A DNA stretch of 64,000 nt, taken from Chitinophaga pinensis DSM 2588. GTDB taxonomy: Bacteria > Bacteroidota > Bacteroidia > Chitinophagales > Chitinophagaceae. Positions 1 to 64,000 of this stretch are shown piece after piece. The notes beneath the pieces were generated by a model, which made no database searches, was not told the DNA's origin, and saw only the letters and a list, made by a program, of their open reading frames with translations. The position numbers were made by a program, and so were the translations under genes. Where the stretch lies: positions 5,946,001 through 6,010,000 of the forward strand of contig NC_013132.1 of the NCBI RefSeq assembly GCF_000024005.1. The letters run 5' to 3'. Numbering within the stretch: position 1 is the first letter of the stretch; each line of letters begins with the position of its first letter.

Positions 1-213
1 AGGTAAAATCAATTAGCTTTTAGGGATAGCTGTAGGACACCTACAGACTCTGCTATAAAGGTACGAATATTCTTTTTATTGTATTAGTTATTTTTCGTGT
101 TCATTTAATCTGTAATGTGCAGATATTTAATAGTCAGCCTACTGGCGGGAATAGCAAATTGTCAGGATAAAAAATCCGGACATTTTCACTAACTATTCAG
201 CGGAAAAATTTAC

Positions 214-777
214 TTATATAAGTAAGAAATCACAGGTTGTCTGATTACCAGGAATATCATTCGCAGCAATGACGATCCTGGTACCTGGAAGACTACTGTT
301 AGCCGCTTTACAGGTATATGCCCATTCTGTACTACCGGCGACTGCCCTTCCTGTTTCCAGCACGGTACTATCTGCTGCGATGATCATTACTTCCACTGAA
401 TCGAGTTGCACAACATCTCTTGCCTGTATGTAAATAACGTTCCCCGCTTCTCCTTTATAATGGTCAGTAAAAATGTCCCGGATTTCGGGGAATGAATGCG
501 CGTCTTTACACAATAAGGTATAGGCGTTCTTTTTACGTTTCTTTGCGATCTCCTGGTAGACAGCTTTCTTCTCCGGATCCTTCCATGCAGCCGTCGCCAA
601 TTTTGTTGCAATTCTGAATCGCTCTAACACGGCTGTTTGTTTACGGGTAGGCGGTGTGGTGCTCCTCCCTCTTTTCCGGCCTACAACCGTTTTGCCGTTT
701 ACCTGGCGGATGGTCAGCTGATCGCCGATAGAGCCGCTCAACCCCATCAGGAGTATGTTATTTCTATTGATTGCCAT
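214..777 (-). CDS. Conserved protein of unrecognised family, paralogue A
   Basis: I do not recognise this 187-aa protein. The frame is open further upstream, but the start at 777 is preferred because it begins MAINRNN, aligning with the MAIVKDN start of the neighbour at 839-1405. The N-terminal third holds the pattern GxSGxIGxxxTxRxxxGKTVVGxKRG, followed by a basic helical stretch ending near KKAVYQEIAKK. The C-terminal half looks like a small beta domain ending in xxANDIPGNQ. The two neighbours are clear paralogues, so this is a local tandem duplication. No signal peptide or membrane segment is visible. Function is unknown. Confidence 0.7.
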   Translation of the reverse strand: MAINRNNILLMGLSGSIGDQLTIRQVNGKTVVGRKRGRSTTPPTRKQTAVLERFRIATKLATAAWKDPEKKAVYQEIAKKRKKNAYTLLCKDAHSFPEIRDIFTDHYKGEAGNVIYIQARDVVQLDSVEVMIIAADSTVLETGRAVAGSTEWAYTCKAANSSLPGTRIVIAANDIPGNQTTCDFLLI

Positions 778-838
778 GATAATTGTTTTTAGGTTTTTAA
801 TAGCATCCCGGCCTGTGACCGGGATGCTGTTTGTGGAT

Positions 839-1405
839 TTAGGAGATGGTAATCTCCTGGGAGCCTTTATTGCCCGGAACATCGGTTGCTTCTACACGAA
901 TGACGGTACCTGTCAATGCAGCATTGGCTGCTGTTACGGAATACTTCCAGTAACGTTTATGGTCATCCGGTAATGCGTCACCGCTTTCCAGTTCGACGCC
1001 GGCCTGTGATAAAATAGTCACTTTCACGCCTACCGGTGGTAACACATCGTGTGCGTTGATAGTGATACTATCGCCTGTTTGTCCTTTGTATGCGCTGGTA
1101 TCGATCAGCCTTATCACCGGTGGTAATGCAGCATCTCTGAATGCAGCGTTAAACGCAGACTGTCCGCCTTTCGCCGCTTTCTGATAAGCTGCTTTCAATA
1201 CAGGGTCCTGTATGGCGTTCTTTGCGAACGTTGCAGCATCAGTGAACCTGTTTTGTACGGCCAGTTGTTCTTCTGTCGGCGGTAAGCTGTTTGGTCCGCG
1301 TTTGACGCCTACGATTGTTTTTCCTTTACGAATACTCAGTGTCATTTTCTTTCCGATAGTACCGGATACACCGGTCGTGAAAATGTTATCCTTGACGATT
1401 GCCAT
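839..1405 (-). CDS. Conserved protein of unrecognised family, paralogue B
   Basis: This 188-aa protein is a full-length paralogue of the product of 214-777. Both share the N-terminal GVSGTIGKKMTxSxRKGKT module, a central helical part ending in KAAYQKAAKGG, and a C-terminal beta-like domain ending in EATDVPGNKG. It lies 61 bases upstream of paralogue A on the same strand, so the two may be co-transcribed. A strong hairpin at 1443-1514 precedes it and a LytTR regulator lies further upstream. Cytoplasmic by default, since no export signal is visible. Function unknown. Confidence 0.75.
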   Translation of the reverse strand: MAIVKDNIFTTGVSGTIGKKMTLSIRKGKTIVGVKRGPNSLPPTEEQLAVQNRFTDAATFAKNAIQDPVLKAAYQKAAKGGQSAFNAAFRDAALPPVIRLIDTSAYKGQTGDSITINAHDVLPPVGVKVTILSQAGVELESGDALPDDHKRYWKYSVTAANAALTGTVIRVEATDVPGNKGSQEITIS

Positions 1406-1442
1406 AATGTTCCTTTTTTAAATGAAAAACAGATTTACATCA

Positions 1443-1514
1443 CAATCGTGGTCAACAGTCGCAACCGGAGGCGCCCCTCTCCTGTTGCAGGCGCAGTACT
1501 GTTGATTGCGATTG
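1443..1514. other. 72-nt nested imperfect hairpin
   Basis: Four nested complementary arms are visible: CAATCG (1443-1448) with CGATTG (1509-1514), CAACAGT (1453-1459) with ACTGTTG (1498-1504), GCAAC (1461-1465) with GTTGC (1484-1488), and GGAG (1467-1470) with CTCC (1479-1482). A 9-nt bulge lies on one side. It sits between the LytTR gene and paralogue B, both read leftward. It could be a leader structure, a small RNA or a terminator; no T-run follows on the minus strand. Confidence 0.5.
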
Positions 1515-1615
1515 CTGAGACAATATTAGCAAGGATTTCGACTCACTTTCAGGCAATGTATCCGGACGCGGGAAAAGTTTTCACGAGCGCCTGAATTTGT
1601 GTGATGAGCGTATGG

Positions 1616-1978
1616 CTATAATTGTTTAAAACAGGCAAATACCTGTTTTTTACAACGTTCGCTCAAGGGTATTGTATGACCATTCTTCATTATAATTTCT
1701 CCTTCCTTCGTTTTCTCTCCATCTCTTTCAGTAGCAATACTCCTTCCGACACTGTCAATGTGCCGGATGGAGACGATGTAATTTCTGTGTGTGCGGACGA
1801 AATCTTCGGGAGGAAGGTGTGCTTTAAATTCGGTCAGACTGTATCGGGCGGGTATAATGCGGTTGTTAACAAGCGTCAGTTTAATATAATTAGCATCGAC
1901 AGTGACATAAACGATCTCCCTGGGGGAAACCGCCATCCGGCTGCCGTCTTTTGTGATAATTAAAAAAGGTTGTTCCAT
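1616..1978 (-). CDS. LytTR-type DNA-binding protein, stand-alone
   Basis: About 120 aa consisting almost entirely of a LytTR DNA-binding domain. The family signature FVRTHRNYIVSIRHI is present, preceded by the EIVYVxxDxNYIKLTL strand and followed by GHTIPLSERCKKQV. No receiver domain is fused and no histidine kinase is adjacent, so it is a solo regulator. I chose the start at 1978 (MEQPF); an in-frame ATG at 1990 would add four residues. LytTR proteins bind paired direct repeats upstream of their targets. The two paralogues downstream are the obvious candidate targets, by proximity only. Confidence 0.85.
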   Translation of the reverse strand: MEQPFLIITKDGSRMAVSPREIVYVTVDANYIKLTLVNNRIIPARYSLTEFKAHLPPEDFVRTHRNYIVSIRHIDSVGRSIATERDGEKTKEGEIIMKNGHTIPLSERCKKQVFACFKQL

Positions 1979-2280
1979 CGGATATAGCAAATCGGTTAAC
2001 TAAAATGAATGAATAACTGGAATAGTGCGGTGGGAGGAGCTGTAAGGCACTAAGTCGGGCTGGTAGGACCTGTAGTCGGGAGAGAAGGGATAGGAAGGAT
2101 TGACTAGTTACGGGATAGTAATGGCGATTAACAACAATGGTGTTGATAGGGAAGTTTTTCATATAAATTCTGATTTGGCAATGAATGCGTAACAGTTTTG
2201 GTCTGCGTAGATTAACAGTATACAAGTTAATGAAAAATAGGCATTTAACCAGCGGATTTTCTCACTAAAATAGTCTGACT

Positions 2281-2337
2281 ATACTTATTCTCCGTTAGTG
2301 CTACGACGGCAAGGCAGCACTAAGGTATAGTAAGTAT
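2281..2337. repeat. Nested inverted repeats in a non-coding gap
   Basis: ATACTTA (2281-2287) pairs with TAAGTAT (2331-2337), and inside it TTAGTGCT (2295-2302) pairs with AGCACTAA (2316-2323). The 9-mer TCTGACTAT occurs on both sides of the structure. The gap 2226-2491 holds no convincing gene. The structure could terminate transcription entering from paralogue C, or be a protein-binding site. Confidence 0.4.
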
Positions 2338-2491
2338 TATCTGACTATCAAAGGAATAAAAAACAGGAAGATTTGTTGCGCTGCGTAGGGTCTTCAGTGG
2401 GATATTGACTATAATAAATGAGGTTATTTCCGGTCGGAGTGGTTGGGGTAGTGTATCATTAGCAGGGGGCGCACCTGCCAGATGAAACGGA

Positions 2492-2779
2492 CTATTTTTG
2501 CATATAATCCTTAATAGCGCTGTGATAAACAGAGCAACCCGGATGCGCTTTATAAGCGGCTTTACGTACGGGATCTTTCACTATCTCCTGCGCATACTTC
2601 ACGGCCTGAGCAAAGCGTGATTTTCCCTGCACCTGCAAAGGCGACGGTTTCACATTGCTCATATCGGGATACTTACTTAAAAAGTATTTACCCTTTCTTC
2701 TTCTGATGACAAATTTCTTGTCTGATAATTGTTTGCTCACCTTTATCCCGGTGAATAAGGGATTGTTTGTTTCTGCCAT
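2492..2779 (-). CDS. Short paralogue C (N-terminal module only)
   Basis: This 95-aa protein matches only the first half of the products of 214-777 and 839-1405. It shares the GIKVSKQLSDKKFVIRRRKGK segment and the helical KYAQEIVKDPVRKAAYKAH segment, then stops at DYMQK where the others continue into the beta-like domain. It may be a natural one-domain form or a truncated copy. A box CAAAATTA at 2793-2800 reads TAATTTTG on the minus strand, matching the Bacteroidota -7 consensus, although no clear -33 box is seen. Confidence 0.65.
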   Translation of the reverse strand: MAETNNPLFTGIKVSKQLSDKKFVIRRRKGKYFLSKYPDMSNVKPSPLQVQGKSRFAQAVKYAQEIVKDPVRKAAYKAHPGCSVYHSAIKDYMQK

Positions 2780-2891
2780 AGTGTTTTTTGGGCAAAATTA
2801 GGAGATTTGAGGTTGCGGGTTTTACGTAATTTTGACGGGAATTTTAAGCCATAAATGATATCTTGTCTATTCATATCAATAAACCAGGAAG

Positions 2892-3164
2892 ATGTACTAC
2901 GATGATCTGGTAATGAATTTTAAAAACGAGGGACAGGAAACGCTCTATATTATCATTGATCCTCCGGTATGGGAGTTCGACTTAGCGCCAGGGGAAGCAT
3001 TGCAATTCAGAATCGTGGATTATCATCGGAGTGCAGCAGGGAACAATATCATGGACATACGATATTCAAGTCCTGATTGTATTAATATTGATATCCTTTA
3101 CCCACTTGAACTCCGGGTGTTTTACCGGGGAGAGGATATTAAAATATGGAGCGCCAGCCGCTGA
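2892..3164 (+). CDS. Hypothetical protein, 90 aa
   Basis: A small acidic protein with alternating hydrophobic residues, suggesting an all-beta fold. I recognise no family. A purine-rich CCAGGAAG lies just before the ATG. It is convergent with the gene at 3165-3596, and the two stop codons abut with no spacer. Its place at the edge of the toxin/immunity island makes an immunity role possible but unproven. Confidence 0.55.
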   Translation: MYYDDLVMNFKNEGQETLYIIIDPPVWEFDLAPGEALQFRIVDYHRSAAGNNIMDIRYSSPDCINIDILYPLELRVFYRGEDIKIWSASR

Positions 3165-3596
3165 TTAAGACCTATTACGGGAGGCGACAGATTTATTTAC
3201 AATTCTTCTTGTGCGGTGCGCCAAATGCTGAGGCAAACGTGATGTAATAGTCCGGTCCTGCAAAACATTGATTGCTTCTTCACTTAGTGAAACATTGATG
3301 CTGTCATCAAGTAAGAACCTGAATACAAGTTCGACCCAATAGGGCGTGCCTTTTTCACACAGGAGGAATACCAGTATTTCGCTTACAGGGAAAACTTCTT
3401 CAATCTTATATCTTTCATCGACGATTCCGCCCAGGATTTCCGTTACGGGTAGTTCGAATATATATAGTAGTCTTATTAAAGAAGACCAATCTGCTAAGTC
3501 TCCTGTGTAATCATGTTTCGTGAGTAACATCTTTCCTGCATGTCGGCAGATATATGTTGCTGGTTCCTGTGAATAGAGTTTAATGTAGTCGGTCAT
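3165..3596 (-). CDS. Hypothetical protein, 143 aa, candidate immunity protein
   Basis: Unrecognised, predominantly helical protein with many leucines and an arginine-rich tail (HRTRRIVNKSVASRNRS). Its ATG overlaps the stop of a decayed reading frame upstream (3593-3810) in an ATGA arrangement, which points to translational coupling in the ancestral operon. In the island's other cassettes, a small gene follows a toxin tail with the same tight spacing, so I infer a candidate immunity gene. No motif proves it. Confidence 0.5.
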   Translation of the reverse strand: MTDYIKLYSQEPATYICRHAGKMLLTKHDYTGDLADWSSLIRLLYIFELPVTEILGGIVDERYKIEEVFPVSEILVFLLCEKGTPYWVELVFRFLLDDSINVSLSEEAINVLQDRTITSRLPQHLAHRTRRIVNKSVASRNRS

Positions 3597-3810
3597 TTAT
3601 CGGAGATATTGATAACTATATCAGCGTGCTGCTCTTCCTTTTTTGAGTCAAATATGATTTCAAACATAAGACTAATTTCTTAGTGCCGGAGTAACTTTGA
3701 TCGGTGTATGGCTGATGATCATCCAGCTTGTATATTTCTACTGTTTCTTCCCTTTCGGAGAAATATTTATTATATGATTTCCAAAAACTATAAGATACAA
3801 ATATCTCTGA
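3593..3810 (-). pseudogene. Frameshifted remnant of a small protein
   Basis: On the minus strand an open frame runs from a stop at 3811-3813 through residues FWKSYNKYFSEREE and KLDDHQPYTDQSYSG. It loses phase near 3667-3675 and continues in another frame as MFEIIFDSKKEEQHADIVIN to a TGA at 3593-3595. That TGA overlaps the start of the next gene. Joining both frames gives one plausible charged protein of about 70 aa, so a single frameshift is the simplest explanation. It could be the end of a toxin tail or an older immunity gene. Confidence 0.35.
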
Positions 3811-3863
3811 TCATTTTAATTGTACAAAATATTATTGGATGGTTCACTTGTTAGATAATATGA

Positions 3864-3903
3864 AGCTGAATATGATGGCAGATGACTGCCATCATATTCA
3901 GCT
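3864..3903. terminator. Perfect 18-bp hairpin after symE copy 1
   Basis: AGCTGAATATGATGGCAG (3864-3881) is followed by a 4-nt loop and its perfect complement (3886-3903). It ends five bases from the stop of the SymE-like gene at 3909. On the plus strand a T-rich CTTTCTT follows. It is the likely terminator for symE and may act in both directions. Confidence 0.7.
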
Positions 3904-3908
3904 CTTTC

Positions 3909-4121
3909 TTAATTCCGGGTATCTTCATTTACGGCGACTTTTTTCACGACCAGCTTCCCTTTAGCAACAGTAATCTCAATGGGATCTCCCACATTAAAAC
4001 CTGCATCCTCTAACCATAAACCACGCACATTTAGCCACGGCACATTACGCCCTTTTTTCCAGTGATTACTTACTTCCTGATATTGGCCATGCAGCTTGCC
4101 ATGACGGATTGCCTTTGCCAT
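3909..4121 (-). CDS. SymE-like protein, module copy 1
   Basis: This 70-aa basic protein carries the SymE-family core PWLNVRGLWLEDAGFNVGDP followed by IEITVAKGKLVVKK, an AbrB-like swapped-hairpin fold. E. coli SymE is an SOS-induced endoribonuclease-like toxin controlled by the antisense RNA SymR. Here the partner is instead a divergent XRE regulator at 4278-4613. The N-terminal KLHGQYQEVSNHWKKGRxVPWL block is shared with the copies at 14312-14530 and 6506-6640. Whether this Bacteroidota version is toxic is not known from sequence. Confidence 0.8.
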   Translation of the reverse strand: MAKAIRHGKLHGQYQEVSNHWKKGRNVPWLNVRGLWLEDAGFNVGDPIEITVAKGKLVVKKVAVNEDTRN

Positions 4122-4277
4122 AGATGAAAGTTTATTGTTAGTTTTAATGTAACTATCAGTTATAAATATCGCTCATTATGTGGCATTTAGACAAATCTTA
4201 TCAGACTTATTTTCCCTTTTAGTTACTTAAATTCGCGAAACTGAAAACTAATCACACCATTCTATATCCTTTAAGAT

Positions 4278-4613
4278 ATGAACACAGGTAAAATCATTGC
4301 CGATCTCAGAGATAAATTAGCATGGTCGCAAACCGACCTAGCAGATAAAAGCAGCGTATCCAGGGTGATGATCGGGAAGTATGAACGCGGGGAAGCCGTA
4401 CCGTCCATTGATGCTGCTAAAAGGATTGCAGATGCGCTGGGGGTTAGTCTGGACTACCTGGTAGGTGAAGGGATAAATGCCCGGTTTGATAAAAAGACGC
4501 TGAAGCGGCTGGAAGAACTTGAGTTGCTGGAAGAGGATAAGAAACGGATACTCTATGATCTGATTGATACGTATATCAGAGATGCGAAAGCCAGAAAGGC
4601 ATATGCGCAATAA
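4278..4613 (+). CDS. XRE-family regulator, module copy 1
   Basis: This 111-aa protein has an N-terminal Cro/CI-type helix-turn-helix (LAWSQTDLADKSSVSRVMIGKYERG) at about residues 13-60. A DYLVGEG hinge follows, then a C-terminal helix ending in YIRDAKARKAYAQ. The C-terminal motif RDAKARxAY is shared with the two other XRE proteins in the window, although the body is clearly diverged. It is divergent from the SymE-like gene with a 156-bp shared promoter region, the geometry of a repressor controlling both directions. Likely an antitoxin-like or module repressor; inferred. Confidence 0.85.
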   Translation: MNTGKIIADLRDKLAWSQTDLADKSSVSRVMIGKYERGEAVPSIDAAKRIADALGVSLDYLVGEGINARFDKKTLKRLEELELLEEDKKRILYDLIDTYIRDAKARKAYAQ

Positions 4614-4786
4614 CTAGTTCAGTAATCTGATATTTAACCGGCTTATCATATTCATCAATCAGGATTACAACACCTCCATGTATGTTTGCTCTTTGATTTT
4701 CCCTATGCAAACATAAACAACCCGATTGCGGGAAAATTGATCTATGGTAATAAGCAAAATCTGGTTATTACCGACAAAATATTAGG

Positions 4787-5197
4787 CTAATATTCCTGGG
4801 TTCTAAAAAAATCACCTCGCCATCTGAGCCAATACTCCCACTGCTCGTCGACAGTTGCTATCATACTCAGATCGTCGGTTGGATCAAAAATAAAACATAG
4901 GTCTTCTCTGGCTCCTGGCTTTCCCATTTCAAGTTTATATGCCTTAAAACTGGTTGCCATAAAACTTGAAGGATAAACATCTAACCTTGATCCTTTACAC
5001 AAAATCCTGATACCTTGGGGTTCCAGTATACGCCTTAACGATATCAGCGCAAAAAATGGATAGTCTTCCTCCAATTCAATATGAATATCCTGCGTATCGA
5101 ATTTCAACTGGATTTTTCCATGGCCGCTAGCGATCGATATAACAGCATCTAAATAAACCGAACCGTTATGACACATTAATGGATATTGTTTCATCAT
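4787..5197 (-). CDS. Hypothetical protein, candidate immunity for decayed Rhs tail
   Basis: A 136-aa protein with no recognised family, mixed alpha/beta in appearance, with a tryptophan-rich end (WEYWLRWRGDFF). Two ATG codons lie in tandem at the start (5197 and 5194). It follows the decayed toxin tail that ends at 5237 by about 40 bases, on the same strand, which is where an immunity gene lies in Rhs cassettes. The role is inferred from position. Confidence 0.5.
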   Translation of the reverse strand: MMKQYPLMCHNGSVYLDAVISIASGHGKIQLKFDTQDIHIELEEDYPFFALISLRRILEPQGIRILCKGSRLDVYPSSFMATSFKAYKLEMGKPGAREDLCFIFDPTDDLSMIATVDEQWEYWLRWRGDFFRTQEY

Positions 5198-5236
5198 CTT
5201 TTGTTTTTACTATCTCCGCCTGAAATGCTAATGCCA

Positions 5237-5727
5237 CTAATAGCATCTGACTATTCCACCTTTTACCGTTACAATTTCTTTAACGTCCATAGGTAGTTTA
5301 TAATCTTTGCTCCATGTAATATTGAACATATTAGATACCAGGTATTGAATATATTTCCCTTCGACTGAGGTCAATTTTATTTTATTCCCTTGGCAGGACT
5401 GTATATGTCTAATAAACTCCTGAGGAATTTTTAGCTGAGGGTATTTTCTCAGACAATAACAATAGTAGGCCCCACTCCAAACCGTCTATATCAATACCAT
5501 CAATAGGTCTATTACTTGCGAACTGATACGGTGTTAATTCCGGGTATTTCTGCGTCAGTGGGTCTATTGATAAGAACTTACCAACTCTCGGATCATACAC
5601 CCTCATACCATAATCCTGCTGATTCCACTCCTTTGATTTCGTTGTCGTCCTTCCCATTGAACCCATAACGATAAGCCCCACTACTAAACGCTCTCCTCAG
5701 ACATCAACTTCCAAATGAATCGAAAAA
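5237..5727 (-). pseudogene. Orphan Rhs core plus toxin tail, multiply frameshifted
   Basis: Minus-strand homology to the Rhs core starts near 5727 and shows, in order, [20 protein letters not shown], then [19 protein letters not shown], then IDPLTQKYPELTPYQFAS and DIDGLEWG. The first two blocks are in different frames. After DGLEWG the frame changes again into a tail reading RKYPQLKIPQEFIRHIQ and ending KGGIVRCY at a TAG at 5237-5239. At least three phase changes show it is dead. It is the oldest-looking displaced C-terminal cassette in the island. The tail's toxin type is not recognisable. Confidence 0.7.
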
Positions 5728-5907
5728 CTAATCCATGGACATTTACTTCTCAATACAAGAACTGCATAAAACCAGTCTATTATATCACGAGCCGTTACCG
5801 ACACATTCAGTACCTATAGTCCTTATTCAGTATATTAAACATGTTTTAACTTCTAAGTGCACGAAAGGAATAAACTATAAATAACTATTATGAATATAAA
5901 ATTTATC

Positions 5908-5953
5908 AAAAAAGGAATGCCCAGCCTCTCTAGGGACCAGGCATTCCTTTTTT
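5908..5953 (-). terminator. Rho-independent terminator
   Basis: AAAAAAGGAATGCC (5908-5921) pairs with GGCATTCCTTTTTT (5940-5953) around an 18-nt loop. It directly follows the stop of the candidate immunity gene at 5963 and has T/A-rich flanks in both directions. The rest of the gap 5728-5962 shows nothing I can name. Confidence 0.8.
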
Positions 5954-5962
5954 ATAACATGG

Positions 5963-6343
5963 TTACTTATTCTCCTCGAATCCCTCACCATTCTCACCAG
6001 ATGAGATAAATCCAAATATTTTGTCACAATCTATAGAGGTAAAAAAAAGTAGAAGTCCCCCATCAATCTTGAAGATATGAATCAATATCCGTTCACCTTC
6101 ATAACTACACAAATTCTCAAGTACCTCGTCGAACTCTTTTAAATGATTCAATGTACGTTGCCCTAAATCACGTCTAATTTTATACACGTTATAAGCATGA
6201 TCACGATCGAATTCGTGTACTTTATAGCTTATAGCTGCTTTTAAAACTTTAAAAGGTTTAGTATTATTCTCAAATTGAAACGCAATCAAACCAAGCAATT
6301 TGGCGAATAAATCATTCTCGTTATTTAGTGTTTCTTGCTTCAT
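5963..6343 (-). CDS. Candidate immunity protein, 126 aa
   Basis: I chose the ATG at 6343 (MKQETLNNE); the frame continues upstream without a stop, but that part corresponds to a remnant toxin tail. The protein is helical in its first half and has a hydrophobic strand GGLLLFFTSIDCDKIFGF near the end. No family is recognised. Its start overlaps by 23 bases the end of a toxin tail in another frame (stop at 6321-6323), the coupling expected for a toxin/immunity pair. A terminator follows. Confidence 0.55.
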   Translation of the reverse strand: MKQETLNNENDLFAKLLGLIAFQFENNTKPFKVLKAAISYKVHEFDRDHAYNVYKIRRDLGQRTLNHLKEFDEVLENLCSYEGERILIHIFKIDGGLLLFFTSIDCDKIFGFISSGENGEGFEENK

Positions 6344-6505
6344 GTTCTTTATTATTACCTTGTGGCGTTGTACCGGAAGCTTTAACATCTGGTGGCTTAT
6401 ACCGGGTATTGTATTAACGTCTGCACCTAAAACAATACCAGGAACTAAATATTCTGTCTCACCTAAACCATTCCACTCAGAAGGGGCAGGTGTCAACAGA
6501 CTTTC
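6321..6505 (-). pseudogene. Remnant of an Rhs toxin C-terminus
   Basis: Immediately after the truncated symE, a frame opens reading ESLLTPAPSEWNGLGETEYL then VPGIVLGADVNTIPG. A second frame takes over as RYKPPDVKASGTTPQGNN and stops at 6321-6323, overlapping the following candidate immunity gene. No Rhs core precedes it, so only the last 50 or so residues of a toxin survive. The junction with symE suggests a deletion that removed both the symE end and the toxin's N-terminal part. Confidence 0.4.
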
Positions 6506-6640
6506 TTAAATTTTCGTGTAAGAACAACTCCCTCTGAGTTTCCAGAAGGGCACATCACGGCCCCTGTTCCAATGATTACTTAATTCCTGGTAACGACCAT
6601 GTAGTTTTCCCCGACGAAGTGTTTTACTTACAGTTTTCAT
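6506..6640 (-). pseudogene. Truncated SymE-like gene, module copy 2
   Basis: The ATG at 6640 opens a 44-codon frame: MKTVSKTLRRGKLHGRYQEL, then SNHWNRGRDVPFWKLRG, ending SCSYTKI. It matches the first ~32 residues of the intact copy at 14312-14530, then diverges. The conserved LNVRGLWLEEAGFNVGDP core and the whole C-terminus are gone. The divergent promoter region and XRE partner remain intact, so an active regulator is paired with a dead effector. Confidence 0.75.
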
Positions 6641-6669
6641 AAAAATATTTTTTCACAACAGATTTGTTG

Positions 6670-6743
6670 CAAACATAACATATCAATCTTAATCCAACAA
6701 GACTTTTATAGTTTGATTACGCTATTTATGTTTCATAAATTTG
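6670..6743. promoter_or_regulatory. Divergent promoters of XRE/SymE copy 2
   Basis: Rightward: TTTG at 6712-6715, a 20-nt spacer, then TAAATTTG at 6736-6743, an exact match to the Bacteroidota -33/-7 pattern, 37 bases before the XRE start. Leftward: CAAACATA at 6670-6677 reads TATGTTTG, with a TTG about 20 nt upstream, for symE. The XRE protein probably binds between the two. Confidence 0.65.
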
Positions 6744-6780
6744 CACAAACACTATTCTAACCGTTGTTTTTACTACAGAT

Positions 6781-7122
6781 ATGAAGCAGATTACTTTCGG
6801 CAAAAGGCTTACTGAGGTGAGGAAAGACAAAAAACTATCCCAGGACGAGATAGCTAAAAAGGTAGGCGTACATGGGGCCGTCATTGGCAGGTATGAACGC
6901 GATGAAGTAAAACCCTCTATTGAGATGGCCGCCAATATCGCTACCGCACTGGAAGTCTCTTTGGACTACCTCGTTGGTAATACTGACCTACTTCTGGATC
7001 AAACTATCCTTGACAGGATTATGGATATTCAAAAACTAAGTGACCAGGATAAAGCGGATGCCTTTAAACTACTGGATATGTTCCTTCGGGATGCTAAAGC
7101 TAGACACGCTTATCATAAATAA
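6781..7122 (+). CDS. XRE-family regulator, module copy 2
   Basis: 113 aa, nearly identical to the protein at 14672-15016; the only differences I see are one T/A substitution in the AANIATALEV stretch and one missing C-terminal residue. The helix-turn-helix lies at about residues 10-60 (LSQDEIAKKVGVHGAVIGRY) and the C-terminal helix ends in RDAKARHAYHK. The strong conservation beside a truncated symE suggests a recent duplication, gene conversion or selection for the regulator alone. An imperfect hairpin at about 7127-7146 follows. Confidence 0.85.
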   Translation: MKQITFGKRLTEVRKDKKLSQDEIAKKVGVHGAVIGRYERDEVKPSIEMAANIATALEVSLDYLVGNTDLLLDQTILDRIMDIQKLSDQDKADAFKLLDMFLRDAKARHAYHK

Positions 7123-7183
7123 CAAAGGGCCAGCATATGCCAGCCCCTGCAATTTATGATAGTTACTAAACCAGGGATACTAA

Positions 7184-7633
7184 CTATTGTAAAATATTGA
7201 TTGCTGTTTTCATTTTGCTACTGCTTCCTAAGCCTTTTTCATTCGATAAATTACCGCCTAGCCATTCGAGCGCATCATAAATCCAATTTAATTCCATTGA
7301 TACCTCTTTGTATGCATCTAAATAACTATTCAAAATTTTAATAGCTTCATCGCTGGAAGCAGTTAAAACAATTGCCAGTATATAACCCTTTATTTGCTTC
7401 CCATTTATTTCACTAAATAATAACACTTCTAACTGTTTTAAATATTCACTTTTCTTATTTAAAGCAATACAAAAAGAGACCAGTAGTTTTTCTCTCCATC
7501 CTCCGCTAAAATATTCACCGATAATACTCTGATCTATACCTTCACAATATAGCCTTGCAAGTTTTCTAAACTCCTCCGATTCATTTAAATTGAAATTTAT
7601 TAAATGCCTCAATAACGTTTGTTCCGTATACAT
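7184..7633 (-). CDS. Candidate immunity protein for the ADP-ribosyltransferase cassette
   Basis: 150 aa from the ATG at 7633 (MYTEQTLLRHL), which lies one base after the stop of the toxin tail at 7635-7637. The open frame upstream overlaps the toxin and is not needed. The protein is helical and leucine-rich, with repeat-like helical hairpins (LLVSFCIALNKKSEY and YILAIVLTASSDEAI). This resembles the alpha-solenoid-like immunity proteins often found after polymorphic toxins, though I cannot assign a family. The tight spacing strongly implies co-expression with the toxin tail. Confidence 0.65.
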   Translation of the reverse strand: MYTEQTLLRHLINFNLNESEEFRKLARLYCEGIDQSIIGEYFSGGWREKLLVSFCIALNKKSEYLKQLEVLLFSEINGKQIKGYILAIVLTASSDEAIKILNSYLDAYKEVSMELNWIYDALEWLGGNLSNEKGLGSSSKMKTAINILQ

Positions 7634-7634
7634 T

Positions 7635-8645
7635 CTATCTTTTAAAATTAGGGTTAGGAATAAAATCTCCGAGCGTTCCATCCGAATTAACCTTATAGGC
7701 CCCCCTGATATCTGTGTTTTTTATTTGATCAGGGACTGAAACTTCGTTTTCATAATGCCATTTATTTGACGTCCCATATTTTGCATTGATATCAATCCCA
7801 TTTTTTTGAAATCTAATTTCATATACAAAGTATCCATAATCTGCCGCAAGATCCTTCAATTTAGTAGTTGATATATAAGCACTATTCTTGGGATTGGATT
7901 GTAGATGCTCCCATAAATCATAATTCGTTCCTTTTGCTTTAAAACCATTCACAAACTTATTTGAAGGTTCACTCATAGAACCTCGATATAAATACGGCTC
8001 TTTAGGCACGGAACTTAGTTCTGCTTTCGCAAGCATACCAGCTCCTACTAAGTTTGCACTTGCTGCGGCAATATTTATATCCTTATTTAACCGCTGCTTC
8101 GCCGCTTCTATCTCATCAATTCTAAATTGCAACTCCTCACTTGAAAAATACTGAACCTGCTGCTTTCCATTATTGTCCGTATAGGTATATTTTCCATAAT
8201 TGGCTTTCTTTAGTTCAGGAGAAAACTCAAAGAACGCAAACGAACCATTATCTGGTTTGGGCACTTTTTGATATGTTATAGCACTATGAGCGGCTATCTG
8301 TTTATCTGTCTGAGGTGCTCCTAGAAGATGAATGCTTATATCTGTTTGTTGCTTCCAAACGTTGTCAGTGACTGTTAGTACTGTCTTACCGCCCGACATC
8401 GTATAAGAGTATGTTTTTACTCTCTTTTCAGCGCCATCCAGATCAATACTTCTAATAACGTCATTCTCTGCAAAAGCATAAGTACTATTCCATGGATACT
8501 CTACACTCAACGGATCCACACTCAAAAACTTACCTATCCTCGGATCATACACCCGCATTCCATAATCTTGCTGATTCCCCTCGCCCTTCACCTCATCATC
8601 ATTCTCCTTCCCATTAAACCCATAACGATATCCCCCACTACTCAA
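7635..8645 (-). CDS. Orphan Rhs C-terminal cassette with pertussis-like ADP-ribosyltransferase tail
   Basis: Residues 1-74 are Rhs core ([20 protein letters not shown] to [10 protein letters not shown]) and have no true start: the frame begins at a TTG that is a core codon. Core homology continues to about 8694 ([10 protein letters not shown]) across a one-base frameshift. A linker follows, then a tail at about residues 217-325. The tail has YLYRGS (R221), [24 protein letters not shown] (259-261), YFVYEIR and [12 protein letters not shown] (E299/E301). The order and the RG...STT...ExE residues match pertussis-toxin S1-like ADP-ribosyltransferases. It is silent unless recombined onto a full Rhs gene. 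Confidence 0.75.
8474..8645 (-). repeat. Rhs core segment repeated at 16188-16363
   Basis: The sequence here is highly similar, in the same orientation, to 16188-16363 in the main Rhs gene. It encodes the block from [13 protein letters not shown] to [16 protein letters not shown]. Such a shared core is the expected crossover site for swapping the variable toxin tail of the main gene with this orphan. Confidence 0.75.
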
Positions 8646-8768
8646 CCCTCTCCCCAGGCATCAACGTCCCAAACGGATTTTTACTCAAAGAACTGACCCT
8701 AAGATATCCTTTTTTCTTTCATCTGTATTTTCATTTGAAACAAAAAAAATAACACGCACGTATGCGGG

Positions 8769-8882
8769 ATGAGGGATGCGTTACTAAAGCTGATCTTTAT
8801 CCTGCTGATCATCAACGAACTAACGTACAGCATTTGTATCCCGATCACCGCATCCTTTATCCTGCAGACGGAAGCAAGATAG
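8769..8882 (+). CDS. Possible small hydrophobic peptide, 37 aa
   Basis: The frame MRDALLKLIFILLIINELTY SICIPITASFILQTEAR is short, hydrophobic and starts with a charged N-terminus, like a single-span membrane peptide. Two other frames are also open over the same bases. No clear ribosome-binding site or homologue is known to me. It lies at the edge of the GC-rich island. Confidence 0.25.
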   Translation: MRDALLKLIFILLIINELTYSICIPITASFILQTEAR

Positions 8883-8984
8883 TACTGCAGATGACCAGGG
8901 TACTGCTGCTCACGTTCGCTGCGCCTTGTTCTTCGCATCGATCAGGGAACTGACCTCTGGTAGCTATAATCTCACGCTTAATAG

Positions 8985-9345
8985 CGATCCCCCGCCACCA
9001 CCGCCATGCCGCCACGGTCGCTGTGGTGGGAGTGCGCAGCGGTAGCGGAGCACGGAGCCACAGCTGGCCGCGCTAGACCTTATCAGGGCCAGGAGCGCAG
9101 CGGATGGCAGAGACAAAAAGATAAGGCCGTGGCGGCTAAAGCAGGTGGCGGACGGACGAAGGCAGCAAAGGGATGACTGTAGCAGCGCCAACTGTGCGTT
9201 AGCCGCCAGACCGGGAGCTGCCCGAACGCAGGGCGATGGGGTGCAAAAACTGTGACAGGCTGCACACGGAACACCCTTACCGTAGGCAGCCTGCGCAGCC
9301 TGGCGCATGTTTTTGTGCACACGGAGACCGGAGTGAGACCGCTGC
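8985..9345. other. GC-rich structured non-coding island
   Basis: GC rises sharply above the flanks over about 350 bases. Inverted repeats include GCTGTGG (9020-9026) with CCACAGC (9058-9064) and CCTTATC (9078-9084) with GATAAGG (9120-9126). Open frames here are arginine-, proline- and cysteine-rich and overlap on the same strand in different phases, typical of spurious frames in GC-rich DNA. It may be a relic of an integrative conjugative element's transfer-origin region or a structured RNA; I cannot tell which. Confidence 0.5.
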
Positions 9346-9413
9346 TCCTGTTTCTATTGATAAGGAGCTTATAAACCCTGTTGGAAGGCTTTTGATAGGT
9401 TGATTGGCGGTTC

Positions 9414-9437
9414 TGGTCCCGATGGGACTTGAACCTA
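9414..9437 (-). other. tRNA 3'-end-like fragment
   Basis: On the minus strand the bases read TAGGTTCAAGTCCCATCG then GGACCA. This looks like a T-arm (GG-TTCAAGT-CC) and the 3' half of an acceptor stem with CA. No matching 5' half, D-arm or anticodon arm occurs upstream, so it is a fragment, as left by elements that integrate into tRNA 3' ends. Confidence 0.4.
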
Positions 9438-9542
9438 ACTTATAAACTCACGACTGGCAAGGATTAGATTTTCTAAAAAGCAACATACACACGATTTACA
9501 CTCCCTTTACGTATGTTTGTACATGCCTCTGATAACCGATTG

Positions 9543-9575
9543 TTTGGACGCGGGTTCGATTCCGCAGACTCCACA
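9543..9575 (+). other. tmRNA (ssrA) 3'-end-like fragment
   Basis: The sequence GGACGCGGGTTCGATTCC followed by GCAGACTCCACA closely resembles the T-arm and acceptor end of bacterial tmRNA. One C is missing from the 3' T-stem, so it cannot fold perfectly. No tmRNA body lies upstream. The ssrA 3' end is a classic integration site, so this is probably an attachment-site remnant. Confidence 0.45.
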
Positions 9576-9587
9576 ATGATCTCCCAT

Positions 9588-9616
9588 TGACCTACTGCTT
9601 AGAAGGCAGTGGCTCA
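9588..9616. other. Short hairpin next to the tmRNA-like fragment
   Basis: ACTGC (9594-9598), a 7-nt loop TTAGAAG and GCAGT (9606-9610), extended by TGA/TCA at the ends. The shape resembles an anticodon arm, but nothing else of a tRNA surrounds it. It could be a recombinase accessory site or a terminator. Confidence 0.35.
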
Positions 9617-9761
9617 TTAATAGATTAGCAGCGTGCCTTCGTATGGATTCTTATATAAATGGATATCAATAACTTACAAACAAAGTGTGTCTTTTTTGTG
9701 TCGTAGACCCAGGTAACATTTTACCCATCAGCCACTACCTCCTATACCCCACCCATACAGG

Positions 9762-9804
9762 ACGTATACACCCTTCATACATGCCGTATATACGACGTAT
9801 ACGT
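9762..9804. other. Clustered palindromes, candidate recombination site
   Basis: Two perfect 10-bp palindromes abut: CGTATATACG (9785-9794) and ACGTATACGT (9795-9804). A further ACGTATAC occurs at 9762-9769. The cluster lies 21 bases beyond the stop of the distal recombinase gene. Many tyrosine recombinase genes sit next to their attachment site, so this is a candidate att core or arm-binding cluster. Confidence 0.4.
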
Positions 9805-9825
9805 GGACTTGAACAGCTAAACGCT

Positions 9826-10689
9826 TCACTTTATCGGGTGGTACAGCTCTATGGCTGACTGTAAACGGTACACATCATCCTGGCGGTATCTTTCTGTACT
9901 CGAGGGGTATTTATGACCTGCGAACTGCTGCACAACACCTATATCATGACCCTGGCTAAACAGGTTGGCTATCACACTCTGACGGATACGCTGCGCACTG
10001 ACTTCCCGACCCCGGTAAAGACCCCTATAAATCCGTTTTACATGTTTACTGATCTCTGTTCCGGGCATTCCTTTACCACGATGACCAACCAGTAATAAAT
10101 CGCTCTCTGAGCCCCTTAAAAGCTGCGGATGCACTTCCGACAGGTAACTAGTCAGCCAGTCTATTTGTAACGGTTTTAAGGGTAACTCACGCCTGTTGGT
10201 GACCGCCGTACCCTTTATATACACACTGCCTTTCTCCAATAATATATCTGATACTGATAATGCCGATAACTCGCCCACCGTCAACCCCTGGTACACCAAT
10301 AAGCTTATTAACACCTTATTGCGAAGAGCAAGTACACTATAACGTTCCTCCCGCTCCAGTAAAACTTCCAGTTCTGCACCACTGAACAGGTCCTGTAACT
10401 GGATGTCCCTGCTACGCTTATCCCGTAGACGGATATTACGCGCTGGATGATCCAGACGCGCACCTATCTGACACAGATAATCATAATACACTTTGATACT
10501 GCTTACGATTCGGTGTAAGGTGTAGCTATTACGGTAACGGTGACGTAATACACCTATATAGCTCATTAGATCGGAGTAAACGGCCCCTGCTGCTTCAGGG
10601 TAAGCCGATAAAAAATGGTTGATCTCACGCAGATAAGAGGCCGCCGTACTGGCGGTATAATGTTGTTGTAAATATTTGTCTAAGGTCAT
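9826..10689 (-). CDS. Tyrosine recombinase 2, catalytically degenerate
   Basis: A 287-aa integrase-fold protein with an N-terminal SAM-like domain (about 1-90) and a C-terminal catalytic domain (about 100-287). Lys159, Arg236, His259 (FAGHKYPSS) and Tyr268 (TERYRQ) are in place. However, the first catalytic arginine is Thr137 (YQGLTVGEL) and the box-II histidine is Gln233 (AQRIRQ). Its start overlaps the stop of recombinase 1 by 4 nt, so the two are co-translated. Loss of Arg I should abolish independent strand cleavage. It may work as a structural partner of recombinase 1, as in multi-recombinase elements; this is inference. Confidence 0.85.
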   Translation of the reverse strand: MTLDKYLQQHYTASTAASYLREINHFLSAYPEAAGAVYSDLMSYIGVLRHRYRNSYTLHRIVSSIKVYYDYLCQIGARLDHPARNIRLRDKRSRDIQLQDLFSGAELEVLLEREERYSVLALRNKVLISLLVYQGLTVGELSALSVSDILLEKGSVYIKGTAVTNRRELPLKPLQIDWLTSYLSEVHPQLLRGSESDLLLVGHRGKGMPGTEISKHVKRIYRGLYRGREVSAQRIRQSVIANLFSQGHDIGVVQQFAGHKYPSSTERYRQDDVYRLQSAIELYHPIK

Positions 10690-11540
10690 ATTACTGCCAG
10701 TTGATGGGCGCCAACTTTCGCATAGATCTGCGTCGCTTCCAGGTGACGGTGGCCTAAAAAGTCACGTACATATTCAAGCGACATACCGCCCTGTAACAGG
10801 TGCGTTGCGATACTATGACGTAAATAATGAAGACTGATCCCTTGCCATAATCCTGCACGACCAACCAACCCTTTCAGTAAGCGGTTGTAACTACTACCAC
10901 TCATGCGCCTGCCTTCCCGGTTTAACATAAACGCACCTTTCTCTACTGCTCCGGATTTACGATATTCTTCCAGGTAAACACCTAACTCCCCCGCCACTTT
11001 GCCCGTTAACGGGATCACCCTGCGGCTCGCACCTTTTCCAGAGCGAACATATAATAACCGGTGACGCACCTGCACATCTCTGACGTTTAACATCTCCGCC
11101 TCACTACGACGCAACCCACAACTGTAAAACAAGTGTAACATCACTTTCTCACGCATACTGATTGCTGCCGTAAACAACGCTTCCACTACCTCAACACTGA
11201 GCGCTTCACGCCTGCCGCTGGCATGTCTACGGAACTTTAACCCACTCATCGGATTATACTGCAACCCGTCACTACTCTCCTGCCAGCTAAAAAACACTTT
11301 TAACGCATACACATAATGACTGATCATGATTCCGCTCAATGCCCCTGACCGGTATTTTAAAGGACGGATATGTAACCACTCATAAAATAACACTATGATA
11401 CCAGGGCTTATTTCTACGATGCTTTTAAAACCACCATATTCCAAAAATTCTCGCACACATGCGGGCAGCATCCGCTGTGTACTAAGCCCATAGCCACTTT
11501 GCTGTAAATAATTTTGGAACTGTATAATATAAACCTCCAT
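10686..11540 (-). CDS. Tyrosine recombinase 1, XerD-like, catalytically complete
   Basis: 284 aa. An N-terminal SAM-like core-binding domain (about 1-100) precedes the catalytic domain. All expected residues are visible: Arg144 (SCGLRRSE), Lys169 (RSGKG), His238 and Arg241 (HYLRHSIATHL), His264 (LGHRHLEAT) and Tyr273 (QIYAKV). It is therefore probably active in site-specific integration or excision. It lies between the primase and the degenerate recombinase 2 in one operon. The length is usual for XerC/XerD-like transposon recombinases. Confidence 0.9.
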   Translation of the reverse strand: MEVYIIQFQNYLQQSGYGLSTQRMLPACVREFLEYGGFKSIVEISPGIIVLFYEWLHIRPLKYRSGALSGIMISHYVYALKVFFSWQESSDGLQYNPMSGLKFRRHASGRREALSVEVVEALFTAAISMREKVMLHLFYSCGLRRSEAEMLNVRDVQVRHRLLYVRSGKGASRRVIPLTGKVAGELGVYLEEYRKSGAVEKGAFMLNREGRRMSGSSYNRLLKGLVGRAGLWQGISLHYLRHSIATHLLQGGMSLEYVRDFLGHRHLEATQIYAKVGAHQLAVI

Positions 11541-11597
11541 GCTACCACTATGACGTTTTTGGTGTTTTTACCCCCCTTGAGCATTTTTCCGGAACAC

Positions 11598-11685
11598 GGA
11601 ACGCCAGGCACTTTTTCCAGTGTTTACGCCACTTCTAGCGTTCCACTGGCGTTCCGTAGCGTTCCAGATCACCTGCTGGCGTTCC
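11598..11685. repeat. Helically phased GCGTTCC iteron-like array
   Basis: GCGTTCC occurs four times on the plus strand, starting at 11638, 11649, 11659 and 11679, with spacings of 11, 10 and 20 bases, close to whole turns of DNA. An inverted copy GGAACGC sits at 11598-11604. The array overlaps the last codons of the primase gene and the gap before recombinase 1. Phased short repeats beside a primase are typical of replication initiation or recombinase-binding sites. Confidence 0.55.
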
Positions 11686-14334
11686 AACTTTAATCGCTGA
11701 TAACTGATTAGATAGGTGTGTCCGGATACGCTCACGAAGACCCTGATAGTTATCCCAGTAAACGATCTTGTACGTAAAGCCCTTATTGTGGTGACCTCCA
11801 CAGGTACAGATATATTCAAGCCGTACCAGATCCTGGGCGTAACGGAACAACTGGGTCTTGCTCAGATGTAAGCCCTGACGGATCTCTCGTAACGTAAACT
11901 CCGACTGACTATAATGAGTCCCATATTTACCACGTAAGTACTCCTTTAACTGCTCATAAAACTGTCGCAGACTACCGTCCAGTTCATCTACCTTTAATAC
12001 AATGCTGTCGAACATGATACCGATCGCTGATTCCACATCACTCAACTCAGCGACCAACCGACCTTTACTATCCCGCCTCCTTTGGTACTGATGTAACAAG
12101 GTCACCATCTTCACAAAGTTTAAAAACAGGTCATGTAAACGACGGATCTTATGCGCATCTTCTGGTAACTGTAAACGACCTGCATAGGGATTCACCACCT
12201 CTAACGGTTCTAAGCTGCGTACCAGGTTACGGATAAATTCTTTACGTTCCTGTTCTCTACCTGTATCTATCTCCCCTGCTGCTTTACTGTTCTGATAACC
12301 AATAATACGCCGCGTCTGCTCCCCGCTCTCGTCTACCGCTATCAGGAACACTCGGCTCATATTATCCTCATACAGCTCCCCTCTCGTCGTACAAGCAAGA
12401 CTCGCTATCGGACCTCTTACCGTCTTCTGGCCACTCGTGATCTGACCATTATCCAGCTTAATGCTGGTCGCACTGTTTAACTCTCCATTACTCTGCAACT
12501 CACGGAACGCGAACTCTGCCTCCTCACTCAACCCGTCTATATCTTCCAGGCATAACAACCGGTTCATAAAGTAACGTTCAGGATAATTGTATAATACCTT
12601 ATCACTTACCCGCGTCAGACGCGTCACTTTCTCAGGCGGTATACAGTCTGATACCTGCTTTAATAAACGCGTCTTTCCACTTCCACTACTCCCCTGTATC
12701 AGTGCATGTAAAGGCGCAGGCATCTTATAACTCAGTGCTACCAACAATAAAAACAAACGGTTCTGTTCCTCTCCGACTATACCCGTTTCTCCTAATAATA
12801 CATTCAATGCCTGTAATAAGTCTTCCTGACGCAAAAAACGAACGGCTGTATTACGGGCTGATTCACTCAAAGTATACACCGCAACGCTTTCAGCAGCTGT
12901 TGATTCTCCTTTTCCCTGTTCTGCCTCCCGGTACCCGTCCAGCAGGTCTGTCAACCGGTAGAGGTCCTGTTCCACCACATCTTTGCGCAAGCCCAGTTTC
13001 TCACCTGCCTCCCTGCATAAGCGTTCTACCTGTTTGTCCTCATACAGGTCTACTTTATTACGGCTCTTTTGACTACTCTCTTTATGCTCGATCACCAGCG
13101 TGACCTTCATACTGTCCAGCTGCTTACTGAGTCCTCCCTGTATATAGTAATTACCCCCTGTACCCACATACAGTAACTTATAGGGATTACGGCTGTCTAA
13201 TACGGTGCCATCTGATACAACCGCCGTGCTTTCCGGTGATGATGGGGTTATTTTTTCAGCTGATACTTCAGTTGAAAAAAATAAACTAGTCCTACTTTGC
13301 AATAACTCCGTAAACACCTCTGCCGTATGGCTCACGCCCATACTATTAATGTCCTCTCCATCTGGCAGTACAATGCTGCTCAGCTGGACATAAGGCAGAC
13401 GTTCCTTTAAGGAACTGCTGTATTTCTCTACCGCCTTACGACCTGCTTCATCCCCATCAAAAGCAAAAATGATCTCCTGCAGCTGACCTAAACCCACTAT
13501 TGCCGCCTCATGCTCTGAGGTCAACCCATTCGTACCATAACAGGCAAGGATACCATACCCCTTACCTATCTCATGATGCTGTAACAAAGTCGCTGCATCT
13601 ATCACCGATTCGGTCAGGATCAACCGGGTGATAGCTGATTTCGGATAACCTGGATACAAGCCCTTTCGGTCTTTCAGGTAATAATGACGCTGGTCACTAT
13701 CATTGACCGTACTGCGGAAGTACATCCCACTGATTTCACCGCCGCTATCCCGTAACGCAAACGCGATACAATATTTCCCAAAAGGTTTATAAGCCTGGGT
13801 TCCTTCGCGGGTATTAGAACCCCAGGCAGACAGTAAACCTACCGATACACATGCCGATATCAACGCTTCATCCCTGCGGGCGCCATGATGGAACTGCGCC
13901 GTATTATAGCCAACTTCTAAACGGGTAATGTCTAAGCCGCGGCTTTGCAGATACGCTTGCGCAGGTTTGCTGTTATGGATCGCATTCTTAAAATAGGTAA
14001 ACATATAGTTCAGGATGCCTGAACGGCTAACCGGTACAGCAGCGACCGCACTCGTACTTCCGCCTATCAGCTCCTTACATTTCAGGATCGCTTCCCGTTT
14101 ACTGATACCATCCTTATGCATCACAAAGTCGATCACATCCAGCGACTTGCCATGCGTCTTACAGTTACTGCTAAAACAATAACAGGTTTGCGTCTTGTAA
14201 TACACCTGCAGGCTCGGGGTCTTGTCATCATGGAACGGGCAGTGTAATCGCAGGTGCTTATCAGGTTTTAACCCGTAATGCATCAGCACCTGCGATAACG
14301 TTAGCTGCTGCTTAATGGCTGCTATTTCCATCAT
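11635..14334 (-). CDS. Primase-ATPase: CHC2 zinc finger, Toprim and P-loop domain
   Basis: 899 aa. A CHC2 zinc-binding domain lies at about 28-65 (C32, H35, C53, C58), as in DnaG. A Toprim domain spans about 237-325, with Glu242 (LTESVID) and the DxD of FAFDGDEAGRKA (D293, D295). A linker leads to a P-loop ATPase with Walker A GSSGSGKT (548-555) and Walker B-like LCLEDID (594-600). The C-terminal part looks like a winged-helix region. This combination implies primer synthesis coupled to a DNA-motor or initiator activity for element replication. Its start overlaps the symE stop, so translation is coupled. Confidence 0.85.
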   Translation of the reverse strand: MMEIAAIKQQLTLSQVLMHYGLKPDKHLRLHCPFHDDKTPSLQVYYKTQTCYCFSSNCKTHGKSLDVIDFVMHKDGISKREAILKCKELIGGSTSAVAAVPVSRSGILNYMFTYFKNAIHNSKPAQAYLQSRGLDITRLEVGYNTAQFHHGARRDEALISACVSVGLLSAWGSNTREGTQAYKPFGKYCIAFALRDSGGEISGMYFRSTVNDSDQRHYYLKDRKGLYPGYPKSAITRLILTESVIDAATLLQHHEIGKGYGILACYGTNGLTSEHEAAIVGLGQLQEIIFAFDGDEAGRKAVEKYSSSLKERLPYVQLSSIVLPDGEDINSMGVSHTAEVFTELLQSRTSLFFSTEVSAEKITPSSPESTAVVSDGTVLDSRNPYKLLYVGTGGNYYIQGGLSKQLDSMKVTLVIEHKESSQKSRNKVDLYEDKQVERLCREAGEKLGLRKDVVEQDLYRLTDLLDGYREAEQGKGESTAAESVAVYTLSESARNTAVRFLRQEDLLQALNVLLGETGIVGEEQNRLFLLLVALSYKMPAPLHALIQGSSGSGKTRLLKQVSDCIPPEKVTRLTRVSDKVLYNYPERYFMNRLLCLEDIDGLSEEAEFAFRELQSNGELNSATSIKLDNGQITSGQKTVRGPIASLACTTRGELYEDNMSRVFLIAVDESGEQTRRIIGYQNSKAAGEIDTGREQERKEFIRNLVRSLEPLEVVNPYAGRLQLPEDAHKIRRLHDLFLNFVKMVTLLHQYQRRRDSKGRLVAELSDVESAIGIMFDSIVLKVDELDGSLRQFYEQLKEYLRGKYGTHYSQSEFTLREIRQGLHLSKTQLFRYAQDLVRLEYICTCGGHHNKGFTYKIVYWDNYQGLRERIRTHLSNQLSAIKVGTPAGDLERYGTPVER

Positions 14335-14530
14335 GCGCCTTTTTAATGATCAGCTTTTCCTTACTCACAATGATCTCTATCGGATCCCCTACATTAAAGC
14401 CCGCTTCTTCCAGCCATAGACCCCGTACATTCAGCCAGGGCACCTTACGGTATTTCTGCCAGTAATTACTTACTTCCTGATACTGACCATGCAGTTTACC
14501 ACGACGAAGTGTTTTGCTTACAGTTTTCAT
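14312..14530 (-). CDS. SymE-like protein, module copy 3 (intact)
   Basis: 72 aa from the ATG at 14530 (MKTVSKTLRRGKLHG). It holds the SymE core PWLNVRGLWLEEAGFNVGDP and the strand IEIIVSKEKLIIKK. The frame stays open upstream to 14572, but that stretch contains the promoter of this gene. It overlaps the primase by 23 nt and so belongs to the element operon. In E. coli SymE is an SOS toxin; here it could be an addiction component, or an AbrB-like DNA-binding protein controlling the element. Confidence 0.8.
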   Translation of the reverse strand: MKTVSKTLRRGKLHGQYQEVSNYWQKYRKVPWLNVRGLWLEEAGFNVGDPIEIIVSKEKLIIKKAHDGNSSH

Positions 14531-15013
14531 AAAAAATATTTTTTCACAACAGATTTGTTGCAAACATAACATATCAATCTTAATTCAACAAGACTTTTAT
14601 AGTTTGATTACGCTATTTATGTTTCATAAATTCGCACAAACACTATTCTAACCGTTGTTTTTACTACAGATATGAAGCAGATTACTTTCGGCAAAAGGCT
14701 TACTGAGGTGAGGAAAGACAAAAAACTATCTCAGGACGAGATAGCTAAAAAGGTAGGCGTACATGGGGCTGTCATTGGCAGGTATGAACGGGATGAAGTA
14801 AAACCCTCTATTGAGATGGCCGCCAATATCGCTGCCGCGCTGGAAGTCTCATTAGACTATCTCGTTGGTAACACTGATCTACTTCTGGACCAGACTATCC
14901 TCGACAGGATTATGGATATTCAAAAACTAAGTGACCAGGATAAAGCAGATGCCTTTAAACTACTGGATATGTTCCTTCGTGACGCAAAGGCCAGACATGC
15001 TTATCATAAACAA
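14460..15013. repeat. Direct repeat of about 560 bp shared with 6560-7122
   Basis: The symE 5' part, the whole divergent promoter region and the XRE gene match 6560-7122 in the same orientation, with very few differences in the intergenic part and XRE gene and more within symE. Recombination between the two copies would delete about 7.9 kb, including the ADP-ribosyltransferase orphan and both recombinases. Confidence 0.8.
14561..14634. promoter_or_regulatory. Divergent promoters of XRE/SymE copy 3
   Basis: Leftward: CAAACATA (14561-14568) reads TATGTTTG, an exact -7 box for symE and the element operon, with TTG about 20 nt upstream. Rightward: TTTG at 14603-14606, a 20-nt spacer and TAAATTCG at 14627-14634, one base off consensus; copy 2 has TAAATTTG. 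A small palindrome CAACA-GATT-TGTTG lies in the symE leader and is a candidate operator. Confidence 0.6.
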
Positions 15014-15016
15014 TAA
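14672..15016 (+). CDS. XRE-family regulator, module copy 3
   Basis: 114 aa. The helix-turn-helix is at about residues 10-60 (LSQDEIAKKVGVHGAVIGRY), followed by SLDYLVGNT and a C-terminal helical segment ending RDAKARHAYHKQ. It is divergent from symE and the primase/recombinase operon with a 141-bp shared control region, like a phage or ICE repressor. It probably represses the symE operon and its own gene; the operator is not proven. The lack of a metallopeptidase domain means induction would need another signal. Confidence 0.88.
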   Translation: MKQITFGKRLTEVRKDKKLSQDEIAKKVGVHGAVIGRYERDEVKPSIEMAANIAAALEVSLDYLVGNTDLLLDQTILDRIMDIQKLSDQDKADAFKLLDMFLRDAKARHAYHKQ

Positions 15017-15052
15017 GAAGATGCTATCTCAGCAACTCTAAGACAACCTCTT

Positions 15053-15094
15053 CTAAGAATAAAGCCTGGTTCAATGACCAGGCTTTATTCTTAG
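15053..15094. terminator. Bidirectional terminator, 18-bp stem
   Basis: CTAAGAATAAAGCCTGGT (15053-15070) pairs perfectly with ACCAGGCTTTATTCTTAG (15077-15094) around a 6-nt loop. It lies between the convergent XRE gene and the Rhs immunity gene and marks the likely junction between the mobile element and the Rhs operon. Confidence 0.8.
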
Positions 15095-15096
15095 CT

Positions 15097-15372
15097 CTAT
15101 ATTAAAAGGTTTATATTTTTCTTTGCATAAAATTCAATTCCCTCTTTATTTCGTTTAATAACCTTCGATAACTTAGTACCACAAAAAGGACAATAATTTA
15201 TTGCTTGTTGACCTACAGCTAACCTCCCTTCTCGCTCATCAGCATCTTGGCTTCTTGTTTGCAAAAAAATGGTATAGGTACTATCTTCATATAACTTAGG
15301 GATTGCAGAAAAACCTTTACTTCCTGCACAATAAAACCAAGTACTTAACGGAGAACAACAAAACTCAATCAT
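15097..15372 (-). CDS. Candidate immunity protein of the main Rhs toxin
   Basis: 91 aa from the ATG at 15372 (MIEFCCSPLSTW). An upstream TTG at 15396 would overlap the Rhs gene. The gene begins 13 bases after the Rhs stop (15386-15388), the expected place for a cognate immunity gene. A CPFCGTKL knuckle near residue 62 suggests a zinc-ribbon-like element. The family is not recognised; the role is inferred from position. Confidence 0.65.
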   Translation of the reverse strand: MIEFCCSPLSTWFYCAGSKGFSAIPKLYEDSTYTIFLQTRSQDADEREGRLAVGQQAINYCPFCGTKLSKVIKRNKEGIEFYAKKNINLLI

Positions 15373-15385
15373 ATACTTATCATTA

Positions 15386-18300
15386 TCATTTAACAATATA
15401 TTTATTCAGATCCTCAGCAACTCGAGGATCAAACCTTATCTCCTCATTCCTTATACCTTTTACATGATCATAATCTTGCCATGGTGCAGCCAGACCACGT
15501 CTTTCCCAATCCTTATAGACAGACTTTGGTATTTTAAACTTGTATAAAGTTCCTTCCCTAATTGCATCCACAGCAACGGGATCTGTTCCCGTAGATAAGG
15601 GACGACTGGTTGAAACTTTTCCATCTGTTAAAGTTCCTTTATGATAAACTGTCTGATATTCTTCAAAATCAAAATTAGCCCATTTATCAGCAACTGAACC
15701 AGCAGTTGCTTCCTCACCAGCTACTCCAGCATCATTTATAGCAGTAGTTGCTGATACCTCTCCTGCTGCAATAAGACCACCCATGCCTATCATTATACCT
15801 GCTGCAACATTCTGAGGGGTCCAGGTTGATTTGTATGCTCCCCACAATCCCCCTCCATTAGCTTCAGCTCTTTCAACCCATCCTGCAGCCCAATCTAATT
15901 TATCTCTCGTTTTCGCAAATAAACCTACTGCATCAGTTCCAACAATATAGTCATCTACATAACCGCCCCTTACCTGTTTCCTCGCTAGCCACCATTGCTT
16001 ACCATCCTGACTCGTAACTCCGTGTAAACGATAATTTCCAATTTTTATAAAATGCTTTTCATCAATTACTCCACTTAATGGTAGCGTAGCTTTGCTTAAA
16101 TAAGTAATTCCTGTAGGTTGTTTAGCCGCTGGATCAAACTTCTCGAGCCCATCAAGATCTATAAACTTAACCGGATTATCCTCTGCATAAGCATAACTAC
16201 TATTCCATGGATACTTAGGACCTAATGGATCCACACTCAAGAACTTCCCTACCCTCGGATCATACACCCGCATCCCATAATCCTGCTGATTCCCCTCGCC
16301 CTTGACCTCATTATCATTCTCCTTCCCATTGAACCCATAACGATAACCCCCACTGCTAAACGACCTCCCAGGCATCAACATCCCAAACGGATAATACTCC
16401 TGTGCAGACACCACATCCGCTACTGCATTCCCCGACTGCCACCATCTCTTATCACTTACCGTCGCCAGTACATTCCCAAGATGGTTTGTTAATTCAAAGA
16501 TCTTTCCTCCTCTCGTGAAATTAGTATAAAATCCTGAACCTAATCCAATAATCGTCTCTGCATTTACCACCGCACTATCCTGAATATTGACATTCAACAA
16601 ATTAAGCCCTAAACGGCTCGATCCATAAAGATCAGATTCGACCTTCGTCAGCTTTCCGCCATTAATCCCGGCATCTCCCTGGGTATAAACAGCCATCACA
16701 TTTCCTGTCGCATCACGCACATACCACGTATACACGCCGTTTGCGAATTTGCTTACCCTGTTGCCGCTGGCGTCATAAGCATATCTGATGACAGTACCAT
16801 CTTCTTTAGTGATACTGCTAATCTTCCCGTAAACAGTCCATTGAATATCAGCAATTTTCGCCGTGCTATCTCTTACAAGATTACCTATGCTGTCATATCG
16901 GTAGTTACATGGAAGCTGACGATCGATATCAACATCGTAATAAGTAGAATCTACGCTGTCATGAATATAGTCAAGCCTATTGGTACCTGTCTTATAATGA
17001 TAAGTCAGATTATCCATCTCCAGGTGCTTCTTCGAAAATGTGGTATCCCCTTTACGATTGTAGGTCAGGATATTACCATTTGCATCATAAGTTACCTGTT
17101 CCCTAAAATCGGGCAACTGAACTGCATTCCAGATATTATTAGCAGAATCAAGTCCCTTATAAGCAACCATCCCGTGCAACCTGTTCAGCACATCATAACT
17201 ATACTTGTATTGCAGAGAAGTACCCAGCGACGGAATTGACTGACTGATAGCTGCTATATTCCCGTTATACAACGGACTAAACCCGCTACCGGTTGCCGAT
17301 GCAAACGGACGACTAAGGCCAATAGGCTTATAGTCATTATCACCATAATAATATAAAGCAAAGCCATAGACATCTTTCGCGGCGGAATGTCCATCAGCTC
17401 CCATGTCAAAATTACTACCCGCCGAAGTGCTGTTCACTCCCTTTAGCCAACCCTGTAATGTATAGGCATAATCCGTACCCTGCACCTGCTGCTGCCCCAG
17501 GATCGTACGCGCCAGTGGCCCATGCTTATAATACTGGTAAAACGCATCATTCTCCCAGTACACACTATCCGTACTCGTTTCGACACTTATTAACCTGTTC
17601 TCAGCGTCATAGCCATAACGGTGATACACTGCATCTGAATACCCCGGCTGATAAGCAACATGGTTTACCTTACCGCTGATCAGATCATATTTGTAAACAA
17701 TCTTTTTCCAGCGGCTCTGCAGACTCTGCAGCACACCTTTCTTGTAATCCTGCATGAGGGTATCTACATTACCATGAATATCATAGCTGTAGAAAGTACC
17801 TACCGCATAATCACCTGTTAACTGTTCCGGCGATGAATCATACAATGCCGTCCAGGCAACACGATTCCTCAGATTTTTAGCTGGAAACAGATCAGGAGCA
17901 AAGATCCCAACACGGGTATCGTAATAGGTATGTGTGATCTGTGTACGGCTGTTATTAGCATTGGTAAACCAACCTTGTAAACTATCAGCGCTTCTGCTGA
18001 GCGTATTTCTCATGGCAGCGCTGCTGCCGATTTCACCGACTTCTGTTGTTCTTCCCAACGGATCATACTGCGTATAACTATATCTGGATAACGGTCGTTG
18101 CTTCGCATTCTGGGAAACTGACAATCTTCCTAGTCTGTCATACCAGAAATTGCTGACACCCGCATCAGGAGTATATTGCGCAATTACCTGGTTCAGGGTA
18201 TTATAGCGGTAACTGGTTACCAGTGTATGAGCGGGCGTGAGTACTTGTTTAGCCGCTCTTGCCATCCTTACGCGATAAAGCCAGGAAGCAGAACGGTCTA

Positions 18301-21300
18301 CCACAACTCCGGCAGGAGGGACTGTTTTAACCAGATTCCCCGCCTGATCGTAGTAGTAAAGCGTATAATGATACTCACTGAGCTTATAGGCTACTGTATA
18401 AATCTCTCGCTGACCGGCCAGCATACAGCTATCCGCATATGCATTACCAAAGCTGTTCTTAACAGAATCAACATAAGCATTATACAAATCAGTTCCCTTG
18501 CTGACAGCAAAGTATTCGTTATCAGAACAGTTATCGATATTATCAGTAACCGGTCTGAAGATAGGGTTGATATTACCACATAAAAGCGGTCCGCCACGGA
18601 TCTTGTAACAGCTGTCAATACCACCACAGAAGATAGGAGCCTGATATATACCAGAGCTAAGCGCAGTAATCGTAATTGGCAACACCACAGAATCCGCTCC
18701 ACGTATAATATTGATCGGCAAAGGACTGTTCCTGTTAGGTGTTACCCGCAGGAAAATCAGACTATTCGCGATCTCCGTATTATTACAATTCACTCTTCCC
18801 GAAGGAGGTGTCATCATCAATAAACCATCCCTTCCATAACTACCCACACCAACAAATCCGCCACTGGCACTCTGAACAATACTATTCAAAGAAGCTGCGC
18901 TATCCAGCATGATCATGTCTGACCAGGCTATCGTACTGTCACGGGTGATCCTGTTCAGCACCAGACTGGTACGTGGCGATGTCAATACATTCTGGGCAAT
19001 GACAAGTCCCAGGTCGCTGGTAATCGCCATTGGCATTTTTTCTGCGACAAGCGTGTCCTTCCTGACAGCAAACTGCTTCGAAGCCAGAACAGTACCATTA
19101 TTCGATATCCAGGCGATAGAGTTCACCGCTCTCCTTCCAAAACCATTCGTGGCACTGAACACATATCCCTCTGGTGTTTTCTCAATAACGCCCGGATAAC
19201 TGTCATTCGTGATGGGGGCACTTCCGAAGTCATATCTGAACACCCTGTTAGTTACACCAGTGTATTTATTGAGTTTAGCAATGATCAGATCATAGTCATG
19301 GTACACTCCCGTATGTTCCATCAGGAGATTTCCCATTACCACCAGCGTATCATGGTCTTCCAGCATCGAATAGGTCGCATCAATATTCGAACTACCCATC
19401 TGTCTGATCCATCCACCCATACCCACTGTATCCAGGGTCCCTACGATCCAGTCACCAGTGCTGTCAATATTGTTGATATTAGACCTGCCGGAATAAGCAA
19501 AGTTCCCATCACTTAATTCCAGAATGTCTACTCCCGTCTCTCCATTCGGTGTATTAAACCCGATTTTACGGCTCCATTTCACATTACCAATCGCATTCGT
19601 CTTTGTAATCAGAATTTCAGAACTATCATGTCCTATTCCCCATACAGCACCGATCGCAATAATACCTCCATCACGGGTAGGTTTCACACGGGCAAAATAA
19701 TTCCTTGTTCCTACCGGATAAAGCTTCGACCATTCAACCGCCCCGTGTGCGTCTACTTTTGTAATAAAAGCAGTTGAATCCAGATCAATGGTCGGACCTA
19801 CAGATGATGCTCTTTCATTACCTGATGTGGATGCAAAAGTGATAATACCTGATTGCTTTCCTTTTAACATACCTCCTAAAAGGAATCCGTTATCTGGTGT
19901 ACGGGAAAGGTCAGAAATAATCACACTTCTGCCACGGGAGTCTATATAAGTATTATAGATGCGGTCTGTTACCTGACAGACATTTTCATCTGCTGTGAAC
20001 CCGGCCTGACAGCTATCCAGGAAATTAAGATATTCCCAATACTCTTTTGCAAATCCAAGTTTGTTATTCATATAAGCCGCAAACAGCTGATTCTTCAGCT
20101 CCTGCTGCCTGTTATTTGTCGTATCCTCTTCCAGCTTAGGTACGATGCCAGGGAATTTCGCCTGATAGGCAGTATAGGCAGCTCTTACTTCTGTACAGGA
20201 TGCACAAGGCGGCGCGGTATTACATTGAATAATAACCGGTATAGAAACAGGCTGTGAAAGATAAGTACAGGAGCTACCAGCTGCATTACATGCATTCAGC
20301 AAAGTCTGTAACTGATGCTGGATGAAGGAAGTTCCCCTGGTTCTGTTCAGATAAACCGCAAAACTGGTATCGCTGACATTCTTATTTCGGTTATATTCTG
20401 TCTGTAGTATGCGTAACTGATTACACTCGCAATCATTCGGTCCTGTATAGGAAGGCTTATCACTATAAGCCGGCTGTTTATCATATGGCGCCGGCGCAGT
20501 AATCAGGTATCCGTTACACACCAACGGACTGTCAATACCATGCACACTGTTATATTCTTCCAGTACCTCCTGGAAACTTCTGTACCTGTAACCACTTGAA
20601 GGTTTTACAGAACTTGCACCTAAAGGATGATCAATATCCGAACCTTCTTTACAAACCATGATCAGTTTCTGAGACAGTTCAGCCCAGGCGCTTGCGTCAT
20701 ATTTACAAGGCGCCAGCTGTTTCAGCCAGGCAGATACATAAGCCCTGCAATTCGCATCATAACTGGCAGCAAGTGCTGCATTGATTGAATCTGTCAGCTC
20801 CTTTTCGGTCCTATCAGTACCCAGATAAGCTAACTTGTTCTGTTTCAGAGCCGCTGCCGCTGTATTAAAACGAGGCGACTTCCCCCCATCCAGCAAATCC
20901 TGACTGCTTACAGTGCGTATGCCAGCCGGGGCGCCTATATTCGCGACTTCGTCATCCAGTATATTACGACGGTAGCTCAGGTACAACTGCCTGAAAGTAC
21001 GCCATGCCATATCCAGATCTCCTGTACATAAAACCGTTTCATCAAACGCCTTCGCAGGAGTACGATACAGATCTGTACAAGCAGGTATTACCTTGTCACA
21101 TTTCACCATGATTGTCGCGGCACTCCACATGGAAAGCAGCTTAGCCGGATCACCTTCATTGTTGTATGATGACAATGCCTGGTATAGCTTACCGGCCACC
21201 AACACATCTCTGTCTGCAAGCGGATCTTTATTCGCATTTACAATAGTGAATGGAAATGCATTATTGGCAATTGGGTTCAGATATCCCTGTGTCTTTGCTG

Positions 21301-23980
21301 TTGCATAATCATCAATTGCTTCCAGCTTCCGGCCCCAGTCAAAGGCGGGTCTGCGTTGCAGATAAGCCTGGAACTTATAGTATTCGGGATGGAATGGTAA
21401 GAGCGCCTCTGCCCATGACTCCTTAAACTTTGCAGCAAAAACTGCCGGAGACAGCTGCTGGGGTAATACATAAGTCTGCGTTTCATCATTGTACACCATA
21501 TCAGGCAACCCAGCTTCATCTTTGTATACAATATCTGTACGCTGATAAGCAGCGAGAGCGGTATTATTCTTCCGGTAGAAAATAGAAAAAACGCTTGCTG
21601 AATCACTCAGATCAGCATACTGTCCCGAAGGTGCAGATACGTCTGCAAGCAACGACGCACGTAACTCTTTTACCTCTGTAGTATCCTTGCAGAGCGCATC
21701 ACAACCTTCTATTGCCTTTGCATAGTCCGCAAGCGCCTGCGCCTTGTAAGAAGAAGAATCTGACGCCAGCTGTCCGATGCGGTCAGGATACTTAGCCCAG
21801 AAAGTCTCCCAGGTACCTAAACTGTCAGTACAGGACTTACAATCCGGAACACACTGGACCTTTGCCAAAAGCGTACGCTGCTGCTGAATAAGCTTTTCCA
21901 GGGTAACACAGGTATCCTGCTTCATGAAAATACTATCCCGGTAGAGTTCCAAAGCATGCTGGTTAATAGTCAGCTGTTTGGTGATCTCATAGTTCCCTCT
22001 TGGCAACCACACGTTAAAAGTTTGGTCAAAATCACGGGGAGCAATACGGCAATCAGATCTGATACTATCCAGGTTATAATTGCGGAATACGAATTTCAGC
22101 GGCGCACCACCAATACGCTGGTTGTATGCATCGTCCGTAATAGTAATCTCCAGATCATACACACCATTAAAGCAAAGTTGCTGATTACAACCGTTGAATC
22201 TGATAACCGGTGCTTTCAATTGATACCTGAAGACGTAGTTACCATCTATCGTTACCAGCTGACTCTGTTTATTTTCCAGCGTAAGCTCTTTTACGATATT
22301 ACTGCCGGTACGTGATAAGGTATCAGTGATATTTTCCTCCCTATAAGAAGAGATATCCGACAGCACACTATTATCTGGTTTACCCGCTAAAGCCGTTGCA
22401 ATCGTACGACCATGCATATCTACATAACTCACTGAATACTGGCCATTCGCATCCCTCACCATATTTTTGAAATAGTGAGATTTATCTCCTGCATCCGTAC
22501 CAAACAGCGCATCCAGGTCACCTTCACCCGGAGAACCATAGAAATATTCCGTCTCATGATGACTGCCTAGTCTGAACACAGGACCAACACCACTCTGACG
22601 GCTGATCCTGCCCGTATTATCCTGTGTATAGGAAGTCTCCGTAAAAGCGTAACCGTCCGCATCCGGAATAAAGCGGTTAAAGTCGGATGTATCCGGATTA
22701 TCTGGTGAATAATACTGATTTGCACCACTTTGTGTAGACATCGCATTCGCGCTTGCTGTCAAAAAAGCGGCAGGGCTGGGCAAAGTATCGTACTGCCCCT
22801 TGTCATACTCCGGACTGTTAATTCCCTTATTGAATCCTGGCGTATACTTAATAATCGAACTTAATGTAGGTGCAGGCATTACCTGAATAACAGGACGTCC
22901 CTGATAGTCGTAAAATGCCTCTCCAACAACGGTGGTTTTAGTAGTATTGTCTTTTGTTACTGTTTGACGGCCCCTCTGACTACCATCATAATACTGTATC
23001 ACGGACTTCCGTTTGCCTTCTTCTGCGAAGGAAGTTGTTACCTGCCAGTTCAGTGAATCCTCGTGACCATTAAAGGCAAAACTGCCTAAGCCCCCGAATT
23101 CAGTACTCCAGGGCGTCTCTATGCGCACATTGTTCGCTTTCTCCTGTACGCCCCTTACCCTGAAATACAGCATACCTTCCTTGTCATATAACAAGGGGAT
23201 GTCATAACTAAGGTCCGCAATCGTCACGCGTGACGAATTATTCCTGAACAGTAATCTCGCATCTATCGGACTACCATACCTGCTCACAGCACTGGCGTCA
23301 ATATATGTCCATTCCAGATCGTATACATCAGCTCCGATCAACTGGTTCCATTTCACACGGAGCTCATTGGCAGCTGTTACATTAATCGATTCGAAGCCAC
23401 GTACAGCATCCGTCGTGCAGGATAACTTATATACAGGACTTACCTGCATTTCATTATCCAGCAATAGCAATGATTGCACGTTTGCAGCGCCCGTCGCTGT
23501 AAGACTGACAATTTTTGCAATCACATGGTGTCCGTTATTAAATACATAACTGCCTCTGCTGATATATTTACCTGTATCAGCGTAGTTCACAGATAAAGTC
23601 CTCTCAATGGAATCTACCGAATTATCAGGTTTTGTGTAAATGATCCTCACGACAGCCGTTGCCTTAAAAATTGCAGGCAATGGCATTGTGGTATATTCGT
23701 TGATCTTCAGGGTAACGACATTTCTGATGTTCTCCACGCTTTGCAGAGAAGGGATCCTGTCTGCGCCAAAATAATCTTCATCAGGCACAACAGCAAAGGA
23801 ATCCTTCGCCAGCTGACCTTTAGCGCCATCCAGCATTGACTTCAGCGTAATAACGGACTGCGCGCGGACTGCCAGCGTTATTACCAGCAAAAGGCACATC
23901 AATACCGCTGTTCTGTAACGGGTGAACTTTTTTACCACTGGGATGATCAAAGTTTCTAGGGATAATAAAAATGGACTCAT
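15386..23980 (-). CDS. Rhs/YD-repeat polymorphic toxin protein, 2864 aa
   Basis: The N-terminus has a hydrophobic segment (TAVLMCLLLVITLAVRAQS) after an unusual ~25-residue extension, so the true start may lie downstream. Beta-rich and propeller-like repeats occupy roughly 1340-1650. YD repeats fill about 1870-2580 (for example YYYDQAGNLVKTV, YDANGNILTYN, YAYDASGNRVSKF). The core ends with [32 protein letters not shown] and FIDLDGLEK near residue 2613. The variable tail of about 250 aa has a hydrophobic stretch and ends with TVYHKGT...STSRPLS...NEEIRF. This hints at an ADP-ribosyltransferase of the H-Y-E type, less certain than the Rhs call. It overlaps the preceding gene by 4 nt. Confidence 0.9.
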   Translation of the reverse strand: MSPFLLSLETLIIPVVKKFTRYRTAVLMCLLLVITLAVRAQSVITLKSMLDGAKGQLAKDSFAVVPDEDYFGADRIPSLQSVENIRNVVTLKINEYTTMPLPAIFKATAVVRIIYTKPDNSVDSIERTLSVNYADTGKYISRGSYVFNNGHHVIAKIVSLTATGAANVQSLLLLDNEMQVSPVYKLSCTTDAVRGFESINVTAANELRVKWNQLIGADVYDLEWTYIDASAVSRYGSPIDARLLFRNNSSRVTIADLSYDIPLLYDKEGMLYFRVRGVQEKANNVRIETPWSTEFGGLGSFAFNGHEDSLNWQVTTSFAEEGKRKSVIQYYDGSQRGRQTVTKDNTTKTTVVGEAFYDYQGRPVIQVMPAPTLSSIIKYTPGFNKGINSPEYDKGQYDTLPSPAAFLTASANAMSTQSGANQYYSPDNPDTSDFNRFIPDADGYAFTETSYTQDNTGRISRQSGVGPVFRLGSHHETEYFYGSPGEGDLDALFGTDAGDKSHYFKNMVRDANGQYSVSYVDMHGRTIATALAGKPDNSVLSDISSYREENITDTLSRTGSNIVKELTLENKQSQLVTIDGNYVFRYQLKAPVIRFNGCNQQLCFNGVYDLEITITDDAYNQRIGGAPLKFVFRNYNLDSIRSDCRIAPRDFDQTFNVWLPRGNYEITKQLTINQHALELYRDSIFMKQDTCVTLEKLIQQQRTLLAKVQCVPDCKSCTDSLGTWETFWAKYPDRIGQLASDSSSYKAQALADYAKAIEGCDALCKDTTEVKELRASLLADVSAPSGQYADLSDSASVFSIFYRKNNTALAAYQRTDIVYKDEAGLPDMVYNDETQTYVLPQQLSPAVFAAKFKESWAEALLPFHPEYYKFQAYLQRRPAFDWGRKLEAIDDYATAKTQGYLNPIANNAFPFTIVNANKDPLADRDVLVAGKLYQALSSYNNEGDPAKLLSMWSAATIMVKCDKVIPACTDLYRTPAKAFDETVLCTGDLDMAWRTFRQLYLSYRRNILDDEVANIGAPAGIRTVSSQDLLDGGKSPRFNTAAAALKQNKLAYLGTDRTEKELTDSINAALAASYDANCRAYVSAWLKQLAPCKYDASAWAELSQKLIMVCKEGSDIDHPLGASSVKPSSGYRYRSFQEVLEEYNSVHGIDSPLVCNGYLITAPAPYDKQPAYSDKPSYTGPNDCECNQLRILQTEYNRNKNVSDTSFAVYLNRTRGTSFIQHQLQTLLNACNAAGSSCTYLSQPVSIPVIIQCNTAPPCASCTEVRAAYTAYQAKFPGIVPKLEEDTTNNRQQELKNQLFAAYMNNKLGFAKEYWEYLNFLDSCQAGFTADENVCQVTDRIYNTYIDSRGRSVIISDLSRTPDNGFLLGGMLKGKQSGIITFASTSGNERASSVGPTIDLDSTAFITKVDAHGAVEWSKLYPVGTRNYFARVKPTRDGGIIAIGAVWGIGHDSSEILITKTNAIGNVKWSRKIGFNTPNGETGVDILELSDGNFAYSGRSNINNIDSTGDWIVGTLDTVGMGGWIRQMGSSNIDATYSMLEDHDTLVVMGNLLMEHTGVYHDYDLIIAKLNKYTGVTNRVFRYDFGSAPITNDSYPGVIEKTPEGYVFSATNGFGRRAVNSIAWISNNGTVLASKQFAVRKDTLVAEKMPMAITSDLGLVIAQNVLTSPRTSLVLNRITRDSTIAWSDMIMLDSAASLNSIVQSASGGFVGVGSYGRDGLLMMTPPSGRVNCNNTEIANSLIFLRVTPNRNSPLPINIIRGADSVVLPITITALSSGIYQAPIFCGGIDSCYKIRGGPLLCGNINPIFRPVTDNIDNCSDNEYFAVSKGTDLYNAYVDSVKNSFGNAYADSCMLAGQREIYTVAYKLSEYHYTLYYYDQAGNLVKTVPPAGVVVDRSASWLYRVRMARAAKQVLTPAHTLVTSYRYNTLNQVIAQYTPDAGVSNFWYDRLGRLSVSQNAKQRPLSRYSYTQYDPLGRTTEVGEIGSSAAMRNTLSRSADSLQGWFTNANNSRTQITHTYYDTRVGIFAPDLFPAKNLRNRVAWTALYDSSPEQLTGDYAVGTFYSYDIHGNVDTLMQDYKKGVLQSLQSRWKKIVYKYDLISGKVNHVAYQPGYSDAVYHRYGYDAENRLISVETSTDSVYWENDAFYQYYKHGPLARTILGQQQVQGTDYAYTLQGWLKGVNSTSAGSNFDMGADGHSAAKDVYGFALYYYGDNDYKPIGLSRPFASATGSGFSPLYNGNIAAISQSIPSLGTSLQYKYSYDVLNRLHGMVAYKGLDSANNIWNAVQLPDFREQVTYDANGNILTYNRKGDTTFSKKHLEMDNLTYHYKTGTNRLDYIHDSVDSTYYDVDIDRQLPCNYRYDSIGNLVRDSTAKIADIQWTVYGKISSITKEDGTVIRYAYDASGNRVSKFANGVYTWYVRDATGNVMAVYTQGDAGINGGKLTKVESDLYGSSRLGLNLLNVNIQDSAVVNAETIIGLGSGFYTNFTRGGKIFELTNHLGNVLATVSDKRWWQSGNAVADVVSAQEYYPFGMLMPGRSFSSGGYRYGFNGKENDNEVKGEGNQQDYGMRVYDPRVGKFLSVDPLGPKYPWNSSYAYAEDNPVKFIDLDGLEKFDPAAKQPTGITYLSKATLPLSGVIDEKHFIKIGNYRLHGVTSQDGKQWWLARKQVRGGYVDDYIVGTDAVGLFAKTRDKLDWAAGWVERAEANGGGLWGAYKSTWTPQNVAAGIMIGMGGLIAAGEVSATTAINDAGVAGEEATAGSVADKWANFDFEEYQTVYHKGTLTDGKVSTSRPLSTGTDPVAVDAIREGTLYKFKIPKSVYKDWERRGLAAPWQDYDHVKGIRNEEIRFDPRVAEDLNKYIVK
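16188..16363 (-). repeat. Rhs core segment matching the orphan at 8474-8645
   Basis: This part of the main Rhs gene lies immediately before the variable tail and is highly similar in DNA to the orphan core. The same protein blocks appear, decayed, at about 5500-5727. It is the natural crossover zone for replacing the toxin tail. Confidence 0.75.
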
Positions 23981-25638
23981 TGATCAGAATTTTCTTTTAG
24001 AAGTGCACTTCTTGTTTCTGTGATCGTTTTAATACCACGTTCTGTCTCTTTCTTCAGGCGGATAAGCGTACCGTCATCATCATATTCGTAGAAGGTGGCA
24101 TAATTATTCTCATCAAGCTCCGCCATAAGACGCAGGTCATAAGGATTGTACACATATGATTTCATATTGGCGTTATAGGGATGTATCCTGATATCATCAA
24201 AATAAGCGGCATGTCCTCCGGTGGCTTTCATGACTATCGCAACAGATACCGCATCACCGGGTACAGAGATCACCTCCTCATAACGCTGCCATCCTTCAAT
24301 GATTGCCCCTTGTGGTTGGGCTATAACTGTTGTACTGTCATTTAACTGTTTCACCACTATTGCGAACTGATTACCTGTGTAAGCACCTCCTTTGCATTCA
24401 ACCAGTTCCTTTACCCAGGCACTGATCACAATAGTTTTTCCGGCTATCGGAGAAAAAGCGGGTAACAATGCAGCCGACGTTGTTTTTATCGATGATAATC
24501 CGGGAACAGTTTGTGCACAGGATACGTGTGCTTTATTAAAGGTCAGTCCGAAGCCATCTTCTGCCGTACCAGCAACAGGCGCTATAATACCTGCATTCGT
24601 ACCGGTATCTACCCGAAGACTAAACAAGCCGGTATGTTGCTGCGTAGTATCCAACTTGCTTTTGTAAGAAGAGAAATCAAAACTTTTAGGTACCAGACAC
24701 GGTCCATCACAAGGTGTTATCTTAAAACCATAGTCCTCAAATCCTTCAAAGGCAATTTCTCTGTAGCGGGCATTCTGCGCCGCTGCCACGGGCAGCGCAT
24801 CATCATATCCGTACAACCCGGCATTATACCGTCCTAAGGGGTCGTGATTCTCCAATTCCAGTCCCTTCCGGTTTACGAGGGTCAGTTCACTATTCCAGAC
24901 CCAAATAGCAGTATCTTTCGAGTTCTCTGCCATACCTGTCAGTTGACCGTTTTCAAATTTCCAGTAGCTCTTATATCCTTCAATAGTACCCGCTGTTTTT
25001 AATGACAGATCCTCTTTCGGATTCTTTTCCTTACGGTCTCCGTAATAGGCATAGGAACGGTAAGGTCGCCAGTTGCCCGACAATCCGTATAGATAAGGGT
25101 TAACAGAATGCTCCGTAACCGGACTATAACAGGAATAAACGGCATCAACATCTTCTGCACGACAGTTAAGGCAGGAATCTACCTGGAGATTGGCCACTAA
25201 GGTGCTATTGGCTTTCGTACGGTAAGACACTATGCCCGTCGTTCCACAAGCATTACTCTGCAGATTGTTGAACGTAAAGGCACTTGCATTCACTGAATTC
25301 AATGACACCGTACAGTTACCGATGACCGCCTGGTATTTGGTGGCACTGGCAACACTCTTGATTTTCGCGAAGAACTGGCCATTCACATTACGGGACAACA
25401 CCTGGCACTGTGTGTAGGATATCGTGTACCCGGCGTTCCTGGCGTCCTCCAGTATAGAGGATACCAGGATACCGTCTTCCGGCTGAATGAACAGTCGCTG
25501 GGAAGCGATCAGGTAATCGAAAAAAGGTTTCAGACCTTCGCAGGTGCAGGAACTGACATTGCCCTGCGCATTGGTTTTATTAAAACCGACAGCCGCCAAC
25601 ACCGTAATCAGTATTAAGCTCCTAATATATAATTTCAT
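23977..25638 (-). CDS. Secreted Rhs-operon partner protein, 553 aa
   Basis: I chose the ATG at 25638 (MKLYIRSLILITVLAAVGF), which gives a clean signal peptide ending near NAQG. Two cysteine pairs (CTCEGLKP, CLNCRAED) lie in the N-terminal part. A carbohydrate-binding-like beta-sandwich seems to lie at about 300-490 (FSLRVDTGTNAG, AYFDDIRIHPYN). The end reads YNPYDLRLMAELDENNYATF then YEYDDDGTLIRLKKETERG, which is RHS-like. It lies 19 nt after the PA14 protein gene and overlaps the Rhs start by 4 nt. It probably helps export or display the Rhs protein; inferred. Confidence 0.75.
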   Translation of the reverse strand: MKLYIRSLILITVLAAVGFNKTNAQGNVSSCTCEGLKPFFDYLIASQRLFIQPEDGILVSSILEDARNAGYTISYTQCQVLSRNVNGQFFAKIKSVASATKYQAVIGNCTVSLNSVNASAFTFNNLQSNACGTTGIVSYRTKANSTLVANLQVDSCLNCRAEDVDAVYSCYSPVTEHSVNPYLYGLSGNWRPYRSYAYYGDRKEKNPKEDLSLKTAGTIEGYKSYWKFENGQLTGMAENSKDTAIWVWNSELTLVNRKGLELENHDPLGRYNAGLYGYDDALPVAAAQNARYREIAFEGFEDYGFKITPCDGPCLVPKSFDFSSYKSKLDTTQQHTGLFSLRVDTGTNAGIIAPVAGTAEDGFGLTFNKAHVSCAQTVPGLSSIKTTSAALLPAFSPIAGKTIVISAWVKELVECKGGAYTGNQFAIVVKQLNDSTTVIAQPQGAIIEGWQRYEEVISVPGDAVSVAIVMKATGGHAAYFDDIRIHPYNANMKSYVYNPYDLRLMAELDENNYATFYEYDDDGTLIRLKKETERGIKTITETRSALLKENSDQ

Positions 25639-25657
25639 AAATGATCTTTTAAAGTTG

Positions 25658-28600
25658 TCAGTCAACGCTTCCTATAGTTCCTGCATTAATATATCCGCTC
25701 CCATTTTTCAGAGAGAAGAAGACACTGTAGCAAGGGTTTCCACTTTGACCATTACTGTTTACAATTGGCTTTTCGAATCGATCACTGGTTCCGTTAAATA
25801 CCCTTGAGTAGGAAATATCATCCGTGTCACCGTTACACCAGTATCTCATCGCTCCAATGTTTACACTAAGGTTAGTCACCGAAACAGGAACCGTCAATGC
25901 CGAATCCGAGTAAAAATGCATTGTCAGGAATGCATATGATTTTACCCCGTCATTACCGGCTGGCGTGAGCTCAAGCACAGCGTAGATACCTGGCTGACAG
26001 ATACCATTCAAATTTGCATACGCCTGTGCACTGTCTCGCAAATCTTTGTGTGCCATAGAGTCCGCCGCATACTGGCTGACTGCCGACTCATATTTACCTG
26101 CGGCAATCTGATAGAGCACATTCGTGCCAATACCGGAGTCACAGTTATTCTTTTTAACAGTCGTATCCATCGCTACACTCTTATACAGACAACCGCCCTG
26201 CTGTCTTGCTATTTCCTTTGCATATGCCCAGTAAGCATCACGTGCCTTTGCATTGGCAGCATCTTTACTAATCATAGAAGTATCCACTCCTGCAGGTATC
26301 TGTACCCAAACACCACGCCCTACGCTACCATTTTCACATGTTGAATACGCAAGAATACCTGTCGTGTCGTTCTTATAATAGCAACGGCCATTTCTGTTAG
26401 CCACGACCTGCGCACTATCGAGCAAACGTTGTTTCACCTTCGCGTCTGCATCCTCCTGACTGATCGTAGAAGTAAATGTTTTGAAAGGCACGACATAGGT
26501 GTAAGGCAATGGGATGGCATCCCCCTGACACGTATGATTTAATATGATCACACTGTCGATACGGCTGTTATAGGTAAACGTACAGGTACCACGGGCATTG
26601 GCATAGCTCTGACCGAAGCTGTCAATGTCTGCCTGTGCCATAGAATCTGCCTTTGCCTGGCTGATATAAGAAGTATACCTGTTGGCATCCACCTTATATA
26701 GTACCACAGATCCTGTCGCCCCCGTACCACAGTCATTTTTCCTGATGGACTTACTCTTCGCTACGTTTCCATAGTAGCGTATACCACAATCTCCACCAGC
26801 TCCTACATACTCGCTATAAGGTTGTGTCACACATACATATGATGTATCCTGTTTTCTCCGGTCACTCACCCGCCAGAACTGCTTATAAGCAACTGCAGAT
26901 GACGAAATGATCTGCCTGCTGCTATCCAGTACAAGCTGCTTACCCTGTATAGGATTTTTCAGTGATACAACTGAGCCTACCGCACCATTAATATTACGTC
27001 TGCCTGAACGCACGATCTTCAATGAAATATCGTTCCCTGTAAACGGATTCCCGTCCTTATCCACAAAATAAAGATCTGGCGTACCGCCAGCCAGCGCGTT
27101 TGCATCAACCGTGTAAATAAAGGCAGATGCCGGGAATGTGGCTATTTCCGGACCACAGATCGTACCACCTGTCTTCTGATGAGAATAGATCAGTATTTCA
27201 TCTCCGGCAGCGAAATACAACGATGGGCTCTCTGTAAGCCCCGCTGTAATACGACCATCTTTCATGGTGATATGATCCAGTTCAAGACCTATGTTTTTGT
27301 ATGCACCACTCATACCATCATAGGCCCATGCGGCTGGATAAGTAAAGGAATACAACGAGTCGTTAAACTCATTGAGTGTTTTTGTTAACAGCGGACTACC
27401 CGTTTCTGCATCATACAGCAGGTTAGTAGTTGTAACCCGGCTACCTTTATCTATAGCTAATACACTGTCCAGAATACCATGACGATAGACAATCTTTGTA
27501 GCAGCAACTGAACTGTATTTCGTTTCTTCTCTTTGTACCAGGTTGAGTAGTACAGGAATGAATAATACCGGCGGCCAGGCGAACTTGAACATCATTCCAT
27601 TCAGATTGAGACTATAGCCTATTGTAGTAGAATGCTGTTGTCTCATATCCAGCATCAGCTCAATATCTTTTCCGATAGACGCTGAATCGATGTCTCCCTT
27701 GGATGAGATCACTTTTACCGTGTTGTTCAGGTGCTTATTCAAAGCCTGTTGATTGTCTACCTTGTAGAAGTATTCTGTATAAGTAATCGGCTTATCCGGA
27801 TCTGCCTCTCCATAGGAAGCCTGCGATTTTATCTTCCCCGTCATGTCATTCAATTCCACTTTAAAGCCCTGACTTAATCCGAGATAATGACGCGCATTAA
27901 TACGCAGGAGATTAGAAAGAAGTGGTTTAAACCGTTTTTTACTGTCTCCCAGGTTGGTGACATCTGTTAATGTTGGAAAATCGTAGCCGGTATAGAAGCA
28001 GGTTTCGTCATATCCATTAGCTGAGCGATGCTTGTCAGCGTGGATGGTTCGCACACGTACCTTGCTATATCCTACTGAAGGAGCCGGGAAGAATCCTTCG
28101 CCGTAAGGCAATTCGGTATAACCTCTATCTACCGGTACCAGGTTAGAAACCTGCAGATTATATTCAACAGGTACTTTCCATGGGTTTTCCTCTCCGCCTA
28201 TCACGGGTTCATACGCGGCCACACCACTGCTGATCAGTTGTTTTTTACCATCTATGTCTTTTACAGTCGTATACTGATACTCCTGACCATAAAGTGACTC
28301 CTTCTGCCCTGTCATCTTATTCCAATGGTCATAGATAAGGACTTTCTTTACGCGGTGCCCGCCGCCATATTTCTTATAAAAAGGATTGTTCAATCTTACA
28401 AAACTCCTGCTGAGGTCTACCTTTCTTGCCCAATGTTTCATGCGGGCTGCTGTCTCGAATGTGAGCAGCAAATTATTGAGGTTGTCAGCTTGTGATAACA
28501 ATATTTTTATGGCGTCTACCATATCAATATTATCATCGCCAAGGTCTGAACCAGGGTAGGCTTTTGAACCAAGGTTCAGGCGAAGGAACTGCAAGGCGGA

Positions 28601-31600
28601 TTGTGCCAGCGGACTAAACACGCTTTTTACCGTATTCATTTTTGCGCCCGGGTCAACGGCCTTCAGGCGCAACCAGATCGTCGATTTATTTCCCTGATTG
28701 AAGAACCCATAGTTTCCCTCGTCTACTGCCGCATAACAGTTGACGTACTCATTACCACTTCCAAACTTATCATCCGGCATCTGCACTGACAAACGGAAAA
28801 AGAGCTTATCCATGTTCTGCAGATAACGGTTATATAATTCCTCATTGCTATATACCTTATATGGCACATCTATCGCAACGTACAGATAATCAATGATGCC
28901 ATACAATTCCGGCTTGAGATCATTCAACGACGAAGGGGCTGCAGGCGAGAAACCTGCAATTTTGAAAAGCTGAGCAGCACGTTTATTCTGTACGAAGGCA
29001 TAATCATCACTTTCGTAAGAGATCTCCATTCGTCCGCCAGAAGGCAGTACAATCTTATCCAGAGCCCATGCAGCCGCATTATCTGCAGCCTGTATACTAT
29101 CCTGTAAGGCATATGGATAATCTGCGTTTGTAAGCACATTGCCAGTCACAGATCCCGGGTTCTGCAACTGATCTTTATAATTCCCCCAACGATCGCTGGC
29201 GTTGGTTTTATAAGAAGGATTGTTTTTGTTATAACTGAAAATGTAGGGATTACGTTGTCCCTTATCATTACCATTATAGGTAAACCAGATCTTTTTGAGT
29301 GTTAGTTTCCCCTTATTAATATCTCCGCTTACACCGGGACACAGCTCATATGAGTACTCAAAATGTACTGTTTTAATTGGTCTTGGATGACTGCTTCTTG
29401 TAAACTCCGCCTTTGTATAGAGATTGATTTCTTCCAGTCTGCGGGTCTTATTATCCATAAGTCTTACACCATTTTCATCCACAGCACGAAGATCATCCCT
29501 TTGGGTCAGTTTAAAAGTCGCGATCATATTCTTCGACTCCACAGAATGCAGATACCAGAGTTCTTTCTCCCCATGTACATAACTGGCTTTGTCATCCCGG
29601 TAATCCGTCTTTAGTCCCTCACTATAATTGGCAGAGTCTACACCCATAGGCACCCTCCATTTATAGGCATTACGAATGCCGGCTGTCTTAGTATAATTGA
29701 ACTTAATAGCATCCCCCGGATCATCGGGAGAAATGCCGTCCCCGGTAAGATCCTGGTAGTCAGGAGAAAGGATACCTGTCAGCAGGAAAGAATGCGCATA
29801 AGCCGGTAGCTGTTCGCTACTGAAATAATGATCTACCCCATTCTGATTAGCGGTCGTATTATCTGTGCCCCGCGCATAATGAATCAGGCCAGCTGTTTTA
29901 TCAGCACCCTCTTGTGACGCTGCAAATGTGACTTCCCTTTGTTGAATATTATAAACCGGGATACCATAGACATATCTTCTGCCATCAGCGTTCAATACAT
30001 CAATTTCAGAAAGATGATTTTTCTTGCGGAAATCATTGGTTCTCTTTTCCTGTACAATTGAGCCATCGGTTGACACAAAAGTGTCTTTCTCCGGCATGTG
30101 ATAGAGATACTGTTTCGGAATGAAATTCGAAGGTAAACCAGCATATCGCCATGCCAGTGCCATTACCGCACGTTCTTTATCCTGTCGATACTCCAGTCGT
30201 ACATTATAAAACTGGTCGGCCACCAGGTTCACCACAGCAGAATCAAGTGTAGGAGGATGACCACCCCAGTTGTCTATCAACAGGGTATCATTTATATAAA
30301 ATCTCACCCCGTCGTCAGAAGCTGTCGAAAAGGTGTATTTACCTGTTACAGGCGCTTTTACCCTGCCGGTCCAGCGGACAGAAAACGAGTGATCGAACCT
30401 GCCCACGGGAGACTCCGGTGGCATATAATAGTTAAATTGTTCTTTGTCTGTAAAGGCAATGATGGTATCCTCCCGCTTGAACAGGAAACGATCCAGACTA
30501 CCAGCATAATACTCCCCAATCCATCCTCTACCAACGCCTTCTGCCCCATCAGGGAAAGTGACTGTACAATTGTTAACTTTGAAAATGTTTTCTACATAAT
30601 TTTCTATATACCTGTTCAGACCTGCATGGTCTGCTTCTTCAGCGGTCAGGTAAGAGATAACCTGTGTGCGCTTATCACGATTTTCCTTTTTCATTTTCTT
30701 CACACCGGCCACTTTCTTACCGACAAAACGCTGGTTACGGTAGCGGTTCAGGACGTTGGTAGTACGGATATCTGGACTGCTGACACCACCCTGTTCCAGG
30801 TTGACAGCCACCACATCATCACCACCGATATTTTCATAAAAAGCAGTGTCATTAATAGCCATCTCTCCCGGATTACGGAAATAGGCAGCTTCATGTAACT
30901 TATCAGAAGAAGAAAAAGCTACATTCGTAGCCAATGGATTTAACTCTTTCCATGGCCCTGTAGTAGTCGTCGATTTATTATAAGTCACATCCAGACCTGC
31001 ATGTACAAGGTCGCCTGCACCAAAATCTATACTTGCATTTTTAGAATTGTCCTTCGTCCTCATGGTGTGGTCAAACACATATCCTATATCACCACGATAA
31101 GCCCTGAACATCCCTCCTGTTCCTTCTCCAGATATGGAGAAAACGTCATAGGTATATGCAGGAATACCAATATTCGGCACTTCAGGTTTTTCCCGGTATG
31201 GAATATCTCTTTCCCGGTTAAAATCAAGTAACGCGGCAGTATTAGATCCGGCCTGCTGATAATTAAGATAACCATAAGCCGGCAGGGACATACGAGTGTC
31301 TTCATCCGCTATGAATTGTTTAGATCCATATCCCTCTATGAAAAGATTGGGATGTAACACCTTATTTGTTGAACCGGCCTTCAGGGTTACACTAAGGGAA
31401 GAACTCGTATAGGGAAGGCTGATATCAGGAAGATAAGATGGATAGGCAAAGCTCAATGTAGCAGCTCTGTCAATGCCAGTACTAGCAATCTGACGTAAAT
31501 TATTGTCAACTATCTTATATTGTCTCAGACCAGCGCTCAATTGCAATGCTTTTAGTCCTGAACGAGAACTGTATGTCGAACCAACCGTTATATTACCACC

Positions 31601-32416
31601 AAAAGCACCAAGCTTTTTCGTGTGATTTCCAAACAGTGAATAACTGATCGTGTTACGCACACTTGCTCCATCCTGGGAATTATTGGCAAGCGACAAACCA
31701 CCTGAAAATTCTCCCATACTTAATGAACCGGCGTTCAGGCTGGAATTAATCTTCACCTCTGTACCAAGCCCCTTGTAGTTGTTATAGAATATACCTGCTG
31801 AGGCAGTAATGCTGATACTTGAATCGCTCAACGTCCCTTTTGTCGGAAAGCCTGCAAACTCAAAGTCAGCGCCTATCGCTCCTCCGTATGTTTCATTAGG
31901 TTTTATCTTTGTTACTTTTTGTATGGAATCAGCCGTTCCACTGAAGTCGTCGGGTAATCCACGCATATTACGCATGATCGTACCCGGATTAATATTCCAG
32001 CCAAGACCCACCCAACTGGCTTCCTGATCCATCGAGACACCACTGTTGTAACCGATGGTAATAGGATAACCACCTACGTCCAGTAGGGGTATACTATAGG
32101 AAAAATCACCGGTGAAAAGATCTACCATATTCGCATTATTAACCGCAGCAAAAGACTGCATTTCCGGTTGTGTGGGACCTCCGATAAATACTTTGGCTTT
32201 TGTAAGCGAATGCGTCTCCATTAACGGCGTCACTGCTTTGGACACACTATGCGGTAAGGCGGGGTTAACATACTTCTTCTCTGGCGGGCGACTATAGACT
32301 GTCGCTGATCTGGCTACTGCCAGAGCGTAAGAAGGAATCAGTGTTTCAAAATATAGCAAAGCAAGTAACAGGAAGGCAATCGTCCTCTTTTTCTTTGCAC
32401 TTATTTGCAGGATCAT
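25658..32416 (-). CDS. Giant surface protein with PA14 domain and C-terminal repeats, 2252 aa
   Basis: The N-terminal hydrophobic segment (IAFLLLALLYFETLIPSYALA) is a signal peptide. A region with LFTGDFSYSIPLLDVGGYPI and SWVGLGWNINPG is characteristic of Bacteroidota Rhs-associated proteins. A PA14 domain lies at about 630-772 (GWIGEYYAGSLDRF, TASDDGVRFYINDTLLIDNW). Four C-terminal repeats at about 1885-2144 share the pattern SQxxADxxAxxDxxxxxQxYANxxGxC, matching DUF5977-type repeats. It is the first gene of the Rhs operon with a promoter at 32855-32885. A surface carbohydrate-binding or delivery scaffold is likely but not proven. Confidence 0.8.
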   Translation of the reverse strand: MILQISAKKKRTIAFLLLALLYFETLIPSYALAVARSATVYSRPPEKKYVNPALPHSVSKAVTPLMETHSLTKAKVFIGGPTQPEMQSFAAVNNANMVDLFTGDFSYSIPLLDVGGYPITIGYNSGVSMDQEASWVGLGWNINPGTIMRNMRGLPDDFSGTADSIQKVTKIKPNETYGGAIGADFEFAGFPTKGTLSDSSISITASAGIFYNNYKGLGTEVKINSSLNAGSLSMGEFSGGLSLANNSQDGASVRNTISYSLFGNHTKKLGAFGGNITVGSTYSSRSGLKALQLSAGLRQYKIVDNNLRQIASTGIDRAATLSFAYPSYLPDISLPYTSSSLSVTLKAGSTNKVLHPNLFIEGYGSKQFIADEDTRMSLPAYGYLNYQQAGSNTAALLDFNRERDIPYREKPEVPNIGIPAYTYDVFSISGEGTGGMFRAYRGDIGYVFDHTMRTKDNSKNASIDFGAGDLVHAGLDVTYNKSTTTTGPWKELNPLATNVAFSSSDKLHEAAYFRNPGEMAINDTAFYENIGGDDVVAVNLEQGGVSSPDIRTTNVLNRYRNQRFVGKKVAGVKKMKKENRDKRTQVISYLTAEEADHAGLNRYIENYVENIFKVNNCTVTFPDGAEGVGRGWIGEYYAGSLDRFLFKREDTIIAFTDKEQFNYYMPPESPVGRFDHSFSVRWTGRVKAPVTGKYTFSTASDDGVRFYINDTLLIDNWGGHPPTLDSAVVNLVADQFYNVRLEYRQDKERAVMALAWRYAGLPSNFIPKQYLYHMPEKDTFVSTDGSIVQEKRTNDFRKKNHLSEIDVLNADGRRYVYGIPVYNIQQREVTFAASQEGADKTAGLIHYARGTDNTTANQNGVDHYFSSEQLPAYAHSFLLTGILSPDYQDLTGDGISPDDPGDAIKFNYTKTAGIRNAYKWRVPMGVDSANYSEGLKTDYRDDKASYVHGEKELWYLHSVESKNMIATFKLTQRDDLRAVDENGVRLMDNKTRRLEEINLYTKAEFTRSSHPRPIKTVHFEYSYELCPGVSGDINKGKLTLKKIWFTYNGNDKGQRNPYIFSYNKNNPSYKTNASDRWGNYKDQLQNPGSVTGNVLTNADYPYALQDSIQAADNAAAWALDKIVLPSGGRMEISYESDDYAFVQNKRAAQLFKIAGFSPAAPSSLNDLKPELYGIIDYLYVAIDVPYKVYSNEELYNRYLQNMDKLFFRLSVQMPDDKFGSGNEYVNCYAAVDEGNYGFFNQGNKSTIWLRLKAVDPGAKMNTVKSVFSPLAQSALQFLRLNLGSKAYPGSDLGDDNIDMVDAIKILLSQADNLNNLLLTFETAARMKHWARKVDLSRSFVRLNNPFYKKYGGGHRVKKVLIYDHWNKMTGQKESLYGQEYQYTTVKDIDGKKQLISSGVAAYEPVIGGEENPWKVPVEYNLQVSNLVPVDRGYTELPYGEGFFPAPSVGYSKVRVRTIHADKHRSANGYDETCFYTGYDFPTLTDVTNLGDSKKRFKPLLSNLLRINARHYLGLSQGFKVELNDMTGKIKSQASYGEADPDKPITYTEYFYKVDNQQALNKHLNNTVKVISSKGDIDSASIGKDIELMLDMRQQHSTTIGYSLNLNGMMFKFAWPPVLFIPVLLNLVQREETKYSSVAATKIVYRHGILDSVLAIDKGSRVTTTNLLYDAETGSPLLTKTLNEFNDSLYSFTYPAAWAYDGMSGAYKNIGLELDHITMKDGRITAGLTESPSLYFAAGDEILIYSHQKTGGTICGPEIATFPASAFIYTVDANALAGGTPDLYFVDKDGNPFTGNDISLKIVRSGRRNINGAVGSVVSLKNPIQGKQLVLDSSRQIISSSAVAYKQFWRVSDRRKQDTSYVCVTQPYSEYVGAGGDCGIRYYGNVAKSKSIRKNDCGTGATGSVVLYKVDANRYTSYISQAKADSMAQADIDSFGQSYANARGTCTFTYNSRIDSVIILNHTCQGDAIPLPYTYVVPFKTFTSTISQEDADAKVKQRLLDSAQVVANRNGRCYYKNDTTGILAYSTCENGSVGRGVWVQIPAGVDTSMISKDAANAKARDAYWAYAKEIARQQGGCLYKSVAMDTTVKKNNCDSGIGTNVLYQIAAGKYESAVSQYAADSMAHKDLRDSAQAYANLNGICQPGIYAVLELTPAGNDGVKSYAFLTMHFYSDSALTVPVSVTNLSVNIGAMRYWCNGDTDDISYSRVFNGTSDRFEKPIVNSNGQSGNPCYSVFFSLKNGSGYINAGTIGSVD

Positions 32417-32812
32417 TTAGGGATATATTTGAATGTTACGTTATTTACAAAACAATTTACAATGGCTGTTTTCACATGCACACAAGACTACACGTGACAG
32501 CATGCTGCTGCCGCAAAAATTTAAATTAAAAATGCATATAGATACCCTGTACCATCGTTACACGACAGTATATGAACAATATTTACAACTGTTCAATCAC
32601 CCCCAATCTGGACTTAATTAGCTATAACAAAGCAACACAGGGGAAAACGAGTGCTAACAGCACTGACAAATTTCATGAGAATGAATACATAAAATAAGGA
32701 TTACAACTTCTACACTTTTAATGAATTGGATGCACTACGAACATTTGTGTTATCTCTTCACAAATCACTATTTACGGATAACTAAGGCCAACAAATGTTT
32801 TACTCTAAAGAT

Positions 32813-32842
32813 CCTGCTGCATGGTATAGGTTACTCAGCAGG
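32813..32842. other. Hairpin near the Rhs operon transcript start
   Basis: CCTGCTG (32813-32819) pairs with CAGCAGG (32836-32842) around a 16-nt loop. It falls a few bases after the predicted transcription start of the Rhs operon, so it would cap the 5' leader. A second hairpin, AGTGCT-AAC-AGCACT, lies at 32650-32664 in the same leader. Confidence 0.35.
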
Positions 32843-32854
32843 CTCATTACGAAA

Positions 32855-32885
32855 CAAACATACATCGTAAAAATTATTTTGCAAA
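32855..32885 (-). promoter_or_regulatory. Promoter of the Rhs operon
   Basis: On the minus strand TTTG (plus CAAA, 32882-32885), a 19-nt spacer and TATGTTTG (plus CAAACATA, 32855-32862) match the Bacteroidota -33/-7 consensus exactly. It predicts a leader of about 430 nt before the ATG at 32416. The rest of the 32417-33308 gap is AT-rich, with no gene I can support. Confidence 0.65.
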
Positions 32886-33308
32886 CTTTTTTAAAACTTT
32901 CGCATCTTTTTTGATCTGACATATCTTCTAAGAAATTACGAAATGCAATACCATTATATATTCAGCGTCAATATATTTTTCTTTTACTATTTCCAACCGG
33001 TAATCTCAAGCATCATATTACAGCTGAAAAAATTTTCAGCAATATATATTGTTTCCGAAAAAAGACTATGTTTGTGTACCAAAAAAAGGGCAATATTTAG
33101 TCATTGTTGAATGATTGTTAAGTGTAGTTATATCCCGTTTTCAACTTTAGTTACCAATTATTAAGATGTATACTTTGTAAGCCAGTTTACCTTTTATATG
33201 TTCGATATTGTTTGACATCCCGACCAATAATTTATCATAAGAATTTCTCTTATCTGCTGGTTCTTCTGAACAGATTATTGTTCCGGATATTGTTTGATCC
33301 TGTATACC

Positions 33309-35711
33309 GTGAAACACTTTATACCAATTTTCCTTTTTTCACTGCTTGCAACGACAACCGTTTGTGGTCAGTCCGGGCTCAAAATGGGCGTTGCAGACTA
33401 TTACTCCAAATGGAAAGTCAAAAACTTCGAAAAGCAGCAATATCCGCAGTTTGCGGATAGTTTCCATTATTTCTCCAATGCAGATAACAGGTATCACCCT
33501 GTGGTTATTGTAGCTTATGTGCCTCAAAAGCAGGACACGTTGGTCGCATACTTTGAACGCGTGGGGCAGCGACGGGCAACACCAGTTCCCGTTAAAAAGG
33601 AAACACTGTTAACAGTACATGGTAATGTCGTGTATGATCTGTTTTATCAGTCGAATATAGATACCCCTTTCGTACAGAAAGATGTCTATCAGCATACCGT
33701 TCAGACTAGCCTGGAATTAACATACAAAGACAACTATCCTATCCGGGTAAACTTCACAACGCGGATGTCCAACTCATCGCTTTTCAGGAATCTCACAGAC
33801 TTTAATCTTCAATATACCAACAGAGACTTTAAAAATGCTGTACTGCAAAAGGCGAAGAACTGGGATGCCGGGAAGTATGCACAGCTGGAAAAATTGCAGC
33901 AGTTAAAGTCACTGGTAGATGCTAAACAGCTGGAACTCGACAGCTATAGAAAAACGAAAGCAGATCCCTCATTACTACAGCAGATAATAGAGGCACGGGA
34001 AAAAGCGTATTATGCCAGGATCAAAGATTCGCTTGCAGCGATTGCAGATCAACACAAGGAGCCGCTACCTGCACTGACAACACCTGCTACGGGTATGGGC
34101 CGAAAAGACTGGAATGATCTGCAGATTCCGGCGCAGTATACCAGCAAAAGGCAGTCTGAAAAAGAAAAGGCAGATTCTGCCTTACAGCATCTTAACAAAC
34201 AATACAATTCGCTCAGCCAAAAAACTGACTCCCTTCAAAAAGAATTATCAGCACTACTAGGCAACTATAAAGAACAGGAGAAGATATATAATACCAGGAA
34301 GAACACACTGACTGATATACTGACACATAGTAAAGACAATAAAGAGCTGGCGGAAAATCTCAAGGCAATGAATTTACCTGATTCCGTATTGCCAGCCGGT
34401 TACAAACATCTGCTGGCGATACGTACAGTCGGTATCGGGCGTATGCTTGTAGATTATTCCGAGCTCACCGCGAAGAACATCAGTATTCTCGGCGGTCAGA
34501 TCGAATATAACCCTGGTTATTATTTTGCGTTTGCCACAGGTAAAGTCGACTATCGTTTCCGCGATTTCATATTCAATGAAAGCAAGTCCAGACAATACCT
34601 CAACCTGATACGCGTAGGTAAAGGCATGAGAAACGGAAACAATGTGATACTTACGTATTATACGGGTAAAAAACAGGTATATAATTTCAATACTGTTCCT
34701 GATGGTAATCCCAATGCGGCTAATCTCAGTCAACAGATTAAAGGGCTCTCTCTTGAGGGACGATGGCAATTGAATAGCAACAATTACATTACCGGTGAAA
34801 TTGCAAAGTCATCTTTGCCATCATATGCCGTCCCGCCGGCAGAACAACACGCTGCACTGGATGGTATATTCAGGTTAAATGACCACTCTAACGAGGCTTA
34901 TTCCCTGAAATCAGGATCCTTGTTACCAGGGACGGGCACCAGGATCACTGGTATGTATAAAATGATGGGGGCTAACTTTCAGTCATTCAGTCTTTATACT
35001 ACAGGATCAACACAAACAGGATGGTCGGTGGCCGTTGACCAACCATTTTTCCGGCAACAGCTCACAGTCAGCGGTAGTATCAGGAAAAATGACTTTGTGA
35101 CCAGCTACCAGCAGACCAACTTCAGGAGTAATACAGTCTTTAAAAGCATACGTGCTACTATGCGCATAAGAAAATTACCAGTCATCACGGTAGGTTATTT
35201 CCCGAGCTCTCAACTGACGAAAATGGATAACGGCAGTTATACAGAAAACCTGTTTTATAACCTCCTGGCTACTGCCAGTCATTCCTATCATTGTAAAGGC
35301 TTCCTGATGAATACGATCCTTACCTATACGCAGTTCTATAACAAACAGGCAGATAGTAGCTTTCTATATTTTAACAGTAAGAATTTACAATTGACCCATA
35401 CCATATTTGCCAATAAACTGACTATTAACGGAGGGGGATCATTTGCTACAAATCCGGAGTACAATCTGCTTAGCGGAGACGGAAACCTGCAATATCGAAT
35501 GGCCAGCTGGCTGGATGTAGGCGCCGGCGTAAAATATAACTATCAGACCGCATATCGCATCTCACAAACCGGTTATTCAGGTAACGCGAGGATCGTAATT
35601 CCGAAGCTGGGAGAGATTGCCTTCATGGCCGAAAAAGCCTTTATTCCGGGTATGCAGAAACGTCTGTTACCCAGTAATAATGGAAGATTAACATATACAA
35701 AGACTTTCTAA
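33309..35711 (+). CDS. Outer-membrane beta-barrel-like protein with coiled-coil, 800 aa
   Basis: I chose the GTG at 33309 because it gives a clean signal peptide (KHFIPIFLFSLLATTTVCGQ); a TTG at 33294 is an alternative. Residues about 200-340 are charged and helical (EKADSALQHLNKQYNSLSQK), a probable coiled coil. From about residue 360 alternating strands with aromatic ends suggest a membrane barrel, ending TYTKTF. It is divergent from the Rhs operon and directly upstream of two more exported proteins. I know no family name. A secretion or surface-anchoring role for Rhs proteins is possible, from context only. Confidence 0.65.
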   Translation: MKHFIPIFLFSLLATTTVCGQSGLKMGVADYYSKWKVKNFEKQQYPQFADSFHYFSNADNRYHPVVIVAYVPQKQDTLVAYFERVGQRRATPVPVKKETLLTVHGNVVYDLFYQSNIDTPFVQKDVYQHTVQTSLELTYKDNYPIRVNFTTRMSNSSLFRNLTDFNLQYTNRDFKNAVLQKAKNWDAGKYAQLEKLQQLKSLVDAKQLELDSYRKTKADPSLLQQIIEAREKAYYARIKDSLAAIADQHKEPLPALTTPATGMGRKDWNDLQIPAQYTSKRQSEKEKADSALQHLNKQYNSLSQKTDSLQKELSALLGNYKEQEKIYNTRKNTLTDILTHSKDNKELAENLKAMNLPDSVLPAGYKHLLAIRTVGIGRMLVDYSELTAKNISILGGQIEYNPGYYFAFATGKVDYRFRDFIFNESKSRQYLNLIRVGKGMRNGNNVILTYYTGKKQVYNFNTVPDGNPNAANLSQQIKGLSLEGRWQLNSNNYITGEIAKSSLPSYAVPPAEQHAALDGIFRLNDHSNEAYSLKSGSLLPGTGTRITGMYKMMGANFQSFSLYTTGSTQTGWSVAVDQPFFRQQLTVSGSIRKNDFVTSYQQTNFRSNTVFKSIRATMRIRKLPVITVGYFPSSQLTKMDNGSYTENLFYNLLATASHSYHCKGFLMNTILTYTQFYNKQADSSFLYFNSKNLQLTHTIFANKLTINGGGSFATNPEYNLLSGDGNLQYRMASWLDVGAGVKYNYQTAYRISQTGYSGNARIVIPKLGEIAFMAEKAFIPGMQKRLLPSNNGRLTYTKTF

Positions 35712-35713
35712 AT

Positions 35714-36811
35714 ATGATCAGCAACAAATTCTTATTGTCATCCCTGCTTACATTGGCGCTTGGTGGCCGTGTGGCCGCACAGGTAAATATCTCAGCACAG
35801 GTTCCTCCGGAAGGAGTACTCATGAAAGCGCAATTATGGAATGTAGCACTTATATCGGTATCAGACGCCCCTGTTGGTGTTACTATTATGATGCGATTGA
35901 TAGATAGCAAGACCAGTCAGCCAGTGCTGACAGGTGTTACCAGAAACATCTCCCTGACGAAAGGAACCAGGCAACTGAAAGCTGCAGACCTATCGCCTAT
36001 TCAGTATGAATACCTGACAGCTGTAGGTGACAGAACACCAAACGGACTTTTACCTGCAGGAACTTACCAGGCGTGTTATAGCGTATTTGTACAGAACAGT
36101 CACAACGGCGATCTCATTTCTGAAGATTGCGTACCTTTTTCAGTCTCCCCGGTAGGTCCTCCGCTGTTGAATACACCAGCAGATCAAAGTATTATTGAAA
36201 CATACAGTCCTCAGTTCAGCTGGCTACCTCCATCTCCGGTAAGTATTTTCGGAGACCTGAACTATGAACTATTCCTGACGGAAGTCCGTTCCGGACAATC
36301 TCCTGTAGAAGCGGTGCAACAGAACCTGCCGGTATATCATTTACCTTCGACTAAGAACCTGTTCGCTAATTATCCATCCTCTTCTATGTCACTCGACACC
36401 GGGAAGCAATATGCATGGACAATTATCGCGAAAAATGGAAATGCCTTTGCCGCACAGACGGATATATGGACATTTAAATTGAAATCGGATGTTGTAAAGG
36501 AGAAAAAACAAGAAAATACCTATATCCAGTTGAAGAAAGACCTGGATGGGTCTGTAGCAGCCATTACCGGTACCGTACACTTCAGCTATAACAATGTGGT
36601 GAATGACAGTGAGGTATTCTATGAGCTGATGGCACTGGAATCGGGTAATAACGTCCTTACATATGGTCAGTTAAAGGTGATACCTGGCGACAATATGATT
36701 TCCCTCGATATCAAAAGGAAATGGGATCTTCAGAGCGGAAAAAGTTACATGTTACGTGTAAGGAACTCCCGTAGCGAGTATTTCCAGGTAAAATTTATCT
36801 ATAGCAAATAA
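35714..36811 (+). CDS. Exported protein with Ig/FN3-like domains, 365 aa
   Basis: Signal peptide MISNKFLLSSLLTLALGG then RVAAQ. The middle holds LLPAGTYQACYSVFVQNS and DCVPFSVSPVGPPLLNTPAD, followed by a fibronectin-like segment (FSWLPPSP, YELFLTEV, YAWTIIAKNGNAFAAQTDIW). The pattern resembles the Bacteroidota TANFOR-type domain, though I cannot confirm it. It starts 2 nt after the barrel protein's stop, so the two are translationally linked. Periplasmic or outer-membrane-associated. Confidence 0.65.
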   Translation: MISNKFLLSSLLTLALGGRVAAQVNISAQVPPEGVLMKAQLWNVALISVSDAPVGVTIMMRLIDSKTSQPVLTGVTRNISLTKGTRQLKAADLSPIQYEYLTAVGDRTPNGLLPAGTYQACYSVFVQNSHNGDLISEDCVPFSVSPVGPPLLNTPADQSIIETYSPQFSWLPPSPVSIFGDLNYELFLTEVRSGQSPVEAVQQNLPVYHLPSTKNLFANYPSSSMSLDTGKQYAWTIIAKNGNAFAAQTDIWTFKLKSDVVKEKKQENTYIQLKKDLDGSVAAITGTVHFSYNNVVNDSEVFYELMALESGNNVLTYGQLKVIPGDNMISLDIKRKWDLQSGKSYMLRVRNSRSEYFQVKFIYSK

Positions 36812-36857
36812 TATGTCCTGCATCGCATCATAGTATGCATCTACTAAAATAAAAGAA

Positions 36858-37601
36858 ATGAAAATATTGAAACGAGTACTGAGTATATGCCTGTTCATGA
36901 CATACATGCAGGCATTTGCACAAGAAAAAAAAGACAGCATTGCTTTATCTAATATACTCGGCGAATTACAAAATTTATACAAACAAAAGGATATTGGGTT
37001 TGATATCCATTACACCTATGCCAGTGAATTACATCCTGATGTCATACTGGATTCGCTTAGCGGGCATCTTGATATTGCAGGAGGAAATTATCACTACCAG
37101 ATGTCAAATATGGAAATGACGGCCAACGAGCGGTATGTCATTACGCTCTTCAAGGAGGATAAGGTCATGTATCTTTCAAAGCCTTCTGCTGACAGCATCA
37201 ATCCTGTGGAACAAATGTGGCTTTCGTTGAAAATGATGGGAATTGACCATTGTTCATTCAGCGAATTTCCGACGTTTAAAAGTATAAAGATCACATTTAA
37301 GTCTGGCGGTATTTATAAGGAAATGAGGATGGAACTGGATAGCAAAACCGGGTACCCAATAGGGATGGAATATGTCATCAAAACAGAAATGCTGCTGGCT
37401 CCCAATGAGAGATCTTCGGATGTGACAAAAGAATATGGAGAGTATGCTATTGTATGTTGCAGATATAGTGACTACAAGTCCTTAATTACGCGGACAGGTA
37501 TGTTTGACGAACAGGCTTTCTTCTCTCAAAAAGGAAAAGAGTTTGAACCCAAGAAGGCATTTGAGGACTATCAGGTATTTGTAGGCTCGCCGAATCTGTA
37601 A
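36858..37601 (+). CDS. Exported protein of unknown function, 247 aa
   Basis: A signal peptide (MKILKRVLSICLFMTYMQAFA, cleaved before QEKKD) precedes a domain with alternating strands (GNYHYQMSNMEMTANERYVI, TFKSGGIYKEMRMELD) like a LolA/LppX-type half-barrel. That fold suggestion is an impression, not a match. It is the third gene of the divergent cluster, 46 nt after its neighbour, and is followed by a strong terminator. Confidence 0.6.
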   Translation: MKILKRVLSICLFMTYMQAFAQEKKDSIALSNILGELQNLYKQKDIGFDIHYTYASELHPDVILDSLSGHLDIAGGNYHYQMSNMEMTANERYVITLFKEDKVMYLSKPSADSINPVEQMWLSLKMMGIDHCSFSEFPTFKSIKITFKSGGIYKEMRMELDSKTGYPIGMEYVIKTEMLLAPNERSSDVTKEYGEYAIVCCRYSDYKSLITRTGMFDEQAFFSQKGKEFEPKKAFEDYQVFVGSPNL

Positions 37602-37624
37602 TATTTCAACTTACAGAATAACTT

Positions 37625-37672
37625 ATTACCCAAAAGGCTGCATCATATGTATGATGTAGCCTTTTGGGTAAT
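37625..37672. terminator. Strong bidirectional terminator
   Basis: ATTACCCAAAAGGCTGCATC (37625-37644) and its near-perfect complement ending at 37672 form a stem of about 22 bp with one wobble pair and a tiny loop. It closes the exported-protein cluster and faces the convergent minus-strand genes. Confidence 0.8.
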
Positions 37673-37801
37673 AGAACAATGATTTCATACAGTCAATTGA
37701 CTTTTGAAGCGCCTTTTGCACATTAATTTTACAGAAAAGCAGCGCTTAGGCATCTGAACAGCAGGCAGGTCATCCATTTCGTACCATCGATTTTTACGTA
37801 T

Positions 37802-38035
37802 TCAAAATAACTTTTCTACCTCCCTGGCCATCATCCATCCTGATCGCCCACACTCCCACTCATCCAGTTCATCTGTTGAACGCAGATATACAGGCACACC
37901 AGCAATCTTTGGATCCAATTCTGACTCCAGATCAAAAGGATGGGCAAAGCAAACAAACTCCAGGATATCGTCGGAGATGGTCACTATTGCTTCTCTCGCT
38001 TCAACAGACAACCATTCTATATGTATTACTTTCAT
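37802..38035 (-). CDS. Hypothetical protein, 77 aa
   Basis: A small acidic protein starting MKVIHIEWLSVEAREAIVTI at 38035. The C-terminal WECGRSGWMMAREVEKLF is tryptophan-rich. It follows the gene at 38056-38712 by 20 nt on the same strand, so the two are probably one operon. No family recognised. Confidence 0.5.
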   Translation of the reverse strand: MKVIHIEWLSVEAREAIVTISDDILEFVCFAHPFDLESELDPKIAGVPVYLRSTDELDEWECGRSGWMMAREVEKLF

Positions 38036-38055
38036 TTGCAAATCACGTAAGACTT

Positions 38056-38712
38056 TTATTCCTTTGAAAGATCAAACCAGTTATCCTTTATCATTACTTC
38101 ATGAAAACGTCTGATTGTAACTCCTTTCAGCATCAGCTTACCCTTTTGAGACATACCAGTCCCAGGCAACAGGAAAGCCGTTTGAAGCTCTTCATCAGAA
38201 ATGGCATAATTAAAATACCACCTCATCTCTTCCATGAGTTTCCTGGCCTTCTTCTCTCCAATACCCAAATCATCAAACAAAAGCGTATCTGGTGTAATAT
38301 TGCGCCGCGGAAACTTCCTCTGAAAAAACAATACCAGCATGGCTATAGAAGGGAGTGCATCAATTTCCTCATCACTCATTTTTAATATCTCCTGAAGAAG
38401 GTCTACTCCTTCCTGCATAGCCGCTTTCAATGCTTTCAAATCAGGCGGAACGTCATACTTGACATATTTCCTGCACTCTGTTTTCCTTCCACCTGTTATT
38501 TCCACTCTAAACTCGTTTCCGGGAGCATATACATGCTCTTTATTCCCATACCATCCCACTCCAAGCCAGAAATTAAATTCGCGTAGCGGATAATGTAAGG
38601 CGCCCTGATCACAATCAAGGTACAGTGATTGGGAAGATAAGGGTTCATTTTCTTCCAGCAGAAAAGAGGTATATATTTTAGCGTCGAAGACTTCTATTCC
38701 AAAGTATTTCAT
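38056..38712 (-). CDS. Hypothetical protein, 218 aa
   Basis: Soluble, acidic protein beginning MKYFGIEVFDAKIYTSFLLE. The N-terminal half looks beta-rich and the middle helical (ALKAAMQEGVDLLQEILKM). No motif allows an assignment. It is co-oriented with the small gene at 37802-38035. Both look like accessory genes near the toxin island, but an immunity role is only a guess. Confidence 0.55.
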   Translation of the reverse strand: MKYFGIEVFDAKIYTSFLLEENEPLSSQSLYLDCDQGALHYPLREFNFWLGVGWYGNKEHVYAPGNEFRVEITGGRKTECRKYVKYDVPPDLKALKAAMQEGVDLLQEILKMSDEEIDALPSIAMLVLFFQRKFPRRNITPDTLLFDDLGIGEKKARKLMEEMRWYFNYAISDEELQTAFLLPGTGMSQKGKLMLKGVTIRRFHEVMIKDNWFDLSKE

Positions 38713-38802
38713 AGTATAAGATCAAGGTATGGAAATGCTTCCATTCCGGGAAATTTCATAAAAAGGGATTAAGTGCAAAACTAGTAAAAAATCTAATTAA
38801 CA

Positions 38803-39474
38803 CTATGCCCCCAGCAATGCAATCATCTTTTGTGCCACACCCTTCGCTGAAGCAGGATTCTGTCCTGTTACCAATCTGCCATCTGCAATACTATTCGAAG
38901 ACCATGGCGCTGCTGCATGGAACTTAGCGCCCTGGTTAGTTAGTGCTGTTTCCAGTTCAAAAGGCACATCATTCTTCGCATAATTATCTTCTTCTTCATT
39001 CGTAAAAGAAGTAATATTCTTTCCCGCAATCAGATAACTACCATCGTTCAGTCTCACATTCAGGAGTGATACGGGACCATGACACACGGCGCCTACAATT
39101 TTACCGCTATCATAGAAACCCGCAATTACTTTCTTTAACAGCGGATCTTCCGGCATATCTACCATTGGCGCTAAACCACCTGGTACGAATACTGCATCAT
39201 ACCCACTGGTGTCTACATCCGACAGTTTACGGTTGTGTTGCATTTTTGCCAGTCCGCCGTCCTTGATGAACCGCGCATTGGAGCTTTCTTCGCTGGCGGT
39301 AAGATTATCAACAGCAGGAACTCCACCGGTGATGCTGGCAAAATCTATCTGGTAATGTGCATCGTCAAATTCTACATAAGGGTGCGCCACTTCATCCAGG
39401 AATACGCCTGTCTGTCTGTTATTAGGACCAATAAAACTGGCATTAGATACGATAAATAATATTTTCTTTGACAT
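38803..39474 (-). CDS. DJ-1/PfpI-family class I glutamine amidotransferase-like protein
   Basis: 223 aa. The nucleophile elbow GAVCHGPVSLLNV places Cys131-His132, and an acidic residue at Glu28 (GVFLDEVAHPY) completes the Hsp31/YhbO-like active site. AVFVPGGLAPMVDMPEDP is the usual turn. Members act as chaperone/glyoxalase III-type enzymes or degrade damaged or small electrophilic compounds. It lies 33 nt after the ABM monooxygenase gene, suggesting a small stress-response operon. Confidence 0.88.
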   Translation of the reverse strand: MSKKILFIVSNASFIGPNNRQTGVFLDEVAHPYVEFDDAHYQIDFASITGGVPAVDNLTASEESSNARFIKDGGLAKMQHNRKLSDVDTSGYDAVFVPGGLAPMVDMPEDPLLKKVIAGFYDSGKIVGAVCHGPVSLLNVRLNDGSYLIAGKNITSFTNEEEDNYAKNDVPFELETALTNQGAKFHAAAPWSSNSIADGRLVTGQNPASAKGVAQKMIALLGA

Positions 39475-39507
39475 ACAATCAGATTTTTAAGGTTAATGAA
39501 TGCTGGT

Positions 39508-39798
39508 TTACAATAATTTTTTAACAATGATAACTTCACGTACTTCAAGATGCGGTACCACCTTACCCACAACGATCTCCTGATAGTGCGCTGAATTCCT
39601 GTGCGCTTCTGCGGCGTCCGCATCAACGTAACGCTCATGTAATATCAGTTCATTAGGATCGCTTTCGGATTGATAAATATGATAGCCGAGATTGCCCGGT
39701 TCATGCTTTGATTGCTCCGCCAGTGCGGGCAATAATGCCAGGATCTCCTGGGTAGCGGATGCCTTTATTTTCCATTTAACAATGATTTCTCTTTCCAT
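39508..39798 (-). CDS. Antibiotic-biosynthesis-monooxygenase (ABM) domain protein
   Basis: 96 aa. The sequence IIVKWKIKASATQEILALLP then EPGNLGYHIYQS and ILHERYVDADAAEAHRNSAH fits the dimeric ferredoxin-like ABM family (YgiN-type quinol monooxygenases). The length is usual. It precedes the DJ-1-like gene in the same direction, consistent with a quinone or electrophile stress pair. Confidence 0.85.
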   Translation of the reverse strand: MEREIIVKWKIKASATQEILALLPALAEQSKHEPGNLGYHIYQSESDPNELILHERYVDADAAEAHRNSAHYQEIVVGKVVPHLEVREVIIVKKLL

Positions 39799-39888
39799 GG
39801 GTAAGTGTTTTAGTTGTTAGTAAATGAAGACTTACGAATGCAAAGATGCATCCGGCAAATGTCAAAAAAATTGATGTATGGTAAGTTC

Positions 39889-40470
39889 TTATTTACCCCT
39901 GGCTAATTCCTTTCTGATGCGGCTGAGGCTCTCTGTAGTAATGCCTAAGTAAGAGGCAAGGTGATAATTCTTAATATGCTTCTCGATATTGGGGTAGGTC
40001 TTCAGAAAATTGGCGTATTTCTCTTTCGCAGGCAATGCCAGATCAGACAGTATCCTTCGTTGAAAACTGGCGAAGAAACGCTCCATCTTAATGCGGTAAA
40101 AACTTTCTATCTGCGGTACTTCTTTGTACAATTGCTCCATACTGGCTTTGGAGATCTGATGCACGACGGCATCGTACACACAATCAATATGTAAAATAGA
40201 ATGGCCTTCGGCAAAGAAGGCGGTATAGTCGCTGATCCACCAGTCCTGAACAGCAAACTGTAAGGTAAACTCCTTGCCGGTATCGGCAATATAATAAGCA
40301 CGCAGACATCCTTCTGCCACATAATACTGGTAAGGTACCAGTTGCCCTGCACTTAATACAGCATCGCCTTTCTTCAGATTCAGTGTTTTAAACTTATCTT
40401 CCACCAAAGCCCTTTCGGCTGGCGTAAAACTGAATCCTTTAAAGACATCCTCTATACTAAAGTGCTTCAT
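39889..40470 (-). CDS. Crp/Fnr-family transcriptional regulator
   Basis: 193 aa from the ATG at 40470 (MKHFSIEDVFKGF); the frame extends to 40512 but the cyclic-nucleotide domain starts here. Residues about 25-115 form the cNMP-like beta-roll (LKKGDAVLSAGQ, YYVAEGCLRAYYI). The C-terminal helix-turn-helix ends LASYLGITTESLSRIRKELA. The type is the Bacteroidota Crp-like group that usually controls a neighbouring stress or redox gene; the ABM/DJ-1 pair is the nearest candidate. Confidence 0.85.
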   Translation of the reverse strand: MKHFSIEDVFKGFSFTPAERALVEDKFKTLNLKKGDAVLSAGQLVPYQYYVAEGCLRAYYIADTGKEFTLQFAVQDWWISDYTAFFAEGHSILHIDCVYDAVVHQISKASMEQLYKEVPQIESFYRIKMERFFASFQRRILSDLALPAKEKYANFLKTYPNIEKHIKNYHLASYLGITTESLSRIRKELARGK

Positions 40471-40596
40471 GAAAAGTGTTTTAAAAAAGGCGCATAGGCT
40501 GATCCCCTGCAAAAGTAGGGAAAAAGAGCACAGGTATAAGAATATACCCGTGATTGCCTAAACCTACAACTGTTACACTTTTAAATCGTTTATCGC

Positions 40597-41991
40597 TTAC
40601 TGCCAACCACCGCCCAGTGCATGATAGAGGCTGATCACCGCCATCCATTGCTCCAGCTGATCATTGGCCTGCTCCAGTTGGGCCGATAAAAGGCTCTGTT
40701 CTGAAGTCAGCACGTCGATGTAGTTCGTGTTGCTGCTATATTTTAAAAGCGTTTGCGTAAAATCAACCGACTTTTCCAATGCCTCGATCTGTTTGCTACG
40801 AAACGCCTTACGTTCTTCTACGGATGAATAAGTAAACAAGGCATCAGACACCTCCTGCCCTGCCGTCAGCAAAGACTGCTGAAAATTGTAAAAGGCAGTC
40901 TGCTGTTCCGCCTTGGCGACCTTCAGCCTGGATTTATTCTGACCGCGATTGTAGATCGGCTGGAATACCCCGGCTGCCACATTACCAAACAAACCTGTAT
41001 TCTTTGTAAGCCAATCTCCGAAACTAAAACTGCTGAAACCTCCGGCTGCCGTCAGCGTCAGTGAGGGATAGAAGGCCGTCCGGGCGATATTGGTTGATTC
41101 GAAAGCCCCTCTGAAGGCCAGTTCTGCCTGACGTACATCCGGACGATTTGCCAGCAGCTGTGCTGGCACGCCGCTGTTGATCATCACAGGCATCAGCTGA
41201 TCTTCCAGCCGTCCTCTTTTTATATCGCCAGCCGGCTTACCCAGTAAAATACTCAGGGCGTTCTCTGTTTGCCGGATCTGCTTTTTCAATACCGGAATAG
41301 CTACCCGTGCGGCGTATTCGTTCGCCTGACTCTGTACCACCGCAGCACCATTCACCACATTTGACCGCTGCAATTCGGTCATCGCTTCTACGTCCGCACT
41401 TCTTATGTCCGCCGCCTTTTCCAGGATCGTCAACTGATGATCCAGTACCAGCAGCGTATAATAATGCCCCGCGATATCGGCAATCAGGCGGGTGAGTATA
41501 ACATCCCTTGCCGCCTCTCCGGAAAGCAGCGAAATATAGGCTGCTTTTTTAGCGCTACGTAAGCGGCCCCAGATATCCGCTTCCCAGGAAGCACTCAGAC
41601 TCATATCATACTGCGGTGTTGTGGTGACAAATCCGAATCCCTGCGGATAAGCCAGGCGGGATTGCTTATAACCGGCATTAAACCCGGCCTGGGGCAGGAA
41701 GGCCGCCTTACTTTGCTGATAAGCAACATTGGCCGCTTCAATACGTGTAATGGCTGCCTTCAGCTGCAGGTTCTTGCCCAGACCTTCAGCAATCAGCGCC
41801 TGGAGATCTTCATCCTGGAAATAAGAGCGCCAGGGTAAGCGGGCAATATTCATGGTATCGGACAAAGACTGCCCTCTATATTGCGCCACCGTATCTGTAG
41901 CCGGCGGCTGATATGTTTTAGTTACCTTACAGGCTGCCACTACCGTTACACAAGGCAGCAGCAATAAATATCTTCTTTTCATGTCATTCAT
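40597..41991 (-). CDS. Outer-membrane factor of RND efflux pump (NodT/OprM type)
   Basis: 464 aa. Lipoprotein signal with lipobox VVAAC (Cys21). Two OEP repeats follow, with the typical ITRIEAANVAYQQSKAAFLP and SLTLTAAGGFSSF segments and the end motif LLSAQLEQANDQLEQW. It forms the TolC-like exit channel for the RND pump encoded just upstream. The ATG overlaps the pump gene's stop by 8 nt, and a second ATG at 41982 is also possible. It is the last gene of the MFP-RND-OMF operon. Confidence 0.92.
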   Translation of the reverse strand: MNDMKRRYLLLLPCVTVVAACKVTKTYQPPATDTVAQYRGQSLSDTMNIARLPWRSYFQDEDLQALIAEGLGKNLQLKAAITRIEAANVAYQQSKAAFLPQAGFNAGYKQSRLAYPQGFGFVTTTPQYDMSLSASWEADIWGRLRSAKKAAYISLLSGEAARDVILTRLIADIAGHYYTLLVLDHQLTILEKAADIRSADVEAMTELQRSNVVNGAAVVQSQANEYAARVAIPVLKKQIRQTENALSILLGKPAGDIKRGRLEDQLMPVMINSGVPAQLLANRPDVRQAELAFRGAFESTNIARTAFYPSLTLTAAGGFSSFSFGDWLTKNTGLFGNVAAGVFQPIYNRGQNKSRLKVAKAEQQTAFYNFQQSLLTAGQEVSDALFTYSSVEERKAFRSKQIEALEKSVDFTQTLLKYSSNTNYIDVLTSEQSLLSAQLEQANDQLEQWMAVISLYHALGGGWQ

Positions 41992-44900
41992 GCGTTAAAA
42001 TCAGATCGGCTGTTTCATGTCCCTTCGCCATATGACGACCATGCGACTTCGGCGCTCCACTGATACGCTCATGCAACAGCTGAAACAGAATAAATAGAAT
42101 AGGTATCACAAAAATGCCAAAGAGCGTCCCTATCAGCATCCCGCCAATGGCGGCAGTACCAATAGACTTATTACTGGCAGCGCCTGCGCCACTGGCCAGC
42201 ATCAATGGTACCAGCCCGAAGATGAAAGCAAAGGACGTCATCAGGATCGGACGCAGACGCGCACCAGCTCCAGTGATGGCTGCCCGTACGAGGTCCTCTC
42301 CACTCCTCCGGTGCATCAACGCAAACTCAACAATCAGGATGGCGTTCTTAGCCAGTAACCCGATCAACATAATAAGACTGATCTGCAAAAAGATGTTATT
42401 ATCGACACCGAAGATCTTTGCGAAGATGAAAGCGCCCGCCAGTCCTATAGGGAGTGAAAGCAGTACCGCAAAAGGTAGTACGTAACTTTCGTATTGCGCG
42501 CAAAGCAGGAAATAGACGAATACAAGACACAGCAAAAAGATAAGCAATGCCTGGCTTCCGCTGGAAATCTCCTCCTTCGTAATACCGGAAAACTCATACG
42601 TATATTGTTTAGGCAGGGTCTGAGCCGCTACTTCCTGTATAGCCCGGATCGCGTCTCCCGAACTGTAACCCGGGTTTGGCGCACCGGTAATAGAAGCTGA
42701 ATTGAACAGATTAAAGCGGTTGAGGAATTCCGATCCATATACACGTCTCAGCGTAATAAATTCAGAAATCGGCGCCATACGGCCTGCCGCATTCCTTACC
42801 ATAATCTGATGAATACTTTCAGGTGTCGCCCGGTTCAAAGCGTCGCCCTGTACCATAACCCGGTATTGCTTACCGAAACGGTTGAAGTCAGCCGCATAAA
42901 CACCCCCAAAGTATCCCTGCATCGTACTCAGTACAGTGTTGACGGCAACGCCGGCTTCCTCACAACGGGCGACATTGACGTCCAGCTGATACTGCGGGAA
43001 ACTGTTATTAAAGGAGGTTGCCGCATACTGGATCTCCGGCCGCTGATTCAGTGCCCCCAGGAATTTATAGATCGCCCCTCCAAACGCATTCAGATCACCG
43101 GCAGAAAGATCCTGTAAAGAGAATTCAAAGCCATTGGAACTACCAAAACCCTGCAATGTCGGCGCCGCAAAGAAGATCACCTGCGCACCCTTGATATGTG
43201 CGGTCCGACCAAAGAGTTGTCCGACCACACTCCCGATATCCTGTCCTTTTTTTGCACGCTGTGCCCAGGGTCTTAACCGGATAAACAGCGCAGCATAGGA
43301 ACCACCGGGACCGCTGATCAGGTCCTGCCCTGCCACCCGGCACACCGACTCTACTTCCGGAATACTACCTGCTATGCGGGCCACTTCGTTTGACAGCTCT
43401 GTGGTCCGCTCAAGTGAAGACGAGGGTGGCAGTATGATATCTCCGAAGATCGCACCACCGTCTTCATTCGGTACAAAACCGGTAGGTATCGTCTTCACCA
43501 GGAACCACAGCACCATACTGAATACCACGATAGCGCCCCCTGCCAGCCATTTACGTTTGATCAGGAAATGAACAGACTGACGATACTTACCCGTCATCGC
43601 ATGAAACGCTGTGTTAAAGCCCGTGTAAAAACGTTGCAGAACACCTTTTTTTACGGGCGCATGTGCATCATGTGGTTTGAGGAAAATGGCACAAAGCGCC
43701 GGACTTAACGTCAATGCATTCACCGCAGAAATCACGATGGCTATAGCCAGCGTCAGACCAAACTGTTTGTAAAACACACCGGCTGAACCACTGATAAAAG
43801 ATACAGGTACAAACACCGCCGCCATCACCAAAGTAATAGAAACGATCGCACTACTGATCTCACTCATGGCATGTAATGTCGCCTTCTTCGCAGAAGTAGC
43901 TCCCTGGTCCAGCTTCGCATGTACGGCCTCCACCACCACAATAGCGTCATCCACGACAATACCGATCGCCAGTACCAACGCGAATAAAGTCAGCAGATTG
44001 ATACTGAAACCAAAGACCTTCAGGAAAAAGAAAGTCCCGATGATCGCTACCGGCACAGAAATCGCCGGGATCAATGTAGACCGGAAATCCTGCAGGAAAA
44101 TGAACACCACAATGAATACGAGTATAAACGCCTCTATCAGTGTATGCACCACCTTTTCGATAGAGGCATCCAGGAACTCATTCGCATTCAGGAAAGGCAC
44201 ATGATAGACGCCCTCCGGAAACTCCTTTGCACTCTCCTCAATAATCTTTTCACATTGACTGATCAACTCGTGCGCATTTGAACCGGAAGACTGTGACACC
44301 GCAATTGCCGTAGCTGCATAACCATCCGTGATCGTCGAACTGGCATAACTTAATGAACCCATTTCTACCTTCGCGATGTCATTGAGGCGGAGGAATTGCC
44401 CTTTACCGGAGGAACGGATAATGATATCACCAAACTCCTTCGAGGTCTTTAAACGGCCCTTATATTTGATCACATACTGAAAAGCCTGTGCGCCATTCTC
44501 CCCAAACTTTCCGGGCGCTGCTTCTATATTCTGTTCGGAGAGTTTCGCCAGCACATCCGCCGGCATCAAACCATGCACGGCCATTACATCCGGTTTTAGC
44601 CAGATACGCATGGAATAATCTCTTGCGCCATAAATAAACGCATCTCCGACTCCGTTCACCCGCTTTAAACGGGGCATCAGATTAATATTGACATAGTTCT
44701 GCAGAAAGGTTTCATCATAAGATTTATTCTTACTACACACCTCAAAAATGAAGACCTGACTGCTCTGTTTTTTACTGGTGGTCACCCCTGCTCGGATTAC
44801 ATCCGCAGGCAATAAACTGGTCGCTTTCGATACCCTGTTCTGTACATTCACGGCTGCCAGATCGGGATCCGTACCCAGTTTAAAGTAAATGGTGATCGTC

Positions 44901-45163
44901 GCGCTGCCATCATTACCGGCAGTAGAGGTCATATAACTCATATTCTCCACCCCGTTGATCTGTTCTTCCAGCGGGACAATCACAGAATTCATCACCACAT
45001 CCGCATTCGCACCCTGAAAGGCAGCTTTTACCTCTACAGTGGGTGGCGCAATCTCCGGATACTGGGAAATCGGCAAGGACAAAAGTCCCAGCAGACCAAG
45101 TATCACAATGATCACAGAGATCACTGTTGACAGTACCGGTTTTTCGATAAATTTCTTTAGCAT
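41984..45163 (-). CDS. RND multidrug efflux pump, inner-membrane subunit (HAE1)
   Basis: 1059 aa from the ATG at 45163 (MLKKFIEKPVLSTVIS), the canonical AcrB/MexB-like start; the open frame upstream to 45226 is spurious. Twelve membrane helices flank two large periplasmic loops. The proton relay is visible as GIVVDDAIVVVEAV in the fourth helix. Other signatures are LPISQYPEIAPPTV and SLPIGLAGAFIFAK. It exports hydrophobic and amphiphilic drugs with the adaptor at 45253-46449 and the channel at 40597-41991. Confidence 0.95.
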   Translation of the reverse strand: MLKKFIEKPVLSTVISVIIVILGLLGLLSLPISQYPEIAPPTVEVKAAFQGANADVVMNSVIVPLEEQINGVENMSYMTSTAGNDGSATITIYFKLGTDPDLAAVNVQNRVSKATSLLPADVIRAGVTTSKKQSSQVFIFEVCSKNKSYDETFLQNYVNINLMPRLKRVNGVGDAFIYGARDYSMRIWLKPDVMAVHGLMPADVLAKLSEQNIEAAPGKFGENGAQAFQYVIKYKGRLKTSKEFGDIIIRSSGKGQFLRLNDIAKVEMGSLSYASSTITDGYAATAIAVSQSSGSNAHELISQCEKIIEESAKEFPEGVYHVPFLNANEFLDASIEKVVHTLIEAFILVFIVVFIFLQDFRSTLIPAISVPVAIIGTFFFLKVFGFSINLLTLFALVLAIGIVVDDAIVVVEAVHAKLDQGATSAKKATLHAMSEISSAIVSITLVMAAVFVPVSFISGSAGVFYKQFGLTLAIAIVISAVNALTLSPALCAIFLKPHDAHAPVKKGVLQRFYTGFNTAFHAMTGKYRQSVHFLIKRKWLAGGAIVVFSMVLWFLVKTIPTGFVPNEDGGAIFGDIILPPSSSLERTTELSNEVARIAGSIPEVESVCRVAGQDLISGPGGSYAALFIRLRPWAQRAKKGQDIGSVVGQLFGRTAHIKGAQVIFFAAPTLQGFGSSNGFEFSLQDLSAGDLNAFGGAIYKFLGALNQRPEIQYAATSFNNSFPQYQLDVNVARCEEAGVAVNTVLSTMQGYFGGVYAADFNRFGKQYRVMVQGDALNRATPESIHQIMVRNAAGRMAPISEFITLRRVYGSEFLNRFNLFNSASITGAPNPGYSSGDAIRAIQEVAAQTLPKQYTYEFSGITKEEISSGSQALLIFLLCLVFVYFLLCAQYESYVLPFAVLLSLPIGLAGAFIFAKIFGVDNNIFLQISLIMLIGLLAKNAILIVEFALMHRRSGEDLVRAAITGAGARLRPILMTSFAFIFGLVPLMLASGAGAASNKSIGTAAIGGMLIGTLFGIFVIPILFILFQLLHERISGAPKSHGRHMAKGHETADLILTHE

Positions 45164-45252
45164 AATTGATAGATTGAAGACAAAGCAATGCCCGTCCCCG
45201 GATGACGACAGGTCACCTGGGAGCATACATAAAATTTGCCGGTAGACTTAGT

Positions 45253-46449
45253 TTATTGCTGTGCGAGTGGTTTTGCCGGCACAGGTTTGATCAGCAGACT
45301 ATCCTTCAGATTACCCATACCTTCGGCGACTACCTTATCACCTGCCTGTAATCCGCTTTCGACTACATAGCTGTCACTCGTGCCGATGTCCATCACATGT
45401 ACCTCACGACTTTTTACCATACCGTCAGCCGACACGACATACACCATTTTCATACCCTGCATTTCAAAAGTAGCCTGCTGTGGCAGCAGCAATGCGGAGG
45501 AAAGATTCATCGGAATTTCCAGGGTAGCACTGCCACCACTACGGATAATGCCGGCCGGGTTTGGGAACGTTGCCCGGAAACTGATAGCGCCCGTTGATCT
45601 GTCAATCATACCATTCACGGTCTCTACACGACCCTGTTCCGGGTAATGCGTCCCATCAGGAAGCACCAGACTTACCGGAGGCATTTGTTGCAGTTTCTCG
45701 TGGACGGACTGCCCTTTATATTTAGCCGTAAACGCCAGGAACTCTTTTTCATCAAAAGAAAAGTAAGCGTAAATATTGCGGATATTCGATACCATTGTCA
45801 GCGCCTGCGGAGCCGAAGGACTTACCAGACTACCTATCTTATTAGGAATAGCGCCAACGATACCATCTACCGGACTCACAATACGCGTATAACCGATATT
45901 GGTATGGGCATTCGCCAGACCTGCCCTTGCCTGTGAAAGCACGGCCTCTTTCGCTTCCAGATTGTATTGCGCAGCTTCCAGTGCGGTGGCAGTAATGATC
46001 TCTTTCTTTACCAGTGGCGTCAGATTGCTCACCTGTAACTTTGCAGCACTAACCTCCGCTTCTGCACTTTGAATAGCGGCGGTAGCGGTTCTTACCTCCT
46101 GTTCATATTGGGGTGCATCAATCACAAAAAGCAGCTGTCCTTTTTTAACAACAGCCCCTTCATCGACTAATATCTCCCGGATATAACCATCGATCTTAGG
46201 TCTGATCTCGATATTCTGCTGTCCTTCCAGAGAGGCCGGATATTGCACTTTAAGTGTGGTTGGCGCCTGCTGAATGGTATAAATAGGAAATTCCTGCGGA
46301 CCGTTATTCGCATATCCACTTTCGGTTTGCCCGCAGGCACCGAGCAACAGGAGTGAAAGCGCAGCAGGAATAATATACATGCCTGTAAGGCACAAAGCGC
46401 CCCCAGTGCCGGGAGATGCCTGTCTCCCGGCCTTCATATGATTAGTCAT
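45253..46449 (-). CDS. RND efflux periplasmic adaptor (membrane fusion protein)
   Basis: 398 aa. Lipoprotein with lipobox LLGAC (Cys39). The biotinyl-lipoyl half-motifs are IDGYIREILVDEGAVVKKGQ and IVSPVDGIVGAIPNKIG, with an alpha-hairpin between (TATAAIQSAEAEVSAAKLQV). The end ESGLQAGDKVVAEGMGNLKD is typical of AcrA/MexA. First gene of the pump operon; the pump starts 89 nt downstream. No dedicated regulator is adjacent except the Crp-like gene beyond the operon's end. Confidence 0.93.
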   Translation of the reverse strand: MTNHMKAGRQASPGTGGALCLTGMYIIPAALSLLLLGACGQTESGYANNGPQEFPIYTIQQAPTTLKVQYPASLEGQQNIEIRPKIDGYIREILVDEGAVVKKGQLLFVIDAPQYEQEVRTATAAIQSAEAEVSAAKLQVSNLTPLVKKEIITATALEAAQYNLEAKEAVLSQARAGLANAHTNIGYTRIVSPVDGIVGAIPNKIGSLVSPSAPQALTMVSNIRNIYAYFSFDEKEFLAFTAKYKGQSVHEKLQQMPPVSLVLPDGTHYPEQGRVETVNGMIDRSTGAISFRATFPNPAGIIRSGGSATLEIPMNLSSALLLPQQATFEMQGMKMVYVVSADGMVKSREVHVMDIGTSDSYVVESGLQAGDKVVAEGMGNLKDSLLIKPVPAKPLAQQ

Positions 46450-46581
46450 TTCGTAAATGTTTAATAGTTGATCCGATACCCGTCAGACAGGCATGACAAT
46501 CCCCTGCCGCATCCTTATTTTTTGCGGCATTTATAGGTAAACCTGTTTATGAAAGGAAGAAATAGTACTGATGCTAAGCGA

Positions 46582-46968
46582 TCAATACCTGCTGGATAGG
46601 TGGGTGATTCTGGCTTTCTGATAACGCTCGTCAGCGACATCCCAGTTGACAAGTTTCCAGAAACCGGCGATATAATCCGGACGTTTGTTTTCGTAATGCA
46701 ATGTAGGCGGAGACAGCAAGGTCCAGAAAAGACTATGATTATAATGTCCACCGGCATTATTACGGACAGCCACCGGCAGTTCCTTGATAATAGCAAACAG
46801 CTCTTCCACTGACAGTGGCGTATAAGGCGTATCTGCCAGGGCTTTGTTCAGATTATCCACGTACGCCTGATGGTGCCTGGAATGATGTATCGTCATCGTC
46901 CGGGTATCGAAAACGGGTTCCAGCGCATTGTACGCATATGGAAGCAATGGTAGTGAATGAATAGCCAT
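46582..46968 (-). pseudogene. sodA: Fe/Mn superoxide dismutase with internal deletion
   Basis: The 128-aa product starts as a normal Mn/Fe-SOD (SLPLLPYAYNALEPVFDTRT, MTIHHSRHHQAYVDNLN, NNAGGHYNHSLFW). After LLSPP at residue 88 it jumps to LHYENKRPDYIAGFWKLVNW, the C-terminal helix. About 70-80 residues are missing, including the DxWEHAYY segment that supplies two of the four metal ligands. His28 and His78 remain. The deletion is in frame, so a protein could be made, but it cannot hold metal normally. The divergent regulator at 47099 is intact. Confidence 0.8.
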
Positions 46969-47010
46969 TTTTATGATGATTTATACTGCAAAAGTAGACA
47001 AAGAAACTAT

Positions 47011-47034
47011 TAAACCAAATAAACACTTGGTTTA
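47011..47034. promoter_or_regulatory. Operator-like inverted repeat between sod and its regulator
   Basis: TAAACCAA (47011-47018), an 8-nt spacer and TTGGTTTA (47027-47034) form a perfect inverted repeat. A related ACCAAATA occurs at 47075-47082 and a TAnnTTTG-type box (TATATTTG) at 47063-47070. It is the probable binding site for the divergent regulator. Confidence 0.55.
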
Positions 47035-47098
47035 TTATGATTATTGGCGCATTGATTTTTTCTATATTTGCATTTACCAAATATTTACTTTGTTTTTT

Positions 47099-47731
47099 AT
47101 GAAAATGACACTACCGGATAATGAGAGAGCGGTTTGGATCCTGAAGACAAAAGGGCCTTTGCCATTAATCGAACTTGCAAAAGACCTGAATATTACAACG
47201 GAAGGCGCTCGTTTTCAGTTAATTAAGCTGGCAAATGAGGGGTTGGTAGAAACAAGGTCCGAGTCCAAGGGGAAAGGCCGGCCACAACAGGTATGGTCCC
47301 TTACCTCACAAGGACACGCCCGTTTCCCGGATGCTCATGCTGACCTGACTGTAAAGCTCATCCTGAAAATGAGGGATACGTTGGGAGAAGACGCCTTGCA
47401 GGATGTCATTGAAGCCAATGGCCGGGATGGAAAGGAGAAATACCTGAAAGAACTGGCAAATGTGTCAGACCTGGAAGGAAGGATCGGCGGACTGGCCCGC
47501 ATCAGGGACAATGAGGGATATATGGCCACCTGTATAAAAGATGAGGAAGGATATCTGCTGATAGAAAATCACTGTCCGATCTGTGCTGCCGCTACAGCAT
47601 GTATGGGTTTCTGCAAATCGGAACTGGACACATTCAGGGCGGTATTAGGGGATAAAGTATCTGTCGAAAGAGTGGATCATATCCTCGCCGGAGCGAGACG
47701 TTGTGCTTATAGGATAAAAGACCGTGCCTGA
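47099..47731 (+). CDS. SufR-like winged-helix regulator with cysteine cluster
   Basis: 210 aa from the ATG at 47099 (MKMTLPDNER). The N-terminal winged helix (LPLIELAKDLNITTEGARFQ, GRPQQVWSLTSQG) is of the DeoR/ArsR-like type. The C-terminal domain carries Cys159, Cys162, Cys168, Cys172 and Cys202 (NHCPICAAATACMGFC), a likely iron-sulfur or metal site as in SufR. It is divergent from the superoxide dismutase gene, which fits redox-dependent control of that gene. An upstream in-frame ATG at 46973 is ignored because it spans the operator. Confidence 0.8.
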   Translation: MKMTLPDNERAVWILKTKGPLPLIELAKDLNITTEGARFQLIKLANEGLVETRSESKGKGRPQQVWSLTSQGHARFPDAHADLTVKLILKMRDTLGEDALQDVIEANGRDGKEKYLKELANVSDLEGRIGGLARIRDNEGYMATCIKDEEGYLLIENHCPICAAATACMGFCKSELDTFRAVLGDKVSVERVDHILAGARRCAYRIKDRA

Positions 47732-47824
47732 TAAATACCAGGCAAGACAACATCTTTGTCAATCAGACACATAATTACCTGATTTATACTATACAAAATG
47801 ATAGCAGAGAAAAACACCTGCCTA

Positions 47825-48325
47825 TCAGCAATCAAGACCATGTTCCTCTGCCAGATCCCAGTATTTTTCCAGATATTCCGGCATTCTACGGATGTCTGCT
47901 AATCCAACAGTATCAAATTCATCTTTGCCCCGTTCGGCTGTTACACCGAGAAACCGCAGGGCCTGATTAATTTTCTCCATTTCAGGATCAACATTTTCAC
48001 TACCAATAAAGGCATTGGCATACTGGGAGCCGATACCACCAAAATAATCTGTTGAAATAATGGCATAATGAGGCGCTTCGGAAACGGATACACGGCCCAT
48101 GATCTCCGCAAGTACTATTTCACAGGGGAATGGAAGAGAAGGCCGTCGGGAAAGGGGCAGCTCCCCTGCTCTTCCTAAATAGAATTGCCAGTAGGCACTA
48201 TAAGTGCAATCAATATGAAACAATGTCAGATCTGTATGCAGTGCCACAGGCCGGAGATCAAAGTAAGTCAGTTCCTCCGGCATATATGCACCTTTCAGAA
48301 TAATAGCGGTTATCATGTGTCCCAT
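47825..48325 (-). CDS. Hypothetical protein, 166 aa
   Basis: Acidic soluble protein with EELTYFDLRPVALHTDLTLF near the start and LRFLGVTAERGKDEFDTVGL later. Mixed alpha/beta composition. No family is recognised and no neighbour is co-oriented. Several ATG codons lie near the N-terminus, so the start is uncertain by up to 14 residues. Confidence 0.5.
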   Translation of the reverse strand: MGHMITAIILKGAYMPEELTYFDLRPVALHTDLTLFHIDCTYSAYWQFYLGRAGELPLSRRPSLPFPCEIVLAEIMGRVSVSEAPHYAIISTDYFGGIGSQYANAFIGSENVDPEMEKINQALRFLGVTAERGKDEFDTVGLADIRRMPEYLEKYWDLAEEHGLDC

Positions 48326-48419
48326 AGTCCTTCCTGCTTTATATGTTCCAAATATATTATCATTCAGCTATTTCCCGAAAGAACAGTACGAAATGTTACA
48401 ACTTCCGTAATTTTACACC

Positions 48420-48878
48420 ATGGGATTATTCGATTTCTTCTTCAAAAAACCTGTTGTTATCAATGATGAGCTTTTCGGACAGCTACGCTTCGTAGATACC
48501 AGGGATAAGGCCATGAATTTCTTCGAAGGATATACATTCTTCAAACCTTCCAACGGCAACATTGAGATACATGTAGAGGGTAATCTGCCAGGTCCGGACG
48601 AGGAACAAAAGCAATTTTACCTTGACCTTCAGGAAGACTATGACAAGTATATCCCACAGATCCAGACAGCAATCGAAACAGAATTCCGTCACTGGGAGAA
48701 AGATTTCACGATAAAACACTTCCGACAGGAATTTACGCCTGTCTTCCTGGAAATTCCCCGCTTCAATCAGGAACGCTCTATCTGGTCCATCTCTTTTGAT
48801 ACTACAAATGGTAAGGGACACGAGATCGTGGTATACTTCCATGACGGCAAAATTGATGAAGTTGTCATTGACGGATGA
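48420..48878 (+). CDS. Hypothetical protein, 152 aa
   Basis: Starts MGLFDFFFKKPVVINDELFG and contains aromatic-rich strands, then a helix (KQFYLDLQEDYDKYIPQIQT), then WSISFDTTNGKGHEIVVYFH DGKIDEVVIDG. The pattern resembles small cytoplasmic Bacteroidota proteins of the DUF2004/DUF6985 kind, which I cannot confirm. A small inverted repeat at 48900-48914 (ACCTGCC-T-GGCAGGT) follows. Confidence 0.55.
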   Translation: MGLFDFFFKKPVVINDELFGQLRFVDTRDKAMNFFEGYTFFKPSNGNIEIHVEGNLPGPDEEQKQFYLDLQEDYDKYIPQIQTAIETEFRHWEKDFTIKHFRQEFTPVFLEIPRFNQERSIWSISFDTTNGKGHEIVVYFHDGKIDEVVIDG

Positions 48879-48945
48879 TGCGCTCCCCTCACTTATGACA
48901 CCTGCCTGGCAGGTAATTGTCCTGCTGCCATATAGATTTATAGTC

Positions 48946-48970
48946 CAAAATAGCACAAATGACTATTTTG
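48946..48970. promoter_or_regulatory. Inverted repeat upstream of the MFS/GntR operon
   Basis: CAAAATAG (48946-48953), a 9-nt spacer and CTATTTTG (48963-48970). Closer to the gene, AAATG-T-CATTT forms a second palindrome overlapping a TACTTTTG -7-like box at 49035-49042. Candidate operators for the GntR regulator at 50402-51418. Confidence 0.45.
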
Positions 48971-49047
48971 TAGCAATAAAAACATCCATTTGTACCAAAA
49001 TTACTTAAATGGCAATTCAAATGAAATGTCATTTATACTTTTGCCGT

Positions 49048-50421
49048 ATGAAGTTGTTGAATAAGAAATTGATACTGGTCATCGCCTCCATGGGCATTTT
49101 TGTAGAAGCACTGGATATCGCAATCATTAATCTGGCGCTGCCAAAGATCGAAAAGGACCTGGGATTAACAAATGATTCAAGCTATAAACTTCAGAGTGTA
49201 TATGTGCTGATTTATGGATGTTTTCTGATCCTTGGTGGTAAATTGTCGGACTTCATGGGCCGGAAAACTGTCTTTATCTGGGGCGCGATCATCTTCCTGC
49301 TGACCTCCTTAGGAGCCGGCTTATCACAGACCTACCACGCCCTCTTACTCTTCAGGACATTACAGGGACTAGGCGCCGCATTGATCATGCCCTCCGCATT
49401 CTCTATCGTCAATTATTATTTTACAGCGTCCCGGGAGCGCAGCAGGGCCATCGGTATCTTTGGCTCTTTTGCGGCCACAGGTTCCGCCGCGGGCCTGTCT
49501 GTCGGAGGTATTATTGCCAGTTACCTCGGCTGGTCATGGGTCTTCCTGATCAATGTACCCATCCTGCTGATAGTAATCGTAATTGCCTACCTGTACCTGG
49601 AAAATGATGAAAAGTCCCATAGCAAACTGCCCGATATTCCTGCCGCCATCGCATTGGTCGCAGCAATGCTTTCATTGACCTGGGCCACGGAACTATTATC
49701 AAAACCAGCAGAAAACAGGCTGAAAATCGCCGGTTTCCTGTTATTACTGGTCGTTACCAGCTTATATCTCTATAAACGGCTTAAAACGCAGCCAATACCG
49801 CTTTTAGACCTAAAGGTATTGGCCTTGCCTTCACTGAGAAAAGGCAATACGCTTTTCATTCTCCTGGGCGCTCTTTTCACCGGCTACCTGTTCCTTATGA
49901 GCTTCCTCATACAGCAAAACTTTCACTTCTCTGCCGCTGAATCAGGCTTTATCATGATGCCCTTCAACGTTTTATCTATACTCATCGGCCGCTTCGGCTT
50001 ACCCGTACTATCCCGCAGAATACCTGCAAAAACGATTGCCCTACTCGGCGCCTCTTCTATGCTGGCAGGTACACTCTCCCTGGTAGCGGCGGTATATTAT
50101 CAGAGCCTCTTCTTCCTGCTGGCCGGCGGTTCCCTGATTGCCGGCATAGGCATGACACTCTGCTTCACCGGCTATTCTGTCATTGCCATGGAGAAAGTAC
50201 CGACTGAGCAGCTGGGCGTAAGTGGCAGTCTGACCACCACCGCTTATTTTGTCGGAGGTGGTATCGGACTACCCGTCGTTTCCATGTTCATGAGTAACAC
50301 GGCGGGTGAATGGAATGGCAGACCAATATTAGTACTGTGCGCAATTGCACTAGGCAGTATTACATTGCTATCATTTCCCAATTCTTTGCTATTTTCCCGG
50401 AATGAAAGACTTGCAGATTGA
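49048..50421 (+). CDS. MFS transporter, DHA2-like drug exporter
   Basis: 457 aa from the ATG at 49048 (MKLLNKKLILVIASMGIF). An upstream ATG at 49009 overlaps a promoter-like region. Membrane helices fill the length. Motif A-like GGKLSDFMGRKTVFIWG follows helix 2, and motif C-like GSFAATGSAAGLSVGGIIAS is the antiporter signature. It probably expels a drug or metabolite by proton antiport. The following GntR gene overlaps its end by 20 nt, so the two are one operon. Confidence 0.88.
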   Translation: MKLLNKKLILVIASMGIFVEALDIAIINLALPKIEKDLGLTNDSSYKLQSVYVLIYGCFLILGGKLSDFMGRKTVFIWGAIIFLLTSLGAGLSQTYHALLLFRTLQGLGAALIMPSAFSIVNYYFTASRERSRAIGIFGSFAATGSAAGLSVGGIIASYLGWSWVFLINVPILLIVIVIAYLYLENDEKSHSKLPDIPAAIALVAAMLSLTWATELLSKPAENRLKIAGFLLLLVVTSLYLYKRLKTQPIPLLDLKVLALPSLRKGNTLFILLGALFTGYLFLMSFLIQQNFHFSAAESGFIMMPFNVLSILIGRFGLPVLSRRIPAKTIALLGASSMLAGTLSLVAAVYYQSLFFLLAGGSLIAGIGMTLCFTGYSVIAMEKVPTEQLGVSGSLTTTAYFVGGGIGLPVVSMFMSNTAGEWNGRPILVLCAIALGSITLLSFPNSLLFSRNERLAD

Positions 50422-51418
50422 TACAAATAGCAAAATTCCCGTTTACATCCAGATCGCGGAGTCCATTATGGCAGCCGTACGTGATGGTCTGTTGACCCGC
50501 GATCAGCAAATACCCTCTATCAATGAACTGAGTGAACAATATCTGCTTTCCAGAGGTACCGTAGAAAAAGCGTATAAAGAACTGAGAGACAAGAAAGTTA
50601 TTATCTCCGTAAAGGGAAAAGGTTATTTCATCAACCGGACCGATATCGCCATTCCGCTAAGAGTCTTATTACTATTCAACAAAATAAGTAACTATAAAAA
50701 ACAGGTCTATAACGCCTTTGTAAAGACATTGGGAGACAATGTATTTGTAGACCTGCATATCCACCATCATAGTGTCGCACTCTTCGAGAACCTGATCAGC
50801 AATCACCTGGGAGACTATGACTACTATGTCATCATGCCTCATTTTTACGAACAACCGGAAAAAGTACTGGACATCCTGAAAAAGATACCACCTGGTCAAC
50901 TGATCCTGCTGGACAAAGATGCACAGGAACTTAAAGGACAATATGGTATTGTGTACCAGAACTTTGAAAAAGATATTTACGAAGCTTTACATGAGGCCCT
51001 GCCGGCTTTGAAAAAGTATAACAGCCTTGTCTTTGTAAATCCCGGATTCACACCCTACCCTCCTGAGATTGAGAAAGGGTTCCGGTATTTCTGTCGTATG
51101 CAGGATTTTAATTTCTCCGTCATAGAAGGTATCGAAATGCATACGCCGGTTACACAGGGACAGGCATATATTATCATCGAAGAAACAGACCTGGTGAACC
51201 TTGTCAAGATCTGCCGGAATAATCAACTGAAGATCGGAGAAGACGTAGGGATCGTTTCTTATAACGAGACTTTACTGAAAGAGATATTACTGGATGGGAT
51301 CACGGTTATTTCTACAGATCACGAAGAGATGGGTGCCGCAGCAGCAATGATGATTAAAGATAAACAACTCGGACGTGTCAAGAATCCGTTCCGGCTGATC
51401 CTGCGGAACTCTTTATAA
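50402..51418 (+). CDS. GntR-family regulator with periplasmic-binding-like effector domain
   Basis: 338 aa. The GntR winged helix lies at about 8-75 (IPVYIQIAESIMAAVRDGLL, INELSEQYLLSRGTVEKAYK). The rest resembles the LacI/ribose-binding fold (VLLLFNKISNYKKQVYNAFV, GEDVGIVSYNETLLKEILLD, AAAMMIKDKQLGR). Such proteins bind a sugar or small ligand. It overlaps the MFS gene, so it likely senses the transported substrate and controls the operon. Confidence 0.85.
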   Translation: MKDLQIDTNSKIPVYIQIAESIMAAVRDGLLTRDQQIPSINELSEQYLLSRGTVEKAYKELRDKKVIISVKGKGYFINRTDIAIPLRVLLLFNKISNYKKQVYNAFVKTLGDNVFVDLHIHHHSVALFENLISNHLGDYDYYVIMPHFYEQPEKVLDILKKIPPGQLILLDKDAQELKGQYGIVYQNFEKDIYEALHEALPALKKYNSLVFVNPGFTPYPPEIEKGFRYFCRMQDFNFSVIEGIEMHTPVTQGQAYIIIEETDLVNLVKICRNNQLKIGEDVGIVSYNETLLKEILLDGITVISTDHEEMGAAAAMMIKDKQLGRVKNPFRLILRNSL

Positions 51419-51534
51419 CAGCGTTCCACTTAGTAGGTCAACAGGGTAAACGCCGGATATCCGCCAATGATAACTTCGGTGTTTTTCATCATGCAAAGAA
51501 TAACCATTCATTGGCATAAAAGGTTTAAAGCGCA

Positions 51535-51969
51535 CTACTCCCTCACCTGTAAATGAATATCCGGCTGATGTACCTCCAGCACATTGGCAGGAGATTTAAG
51601 CTCCTTAAAATCAAACTGCCGGTACAACCCATGCGCATCACTCGTATTTAACATCTTCCTCCTTAACCGCTTCGACCAGGGCAAATCCATGATATGCCCT
51701 ACTATTTCTTTCGATATCCCCTGTCCACGATATGCCGGTAATACAAATATATCCGCAAACCAGCCGAAGGTGTAATAATCCGTTATCACACGCCCGAAGC
51801 CTACCTGCTGATCTCCTATAAAAGCACCGACACAAAAGGAATGCGCCAGTGACTGTGCTACAAACGTATAAGAGATCCCTTTTGCCCAATAAGAATCTTC
51901 TGATAAAAAACGGTGTATCATCTCCACATCCATATGCTCCCTGCCGGTTTTGATAATGATCGCTGACAT
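51535..51969 (-). CDS. GNAT-family N-acetyltransferase
   Basis: 144 aa. The acetyl-CoA-binding motif A is visible as FVLPAYRGQGISKEIVGHIM, preceded by VGFGRVITDYYTFGWFADI. The C-terminal ALxxSDAHGLYRQFDFKEL-like segment is typical (TSDAHGLYRQFDFKELKSP). The substrate is unknown. It is divergent from the MocR-type gene with a 92-bp gap, so one may control the other. Confidence 0.88.
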   Translation of the reverse strand: MSAIIIKTGREHMDVEMIHRFLSEDSYWAKGISYTFVAQSLAHSFCVGAFIGDQQVGFGRVITDYYTFGWFADIFVLPAYRGQGISKEIVGHIMDLPWSKRLRRKMLNTSDAHGLYRQFDFKELKSPANVLEVHQPDIHLQVRE

Positions 51970-52061
51970 AATAATGGTTTGTTTCTACAAAAGTATAGGG
52001 GGTAATTAAATGAATACAGTCTCAGTTTGAACTATCTTTATGGACACAGTTAGTACGCTAC

Positions 52062-53486
52062 ATGAAAAATGATTTCTTATACATAGAGATATCCAATCAG
52101 CTCGGTGAACTCATAAAGAAACAGATCCTGCAACCGGGAGATCGCCTGCCCTCCGTCAGAAATCTCTGCCAGGAATACGGTATCAGTATGAATACCGCCA
52201 AAAGGATCTTTCTCGAACTGGAAGCGCAATCACTGATTGAGTCTATTCCACAATCTGGATACTATGTATGCCGGCAACCGGTTCGCAGACTTCCCCTACC
52301 CGATATCAGCAATCCTTCGGGAAAAATCAGCAATAAAGAACCGGAAGAACTGATCAGCAGGGTCTATGCCAATATCGGCAACACCGCATTGACACGTTTC
52401 TCTGTAGGTGTACCTGCCAATGAGCTATTACCATTAGCAAAACTCAATAAAGAACTAATCAACGCAACAAGAAACCTGGCCGACGGTGGTACCGCCTATG
52501 AGACACTACAGGGCAATGAGAAACTGAGAAGAGCCGTTGCCGCCCGTTCTATCTATTGGGGCGGTAACCTGCAGGAAGTCGACCTTGTTACTACCGCCGG
52601 CGGCATGAATGCCCTTTCCTTTTGTATGATGGCACTGGCAAAAGCCGGAGATACCATTGCGATAGAAAGTCCCTGTTATCCCGGCACCCTCCAACTCGCT
52701 AAAAGCCTTGGATTAAAAGTCCTGGAATTACCGACGCATCCCATCACCGGTATCGAAATAGCAGCATTAAAAAAAGTCGTTACCAAAATTAATCTCTGTC
52801 TACTGGTCCCTAATTTCAATACACCTCTCGGCAGCTACATGCCGGAAGAAAACAAGCAAGCAATCGTCCATCTCCTTGCTGAGCATAAGGTACCACTCAT
52901 AGAAGACGATATCTATGGCGACCTTTATTTCAGCGGACACCGCCCCTCCTGTTGTAAGGCATTTGACACCGAAGGAATGGTGCTCTGGTGCAGCTCTGTT
53001 TCTAAAACACTCGCACCGGGCTATCGTGTAGGTTGGGTGGCTCCCGGAAAATTCAAAGACAAAATATTAAAGCTGAAGCTGGTGCACGCCATCTCTGCTC
53101 CTGCCATCACACAGGAAGCAGTCGCTAATTTTCTCACAAGCGGACATTATGAAAATCATCTCCGGCAATTCAGAAGGATATTACACAGCAATTATCAGCA
53201 TTATACAGAAAGCATTGCCGCATATTTCCCGGAGGGTACAAAGACCAGCAGACCGCAAGGAGGCCTCTCCATCTGGGTGGAGTTTGATAAAGGGATTAAC
53301 ACGACGGAACTGTTCGAACTGGCTATGAAACAGAAAATAAGTATTGCCCCAGGGAGGATGTTTTCTTTACAGGATCAGTTTGAAAACTGTATGCGACTGT
53401 CTATCGGACTAAGCTGGTCCGAAGACCTCAAACGGAAACTAAAACTCCTTGGGAACCTCGCAAAACAAATCAAAGCTTCCCGATAA
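52062..53486 (+). CDS. MocR-type regulator (GntR HTH fused to aminotransferase fold)
   Basis: 474 aa. Residues 1-70 form a GntR winged helix (PGDRLPSVRNLCQEYGIS, SIPQSGYYVCRQ). From about 100 onward is a fold-type-I aminotransferase domain. The PLP lysine is Lys315 in SSVSKTLAPGYRVGW, and EDDIYGDLYF supplies the cofactor aspartate. MocR proteins use PLP and an amino compound as effector, often controlling an adjacent divergent gene. The GNAT gene is the candidate target. Confidence 0.92.
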   Translation: MKNDFLYIEISNQLGELIKKQILQPGDRLPSVRNLCQEYGISMNTAKRIFLELEAQSLIESIPQSGYYVCRQPVRRLPLPDISNPSGKISNKEPEELISRVYANIGNTALTRFSVGVPANELLPLAKLNKELINATRNLADGGTAYETLQGNEKLRRAVAARSIYWGGNLQEVDLVTTAGGMNALSFCMMALAKAGDTIAIESPCYPGTLQLAKSLGLKVLELPTHPITGIEIAALKKVVTKINLCLLVPNFNTPLGSYMPEENKQAIVHLLAEHKVPLIEDDIYGDLYFSGHRPSCCKAFDTEGMVLWCSSVSKTLAPGYRVGWVAPGKFKDKILKLKLVHAISAPAITQEAVANFLTSGHYENHLRQFRRILHSNYQHYTESIAAYFPEGTKTSRPQGGLSIWVEFDKGINTTELFELAMKQKISIAPGRMFSLQDQFENCMRLSIGLSWSEDLKRKLKLLGNLAKQIKASR

Positions 53487-53498
53487 CGGGAAACTTTG
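53471..53498. terminator. Hairpin at the end of the MocR gene
   Basis: CAAAG (53471-53475) with CTTTG (53494-53498) and TTCCCG (53477-53482) with CGGGAA (53487-53492) form a stem with one mismatch and an ATAA loop. It overlaps the MocR stop codon and separates it from the convergent glycosidase gene. Confidence 0.5.
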
Positions 53499-53522
53499 AT
53501 GCTATGAAAGGAAAAAGACCAG

Positions 53523-56438
53523 CTATTTATGATTGTAAGGTGTAACGATCAATTTGTACTTACCACTCTCCAGCAATCGCTTCTCAAAAGAGATCTCCAG
53601 CTGTTTGCTTTCACCTTTCAGCAAAGTGAAATAGTTGTCACTCATCACAAGCGGTAATACCCGCTCATTGTTATCCGCTCTCACTACCTGCACACATACC
53701 GCAAATGCAGGTCCGGCAGCATTGGAAGGATTGCTCACCGTCGCTGTAATACGTGTACTATCACTCACCTGCACCGCCTTCGAACCCACCTTCAGCTGTA
53801 CTGCCGGTAATTGATTCAAGGCCGTATAATCACCATTCCGGTTGCCTCTCCAATAGAAATTATCAGATTGCAGACTACCTTTGGCATCACTCAGGCGCAA
53901 GCGTATAAATTGCACTTCTGAAAGGGTCGCACTACGTTTCCCATATACCTCCAACTCATACAAAGAATACCCCCATTGTGAAGCCCGCTTACGTCCGAGC
54001 ATTCTTACATAACGCGCCTTCACCGCCTGTAAAGCAATGGTTTCAGTACCGCCTTTACTGGTCTCTGTCTTATAGACATCTGTCCAGGACTGCGCATCAT
54101 CAGAGACCTGTAAATTATAAGCTGCCGCATGTGCGTCTTCCCAGATCAATACGACATTACTGATCTCCTGCGCAACACCCAGATCCACATAGATCCATTC
54201 ATTGTCGTTGTAATTACTGCTCCAGCGGGAACCTACACTGCCATCTGCTGCGGCAGCAGTGCCTGCACTCTCCGGAGAAGAAGAGGAAGCTACCACTGTC
54301 TTCCTGAATGCCAGATTGTCTGCATTAAAATTCAGATCAAAACAAGGCGTTGTATTATTCGCAGCGGCACGGACAGTCGCTGTCTGACCAATCTGTTTAG
54401 CAATCGTTCCATCCATATTGTATACAATCGCTTCCGCCTTCAGGTTACTATAATCCTGTAAAGTAGTATTCACCACCTTCACGGAATTATCCGCCGCACT
54501 CCATTGAATGTGCAAAGGCTCGCAGGCTTTTTTCACGCCCCAGTAAGCGCCTGTCAGGTCATAGTAATAGTCGTAAGTCTGCCATACCATACTCGGATAA
54601 GCAGATTGACTCATCCAGGTCATAATACCCGATGCATCCTTCCACATATTATGTAACCAACCCTCATACATCGCCTTGTTGACTTCAATATTCACCAGCT
54701 GCGCCTTCCGGCAATAGTCTTCAATACCGCTGGCAGTACCGTAACCTTTGTTGATCGCTTCGTCATATCTGTCCGGACCAGCATTAGCCGCCGACGGACC
54801 AAAGAAATGCAGGTCCCACATTTTATTACGTGGCCACCAGCTGCTGTCCGGCATAAACTGTTTAAAGCTTTCAAAAGAAGGAAACACCGCCGTACCGATC
54901 TCAGTACGTAGCCCCCATCCGGGCGTACCGCCAAATCCACCGGGAAATCTGGTAAAATACCAGGCGGGTGCAAAGTTCGTCCACGGACCACTACCCGTCA
55001 GACCATCAGCATGAGAATTCGCCTGATACAAACGGTCATTCCCATCAAATGTGCTGACGTCCTCTTTCAACCAATTATTCAAAGGTGGTAAAGGATAACC
55101 TTCATTATCGCCACACCATACCGCGATACTGGCATGATTACGAAGCCGCTTGATCTTCTCCACCGCATTCCTGTTGAAAGCAAAGATATCTTTAGGCAGA
55201 TTGGGATGTGAGTTCAACCAGAAATCATCCCATACCAGCAAGCCATATCTATCACAGGCAGTATAGAATTCTTCATCTGTCGTACTTCCAATCCAGTTGC
55301 GCACCATATTAAAATTCATCTCACGATGCAGCTTTAGCTTCGTATCATATTCACTGCCACGACAACGTAACAGGTACTCCGACATCCCCCAGTTACCGCC
55401 CTTGATGAAGATCTTTTGCCCGTTGATATAGATATGCAAGACACCACCTGTGGTGTCATAACTGAAACGTCTCACACCGAAAGTCACGTTATGGCTGTCA
55501 GACACGCTGTCTTTTACGGTGAATTGCAGGTCACAGGTATATAAGGGCTGACTGCCATACCCGTTCGGCCACCAAAGCGCAGGATGGGCTATTTCCGGCT
55601 GAAAAGAGACTTGTTCCGTTTGTCCGGCTGATAGTTTTACATTCTTTGAGAATCGGATATTACCCGGCTGAATCGTGCCGGAAATGGTACCCTCCTGTGC
55701 CTGTGCAGAATGATTATCCAACTCCATCGAAATACTCAGTTTAGCGAGTGAGGTATCCGCGGCACTGGTACGTACCCATGGGTCCTGGATAGTGATTGCG
55801 CCGGAACCGGTAATGTATACATCATCCGTAATACCCATGTTCAGTCCGGGTACATAGGGCATCCAGTCCCAGCTGGCGCTGGAAATATACGTCGGACTTG
55901 AATAGTTCACGATAGGCGTACCTGGCCAGCTCACCAGCAAGGCCAGTACATTCGGCTGATCATACCGTAACAGGTTCGTCACGTCAAACTTTCCCCGGTC
56001 CATAAAGCCGTCCAGTAAACCAAGCCGATGGCCATTCAGGAATACTTCCGCTTTCCGGTTCACGCCTTCAAAGTTGAGCCATTGCTGCTCTCCTGCCTTC
56101 CGGCGGGAAAACTTAAACGTGCTGCGATACCAGAAATCCCGGTCATACTTCGCTTTATCTACCTGGTAAATGTTATCCGCATAGTTAGGATCTTTCTCTA
56201 ATCCGGCGGCCACAAATGAGCCAAACACCGTCCCGGGTACAATCCCTTTCACCCATTGCTGGTCGTTGTAAGCTGTTGCATGAATATCCGTTGTCTGTCC
56301 CAGCTCCGCTGCCGCTTTCACTTTCCAGCTTACGGCCGCATTGCTGCTGTTTAAGGTCATGATCTTTTCCTGTCCGTTTGCTGCCAGGCATAATATCCCT
56401 AAGACCGCTGAAAGCGCCCATCGTTTGTTTCTCAACAT
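53523..56438 (-). CDS. Glycoside hydrolase family 2, exo-beta-glucosaminidase/mannosidase-like
   Basis: 971 aa with a signal peptide (WALSAVLGILCLAANGQ). Sugar-binding and Ig-like domains come first. The TIM barrel follows, with acid/base Glu446 in AVWCGDNEGYP and nucleophile Glu513 in GLRTEIGTAVFPS, the pattern of CsxA-type exo-beta-D-glucosaminidases. Residues about 750-870 are an F5/8 type C (CBM32-like) domain (VGSRWSSNYNDNEWIYVDLG). The substrate is probably a glucosamine- or mannose-terminated oligosaccharide, inferred. It ends the Sus-type operon 29 nt after the SusC gene. Confidence 0.85.
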   Translation of the reverse strand: MLRNKRWALSAVLGILCLAANGQEKIMTLNSSNAAVSWKVKAAAELGQTTDIHATAYNDQQWVKGIVPGTVFGSFVAAGLEKDPNYADNIYQVDKAKYDRDFWYRSTFKFSRRKAGEQQWLNFEGVNRKAEVFLNGHRLGLLDGFMDRGKFDVTNLLRYDQPNVLALLVSWPGTPIVNYSSPTYISSASWDWMPYVPGLNMGITDDVYITGSGAITIQDPWVRTSAADTSLAKLSISMELDNHSAQAQEGTISGTIQPGNIRFSKNVKLSAGQTEQVSFQPEIAHPALWWPNGYGSQPLYTCDLQFTVKDSVSDSHNVTFGVRRFSYDTTGGVLHIYINGQKIFIKGGNWGMSEYLLRCRGSEYDTKLKLHREMNFNMVRNWIGSTTDEEFYTACDRYGLLVWDDFWLNSHPNLPKDIFAFNRNAVEKIKRLRNHASIAVWCGDNEGYPLPPLNNWLKEDVSTFDGNDRLYQANSHADGLTGSGPWTNFAPAWYFTRFPGGFGGTPGWGLRTEIGTAVFPSFESFKQFMPDSSWWPRNKMWDLHFFGPSAANAGPDRYDEAINKGYGTASGIEDYCRKAQLVNIEVNKAMYEGWLHNMWKDASGIMTWMSQSAYPSMVWQTYDYYYDLTGAYWGVKKACEPLHIQWSAADNSVKVVNTTLQDYSNLKAEAIVYNMDGTIAKQIGQTATVRAAANNTTPCFDLNFNADNLAFRKTVVASSSSPESAGTAAAADGSVGSRWSSNYNDNEWIYVDLGVAQEISNVVLIWEDAHAAAYNLQVSDDAQSWTDVYKTETSKGGTETIALQAVKARYVRMLGRKRASQWGYSLYELEVYGKRSATLSEVQFIRLRLSDAKGSLQSDNFYWRGNRNGDYTALNQLPAVQLKVGSKAVQVSDSTRITATVSNPSNAAGPAFAVCVQVVRADNNERVLPLVMSDNYFTLLKGESKQLEISFEKRLLESGKYKLIVTPYNHK

Positions 56439-56467
56439 TTTAGCAAATTTTCCTCGTTAGTTTGTGT

Positions 56468-59400
56468 TTATTTAAAACCGATCTGCACCCCCAGATTGAC
56501 AACGCGCTGATTGATATAGGCGTCGCCCGCAGAGTTACTGGATACCTCAGGGTCCTGCTGGTACTTATCGTAGTTGGTCCATGTTAAAAGGTTATAGGCA
56601 CTCAGGTACAGTCGTGCGTTGTTAAGGCGTTGTGGTAACCAGCGGCTTGGCAACTGATACCCCAGATCGATCGTTTTCAGACGTACATAACGCGCATCGA
56701 TCAACCAAAAATCTGACATATAGGTGCGCGCACTATTTACAGTAGTCGGATTGCTGGTCAGACGTGGGAACTGTGCGTTATCCGCATTCTCCGGTGTCCA
56801 TCTTTCCTGGTGGATAGGCTGAAACTGACTCTGGAAAGTCTCGATACCGGTACCTACCACACTGAAACTATATCCAAACGCACCCTGGAACAGCAGACTC
56901 ACACTAAACCCTTTGTAGTTAGCTGCCAGTGTTAGACCCAGCACCGTATTGGCCAGATTCGGACGACCGATAGGTCCCCTGTCATTATTATCAATAATAC
57001 CGTCGTTGTTAAGATCCCTGTATTTCAGATCACCTGCCTGGATCGGATATTCACTCAGCGGTGTAGCTGGTTTGTCATGTGTGTTCGCCTGGATCTTCTG
57101 AATATCCTCCGGTGTATAATACCCGATAAAAGTATAGCCGAATGGCTGATCGATAGGACGACCCGTTTCTCTCAACCAGGGGAAAGCCGGCTGTGCTTCA
57201 TCCTTGAACAGTACCTTGTTCTTGAAATGCTGGAATACCAGGCTGGTGGTGAAGTTTACACGGCGGATGCTGCCACGGTAGTTGATCTGTCCGTCGAAAC
57301 CTTTGTTGCTCGTTCTGGCCACATTCGTCGGACTGAAACCAATACCGATAATACCAGGAATAGAACCCTTCCGCACCAGCTGATCATAGCGGATATCATG
57401 GAAATAATCGACCGTCACAGAAAGCTTGTCTTTAAACAGGTTCATATCGATACCCACATCTGCTTTCCTCGCCTTTTCCCAGCTTACGTCCATATTGCCC
57501 AGTTCTCCTTCATAAATAGAACCTTGTTGGGAGTCATTTTCCCCGAAGGAATAACCACCGCTATAATAATACTCCTGACGATAGAGATAACGGTTGCCCG
57601 ACGTCACATCAGAGCCTACTACGCCATAGGAACCACGCAGTTTCAGCAGACTGAAAGGCAGGTTACGTTCCTTAAAGAACGACTCCTGCGAAATATTCCA
57701 GCCCACGCCCACTGCCGGGAAAAAACCATTCCTTTTCTTCGCCTGAAAACGGTCAGAACCATTATAAGCCCCATTAAAATCGATCAGATATTTCTGTTGA
57801 TAGTTGTAGCCGGCCTTGAAGGAAAGTCCGCGGAAGTTGGCCGGAACATCCGACTTAAAGGCATAACTCTGCCTATTGTATAGTATGAGTGAGTTAAAGG
57901 TATGGGCGCCAAAGCTACGGTCGTAATTGAGGAATGCCTGCGTGTTCACATTCCGGCTGTACAGGTCCGTATTGCCCGTCACACGATAAGCCTGCAAACG
58001 GTAGTTTCCACGGGGATCCAGCGTATAAGAACCATCCACCGGATTATAATGATAAGAAGGCGGATCTGCAGAACGGAACAGGTTCCTGGAATACTGCTCC
58101 ACACCGGCATAAGCCACACGGGCCGTCAGGGACAAGCCTTTCGTCATAAAGTCCAGTTGCTGCGTAGCGCCAAATAAGGCATTAAAGTCTGTACGCTTAC
58201 TACGGGTATAACCCCCATTCGCCAGACGGGCATTGATCGTCGGTAACTTATCCTTTGTATCCACCGCAAATGCATAACTACCATCCGGGTTCATGATAGG
58301 CGCGGAATAAGGATGTATCTTTTCAAAATTATAGACTTCCGATACCACATTGGCTGCATGTGGCTCATTGATATCACCAAAACGAGCTGTCAGGTCAAGA
58401 CGCAGTGTCAGCGTCTTATTTGCCCACATATCGAGATTGGAGCGGAAGTTATACCTGCGGAAGAAATAGTTTGTATTCACTTCATTACGGGGATCAGAAA
58501 AGTCCTTTACAAGTCCGTTCTGTGTTAAAAATCCACCGGAAATAAAATACTTCACCGCCTCTGTTCCACCGGAGATATCGACGTTTGTATTCGCCTGCTG
58601 TGCAAATTTCTTAAACACCGTTTCATACCAGTTGATATTCGGATGACCATAAGGATCTTTCCCGTTCCTGAACAGCTCCAGGTCCGCATCCGTAAACAGT
58701 GGCGTCAGACCGTCATTCCTATACGCTTCATTCACCAGCAATCCCGTATTGTAAGCATCCAGCAACCTGGGCGTCTTTACCGGCGCCTGTAAGCCTGATT
58801 CTGCTCGTACGTTTACCTGCGGACGACCGCTTTTACCTCTGCGGGTCGTCACCACCAGTACGCCGTTAGCGCCCTTGATACCATAGATCGCGGTAGTGGA
58901 CGCATCTTTCAGGATAGAGATACTTTCAATCTCATTGACGTTGATCTGTTGCAACTGGTCGTAAGAGTATTCAATATCATCCACGATGATCAGTGGTTTA
59001 TTTCCCTCGCTGTTCAGCGAACTCACACCACGGATAAAAAAGTCGGAAGCATCTCTTCCCGGCTGACCGGAACGTTGCTGCGACACAAATCCTGGCAGCT
59101 TACCCATCAGAGTATTCTGCACGTTGGCAGTAGGTACATTCCTGATCTCAGCCCCGGTGATACCACTTACCGCACCGGTATTTGTAATACGTCTTGTCTG
59201 CGTAAAACCCACCACCACTACTTCATCGATCCCCTGTGTAGCAGGTTGTAATATGACATCAAGGGTCACTAAACCTGTTACACTGATTTCCTGGGTCGTA
59301 AACCCGATCAGCTTCACGATCACCGCATTCGACTTCCCCTTCAGGGTCAGTTTAAACCGGCCGTCCGCATCTGTAATAGCCCCATTGGTAGGCACGCCCT

Positions 59401-59530
59401 TCTCGACAACTGCCGCACCAGGCAATACGCCATTCAGGTCTTTCACAGTACCGCTTATGCTTTTTTGCTGTGCCATCGAAGACAGGGAAATGGCCAACAG
59501 CAGCAACAGTAAAATATATTTCATCTTCAA
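56468..59530 (-). CDS. SusC/RagA-family TonB-dependent transporter
   Basis: 1020 aa. Signal peptide (YILLLLLLAISLSSMAQQ), then a carboxypeptidase-regulatory-like domain (GTVKDLNGVLPGAAVVEKGV, GRFKLTLKGKS). The TonB-box-like DEVVVVGFTQ, the plug (LIIVDDIEYSYDQLQQINVN, GANGVLVVTTRRGKSG) and the barrel ending VNLGVQIGFK follow. It imports oligosaccharides across the outer membrane. It lies downstream of the SusD gene and lacks a SusD of its own on its 3' side, where the GH2 gene follows directly. Confidence 0.93.
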   Translation of the reverse strand: MKMKYILLLLLLAISLSSMAQQKSISGTVKDLNGVLPGAAVVEKGVPTNGAITDADGRFKLTLKGKSNAVIVKLIGFTTQEISVTGLVTLDVILQPATQGIDEVVVVGFTQTRRITNTGAVSGITGAEIRNVPTANVQNTLMGKLPGFVSQQRSGQPGRDASDFFIRGVSSLNSEGNKPLIIVDDIEYSYDQLQQINVNEIESISILKDASTTAIYGIKGANGVLVVTTRRGKSGRPQVNVRAESGLQAPVKTPRLLDAYNTGLLVNEAYRNDGLTPLFTDADLELFRNGKDPYGHPNINWYETVFKKFAQQANTNVDISGGTEAVKYFISGGFLTQNGLVKDFSDPRNEVNTNYFFRRYNFRSNLDMWANKTLTLRLDLTARFGDINEPHAANVVSEVYNFEKIHPYSAPIMNPDGSYAFAVDTKDKLPTINARLANGGYTRSKRTDFNALFGATQQLDFMTKGLSLTARVAYAGVEQYSRNLFRSADPPSYHYNPVDGSYTLDPRGNYRLQAYRVTGNTDLYSRNVNTQAFLNYDRSFGAHTFNSLILYNRQSYAFKSDVPANFRGLSFKAGYNYQQKYLIDFNGAYNGSDRFQAKKRNGFFPAVGVGWNISQESFFKERNLPFSLLKLRGSYGVVGSDVTSGNRYLYRQEYYYSGGYSFGENDSQQGSIYEGELGNMDVSWEKARKADVGIDMNLFKDKLSVTVDYFHDIRYDQLVRKGSIPGIIGIGFSPTNVARTSNKGFDGQINYRGSIRRVNFTTSLVFQHFKNKVLFKDEAQPAFPWLRETGRPIDQPFGYTFIGYYTPEDIQKIQANTHDKPATPLSEYPIQAGDLKYRDLNNDGIIDNNDRGPIGRPNLANTVLGLTLAANYKGFSVSLLFQGAFGYSFSVVGTGIETFQSQFQPIHQERWTPENADNAQFPRLTSNPTTVNSARTYMSDFWLIDARYVRLKTIDLGYQLPSRWLPQRLNNARLYLSAYNLLTWTNYDKYQQDPEVSSNSAGDAYINQRVVNLGVQIGFK

Positions 59531-59558
59531 TCAGTTGATTTCATGTCAGGAATAAAGC

Positions 59559-61265
59559 TTACCATCCAGGATTCTGGCGCATATTGTCGTTTTTCACTAC
59601 CTCGTCGTACGGTATAGGATACAGGTACATTTTCGGGGCACTGAATACCGGTTTGAAGACTTCCGCTACGCTATAAGACAGATCTCCACCGTTGCGGATG
59701 ATGCTCATGCCATGCAGCGGATTACCATACACCTGCTGTGCGATCTTCCAGCGACGGATATCCCAGAAACGATGCTCTTCAAAAGCCAGCTCTATACGAC
59801 GCTCATTGCGGATCTGCTCACGCATTTCATCCTGAGATAAACCCGGACGTAAGCCATACAGCCCATTATCTCCAGGTGTGATACCGGCACGGGCACGCAG
59901 GTCTTTCAATACCTGGTACACCTCTCCTGTTGGCCCATTGTATTCGTTTTCCGCTTCTGCGAAATTGAGCAGCACTTCGGTATAGCGCAGCAGTATCCAG
60001 TCATGACTGGTATTACTGTATTGGGTCGCATTCTCAAAATTGCCCATGAACTTGCGCATATAGTACCCTGTCTTGGTACCAGGTTCCGCTCCGCCTGGTC
60101 TGTGCTGACCGCCTTCATACGTTTGTATCTCCGTATTCAGCCATCTCGTACCATTGTAAATGATGCTCATGGTCAGACGTGGATCACGATGTGCATAAGG
60201 CGCATTCGCATCATATCCTGAGGCCGGGTCGGTAATGGGTAACCCTGCATCCGTAGGAAACGCATCTATCAACTCCTGTGTCGGATTGGTACGACCACGG
60301 GCTACCTGCGCAAAACCTACGGGACCGTTCGTTGATTCTATATCCGTTGTATTGCCTCCCTGACGGAAAAAGATGACCTCACTGTTATTCTGTGTGATGA
60401 AGATATCTTTGAAGTTAGGCAGCAAAGAAAAAGTCTTTTCATCTATCAACGCTTTTGCTGCATCTGCCGCCAGTTTCCAGCGCTCTTTATTATAGCCGGT
60501 ATAACCGGTGAGTGGATTGCCTGCATCGATATTCTCTCCGTTAAACAGCGGACTCGCAGCATACAATAATACCTTTGCTTTTAATGCAAGTGCTGCACCT
60601 CTGGTAGCACGGTGACTGTTCAGCTCCGGCGCTACAACGGGATTCGGACGCAGACTATCCTTGATCGCATCACATTCACCAACGATATACTGTACGCATT
60701 CCTCAAAAGAACTACGTGGCACCTGTACATCATCTCCTAATTCCCTTACTTCATCACCCATCAGAGGCACACCTCCATAACGCTTCAGTAATTCGAAATA
60801 AAACAGCGCCCTGATAAACCGCGCCTCCGCCTTCCAGGCATAACGCACAGAATTACCATTTGGCAACTTATCCTTCACCGGAGAAATATTGATATTGGAC
60901 ACAAAGATGCTTGCCGCCCGGATAGCCGAATAAGCGCTGTTCCAGGGTGTTTCTTCCGCAATCGTCTCAAAAGAGGTATAAGCGCCTGTCGCCAGTTTAG
61001 ACACGCTGGTAGTACCCGTAAAACCAGAAATAGCATCATCAGAGGCTGCATCCAGCAGATCTCCGCCTACGCGGTTGTAACCGCCGGGTAATTTGGAATA
61101 CACCGTATTCAGGAACTTATTCGCATAAGTACCCAGGGAATCGTCTTTATCAAAGACATATTCTATCGTCACTTTCTCAAGCGGTACCGCTTCGTAATCC
61201 TTTTGGCAGGCCACCAGGGCAATCAGGAAGCCGGCCAGGAGAAATATAGTTGGGAATTGCTTCAT
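59559..61265 (-). CDS. SusD/RagB-family surface glycan-binding lipoprotein
   Basis: 568 aa. Lipobox ALVAC (Cys20). TPR-like helices with YFELLKRYGGVPLMGDEV and RGAALALKAKVLLYAASPLF are classic SusD. The end RRIELAFEEHRFWDIRRWKI and YPIPYDEVVKNDNMRQNPGW is the family's C-terminal signature. It caps the partner SusC barrel, most likely the partial one upstream, since SusC usually precedes SusD. Confidence 0.94.
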   Translation of the reverse strand: MKQFPTIFLLAGFLIALVACQKDYEAVPLEKVTIEYVFDKDDSLGTYANKFLNTVYSKLPGGYNRVGGDLLDAASDDAISGFTGTTSVSKLATGAYTSFETIAEETPWNSAYSAIRAASIFVSNINISPVKDKLPNGNSVRYAWKAEARFIRALFYFELLKRYGGVPLMGDEVRELGDDVQVPRSSFEECVQYIVGECDAIKDSLRPNPVVAPELNSHRATRGAALALKAKVLLYAASPLFNGENIDAGNPLTGYTGYNKERWKLAADAAKALIDEKTFSLLPNFKDIFITQNNSEVIFFRQGGNTTDIESTNGPVGFAQVARGRTNPTQELIDAFPTDAGLPITDPASGYDANAPYAHRDPRLTMSIIYNGTRWLNTEIQTYEGGQHRPGGAEPGTKTGYYMRKFMGNFENATQYSNTSHDWILLRYTEVLLNFAEAENEYNGPTGEVYQVLKDLRARAGITPGDNGLYGLRPGLSQDEMREQIRNERRIELAFEEHRFWDIRRWKIAQQVYGNPLHGMSIIRNGGDLSYSVAEVFKPVFSAPKMYLYPIPYDEVVKNDNMRQNPGW

Positions 61266-61287
61266 GTTACTTCATTTAAATGGCTGA

Positions 61288-63999
61288 CTAGAACTTAATA
61301 TTCAGACCTGTATTCAATACCCGTTGAATCGGATAGGCGCCTACTCCTACCTCTGGATCTACAAAATCATAAGGCGCATGTGTGAACAGGTTTAACCCAT
61401 TGGCAAAGATTTTCACCCCGCCCAGTTTCAGTCGCTGCACCCATACATAAGGCAGGTTATAGGCAATGCTCACATTCTTCAGACGGAAGTAATTGCCGTT
61501 ACGCACCCAGAAAGTAGAACTGGCTTTATTGTAATTGTAGTTTGCATCTGCCGACAAACGAGGATAGGTGGCAGTACCGGCTGTTTCAGGTGTCCAGCGG
61601 CCAGTGATCTGTTCGTAAGCCTGTCCGTAAGTGAAGTTGAGGAACTGGAACCCTAACTCTGTAGCAAAATTGGCTACGTAGTTCGTGCGGTTACTAACGC
61701 CCTGCAACAAGGCACTTAATTCCAGTCCCTTCCAGGAAATACCGGCGCTGATGCCATAGTAAATACGTGGACTGGATTTACCAATAGGCGCTTCATCAAA
61801 CTGATTGATCGCACCGTCTTCATTCAGGTCTTTATATTTGATATCGCCGGGTAATGGCTGGTAACCGGTAATGACAGGCGCAGCGGCAGCTTCTTCGGCT
61901 GTCTGCAAAAAGCCATCTGCAATATATCCGAAACGCATACCTACCGGCTGTCCTGTTCGTTTATTCCATTCATAATCGCGGCGTTGTTCATCCATGAAAA
62001 TCACCCTGCTCTGCTCCATGCTGCCATTCGCAGTGATGAAATAATGAAAGTCGTTGATATCAGCCTGCCAGGTCACCGTCAGCTCTCCTCCTTTGTAAAG
62101 ATTGATGCCGATGTTCTCCGGTGGATAGGCAGCTCCGGATAAAACAATACTCTTACCTCTTATCTGTAAAAGATTCGCGTAACGGTCCTGGTAATAATCT
62201 ACCGTTACCTGCAAACGGTTATTGAACAGGGAGATGTCAACACCTACGTCTATCTTACGGGCTGTCTCCCATGAAATGTTTGTATTCGCCAATCCGTTTT
62301 CCTGGAAACCTGATCCTGGTGAACGGGCAGTACCTTGTTCATAAATACCACCGCCTATACCATTGTTCTCACTGAAATCCTGACGCCAGATATAGTAGCC
62401 CGAATTATCAATTCCATTGCCTGTCTGCGCATAGGTGGCCCGCAGCTTCAACTGATTCAGCCAACCTGCCTGGTCCTGCATAAAAGCTTCCCTGGCAATA
62501 TCCCAGCCGATGCCGCCTGCATAGAAAGTACCGTATTGTCTGCCGGGCATATAACGGTTATAACCGCTTCTGTTGATGGCAGCCTCCGCAAAGTATCGGT
62601 TGCCATAGTTGTAGGTAGCCTTCGCTGAGAGGTTCGTGGCTTTACCGGGAAGGTCATAGTTGAAGATCGTCTGTCTTCTGTCCGCCAGTACAATGGCACT
62701 CAGTCCATGCGCACCAAACTGACGATCATAATTGAGAGAGACCTGTCCGAAGAAATACTGTGCATTGAAAACAGAGATAAAGTCATTGTGCTGGGTCACC
62801 GCCTGTCCAAACCTGGCATAAGTAGTATCGCCCTGTGTGATGTTCATTTTATAGACAAGATCCTGCTTACTACGGTTGATTGCATTCGCGGACTGGATCG
62901 ACAGGTTGCCCTTGCCTTTCAGCGACAAACCAGGCAGCCAGTCACCCAGGTCATAACGGAGGTCCACATTCGCCATCACGTCTTTGCTATTGTCCTGGAT
63001 ATAACCACTGTTGACCGTAGATGACAGCAGATTGGTGGTCAGGTTACCTGTACCACCCCAGCTGCCGTTGATATTGGTGATAGGATAGGCTGCATTGGAA
63101 GTAGAAAGCAGATCATTCAGTATTTTACCGGTACCCGCTCCTGGTTGTGTACCTTCCTGTAAACGGCCGAATAACTGCATACCGACATTCAGGTTACTGG
63201 TGACGTCGATATTGACGTCTGTGTTGATCAGGTATCTTTTCAGACCGGCATTCGTCGTATAACTATTCTCTGGTGATGATTTGAAGATACCCTGTTGACC
63301 GGTATAGTTCAGTGATACGGAATAACGGGCCACATCGCCACCGCCGTTGATGTTCAGATTATATCTTGACAAAGGCGCATTATCTCTCAATACCTGGTCA
63401 TACCAGTTCACATCAGGGTGACCATAAGGATCTGAATGATCACGGAATGCACGGATGTCTGCTTCCTTGTATAAAGGCGCTTTGCCGTCATTCTGCAAAG
63501 CTTCATTTAACAGGTATGCATACTGCCAGGCGGGTAATGCCTTCGGCATACTTAAAGACTGCTGTATCGCTGTCTGTGCGGTAAATGACAGACGCGGTTT
63601 ACCGGCACGGGCACGTTTGGTGGTCACCAGTAATACGCCCCGCGAACTACGCTGTCCCAATAAAATAGTAGACAGTCCATCTTTCAGTACCGAGATAGAT
63701 TCAATATTCTCCGGATCTATAGAATATACATCCCGTTGTACACCATCTACGATGGTGACAGGCGTTTGTCCGCGCAACCACAGATTGATCTCCGAGTTGT
63801 CATTCGCTTCCAGTGCACCCGATCTCGGGATGTTTCCTACAAACTGATCCACATCAAAGTTATTCCCGGTACCCGGATTACGGAAACCGCTTGTTTGCTG
63901 GGTATACAATCCTGCAAGACGTCCAGGTAATGCATAGGCATATAAAGTAGCCGGTGTAGCTGACAACTGGCTGGTATATACCGTGCCTATAGCGCCCAC
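61288..63999 (-). CDS. SusC/RagA-family TonB-dependent transporter, N-terminus outside the window
   Basis: At least 903 aa, with the start cut off by the window edge. The plug (LRGQTPVTIVDGVQRDVYSI, SSRGVLLVTTKRARAGKP) and the barrel are present. The end reads VGAYPIQRVLNTGLNIKF, the usual C-terminal beta-signal. It lies 22 nt before the SusD gene, so these two form the canonical pair. Confidence 0.92.
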   Translation of the reverse strand: MGAIGTVYTSQLSATPATLYAYALPGRLAGLYTQQTSGFRNPGTGNNFDVDQFVGNIPRSGALEANDNSEINLWLRGQTPVTIVDGVQRDVYSIDPENIESISVLKDGLSTILLGQRSSRGVLLVTTKRARAGKPRLSFTAQTAIQQSLSMPKALPAWQYAYLLNEALQNDGKAPLYKEADIRAFRDHSDPYGHPDVNWYDQVLRDNAPLSRYNLNINGGGDVARYSVSLNYTGQQGIFKSSPENSYTTNAGLKRYLINTDVNIDVTSNLNVGMQLFGRLQEGTQPGAGTGKILNDLLSTSNAAYPITNINGSWGGTGNLTTNLLSSTVNSGYIQDNSKDVMANVDLRYDLGDWLPGLSLKGKGNLSIQSANAINRSKQDLVYKMNITQGDTTYARFGQAVTQHNDFISVFNAQYFFGQVSLNYDRQFGAHGLSAIVLADRRQTIFNYDLPGKATNLSAKATYNYGNRYFAEAAINRSGYNRYMPGRQYGTFYAGGIGWDIAREAFMQDQAGWLNQLKLRATYAQTGNGIDNSGYYIWRQDFSENNGIGGGIYEQGTARSPGSGFQENGLANTNISWETARKIDVGVDISLFNNRLQVTVDYYQDRYANLLQIRGKSIVLSGAAYPPENIGINLYKGGELTVTWQADINDFHYFITANGSMEQSRVIFMDEQRRDYEWNKRTGQPVGMRFGYIADGFLQTAEEAAAAPVITGYQPLPGDIKYKDLNEDGAINQFDEAPIGKSSPRIYYGISAGISWKGLELSALLQGVSNRTNYVANFATELGFQFLNFTYGQAYEQITGRWTPETAGTATYPRLSADANYNYNKASSTFWVRNGNYFRLKNVSIAYNLPYVWVQRLKLGGVKIFANGLNLFTHAPYDFVDPEVGVGAYPIQRVLNTGLNIKF

Positions 64000-64000
64000 A

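Follow-up and report, generated by a model that had tools for sequence, protein, structure and literature searches.

In shufflons (Rci/PilV), site-specific tyrosine recombination inverts resident segments, and a surface protein acquires a different C-terminus. Phage satellites (PICI, P4-like) and RstR-controlled satellites have a compact layout of repressor, primase-helicase, and integrase, and the recombinase-associated acquired interbacterial defense (rAID) clusters of Bacteroidales are mobile arrays of interbacterial immunity genes. Mobile immunity arrays are also mentioned in a passage of PMC10539506. For the polymorphic toxins Rhs and CdiA, the exchange of tips and immunity genes has so far been credited, in the published passages cited here, to homologous recombination, and integrases were only suspected. 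For instance, one passage proposes that incoming modules insert into cdiA, displacing the resident module, and points to integrase and transposase genes lying in between (PMC4927057), another suspects Rhs-associated integrases in bee gut bacteria (PMC5727410), and a third draws a parallel with integrons for the T6SS modules of Vibrio cholerae, with so far no evidence for an integrase (PMC5361080). The orphan CdiA/Rhs toxin/immunity modules of this literature are, like the loci described here, displaced C-terminal tips and immunity genes downstream of the active gene. The passages on them do not identify an element, the site where it attaches, or a point at which tips switch; below, we describe a conserved element together with its site and with records that resemble circles.

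In the window, the whole 64-kb stretch of Chitinophaga pinensis DSM 2588 DNA that was analyzed, a divergent XRE gene and genes for SymE, a CHC2-Toprim-helicase, and a catalytic (TYR1) and a degenerate (TYR2) tyrosine recombinase form one 7.7-kb unit (8625-16339; Table 1). One end of the unit lies within the Rhs core of the active gene; from there it takes in that gene's tip and immunity gene, and it stops at the same core motif preceding a displaced tip. The SymE and primase genes overlap by 23 bp and the two recombinase genes by 4 bp. A preliminary description had listed these five genes, a complete and a degenerate recombinase, and phased repeats inside; domain matches confirmed every gene, the distinction between the recombinases is borne out by the catalytic residues of 19 homologues each, and the repeats are the GGAACGC iterons. 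Its ends, 9755 and 15016, had to be moved outward, to 8625 on one side and to 16339, inside the Rhs gene, on the other. The palindromes it had placed at one end exist (9755-9802) but mark neither the end of the element nor an attachment site, because an 86% copy lies elsewhere in the genome (position 6370676) and they were not seen at the same place in three other loci (L038, L039, and L069); a diverged form is present in L050.

Table 1. Coordinates of the element and neighboring features in the window
Feature	Position	Strand	Basis
Left attachment site (attL), codons YRYGFNGKE in active Rhs gene	16320-16345	-	Motif position; breakpoints at motif in tandem arrays; end of G213 homology
Expected crossover in attL	TATGGGTTCAATGGG, starting at 16339	-	Expectation, sequence comparison
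Toxin tip fused at present to active Rhs gene (Rhs gene 15386-23980)	15386-16339	-	No Pfam match
Probable immunity gene of active tip	15097-15396	-	Position only; DUF6980 match below cutoff
Probable terminator after XRE, perfect 18-bp inverted repeat	15053-15094		Repeat
XRE repressor, RstR family, divergent	14672-15016	+	Above NCBIfam RstR cutoff
SymE-like protein, overlapping primase start	14312-14572	-	Above Pfam SymE_toxin cutoff
CHC2 zinc ribbon-Toprim primase fused to ATPase	11635-14334	-	Domain matches; MCM-helicase likeness from low-confidence model
GGAACGC iterons, candidate replication origin	~11590-11687		Direct copies and one inverted copy
Catalytic tyrosine recombinase (TYR1)	10686-11540	-	Domain matches, catalytic residues
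Conserved, catalytically degenerate tyrosine recombinase (TYR2)	9826-10689	-	Domain match, residue losses
tRNA and tmRNA 3'-end fragments	9417-9620		Sequence matches
370-nt conserved noncoding segment, candidate RNA or replication/recombination site	8990-9360	-	Conservation
Element right end, motif before core of displaced tails	8631-8780	-	Motif model
Right attachment site (attR), same codons as attL, start of displaced tail	8605-8630	-	Core comparison
Displaced Rhs toxin tail 1, Scabin-like domain	7635-8624	-	Domain match
Immunity candidate of tail 1, DUF6000	7184-7681	-	Domain match
Older element copy, remnant: XRE (6781-7122) and part of SymE	6569-7122		6569-7119 94% identical to 14459-15010
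Displaced Rhs tail 2, core	5475-5715	-	Core match
Third element copy, remnant: SymE (3909-4121, -) and XRE (4278-4613, +)	3909-4613		Domain matches

The layout is repeated across Bacteroidota, frequently in tandem. A search for this gene order elsewhere, set beforehand as a test, found the genes together in other genomes; the order recurs and is thus more than chance. The suggestion that such a unit may mobilize toxin cassettes has become the main point, with much stronger support than the sequence by itself could give: we consider it very likely, from the comparisons below, that this is a replicating integrative element for which the Rhs core would be the attachment site and a toxin tip with its immunity gene the cargo. 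Like an integron, it would use a tyrosine recombinase to add cassettes at a fixed, expressed position and push older ones down; unlike an integron, where a fixed integrase lies outside the cassettes, the mobile unit includes the recombinases along with a replication gene and targets coding sequence. It has the compact repressor, primase-helicase, and integrase set of the phage satellites, and its XRE passes the RstR cutoff, but what it carries is a toxin tip joined in frame to a gene of the host, and it has two recombinases. The likeness to shufflons lies in site-specific tyrosine recombination altering the C-terminal end of a surface protein, except that here the tips would come and go on a mobile element. 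Whereas rAID clusters are arrays of immunity genes, here an element that encodes a primase would exchange the active toxin tip of a gene. Domain searches found no relaxase or conjugation genes among the five genes, and no packaging genes were seen among them, in keeping with the earlier view of a compact integrating element without recognizable transfer genes.

The position of the attachment site follows from tandem arrays in which tips are duplicated. First, in six arrays the identity between copies begins at the same Rhs codons, YGFNGKE. The copies are 99-100% identical from TATGG(G/A)TT.. or TACAAGTACAA.. onward, compared to 25-48% in the 60 bp before the switch point (one pair, at 83%, is an exception), and the seven boundaries in these arrays (L037, L038, L074, G147 twice, L059, and L126) lie no more than 6 nt apart. 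Second, where the recombinases are different, the switch falls at different conserved codons, namely YYPFGL, LWDGNVLLHQW, and NHLGNVL. Third, these site types follow the recombinase: on the TYR1 tree the type changes four times, the minimum, versus 15.6 in shuffles. YGFNGKE was assigned by default to rows lacking a YYPFG or NHLGN motif ahead of the core, which makes the labels of L047, L064, L116, and L118 weak. Hand labels were meant for L065, L066, L067, and L119, of which L065 and L119 are in the tree; removing duplicate rows, further copies from a single record, and rows to which no core could be assigned left 50 of 78 rows. Both main site types are present in the genus of the window. The tandem-array breakpoints and the fit of site types to the TYR1 tree both indicate a fixed attachment site with sharp boundaries. 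The sharpness of these boundaries also bears on the origin of the arrays, which might come from unequal crossing over and not from repeated integration. The identical units in the L038, L074, and L115 arrays fit such an origin, and unit amplification by this route may occur, but different elements are stacked in L041, L060, L122, and G147, and boundaries lie at the att motif instead of being scattered through the core, which makes it unlikely as the general explanation.

Rhs cores were found next to most units. Among units with enough flank, and with those under 200 bits dropped, a core lies at most 3 kb upstream of the primase in 17/22, 12/16, and 25/25 units of the named, phylum, and genus samples, respectively, and at most 3.2 kb downstream of the recombinases in 13/17, 6/11, and 26/26, the genus sample (flanks from 22 of 32 positive genomes, the window itself being among the other ten) being biased to intact copies because nine positive genomes were left out, of which seven match the primase only in part. 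For comparison, the genome of the window has 15 Rhs-core matches in 9.13 Mb, three of them inside the window region. Within the set distance, the core is missing on one side in L113 and L123 and on both sides in L114. Two of the 11 other genomes of the phylum sample (G374 and G414) have no Rhs core in the stretch examined, and their elements are located at other large genes, one with an AHH nuclease domain at its end. G203 has a decayed fragment that scored below 200 bits and is not among these counts; no core lies near it. On the opposite side of the element, the right-end motif precedes the core of displaced tails, including those of genomes without the primase, usually within ~20 bp and at up to 68 bp; the model also gives weak matches (E ~5e-4) inside the primase genes of L038, L039, and L048.

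Two records have the gene content expected of a circular form. The closed 11,289-bp Lonsdalea plasmid NZ_CP072857 carries the element and Rhs tips and no Rhs N-terminus; both of its tails match the Rhs core model over no more than its final ~28 residues and below its curated cutoff. The metagenomic contig L065, 11,036 bp after removal of an exact 327-bp end overlap, likewise has the element and Rhs tips without an Rhs N-terminus, and its overlap could alternatively come from a tandem array. End overlaps of 12-399 bp, taken as a sign of a circle, occurred at 1 of 18 loci (L053 is not a whole contig). These observations can be weighed against a rival reading in which tips would be exchanged solely through RecA-dependent homologous recombination between cores and the element would be a passenger downstream of the immunity genes. 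Exchange by homologous recombination is what the passages cited (PMC4927057, PMC5361080, and PMC5727410) propose for Rhs, CdiA, and T6SS effectors. The cores are indeed homologous, and strings of displaced tails without an element exist (L104, L105, and L106). However, the switch falls at one position although the compared cores differ along their length, the switch points vary with the recombinase, the right-end motif precedes the core even in arrays without a primase, and the circle-like records join core fragment, tip, and element. We therefore regard homologous recombination as an improbable sole mechanism.

The cargo itself is highly variable. The active gene has the organization of Rhs polymorphic toxins, an Rhs-associated core and then a variable tip, and the genes downstream of tips would have an immunity role. 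In all, 65 units hold 48 tip families without detectable relation, and unrelated tips are carried by 50 of the 64 unit pairs whose primases are at least 80% identical, where unrelated means that the final 130 residues give no BLASTP match at E 1e-3. Among these 50 are pairs with identical primases in L121 and in L123. The records L037, L041, and L053 each appear twice, their second copies being L108, L109, and L117. In C. pinensis YS-16, where the element is 95% identical, the tip has no BLASTP relation to the active tip of the window. Restoration of the 3' end of the target gene is common among integrases, and the primase family also occurs on a Leptospira plasmid without annotated toxins, but the idea that a plasmid- or satellite-like island merely uses Rhs genes as a safe site, its tip restoring the gene end and tip novelty having no function, is very improbable, since the restored end usually differs between elements instead of being conserved and several recombinase clades, as well as relatives at CdiA-type genes, sit at a boundary of backbone and variable tip.

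The presence/absence boundaries asked about in the preliminary description were found as well. The element is present in 32 of 79 genomes of the genus, and in a related genome (G213) the orthologous locus has no primase match. Both flanks there are 87-88% identical to the window, 13.4 kb is exchanged, and homology stops at 16224, just inside the tip. This locus is not a clean empty site, as it has displaced remnants of its own and a tmRNA-like fragment, and short window matches persist inside the exchanged stretch (for example, 4807-5213 at 84%).

Taken as an integrative element that exchanges tips, the unit would form a circle in the order core fragment, new tip, immunity gene, XRE, then SymE, primase/helicase, TYR1, TYR2, and the noncoding right end, closing on the core fragment. 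TYR1, probably partnered by the degenerate TYR2, would cross the circle into a resident Rhs core. The Rhs backbone would then run into the new tip, and the old tip would be left behind the element with only a short core piece. Repeated integrations would build stacks of displaced tips and tandem elements with the newest next to the backbone, the active tip thus being the latest to arrive. XRE would repress the element in the style of a prophage repressor, and the primase-helicase would replicate the circle from the iterons. On excision, the circle junction (right end 8631-8780 to the active tip at 16339) and the restored-gene junction (backbone to tail 1 at 8624) would both switch at TATGGGTT(C/T)AATGGG. 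With a defined element, crossover site, and circle junction, tip exchange becomes testable at the bench. The model would explain orphan tip arrays with XRE and SymE genes, as remains of successive integrations, and the continual change of antibacterial toxins. Relatives were also found at CdiA-type genes in Proteobacteria, and we lean toward a wider reading, in which the element would be one branch of a cross-phylum class of dedicated tip-exchange machines for polymorphic toxins. Each recombinase clade would have come to recognize a conserved codon stretch of its own shortly before the tip; four such stretches are in Rhs, one is in a CdiA-type gene, and one is in another secreted protein. If this is true, site-specific integration would reshuffle the toxins and immunity genes that bacteria possess, and the SymE/XRE pairs and integrases scattered among orphan tips would mark earlier integrations. 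A family of recombinases aimed at conserved coding motifs would also open a new line of study on how target sites are chosen.

Residue conservation differs between the two recombinases. R144, K169, H238, R241, H264, and Y273 of TYR1 are invariant in 19/19 homologues. TYR2 has lost the first Arg in 17 and the HxxR His in 18 of 19 homologues (at least one of them in all 19, both in 16), and R236, H259, and Y268 are each retained in 18/19. The regulatory genes differ in constancy: the divergent XRE is present in 31/32, 15/16, and 30/30 units of three samples, compared to 13/32, 2/16, and 19/30 for SymE. This near-constancy beside a patchy SymE makes XRE more likely a prophage-like repressor, and the proposal of SymE as an essential addiction module is not supported. 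The SymE protein matches Pfam SymE_toxin above the cutoff and falls far below that of the NCBIfam SymE equivalog.

Self-replication, as the preliminary description had proposed, is probable from the primase-helicase and the iterons; repeats are enriched at the iteron place in 30/67 elements versus 34/3300 control windows. The likeness of the primase ATPase to MCM helicases is only a lead because the predicted structure is of low confidence (mean pLDDT, 69.6). On the Leptospira plasmid, the primase relative adjoins ParA/ParB-like genes; with no toxin annotated there, toxin delivery is not a trait of the whole primase family. The element was also considered as a phage, but in one viral-contig scan with the primase profile 0 of 105 pattern matches were confirmed, and 34 matches to the primase in phage records all covered less than 80% of it.

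The tRNA fragments are not supported as the present attachment site, since elements that share an Rhs site have different fragments. Rfam searches at gathering scores gave no match anywhere in the window, and the noncoding segment (8690-9400) had no match in plasmid records. As a candidate structured RNA, the conserved 370-nt segment showed a kept change on both sides in 7 of 44 predicted pairs, with z values of -2.6 and -2.8 on the two strands.

The evidence, drawn from sequence comparison, favours an integrative, site-specific element that targets the Rhs core and carries as cargo the toxin tip, the variable C-terminal end of Rhs, together with its immunity gene; excision, integration, and replication of the element are proposed steps. 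The five genes named in the preliminary description (XRE, SymE, a CHC2-Toprim-ATPase protein here called the primase, and two tyrosine recombinases) were all present in the window, which spans positions 5,946,001-6,010,000 of a single-contig genome of 9,127,347 bp. The description of TYR1 as a complete recombinase held, since every catalytic residue was kept in 19 of 19 homologues. TYR2, described as degenerate, indeed lacked catalytic residues in all 19 homologue rows compared: the first catalytic Arg was lost in 17 and the HxxR His in 18, and at least one of the two in every row. R236, H259, and Y268 were each retained in 18 of the 19, and the predicted fold (mean pLDDT 88.7) structurally matched XerA and XerH. 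TYR2 looks like a conserved degenerate partner and not a decaying gene. The helicase half of the primase protein resembles MCM in a low-confidence model.

Comparison of the window with itself showed that the active Rhs gene has a core matching the DNA that precedes two downstream Rhs tails and that XRE/SymE pieces recur further downstream. C. pinensis YS-16 and C. filiformis, when compared with the window, showed tandem units of 7,888 and 7,841 bp, in the order Rhs core fragment, toxin tip, likely immunity gene, divergent XRE, SymE, primase-helicase, TYR1, TYR2, ∼1 kb of noncoding DNA, and the next core fragment.

Features of the repeated unit in the window and of tRNA/tmRNA pieces in related loci
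Feature	Location	Coordinates	Remarks
Full unit	window	8625-16339	7,715 bp
Older gene-poor copy	window	6569-7122	beyond full unit
Older gene-poor copy	window	3909-4613	beyond full unit
Conserved noncoding segment	window	8990-9360	370 nt, between TYR2 and right end
tRNA/tmRNA pieces	window	9417-9620	
tRNA/tmRNA pieces	L037	10497-10990	
tRNA/tmRNA pieces	L039	7121-7335	
tRNA/tmRNA pieces	L069	2310-2520	
tRNA/tmRNA pieces	L100	7676-7738	
CGTATA palindromes	window	9755-9802	
GGAACGC iterons	window	11590-11687	

One scan of species genomes yielded 34 loci, with C. pinensis YS-16 as the nearest named relative. Within the window's genus, 32 of 79 genomes have the primase, as do 12 of 394 sampled Bacteroidota genomes, the window's own counted. 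Among units with enough flank in the named, phylum, and genus samples, respectively, a divergent XRE accompanied 31/32, 15/16, and 30/30, and TYR1 25/26, 14/14, and 29/30. A same-strand Rhs core lay within 3 kb upstream of the primase in 17/22, 12/16, and 25/25 units and within 3.2 kb downstream of the recombinases in 13/17, 6/11, and 26/26, the genus sample being biased towards intact copies. The window's whole genome has 15 Rhs-core matches, three of which belong to the window locus. The named-sample units missing a core were L065 to L068; of these, L066 lies at a VgrG/Rhs cluster that our own core model missed and curated models detected, and L065 is a circle-like contig with an Rhs tail. 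No Rhs core was found in the fetched stretches of G374 and G414, two of the 11 other phylum-sample genomes, where the elements lie at other large genes, one ending in an AHH nuclease domain; what resemble displaced tails and downstream genes are arranged there in the same order. Related elements occur at non-Rhs large genes in loci L112 and L119 (one with a terminal AHH nuclease domain), which suggests further targets besides Rhs.

Where tandem units share one tip, copies were compared base by base; long repeats came from 15 of the 21 loci examined for switch points. Identity began abruptly at common Rhs codons, at most 6 nt from TATGGGTTTAATGGGAAGGA or its counterpart TACAAGTACAACGG, in arrays of C. 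pinensis YS-16, C. filiformis, Aureibacter plasmid pAT2, Chryseobacterium balustinum, and two genomes of the window's genus, G147 (twice) and G152. The preceding 60 bp were 25 to 48% identical between copies, except in one G147 pair (83%) in which both compared copies were displaced. Other loci switched at YYPFGL (L115, L125, and the right edge of L121), LWDGNVLLHQW (L066), or NHLGNVL (L075). The switch falls within a TpsA2/CdiA-type gene in a unit on a Pseudomonas aeruginosa plasmid and within another secreted protein in L119. In L121 and L123, which carry different tips alongside identical primases, the left edge falls between the immunity gene and XRE because the tips differ; that of L124 coincides with the end of the fetched stretch. 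On a 50-row TYR1 tree, site-type labels changed four times, the minimum, against 15.6 times on average after shuffling, and none of 200 shuffles gave so low a count; this clustering is inflated by near-copies, and the commoner label was assigned by default. Because the window's genus contains both main site types, descent of the hosts does not by itself account for the clustering.

The 65 units in which both tip and primase were readable carried 48 tip families without detectable relation. Among 64 pairs with primase identity of at least 80%, 50 had unrelated tips, and the 14 same-tip pairs were tandem copies or a single record present twice. For instance, the primases of the window and YS-16 are 95% identical and their tips unrelated. 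A Pfam domain scored above cut-off in 4 of 10 scanned tips (Scabin-like, glutamine deamidase, GIY-YIG, and JAB-like toxin 1).

Two records resemble circles. A closed 11,289-bp plasmid record of Lonsdalea populi lacks an Rhs N-terminus. Its two tails align only with the final ∼28 residues of the Rhs core model, scoring under the cut-off of that model, and continue into colicin-DNase-like and non-specific endonuclease domains. The record also encodes SymE/HTH pairs, one full primase and one truncated one, XerC, and a toxin-antitoxin pair. The metagenomic contig L065, which encodes XRE, the primase, TYR1, TYR2, and an Rhs tail whose tip is of nuclease type, has ends that overlap exactly over 327 bp, alone among 18 loci tested, and a tandem array could produce the same overlap. 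In survey genome G213, where no primase match was found, the orthologous Rhs locus is 88% identical to the window as far as the core and 87% on the far side; between these flanks, 13.4 kb in the window is replaced by 9.3 kb in G213, and short matches persist within the exchanged stretch, including the Rhs cores and window positions 4807-5213.

At displaced tails, a right-end motif precedes the Rhs core, usually within ∼20 bp. It also occurs in L104, L105, and L106, from genomes of the window's genus without the primase, so their displaced tails look like footprints; these loci hold strings of such tails, several bearing the motif. The palindromes proposed to mark one end were rejected as such, since copies elsewhere in the genome, at 6370676 (86%) and 751465 (shorter), indicate a dispersed repeat. 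The conserved noncoding segment, which many elements of the genus have, is a candidate RNA or origin; it is GC-rich, with a long hairpin, a few compensatory pairs, and 69% mean column identity over 19 aligned copies. Directly 3′ of TYR2 lie 3′-end pieces of tRNA and tmRNA (97% match to tRNA-Arg(TCT) across 32 bp, and 86% to the tmRNA of this genome). They vary among elements that share an Rhs site and may be scars of tRNA targeting or tRNA decoys. Iterons lie at the primase end; several other elements have different words at the same place, each repeated within its own element, and a word was present at least four times in 30 of 67 elements compared to 34 of 3300 control windows. This divergence is reminiscent of plasmid incompatibility groups, in which case initiator and iterons would change together.

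In passages of the open PMC papers PMC4927057, PMC3482391, PMC11278526, PMC5727410, PMC10539506, and PMC5361080, tip-level recombination was proposed, or neighbouring integrase, XerC/D, or SymE genes were noted, and no description of a window-type element was found there.

Beyond Bacteroidota, proteobacterial plasmid relatives (about 25 to 28% identity) encode an HTH protein, a CHC2 primase, one XerC only, and in many cases a toxin-antitoxin pair. Those of Paraburkholderia, P. aeruginosa, and Enterobacter lie downstream of a gene of haemagglutinin/CdiA type and of a small gene, possibly the matching immunity gene. No haemagglutinin/CdiA-type gene is annotated within the stretch examined of the Salmonella record, and the Caballeronia stretch carries no annotation. 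The Leptospira relative has no polymorphic toxin annotated in its stretch; on this Leptospira weilii plasmid (L142), the primase-recombinase relative adjoins ParA/ParB-like genes and may represent a plasmid ancestor from which the family arose.
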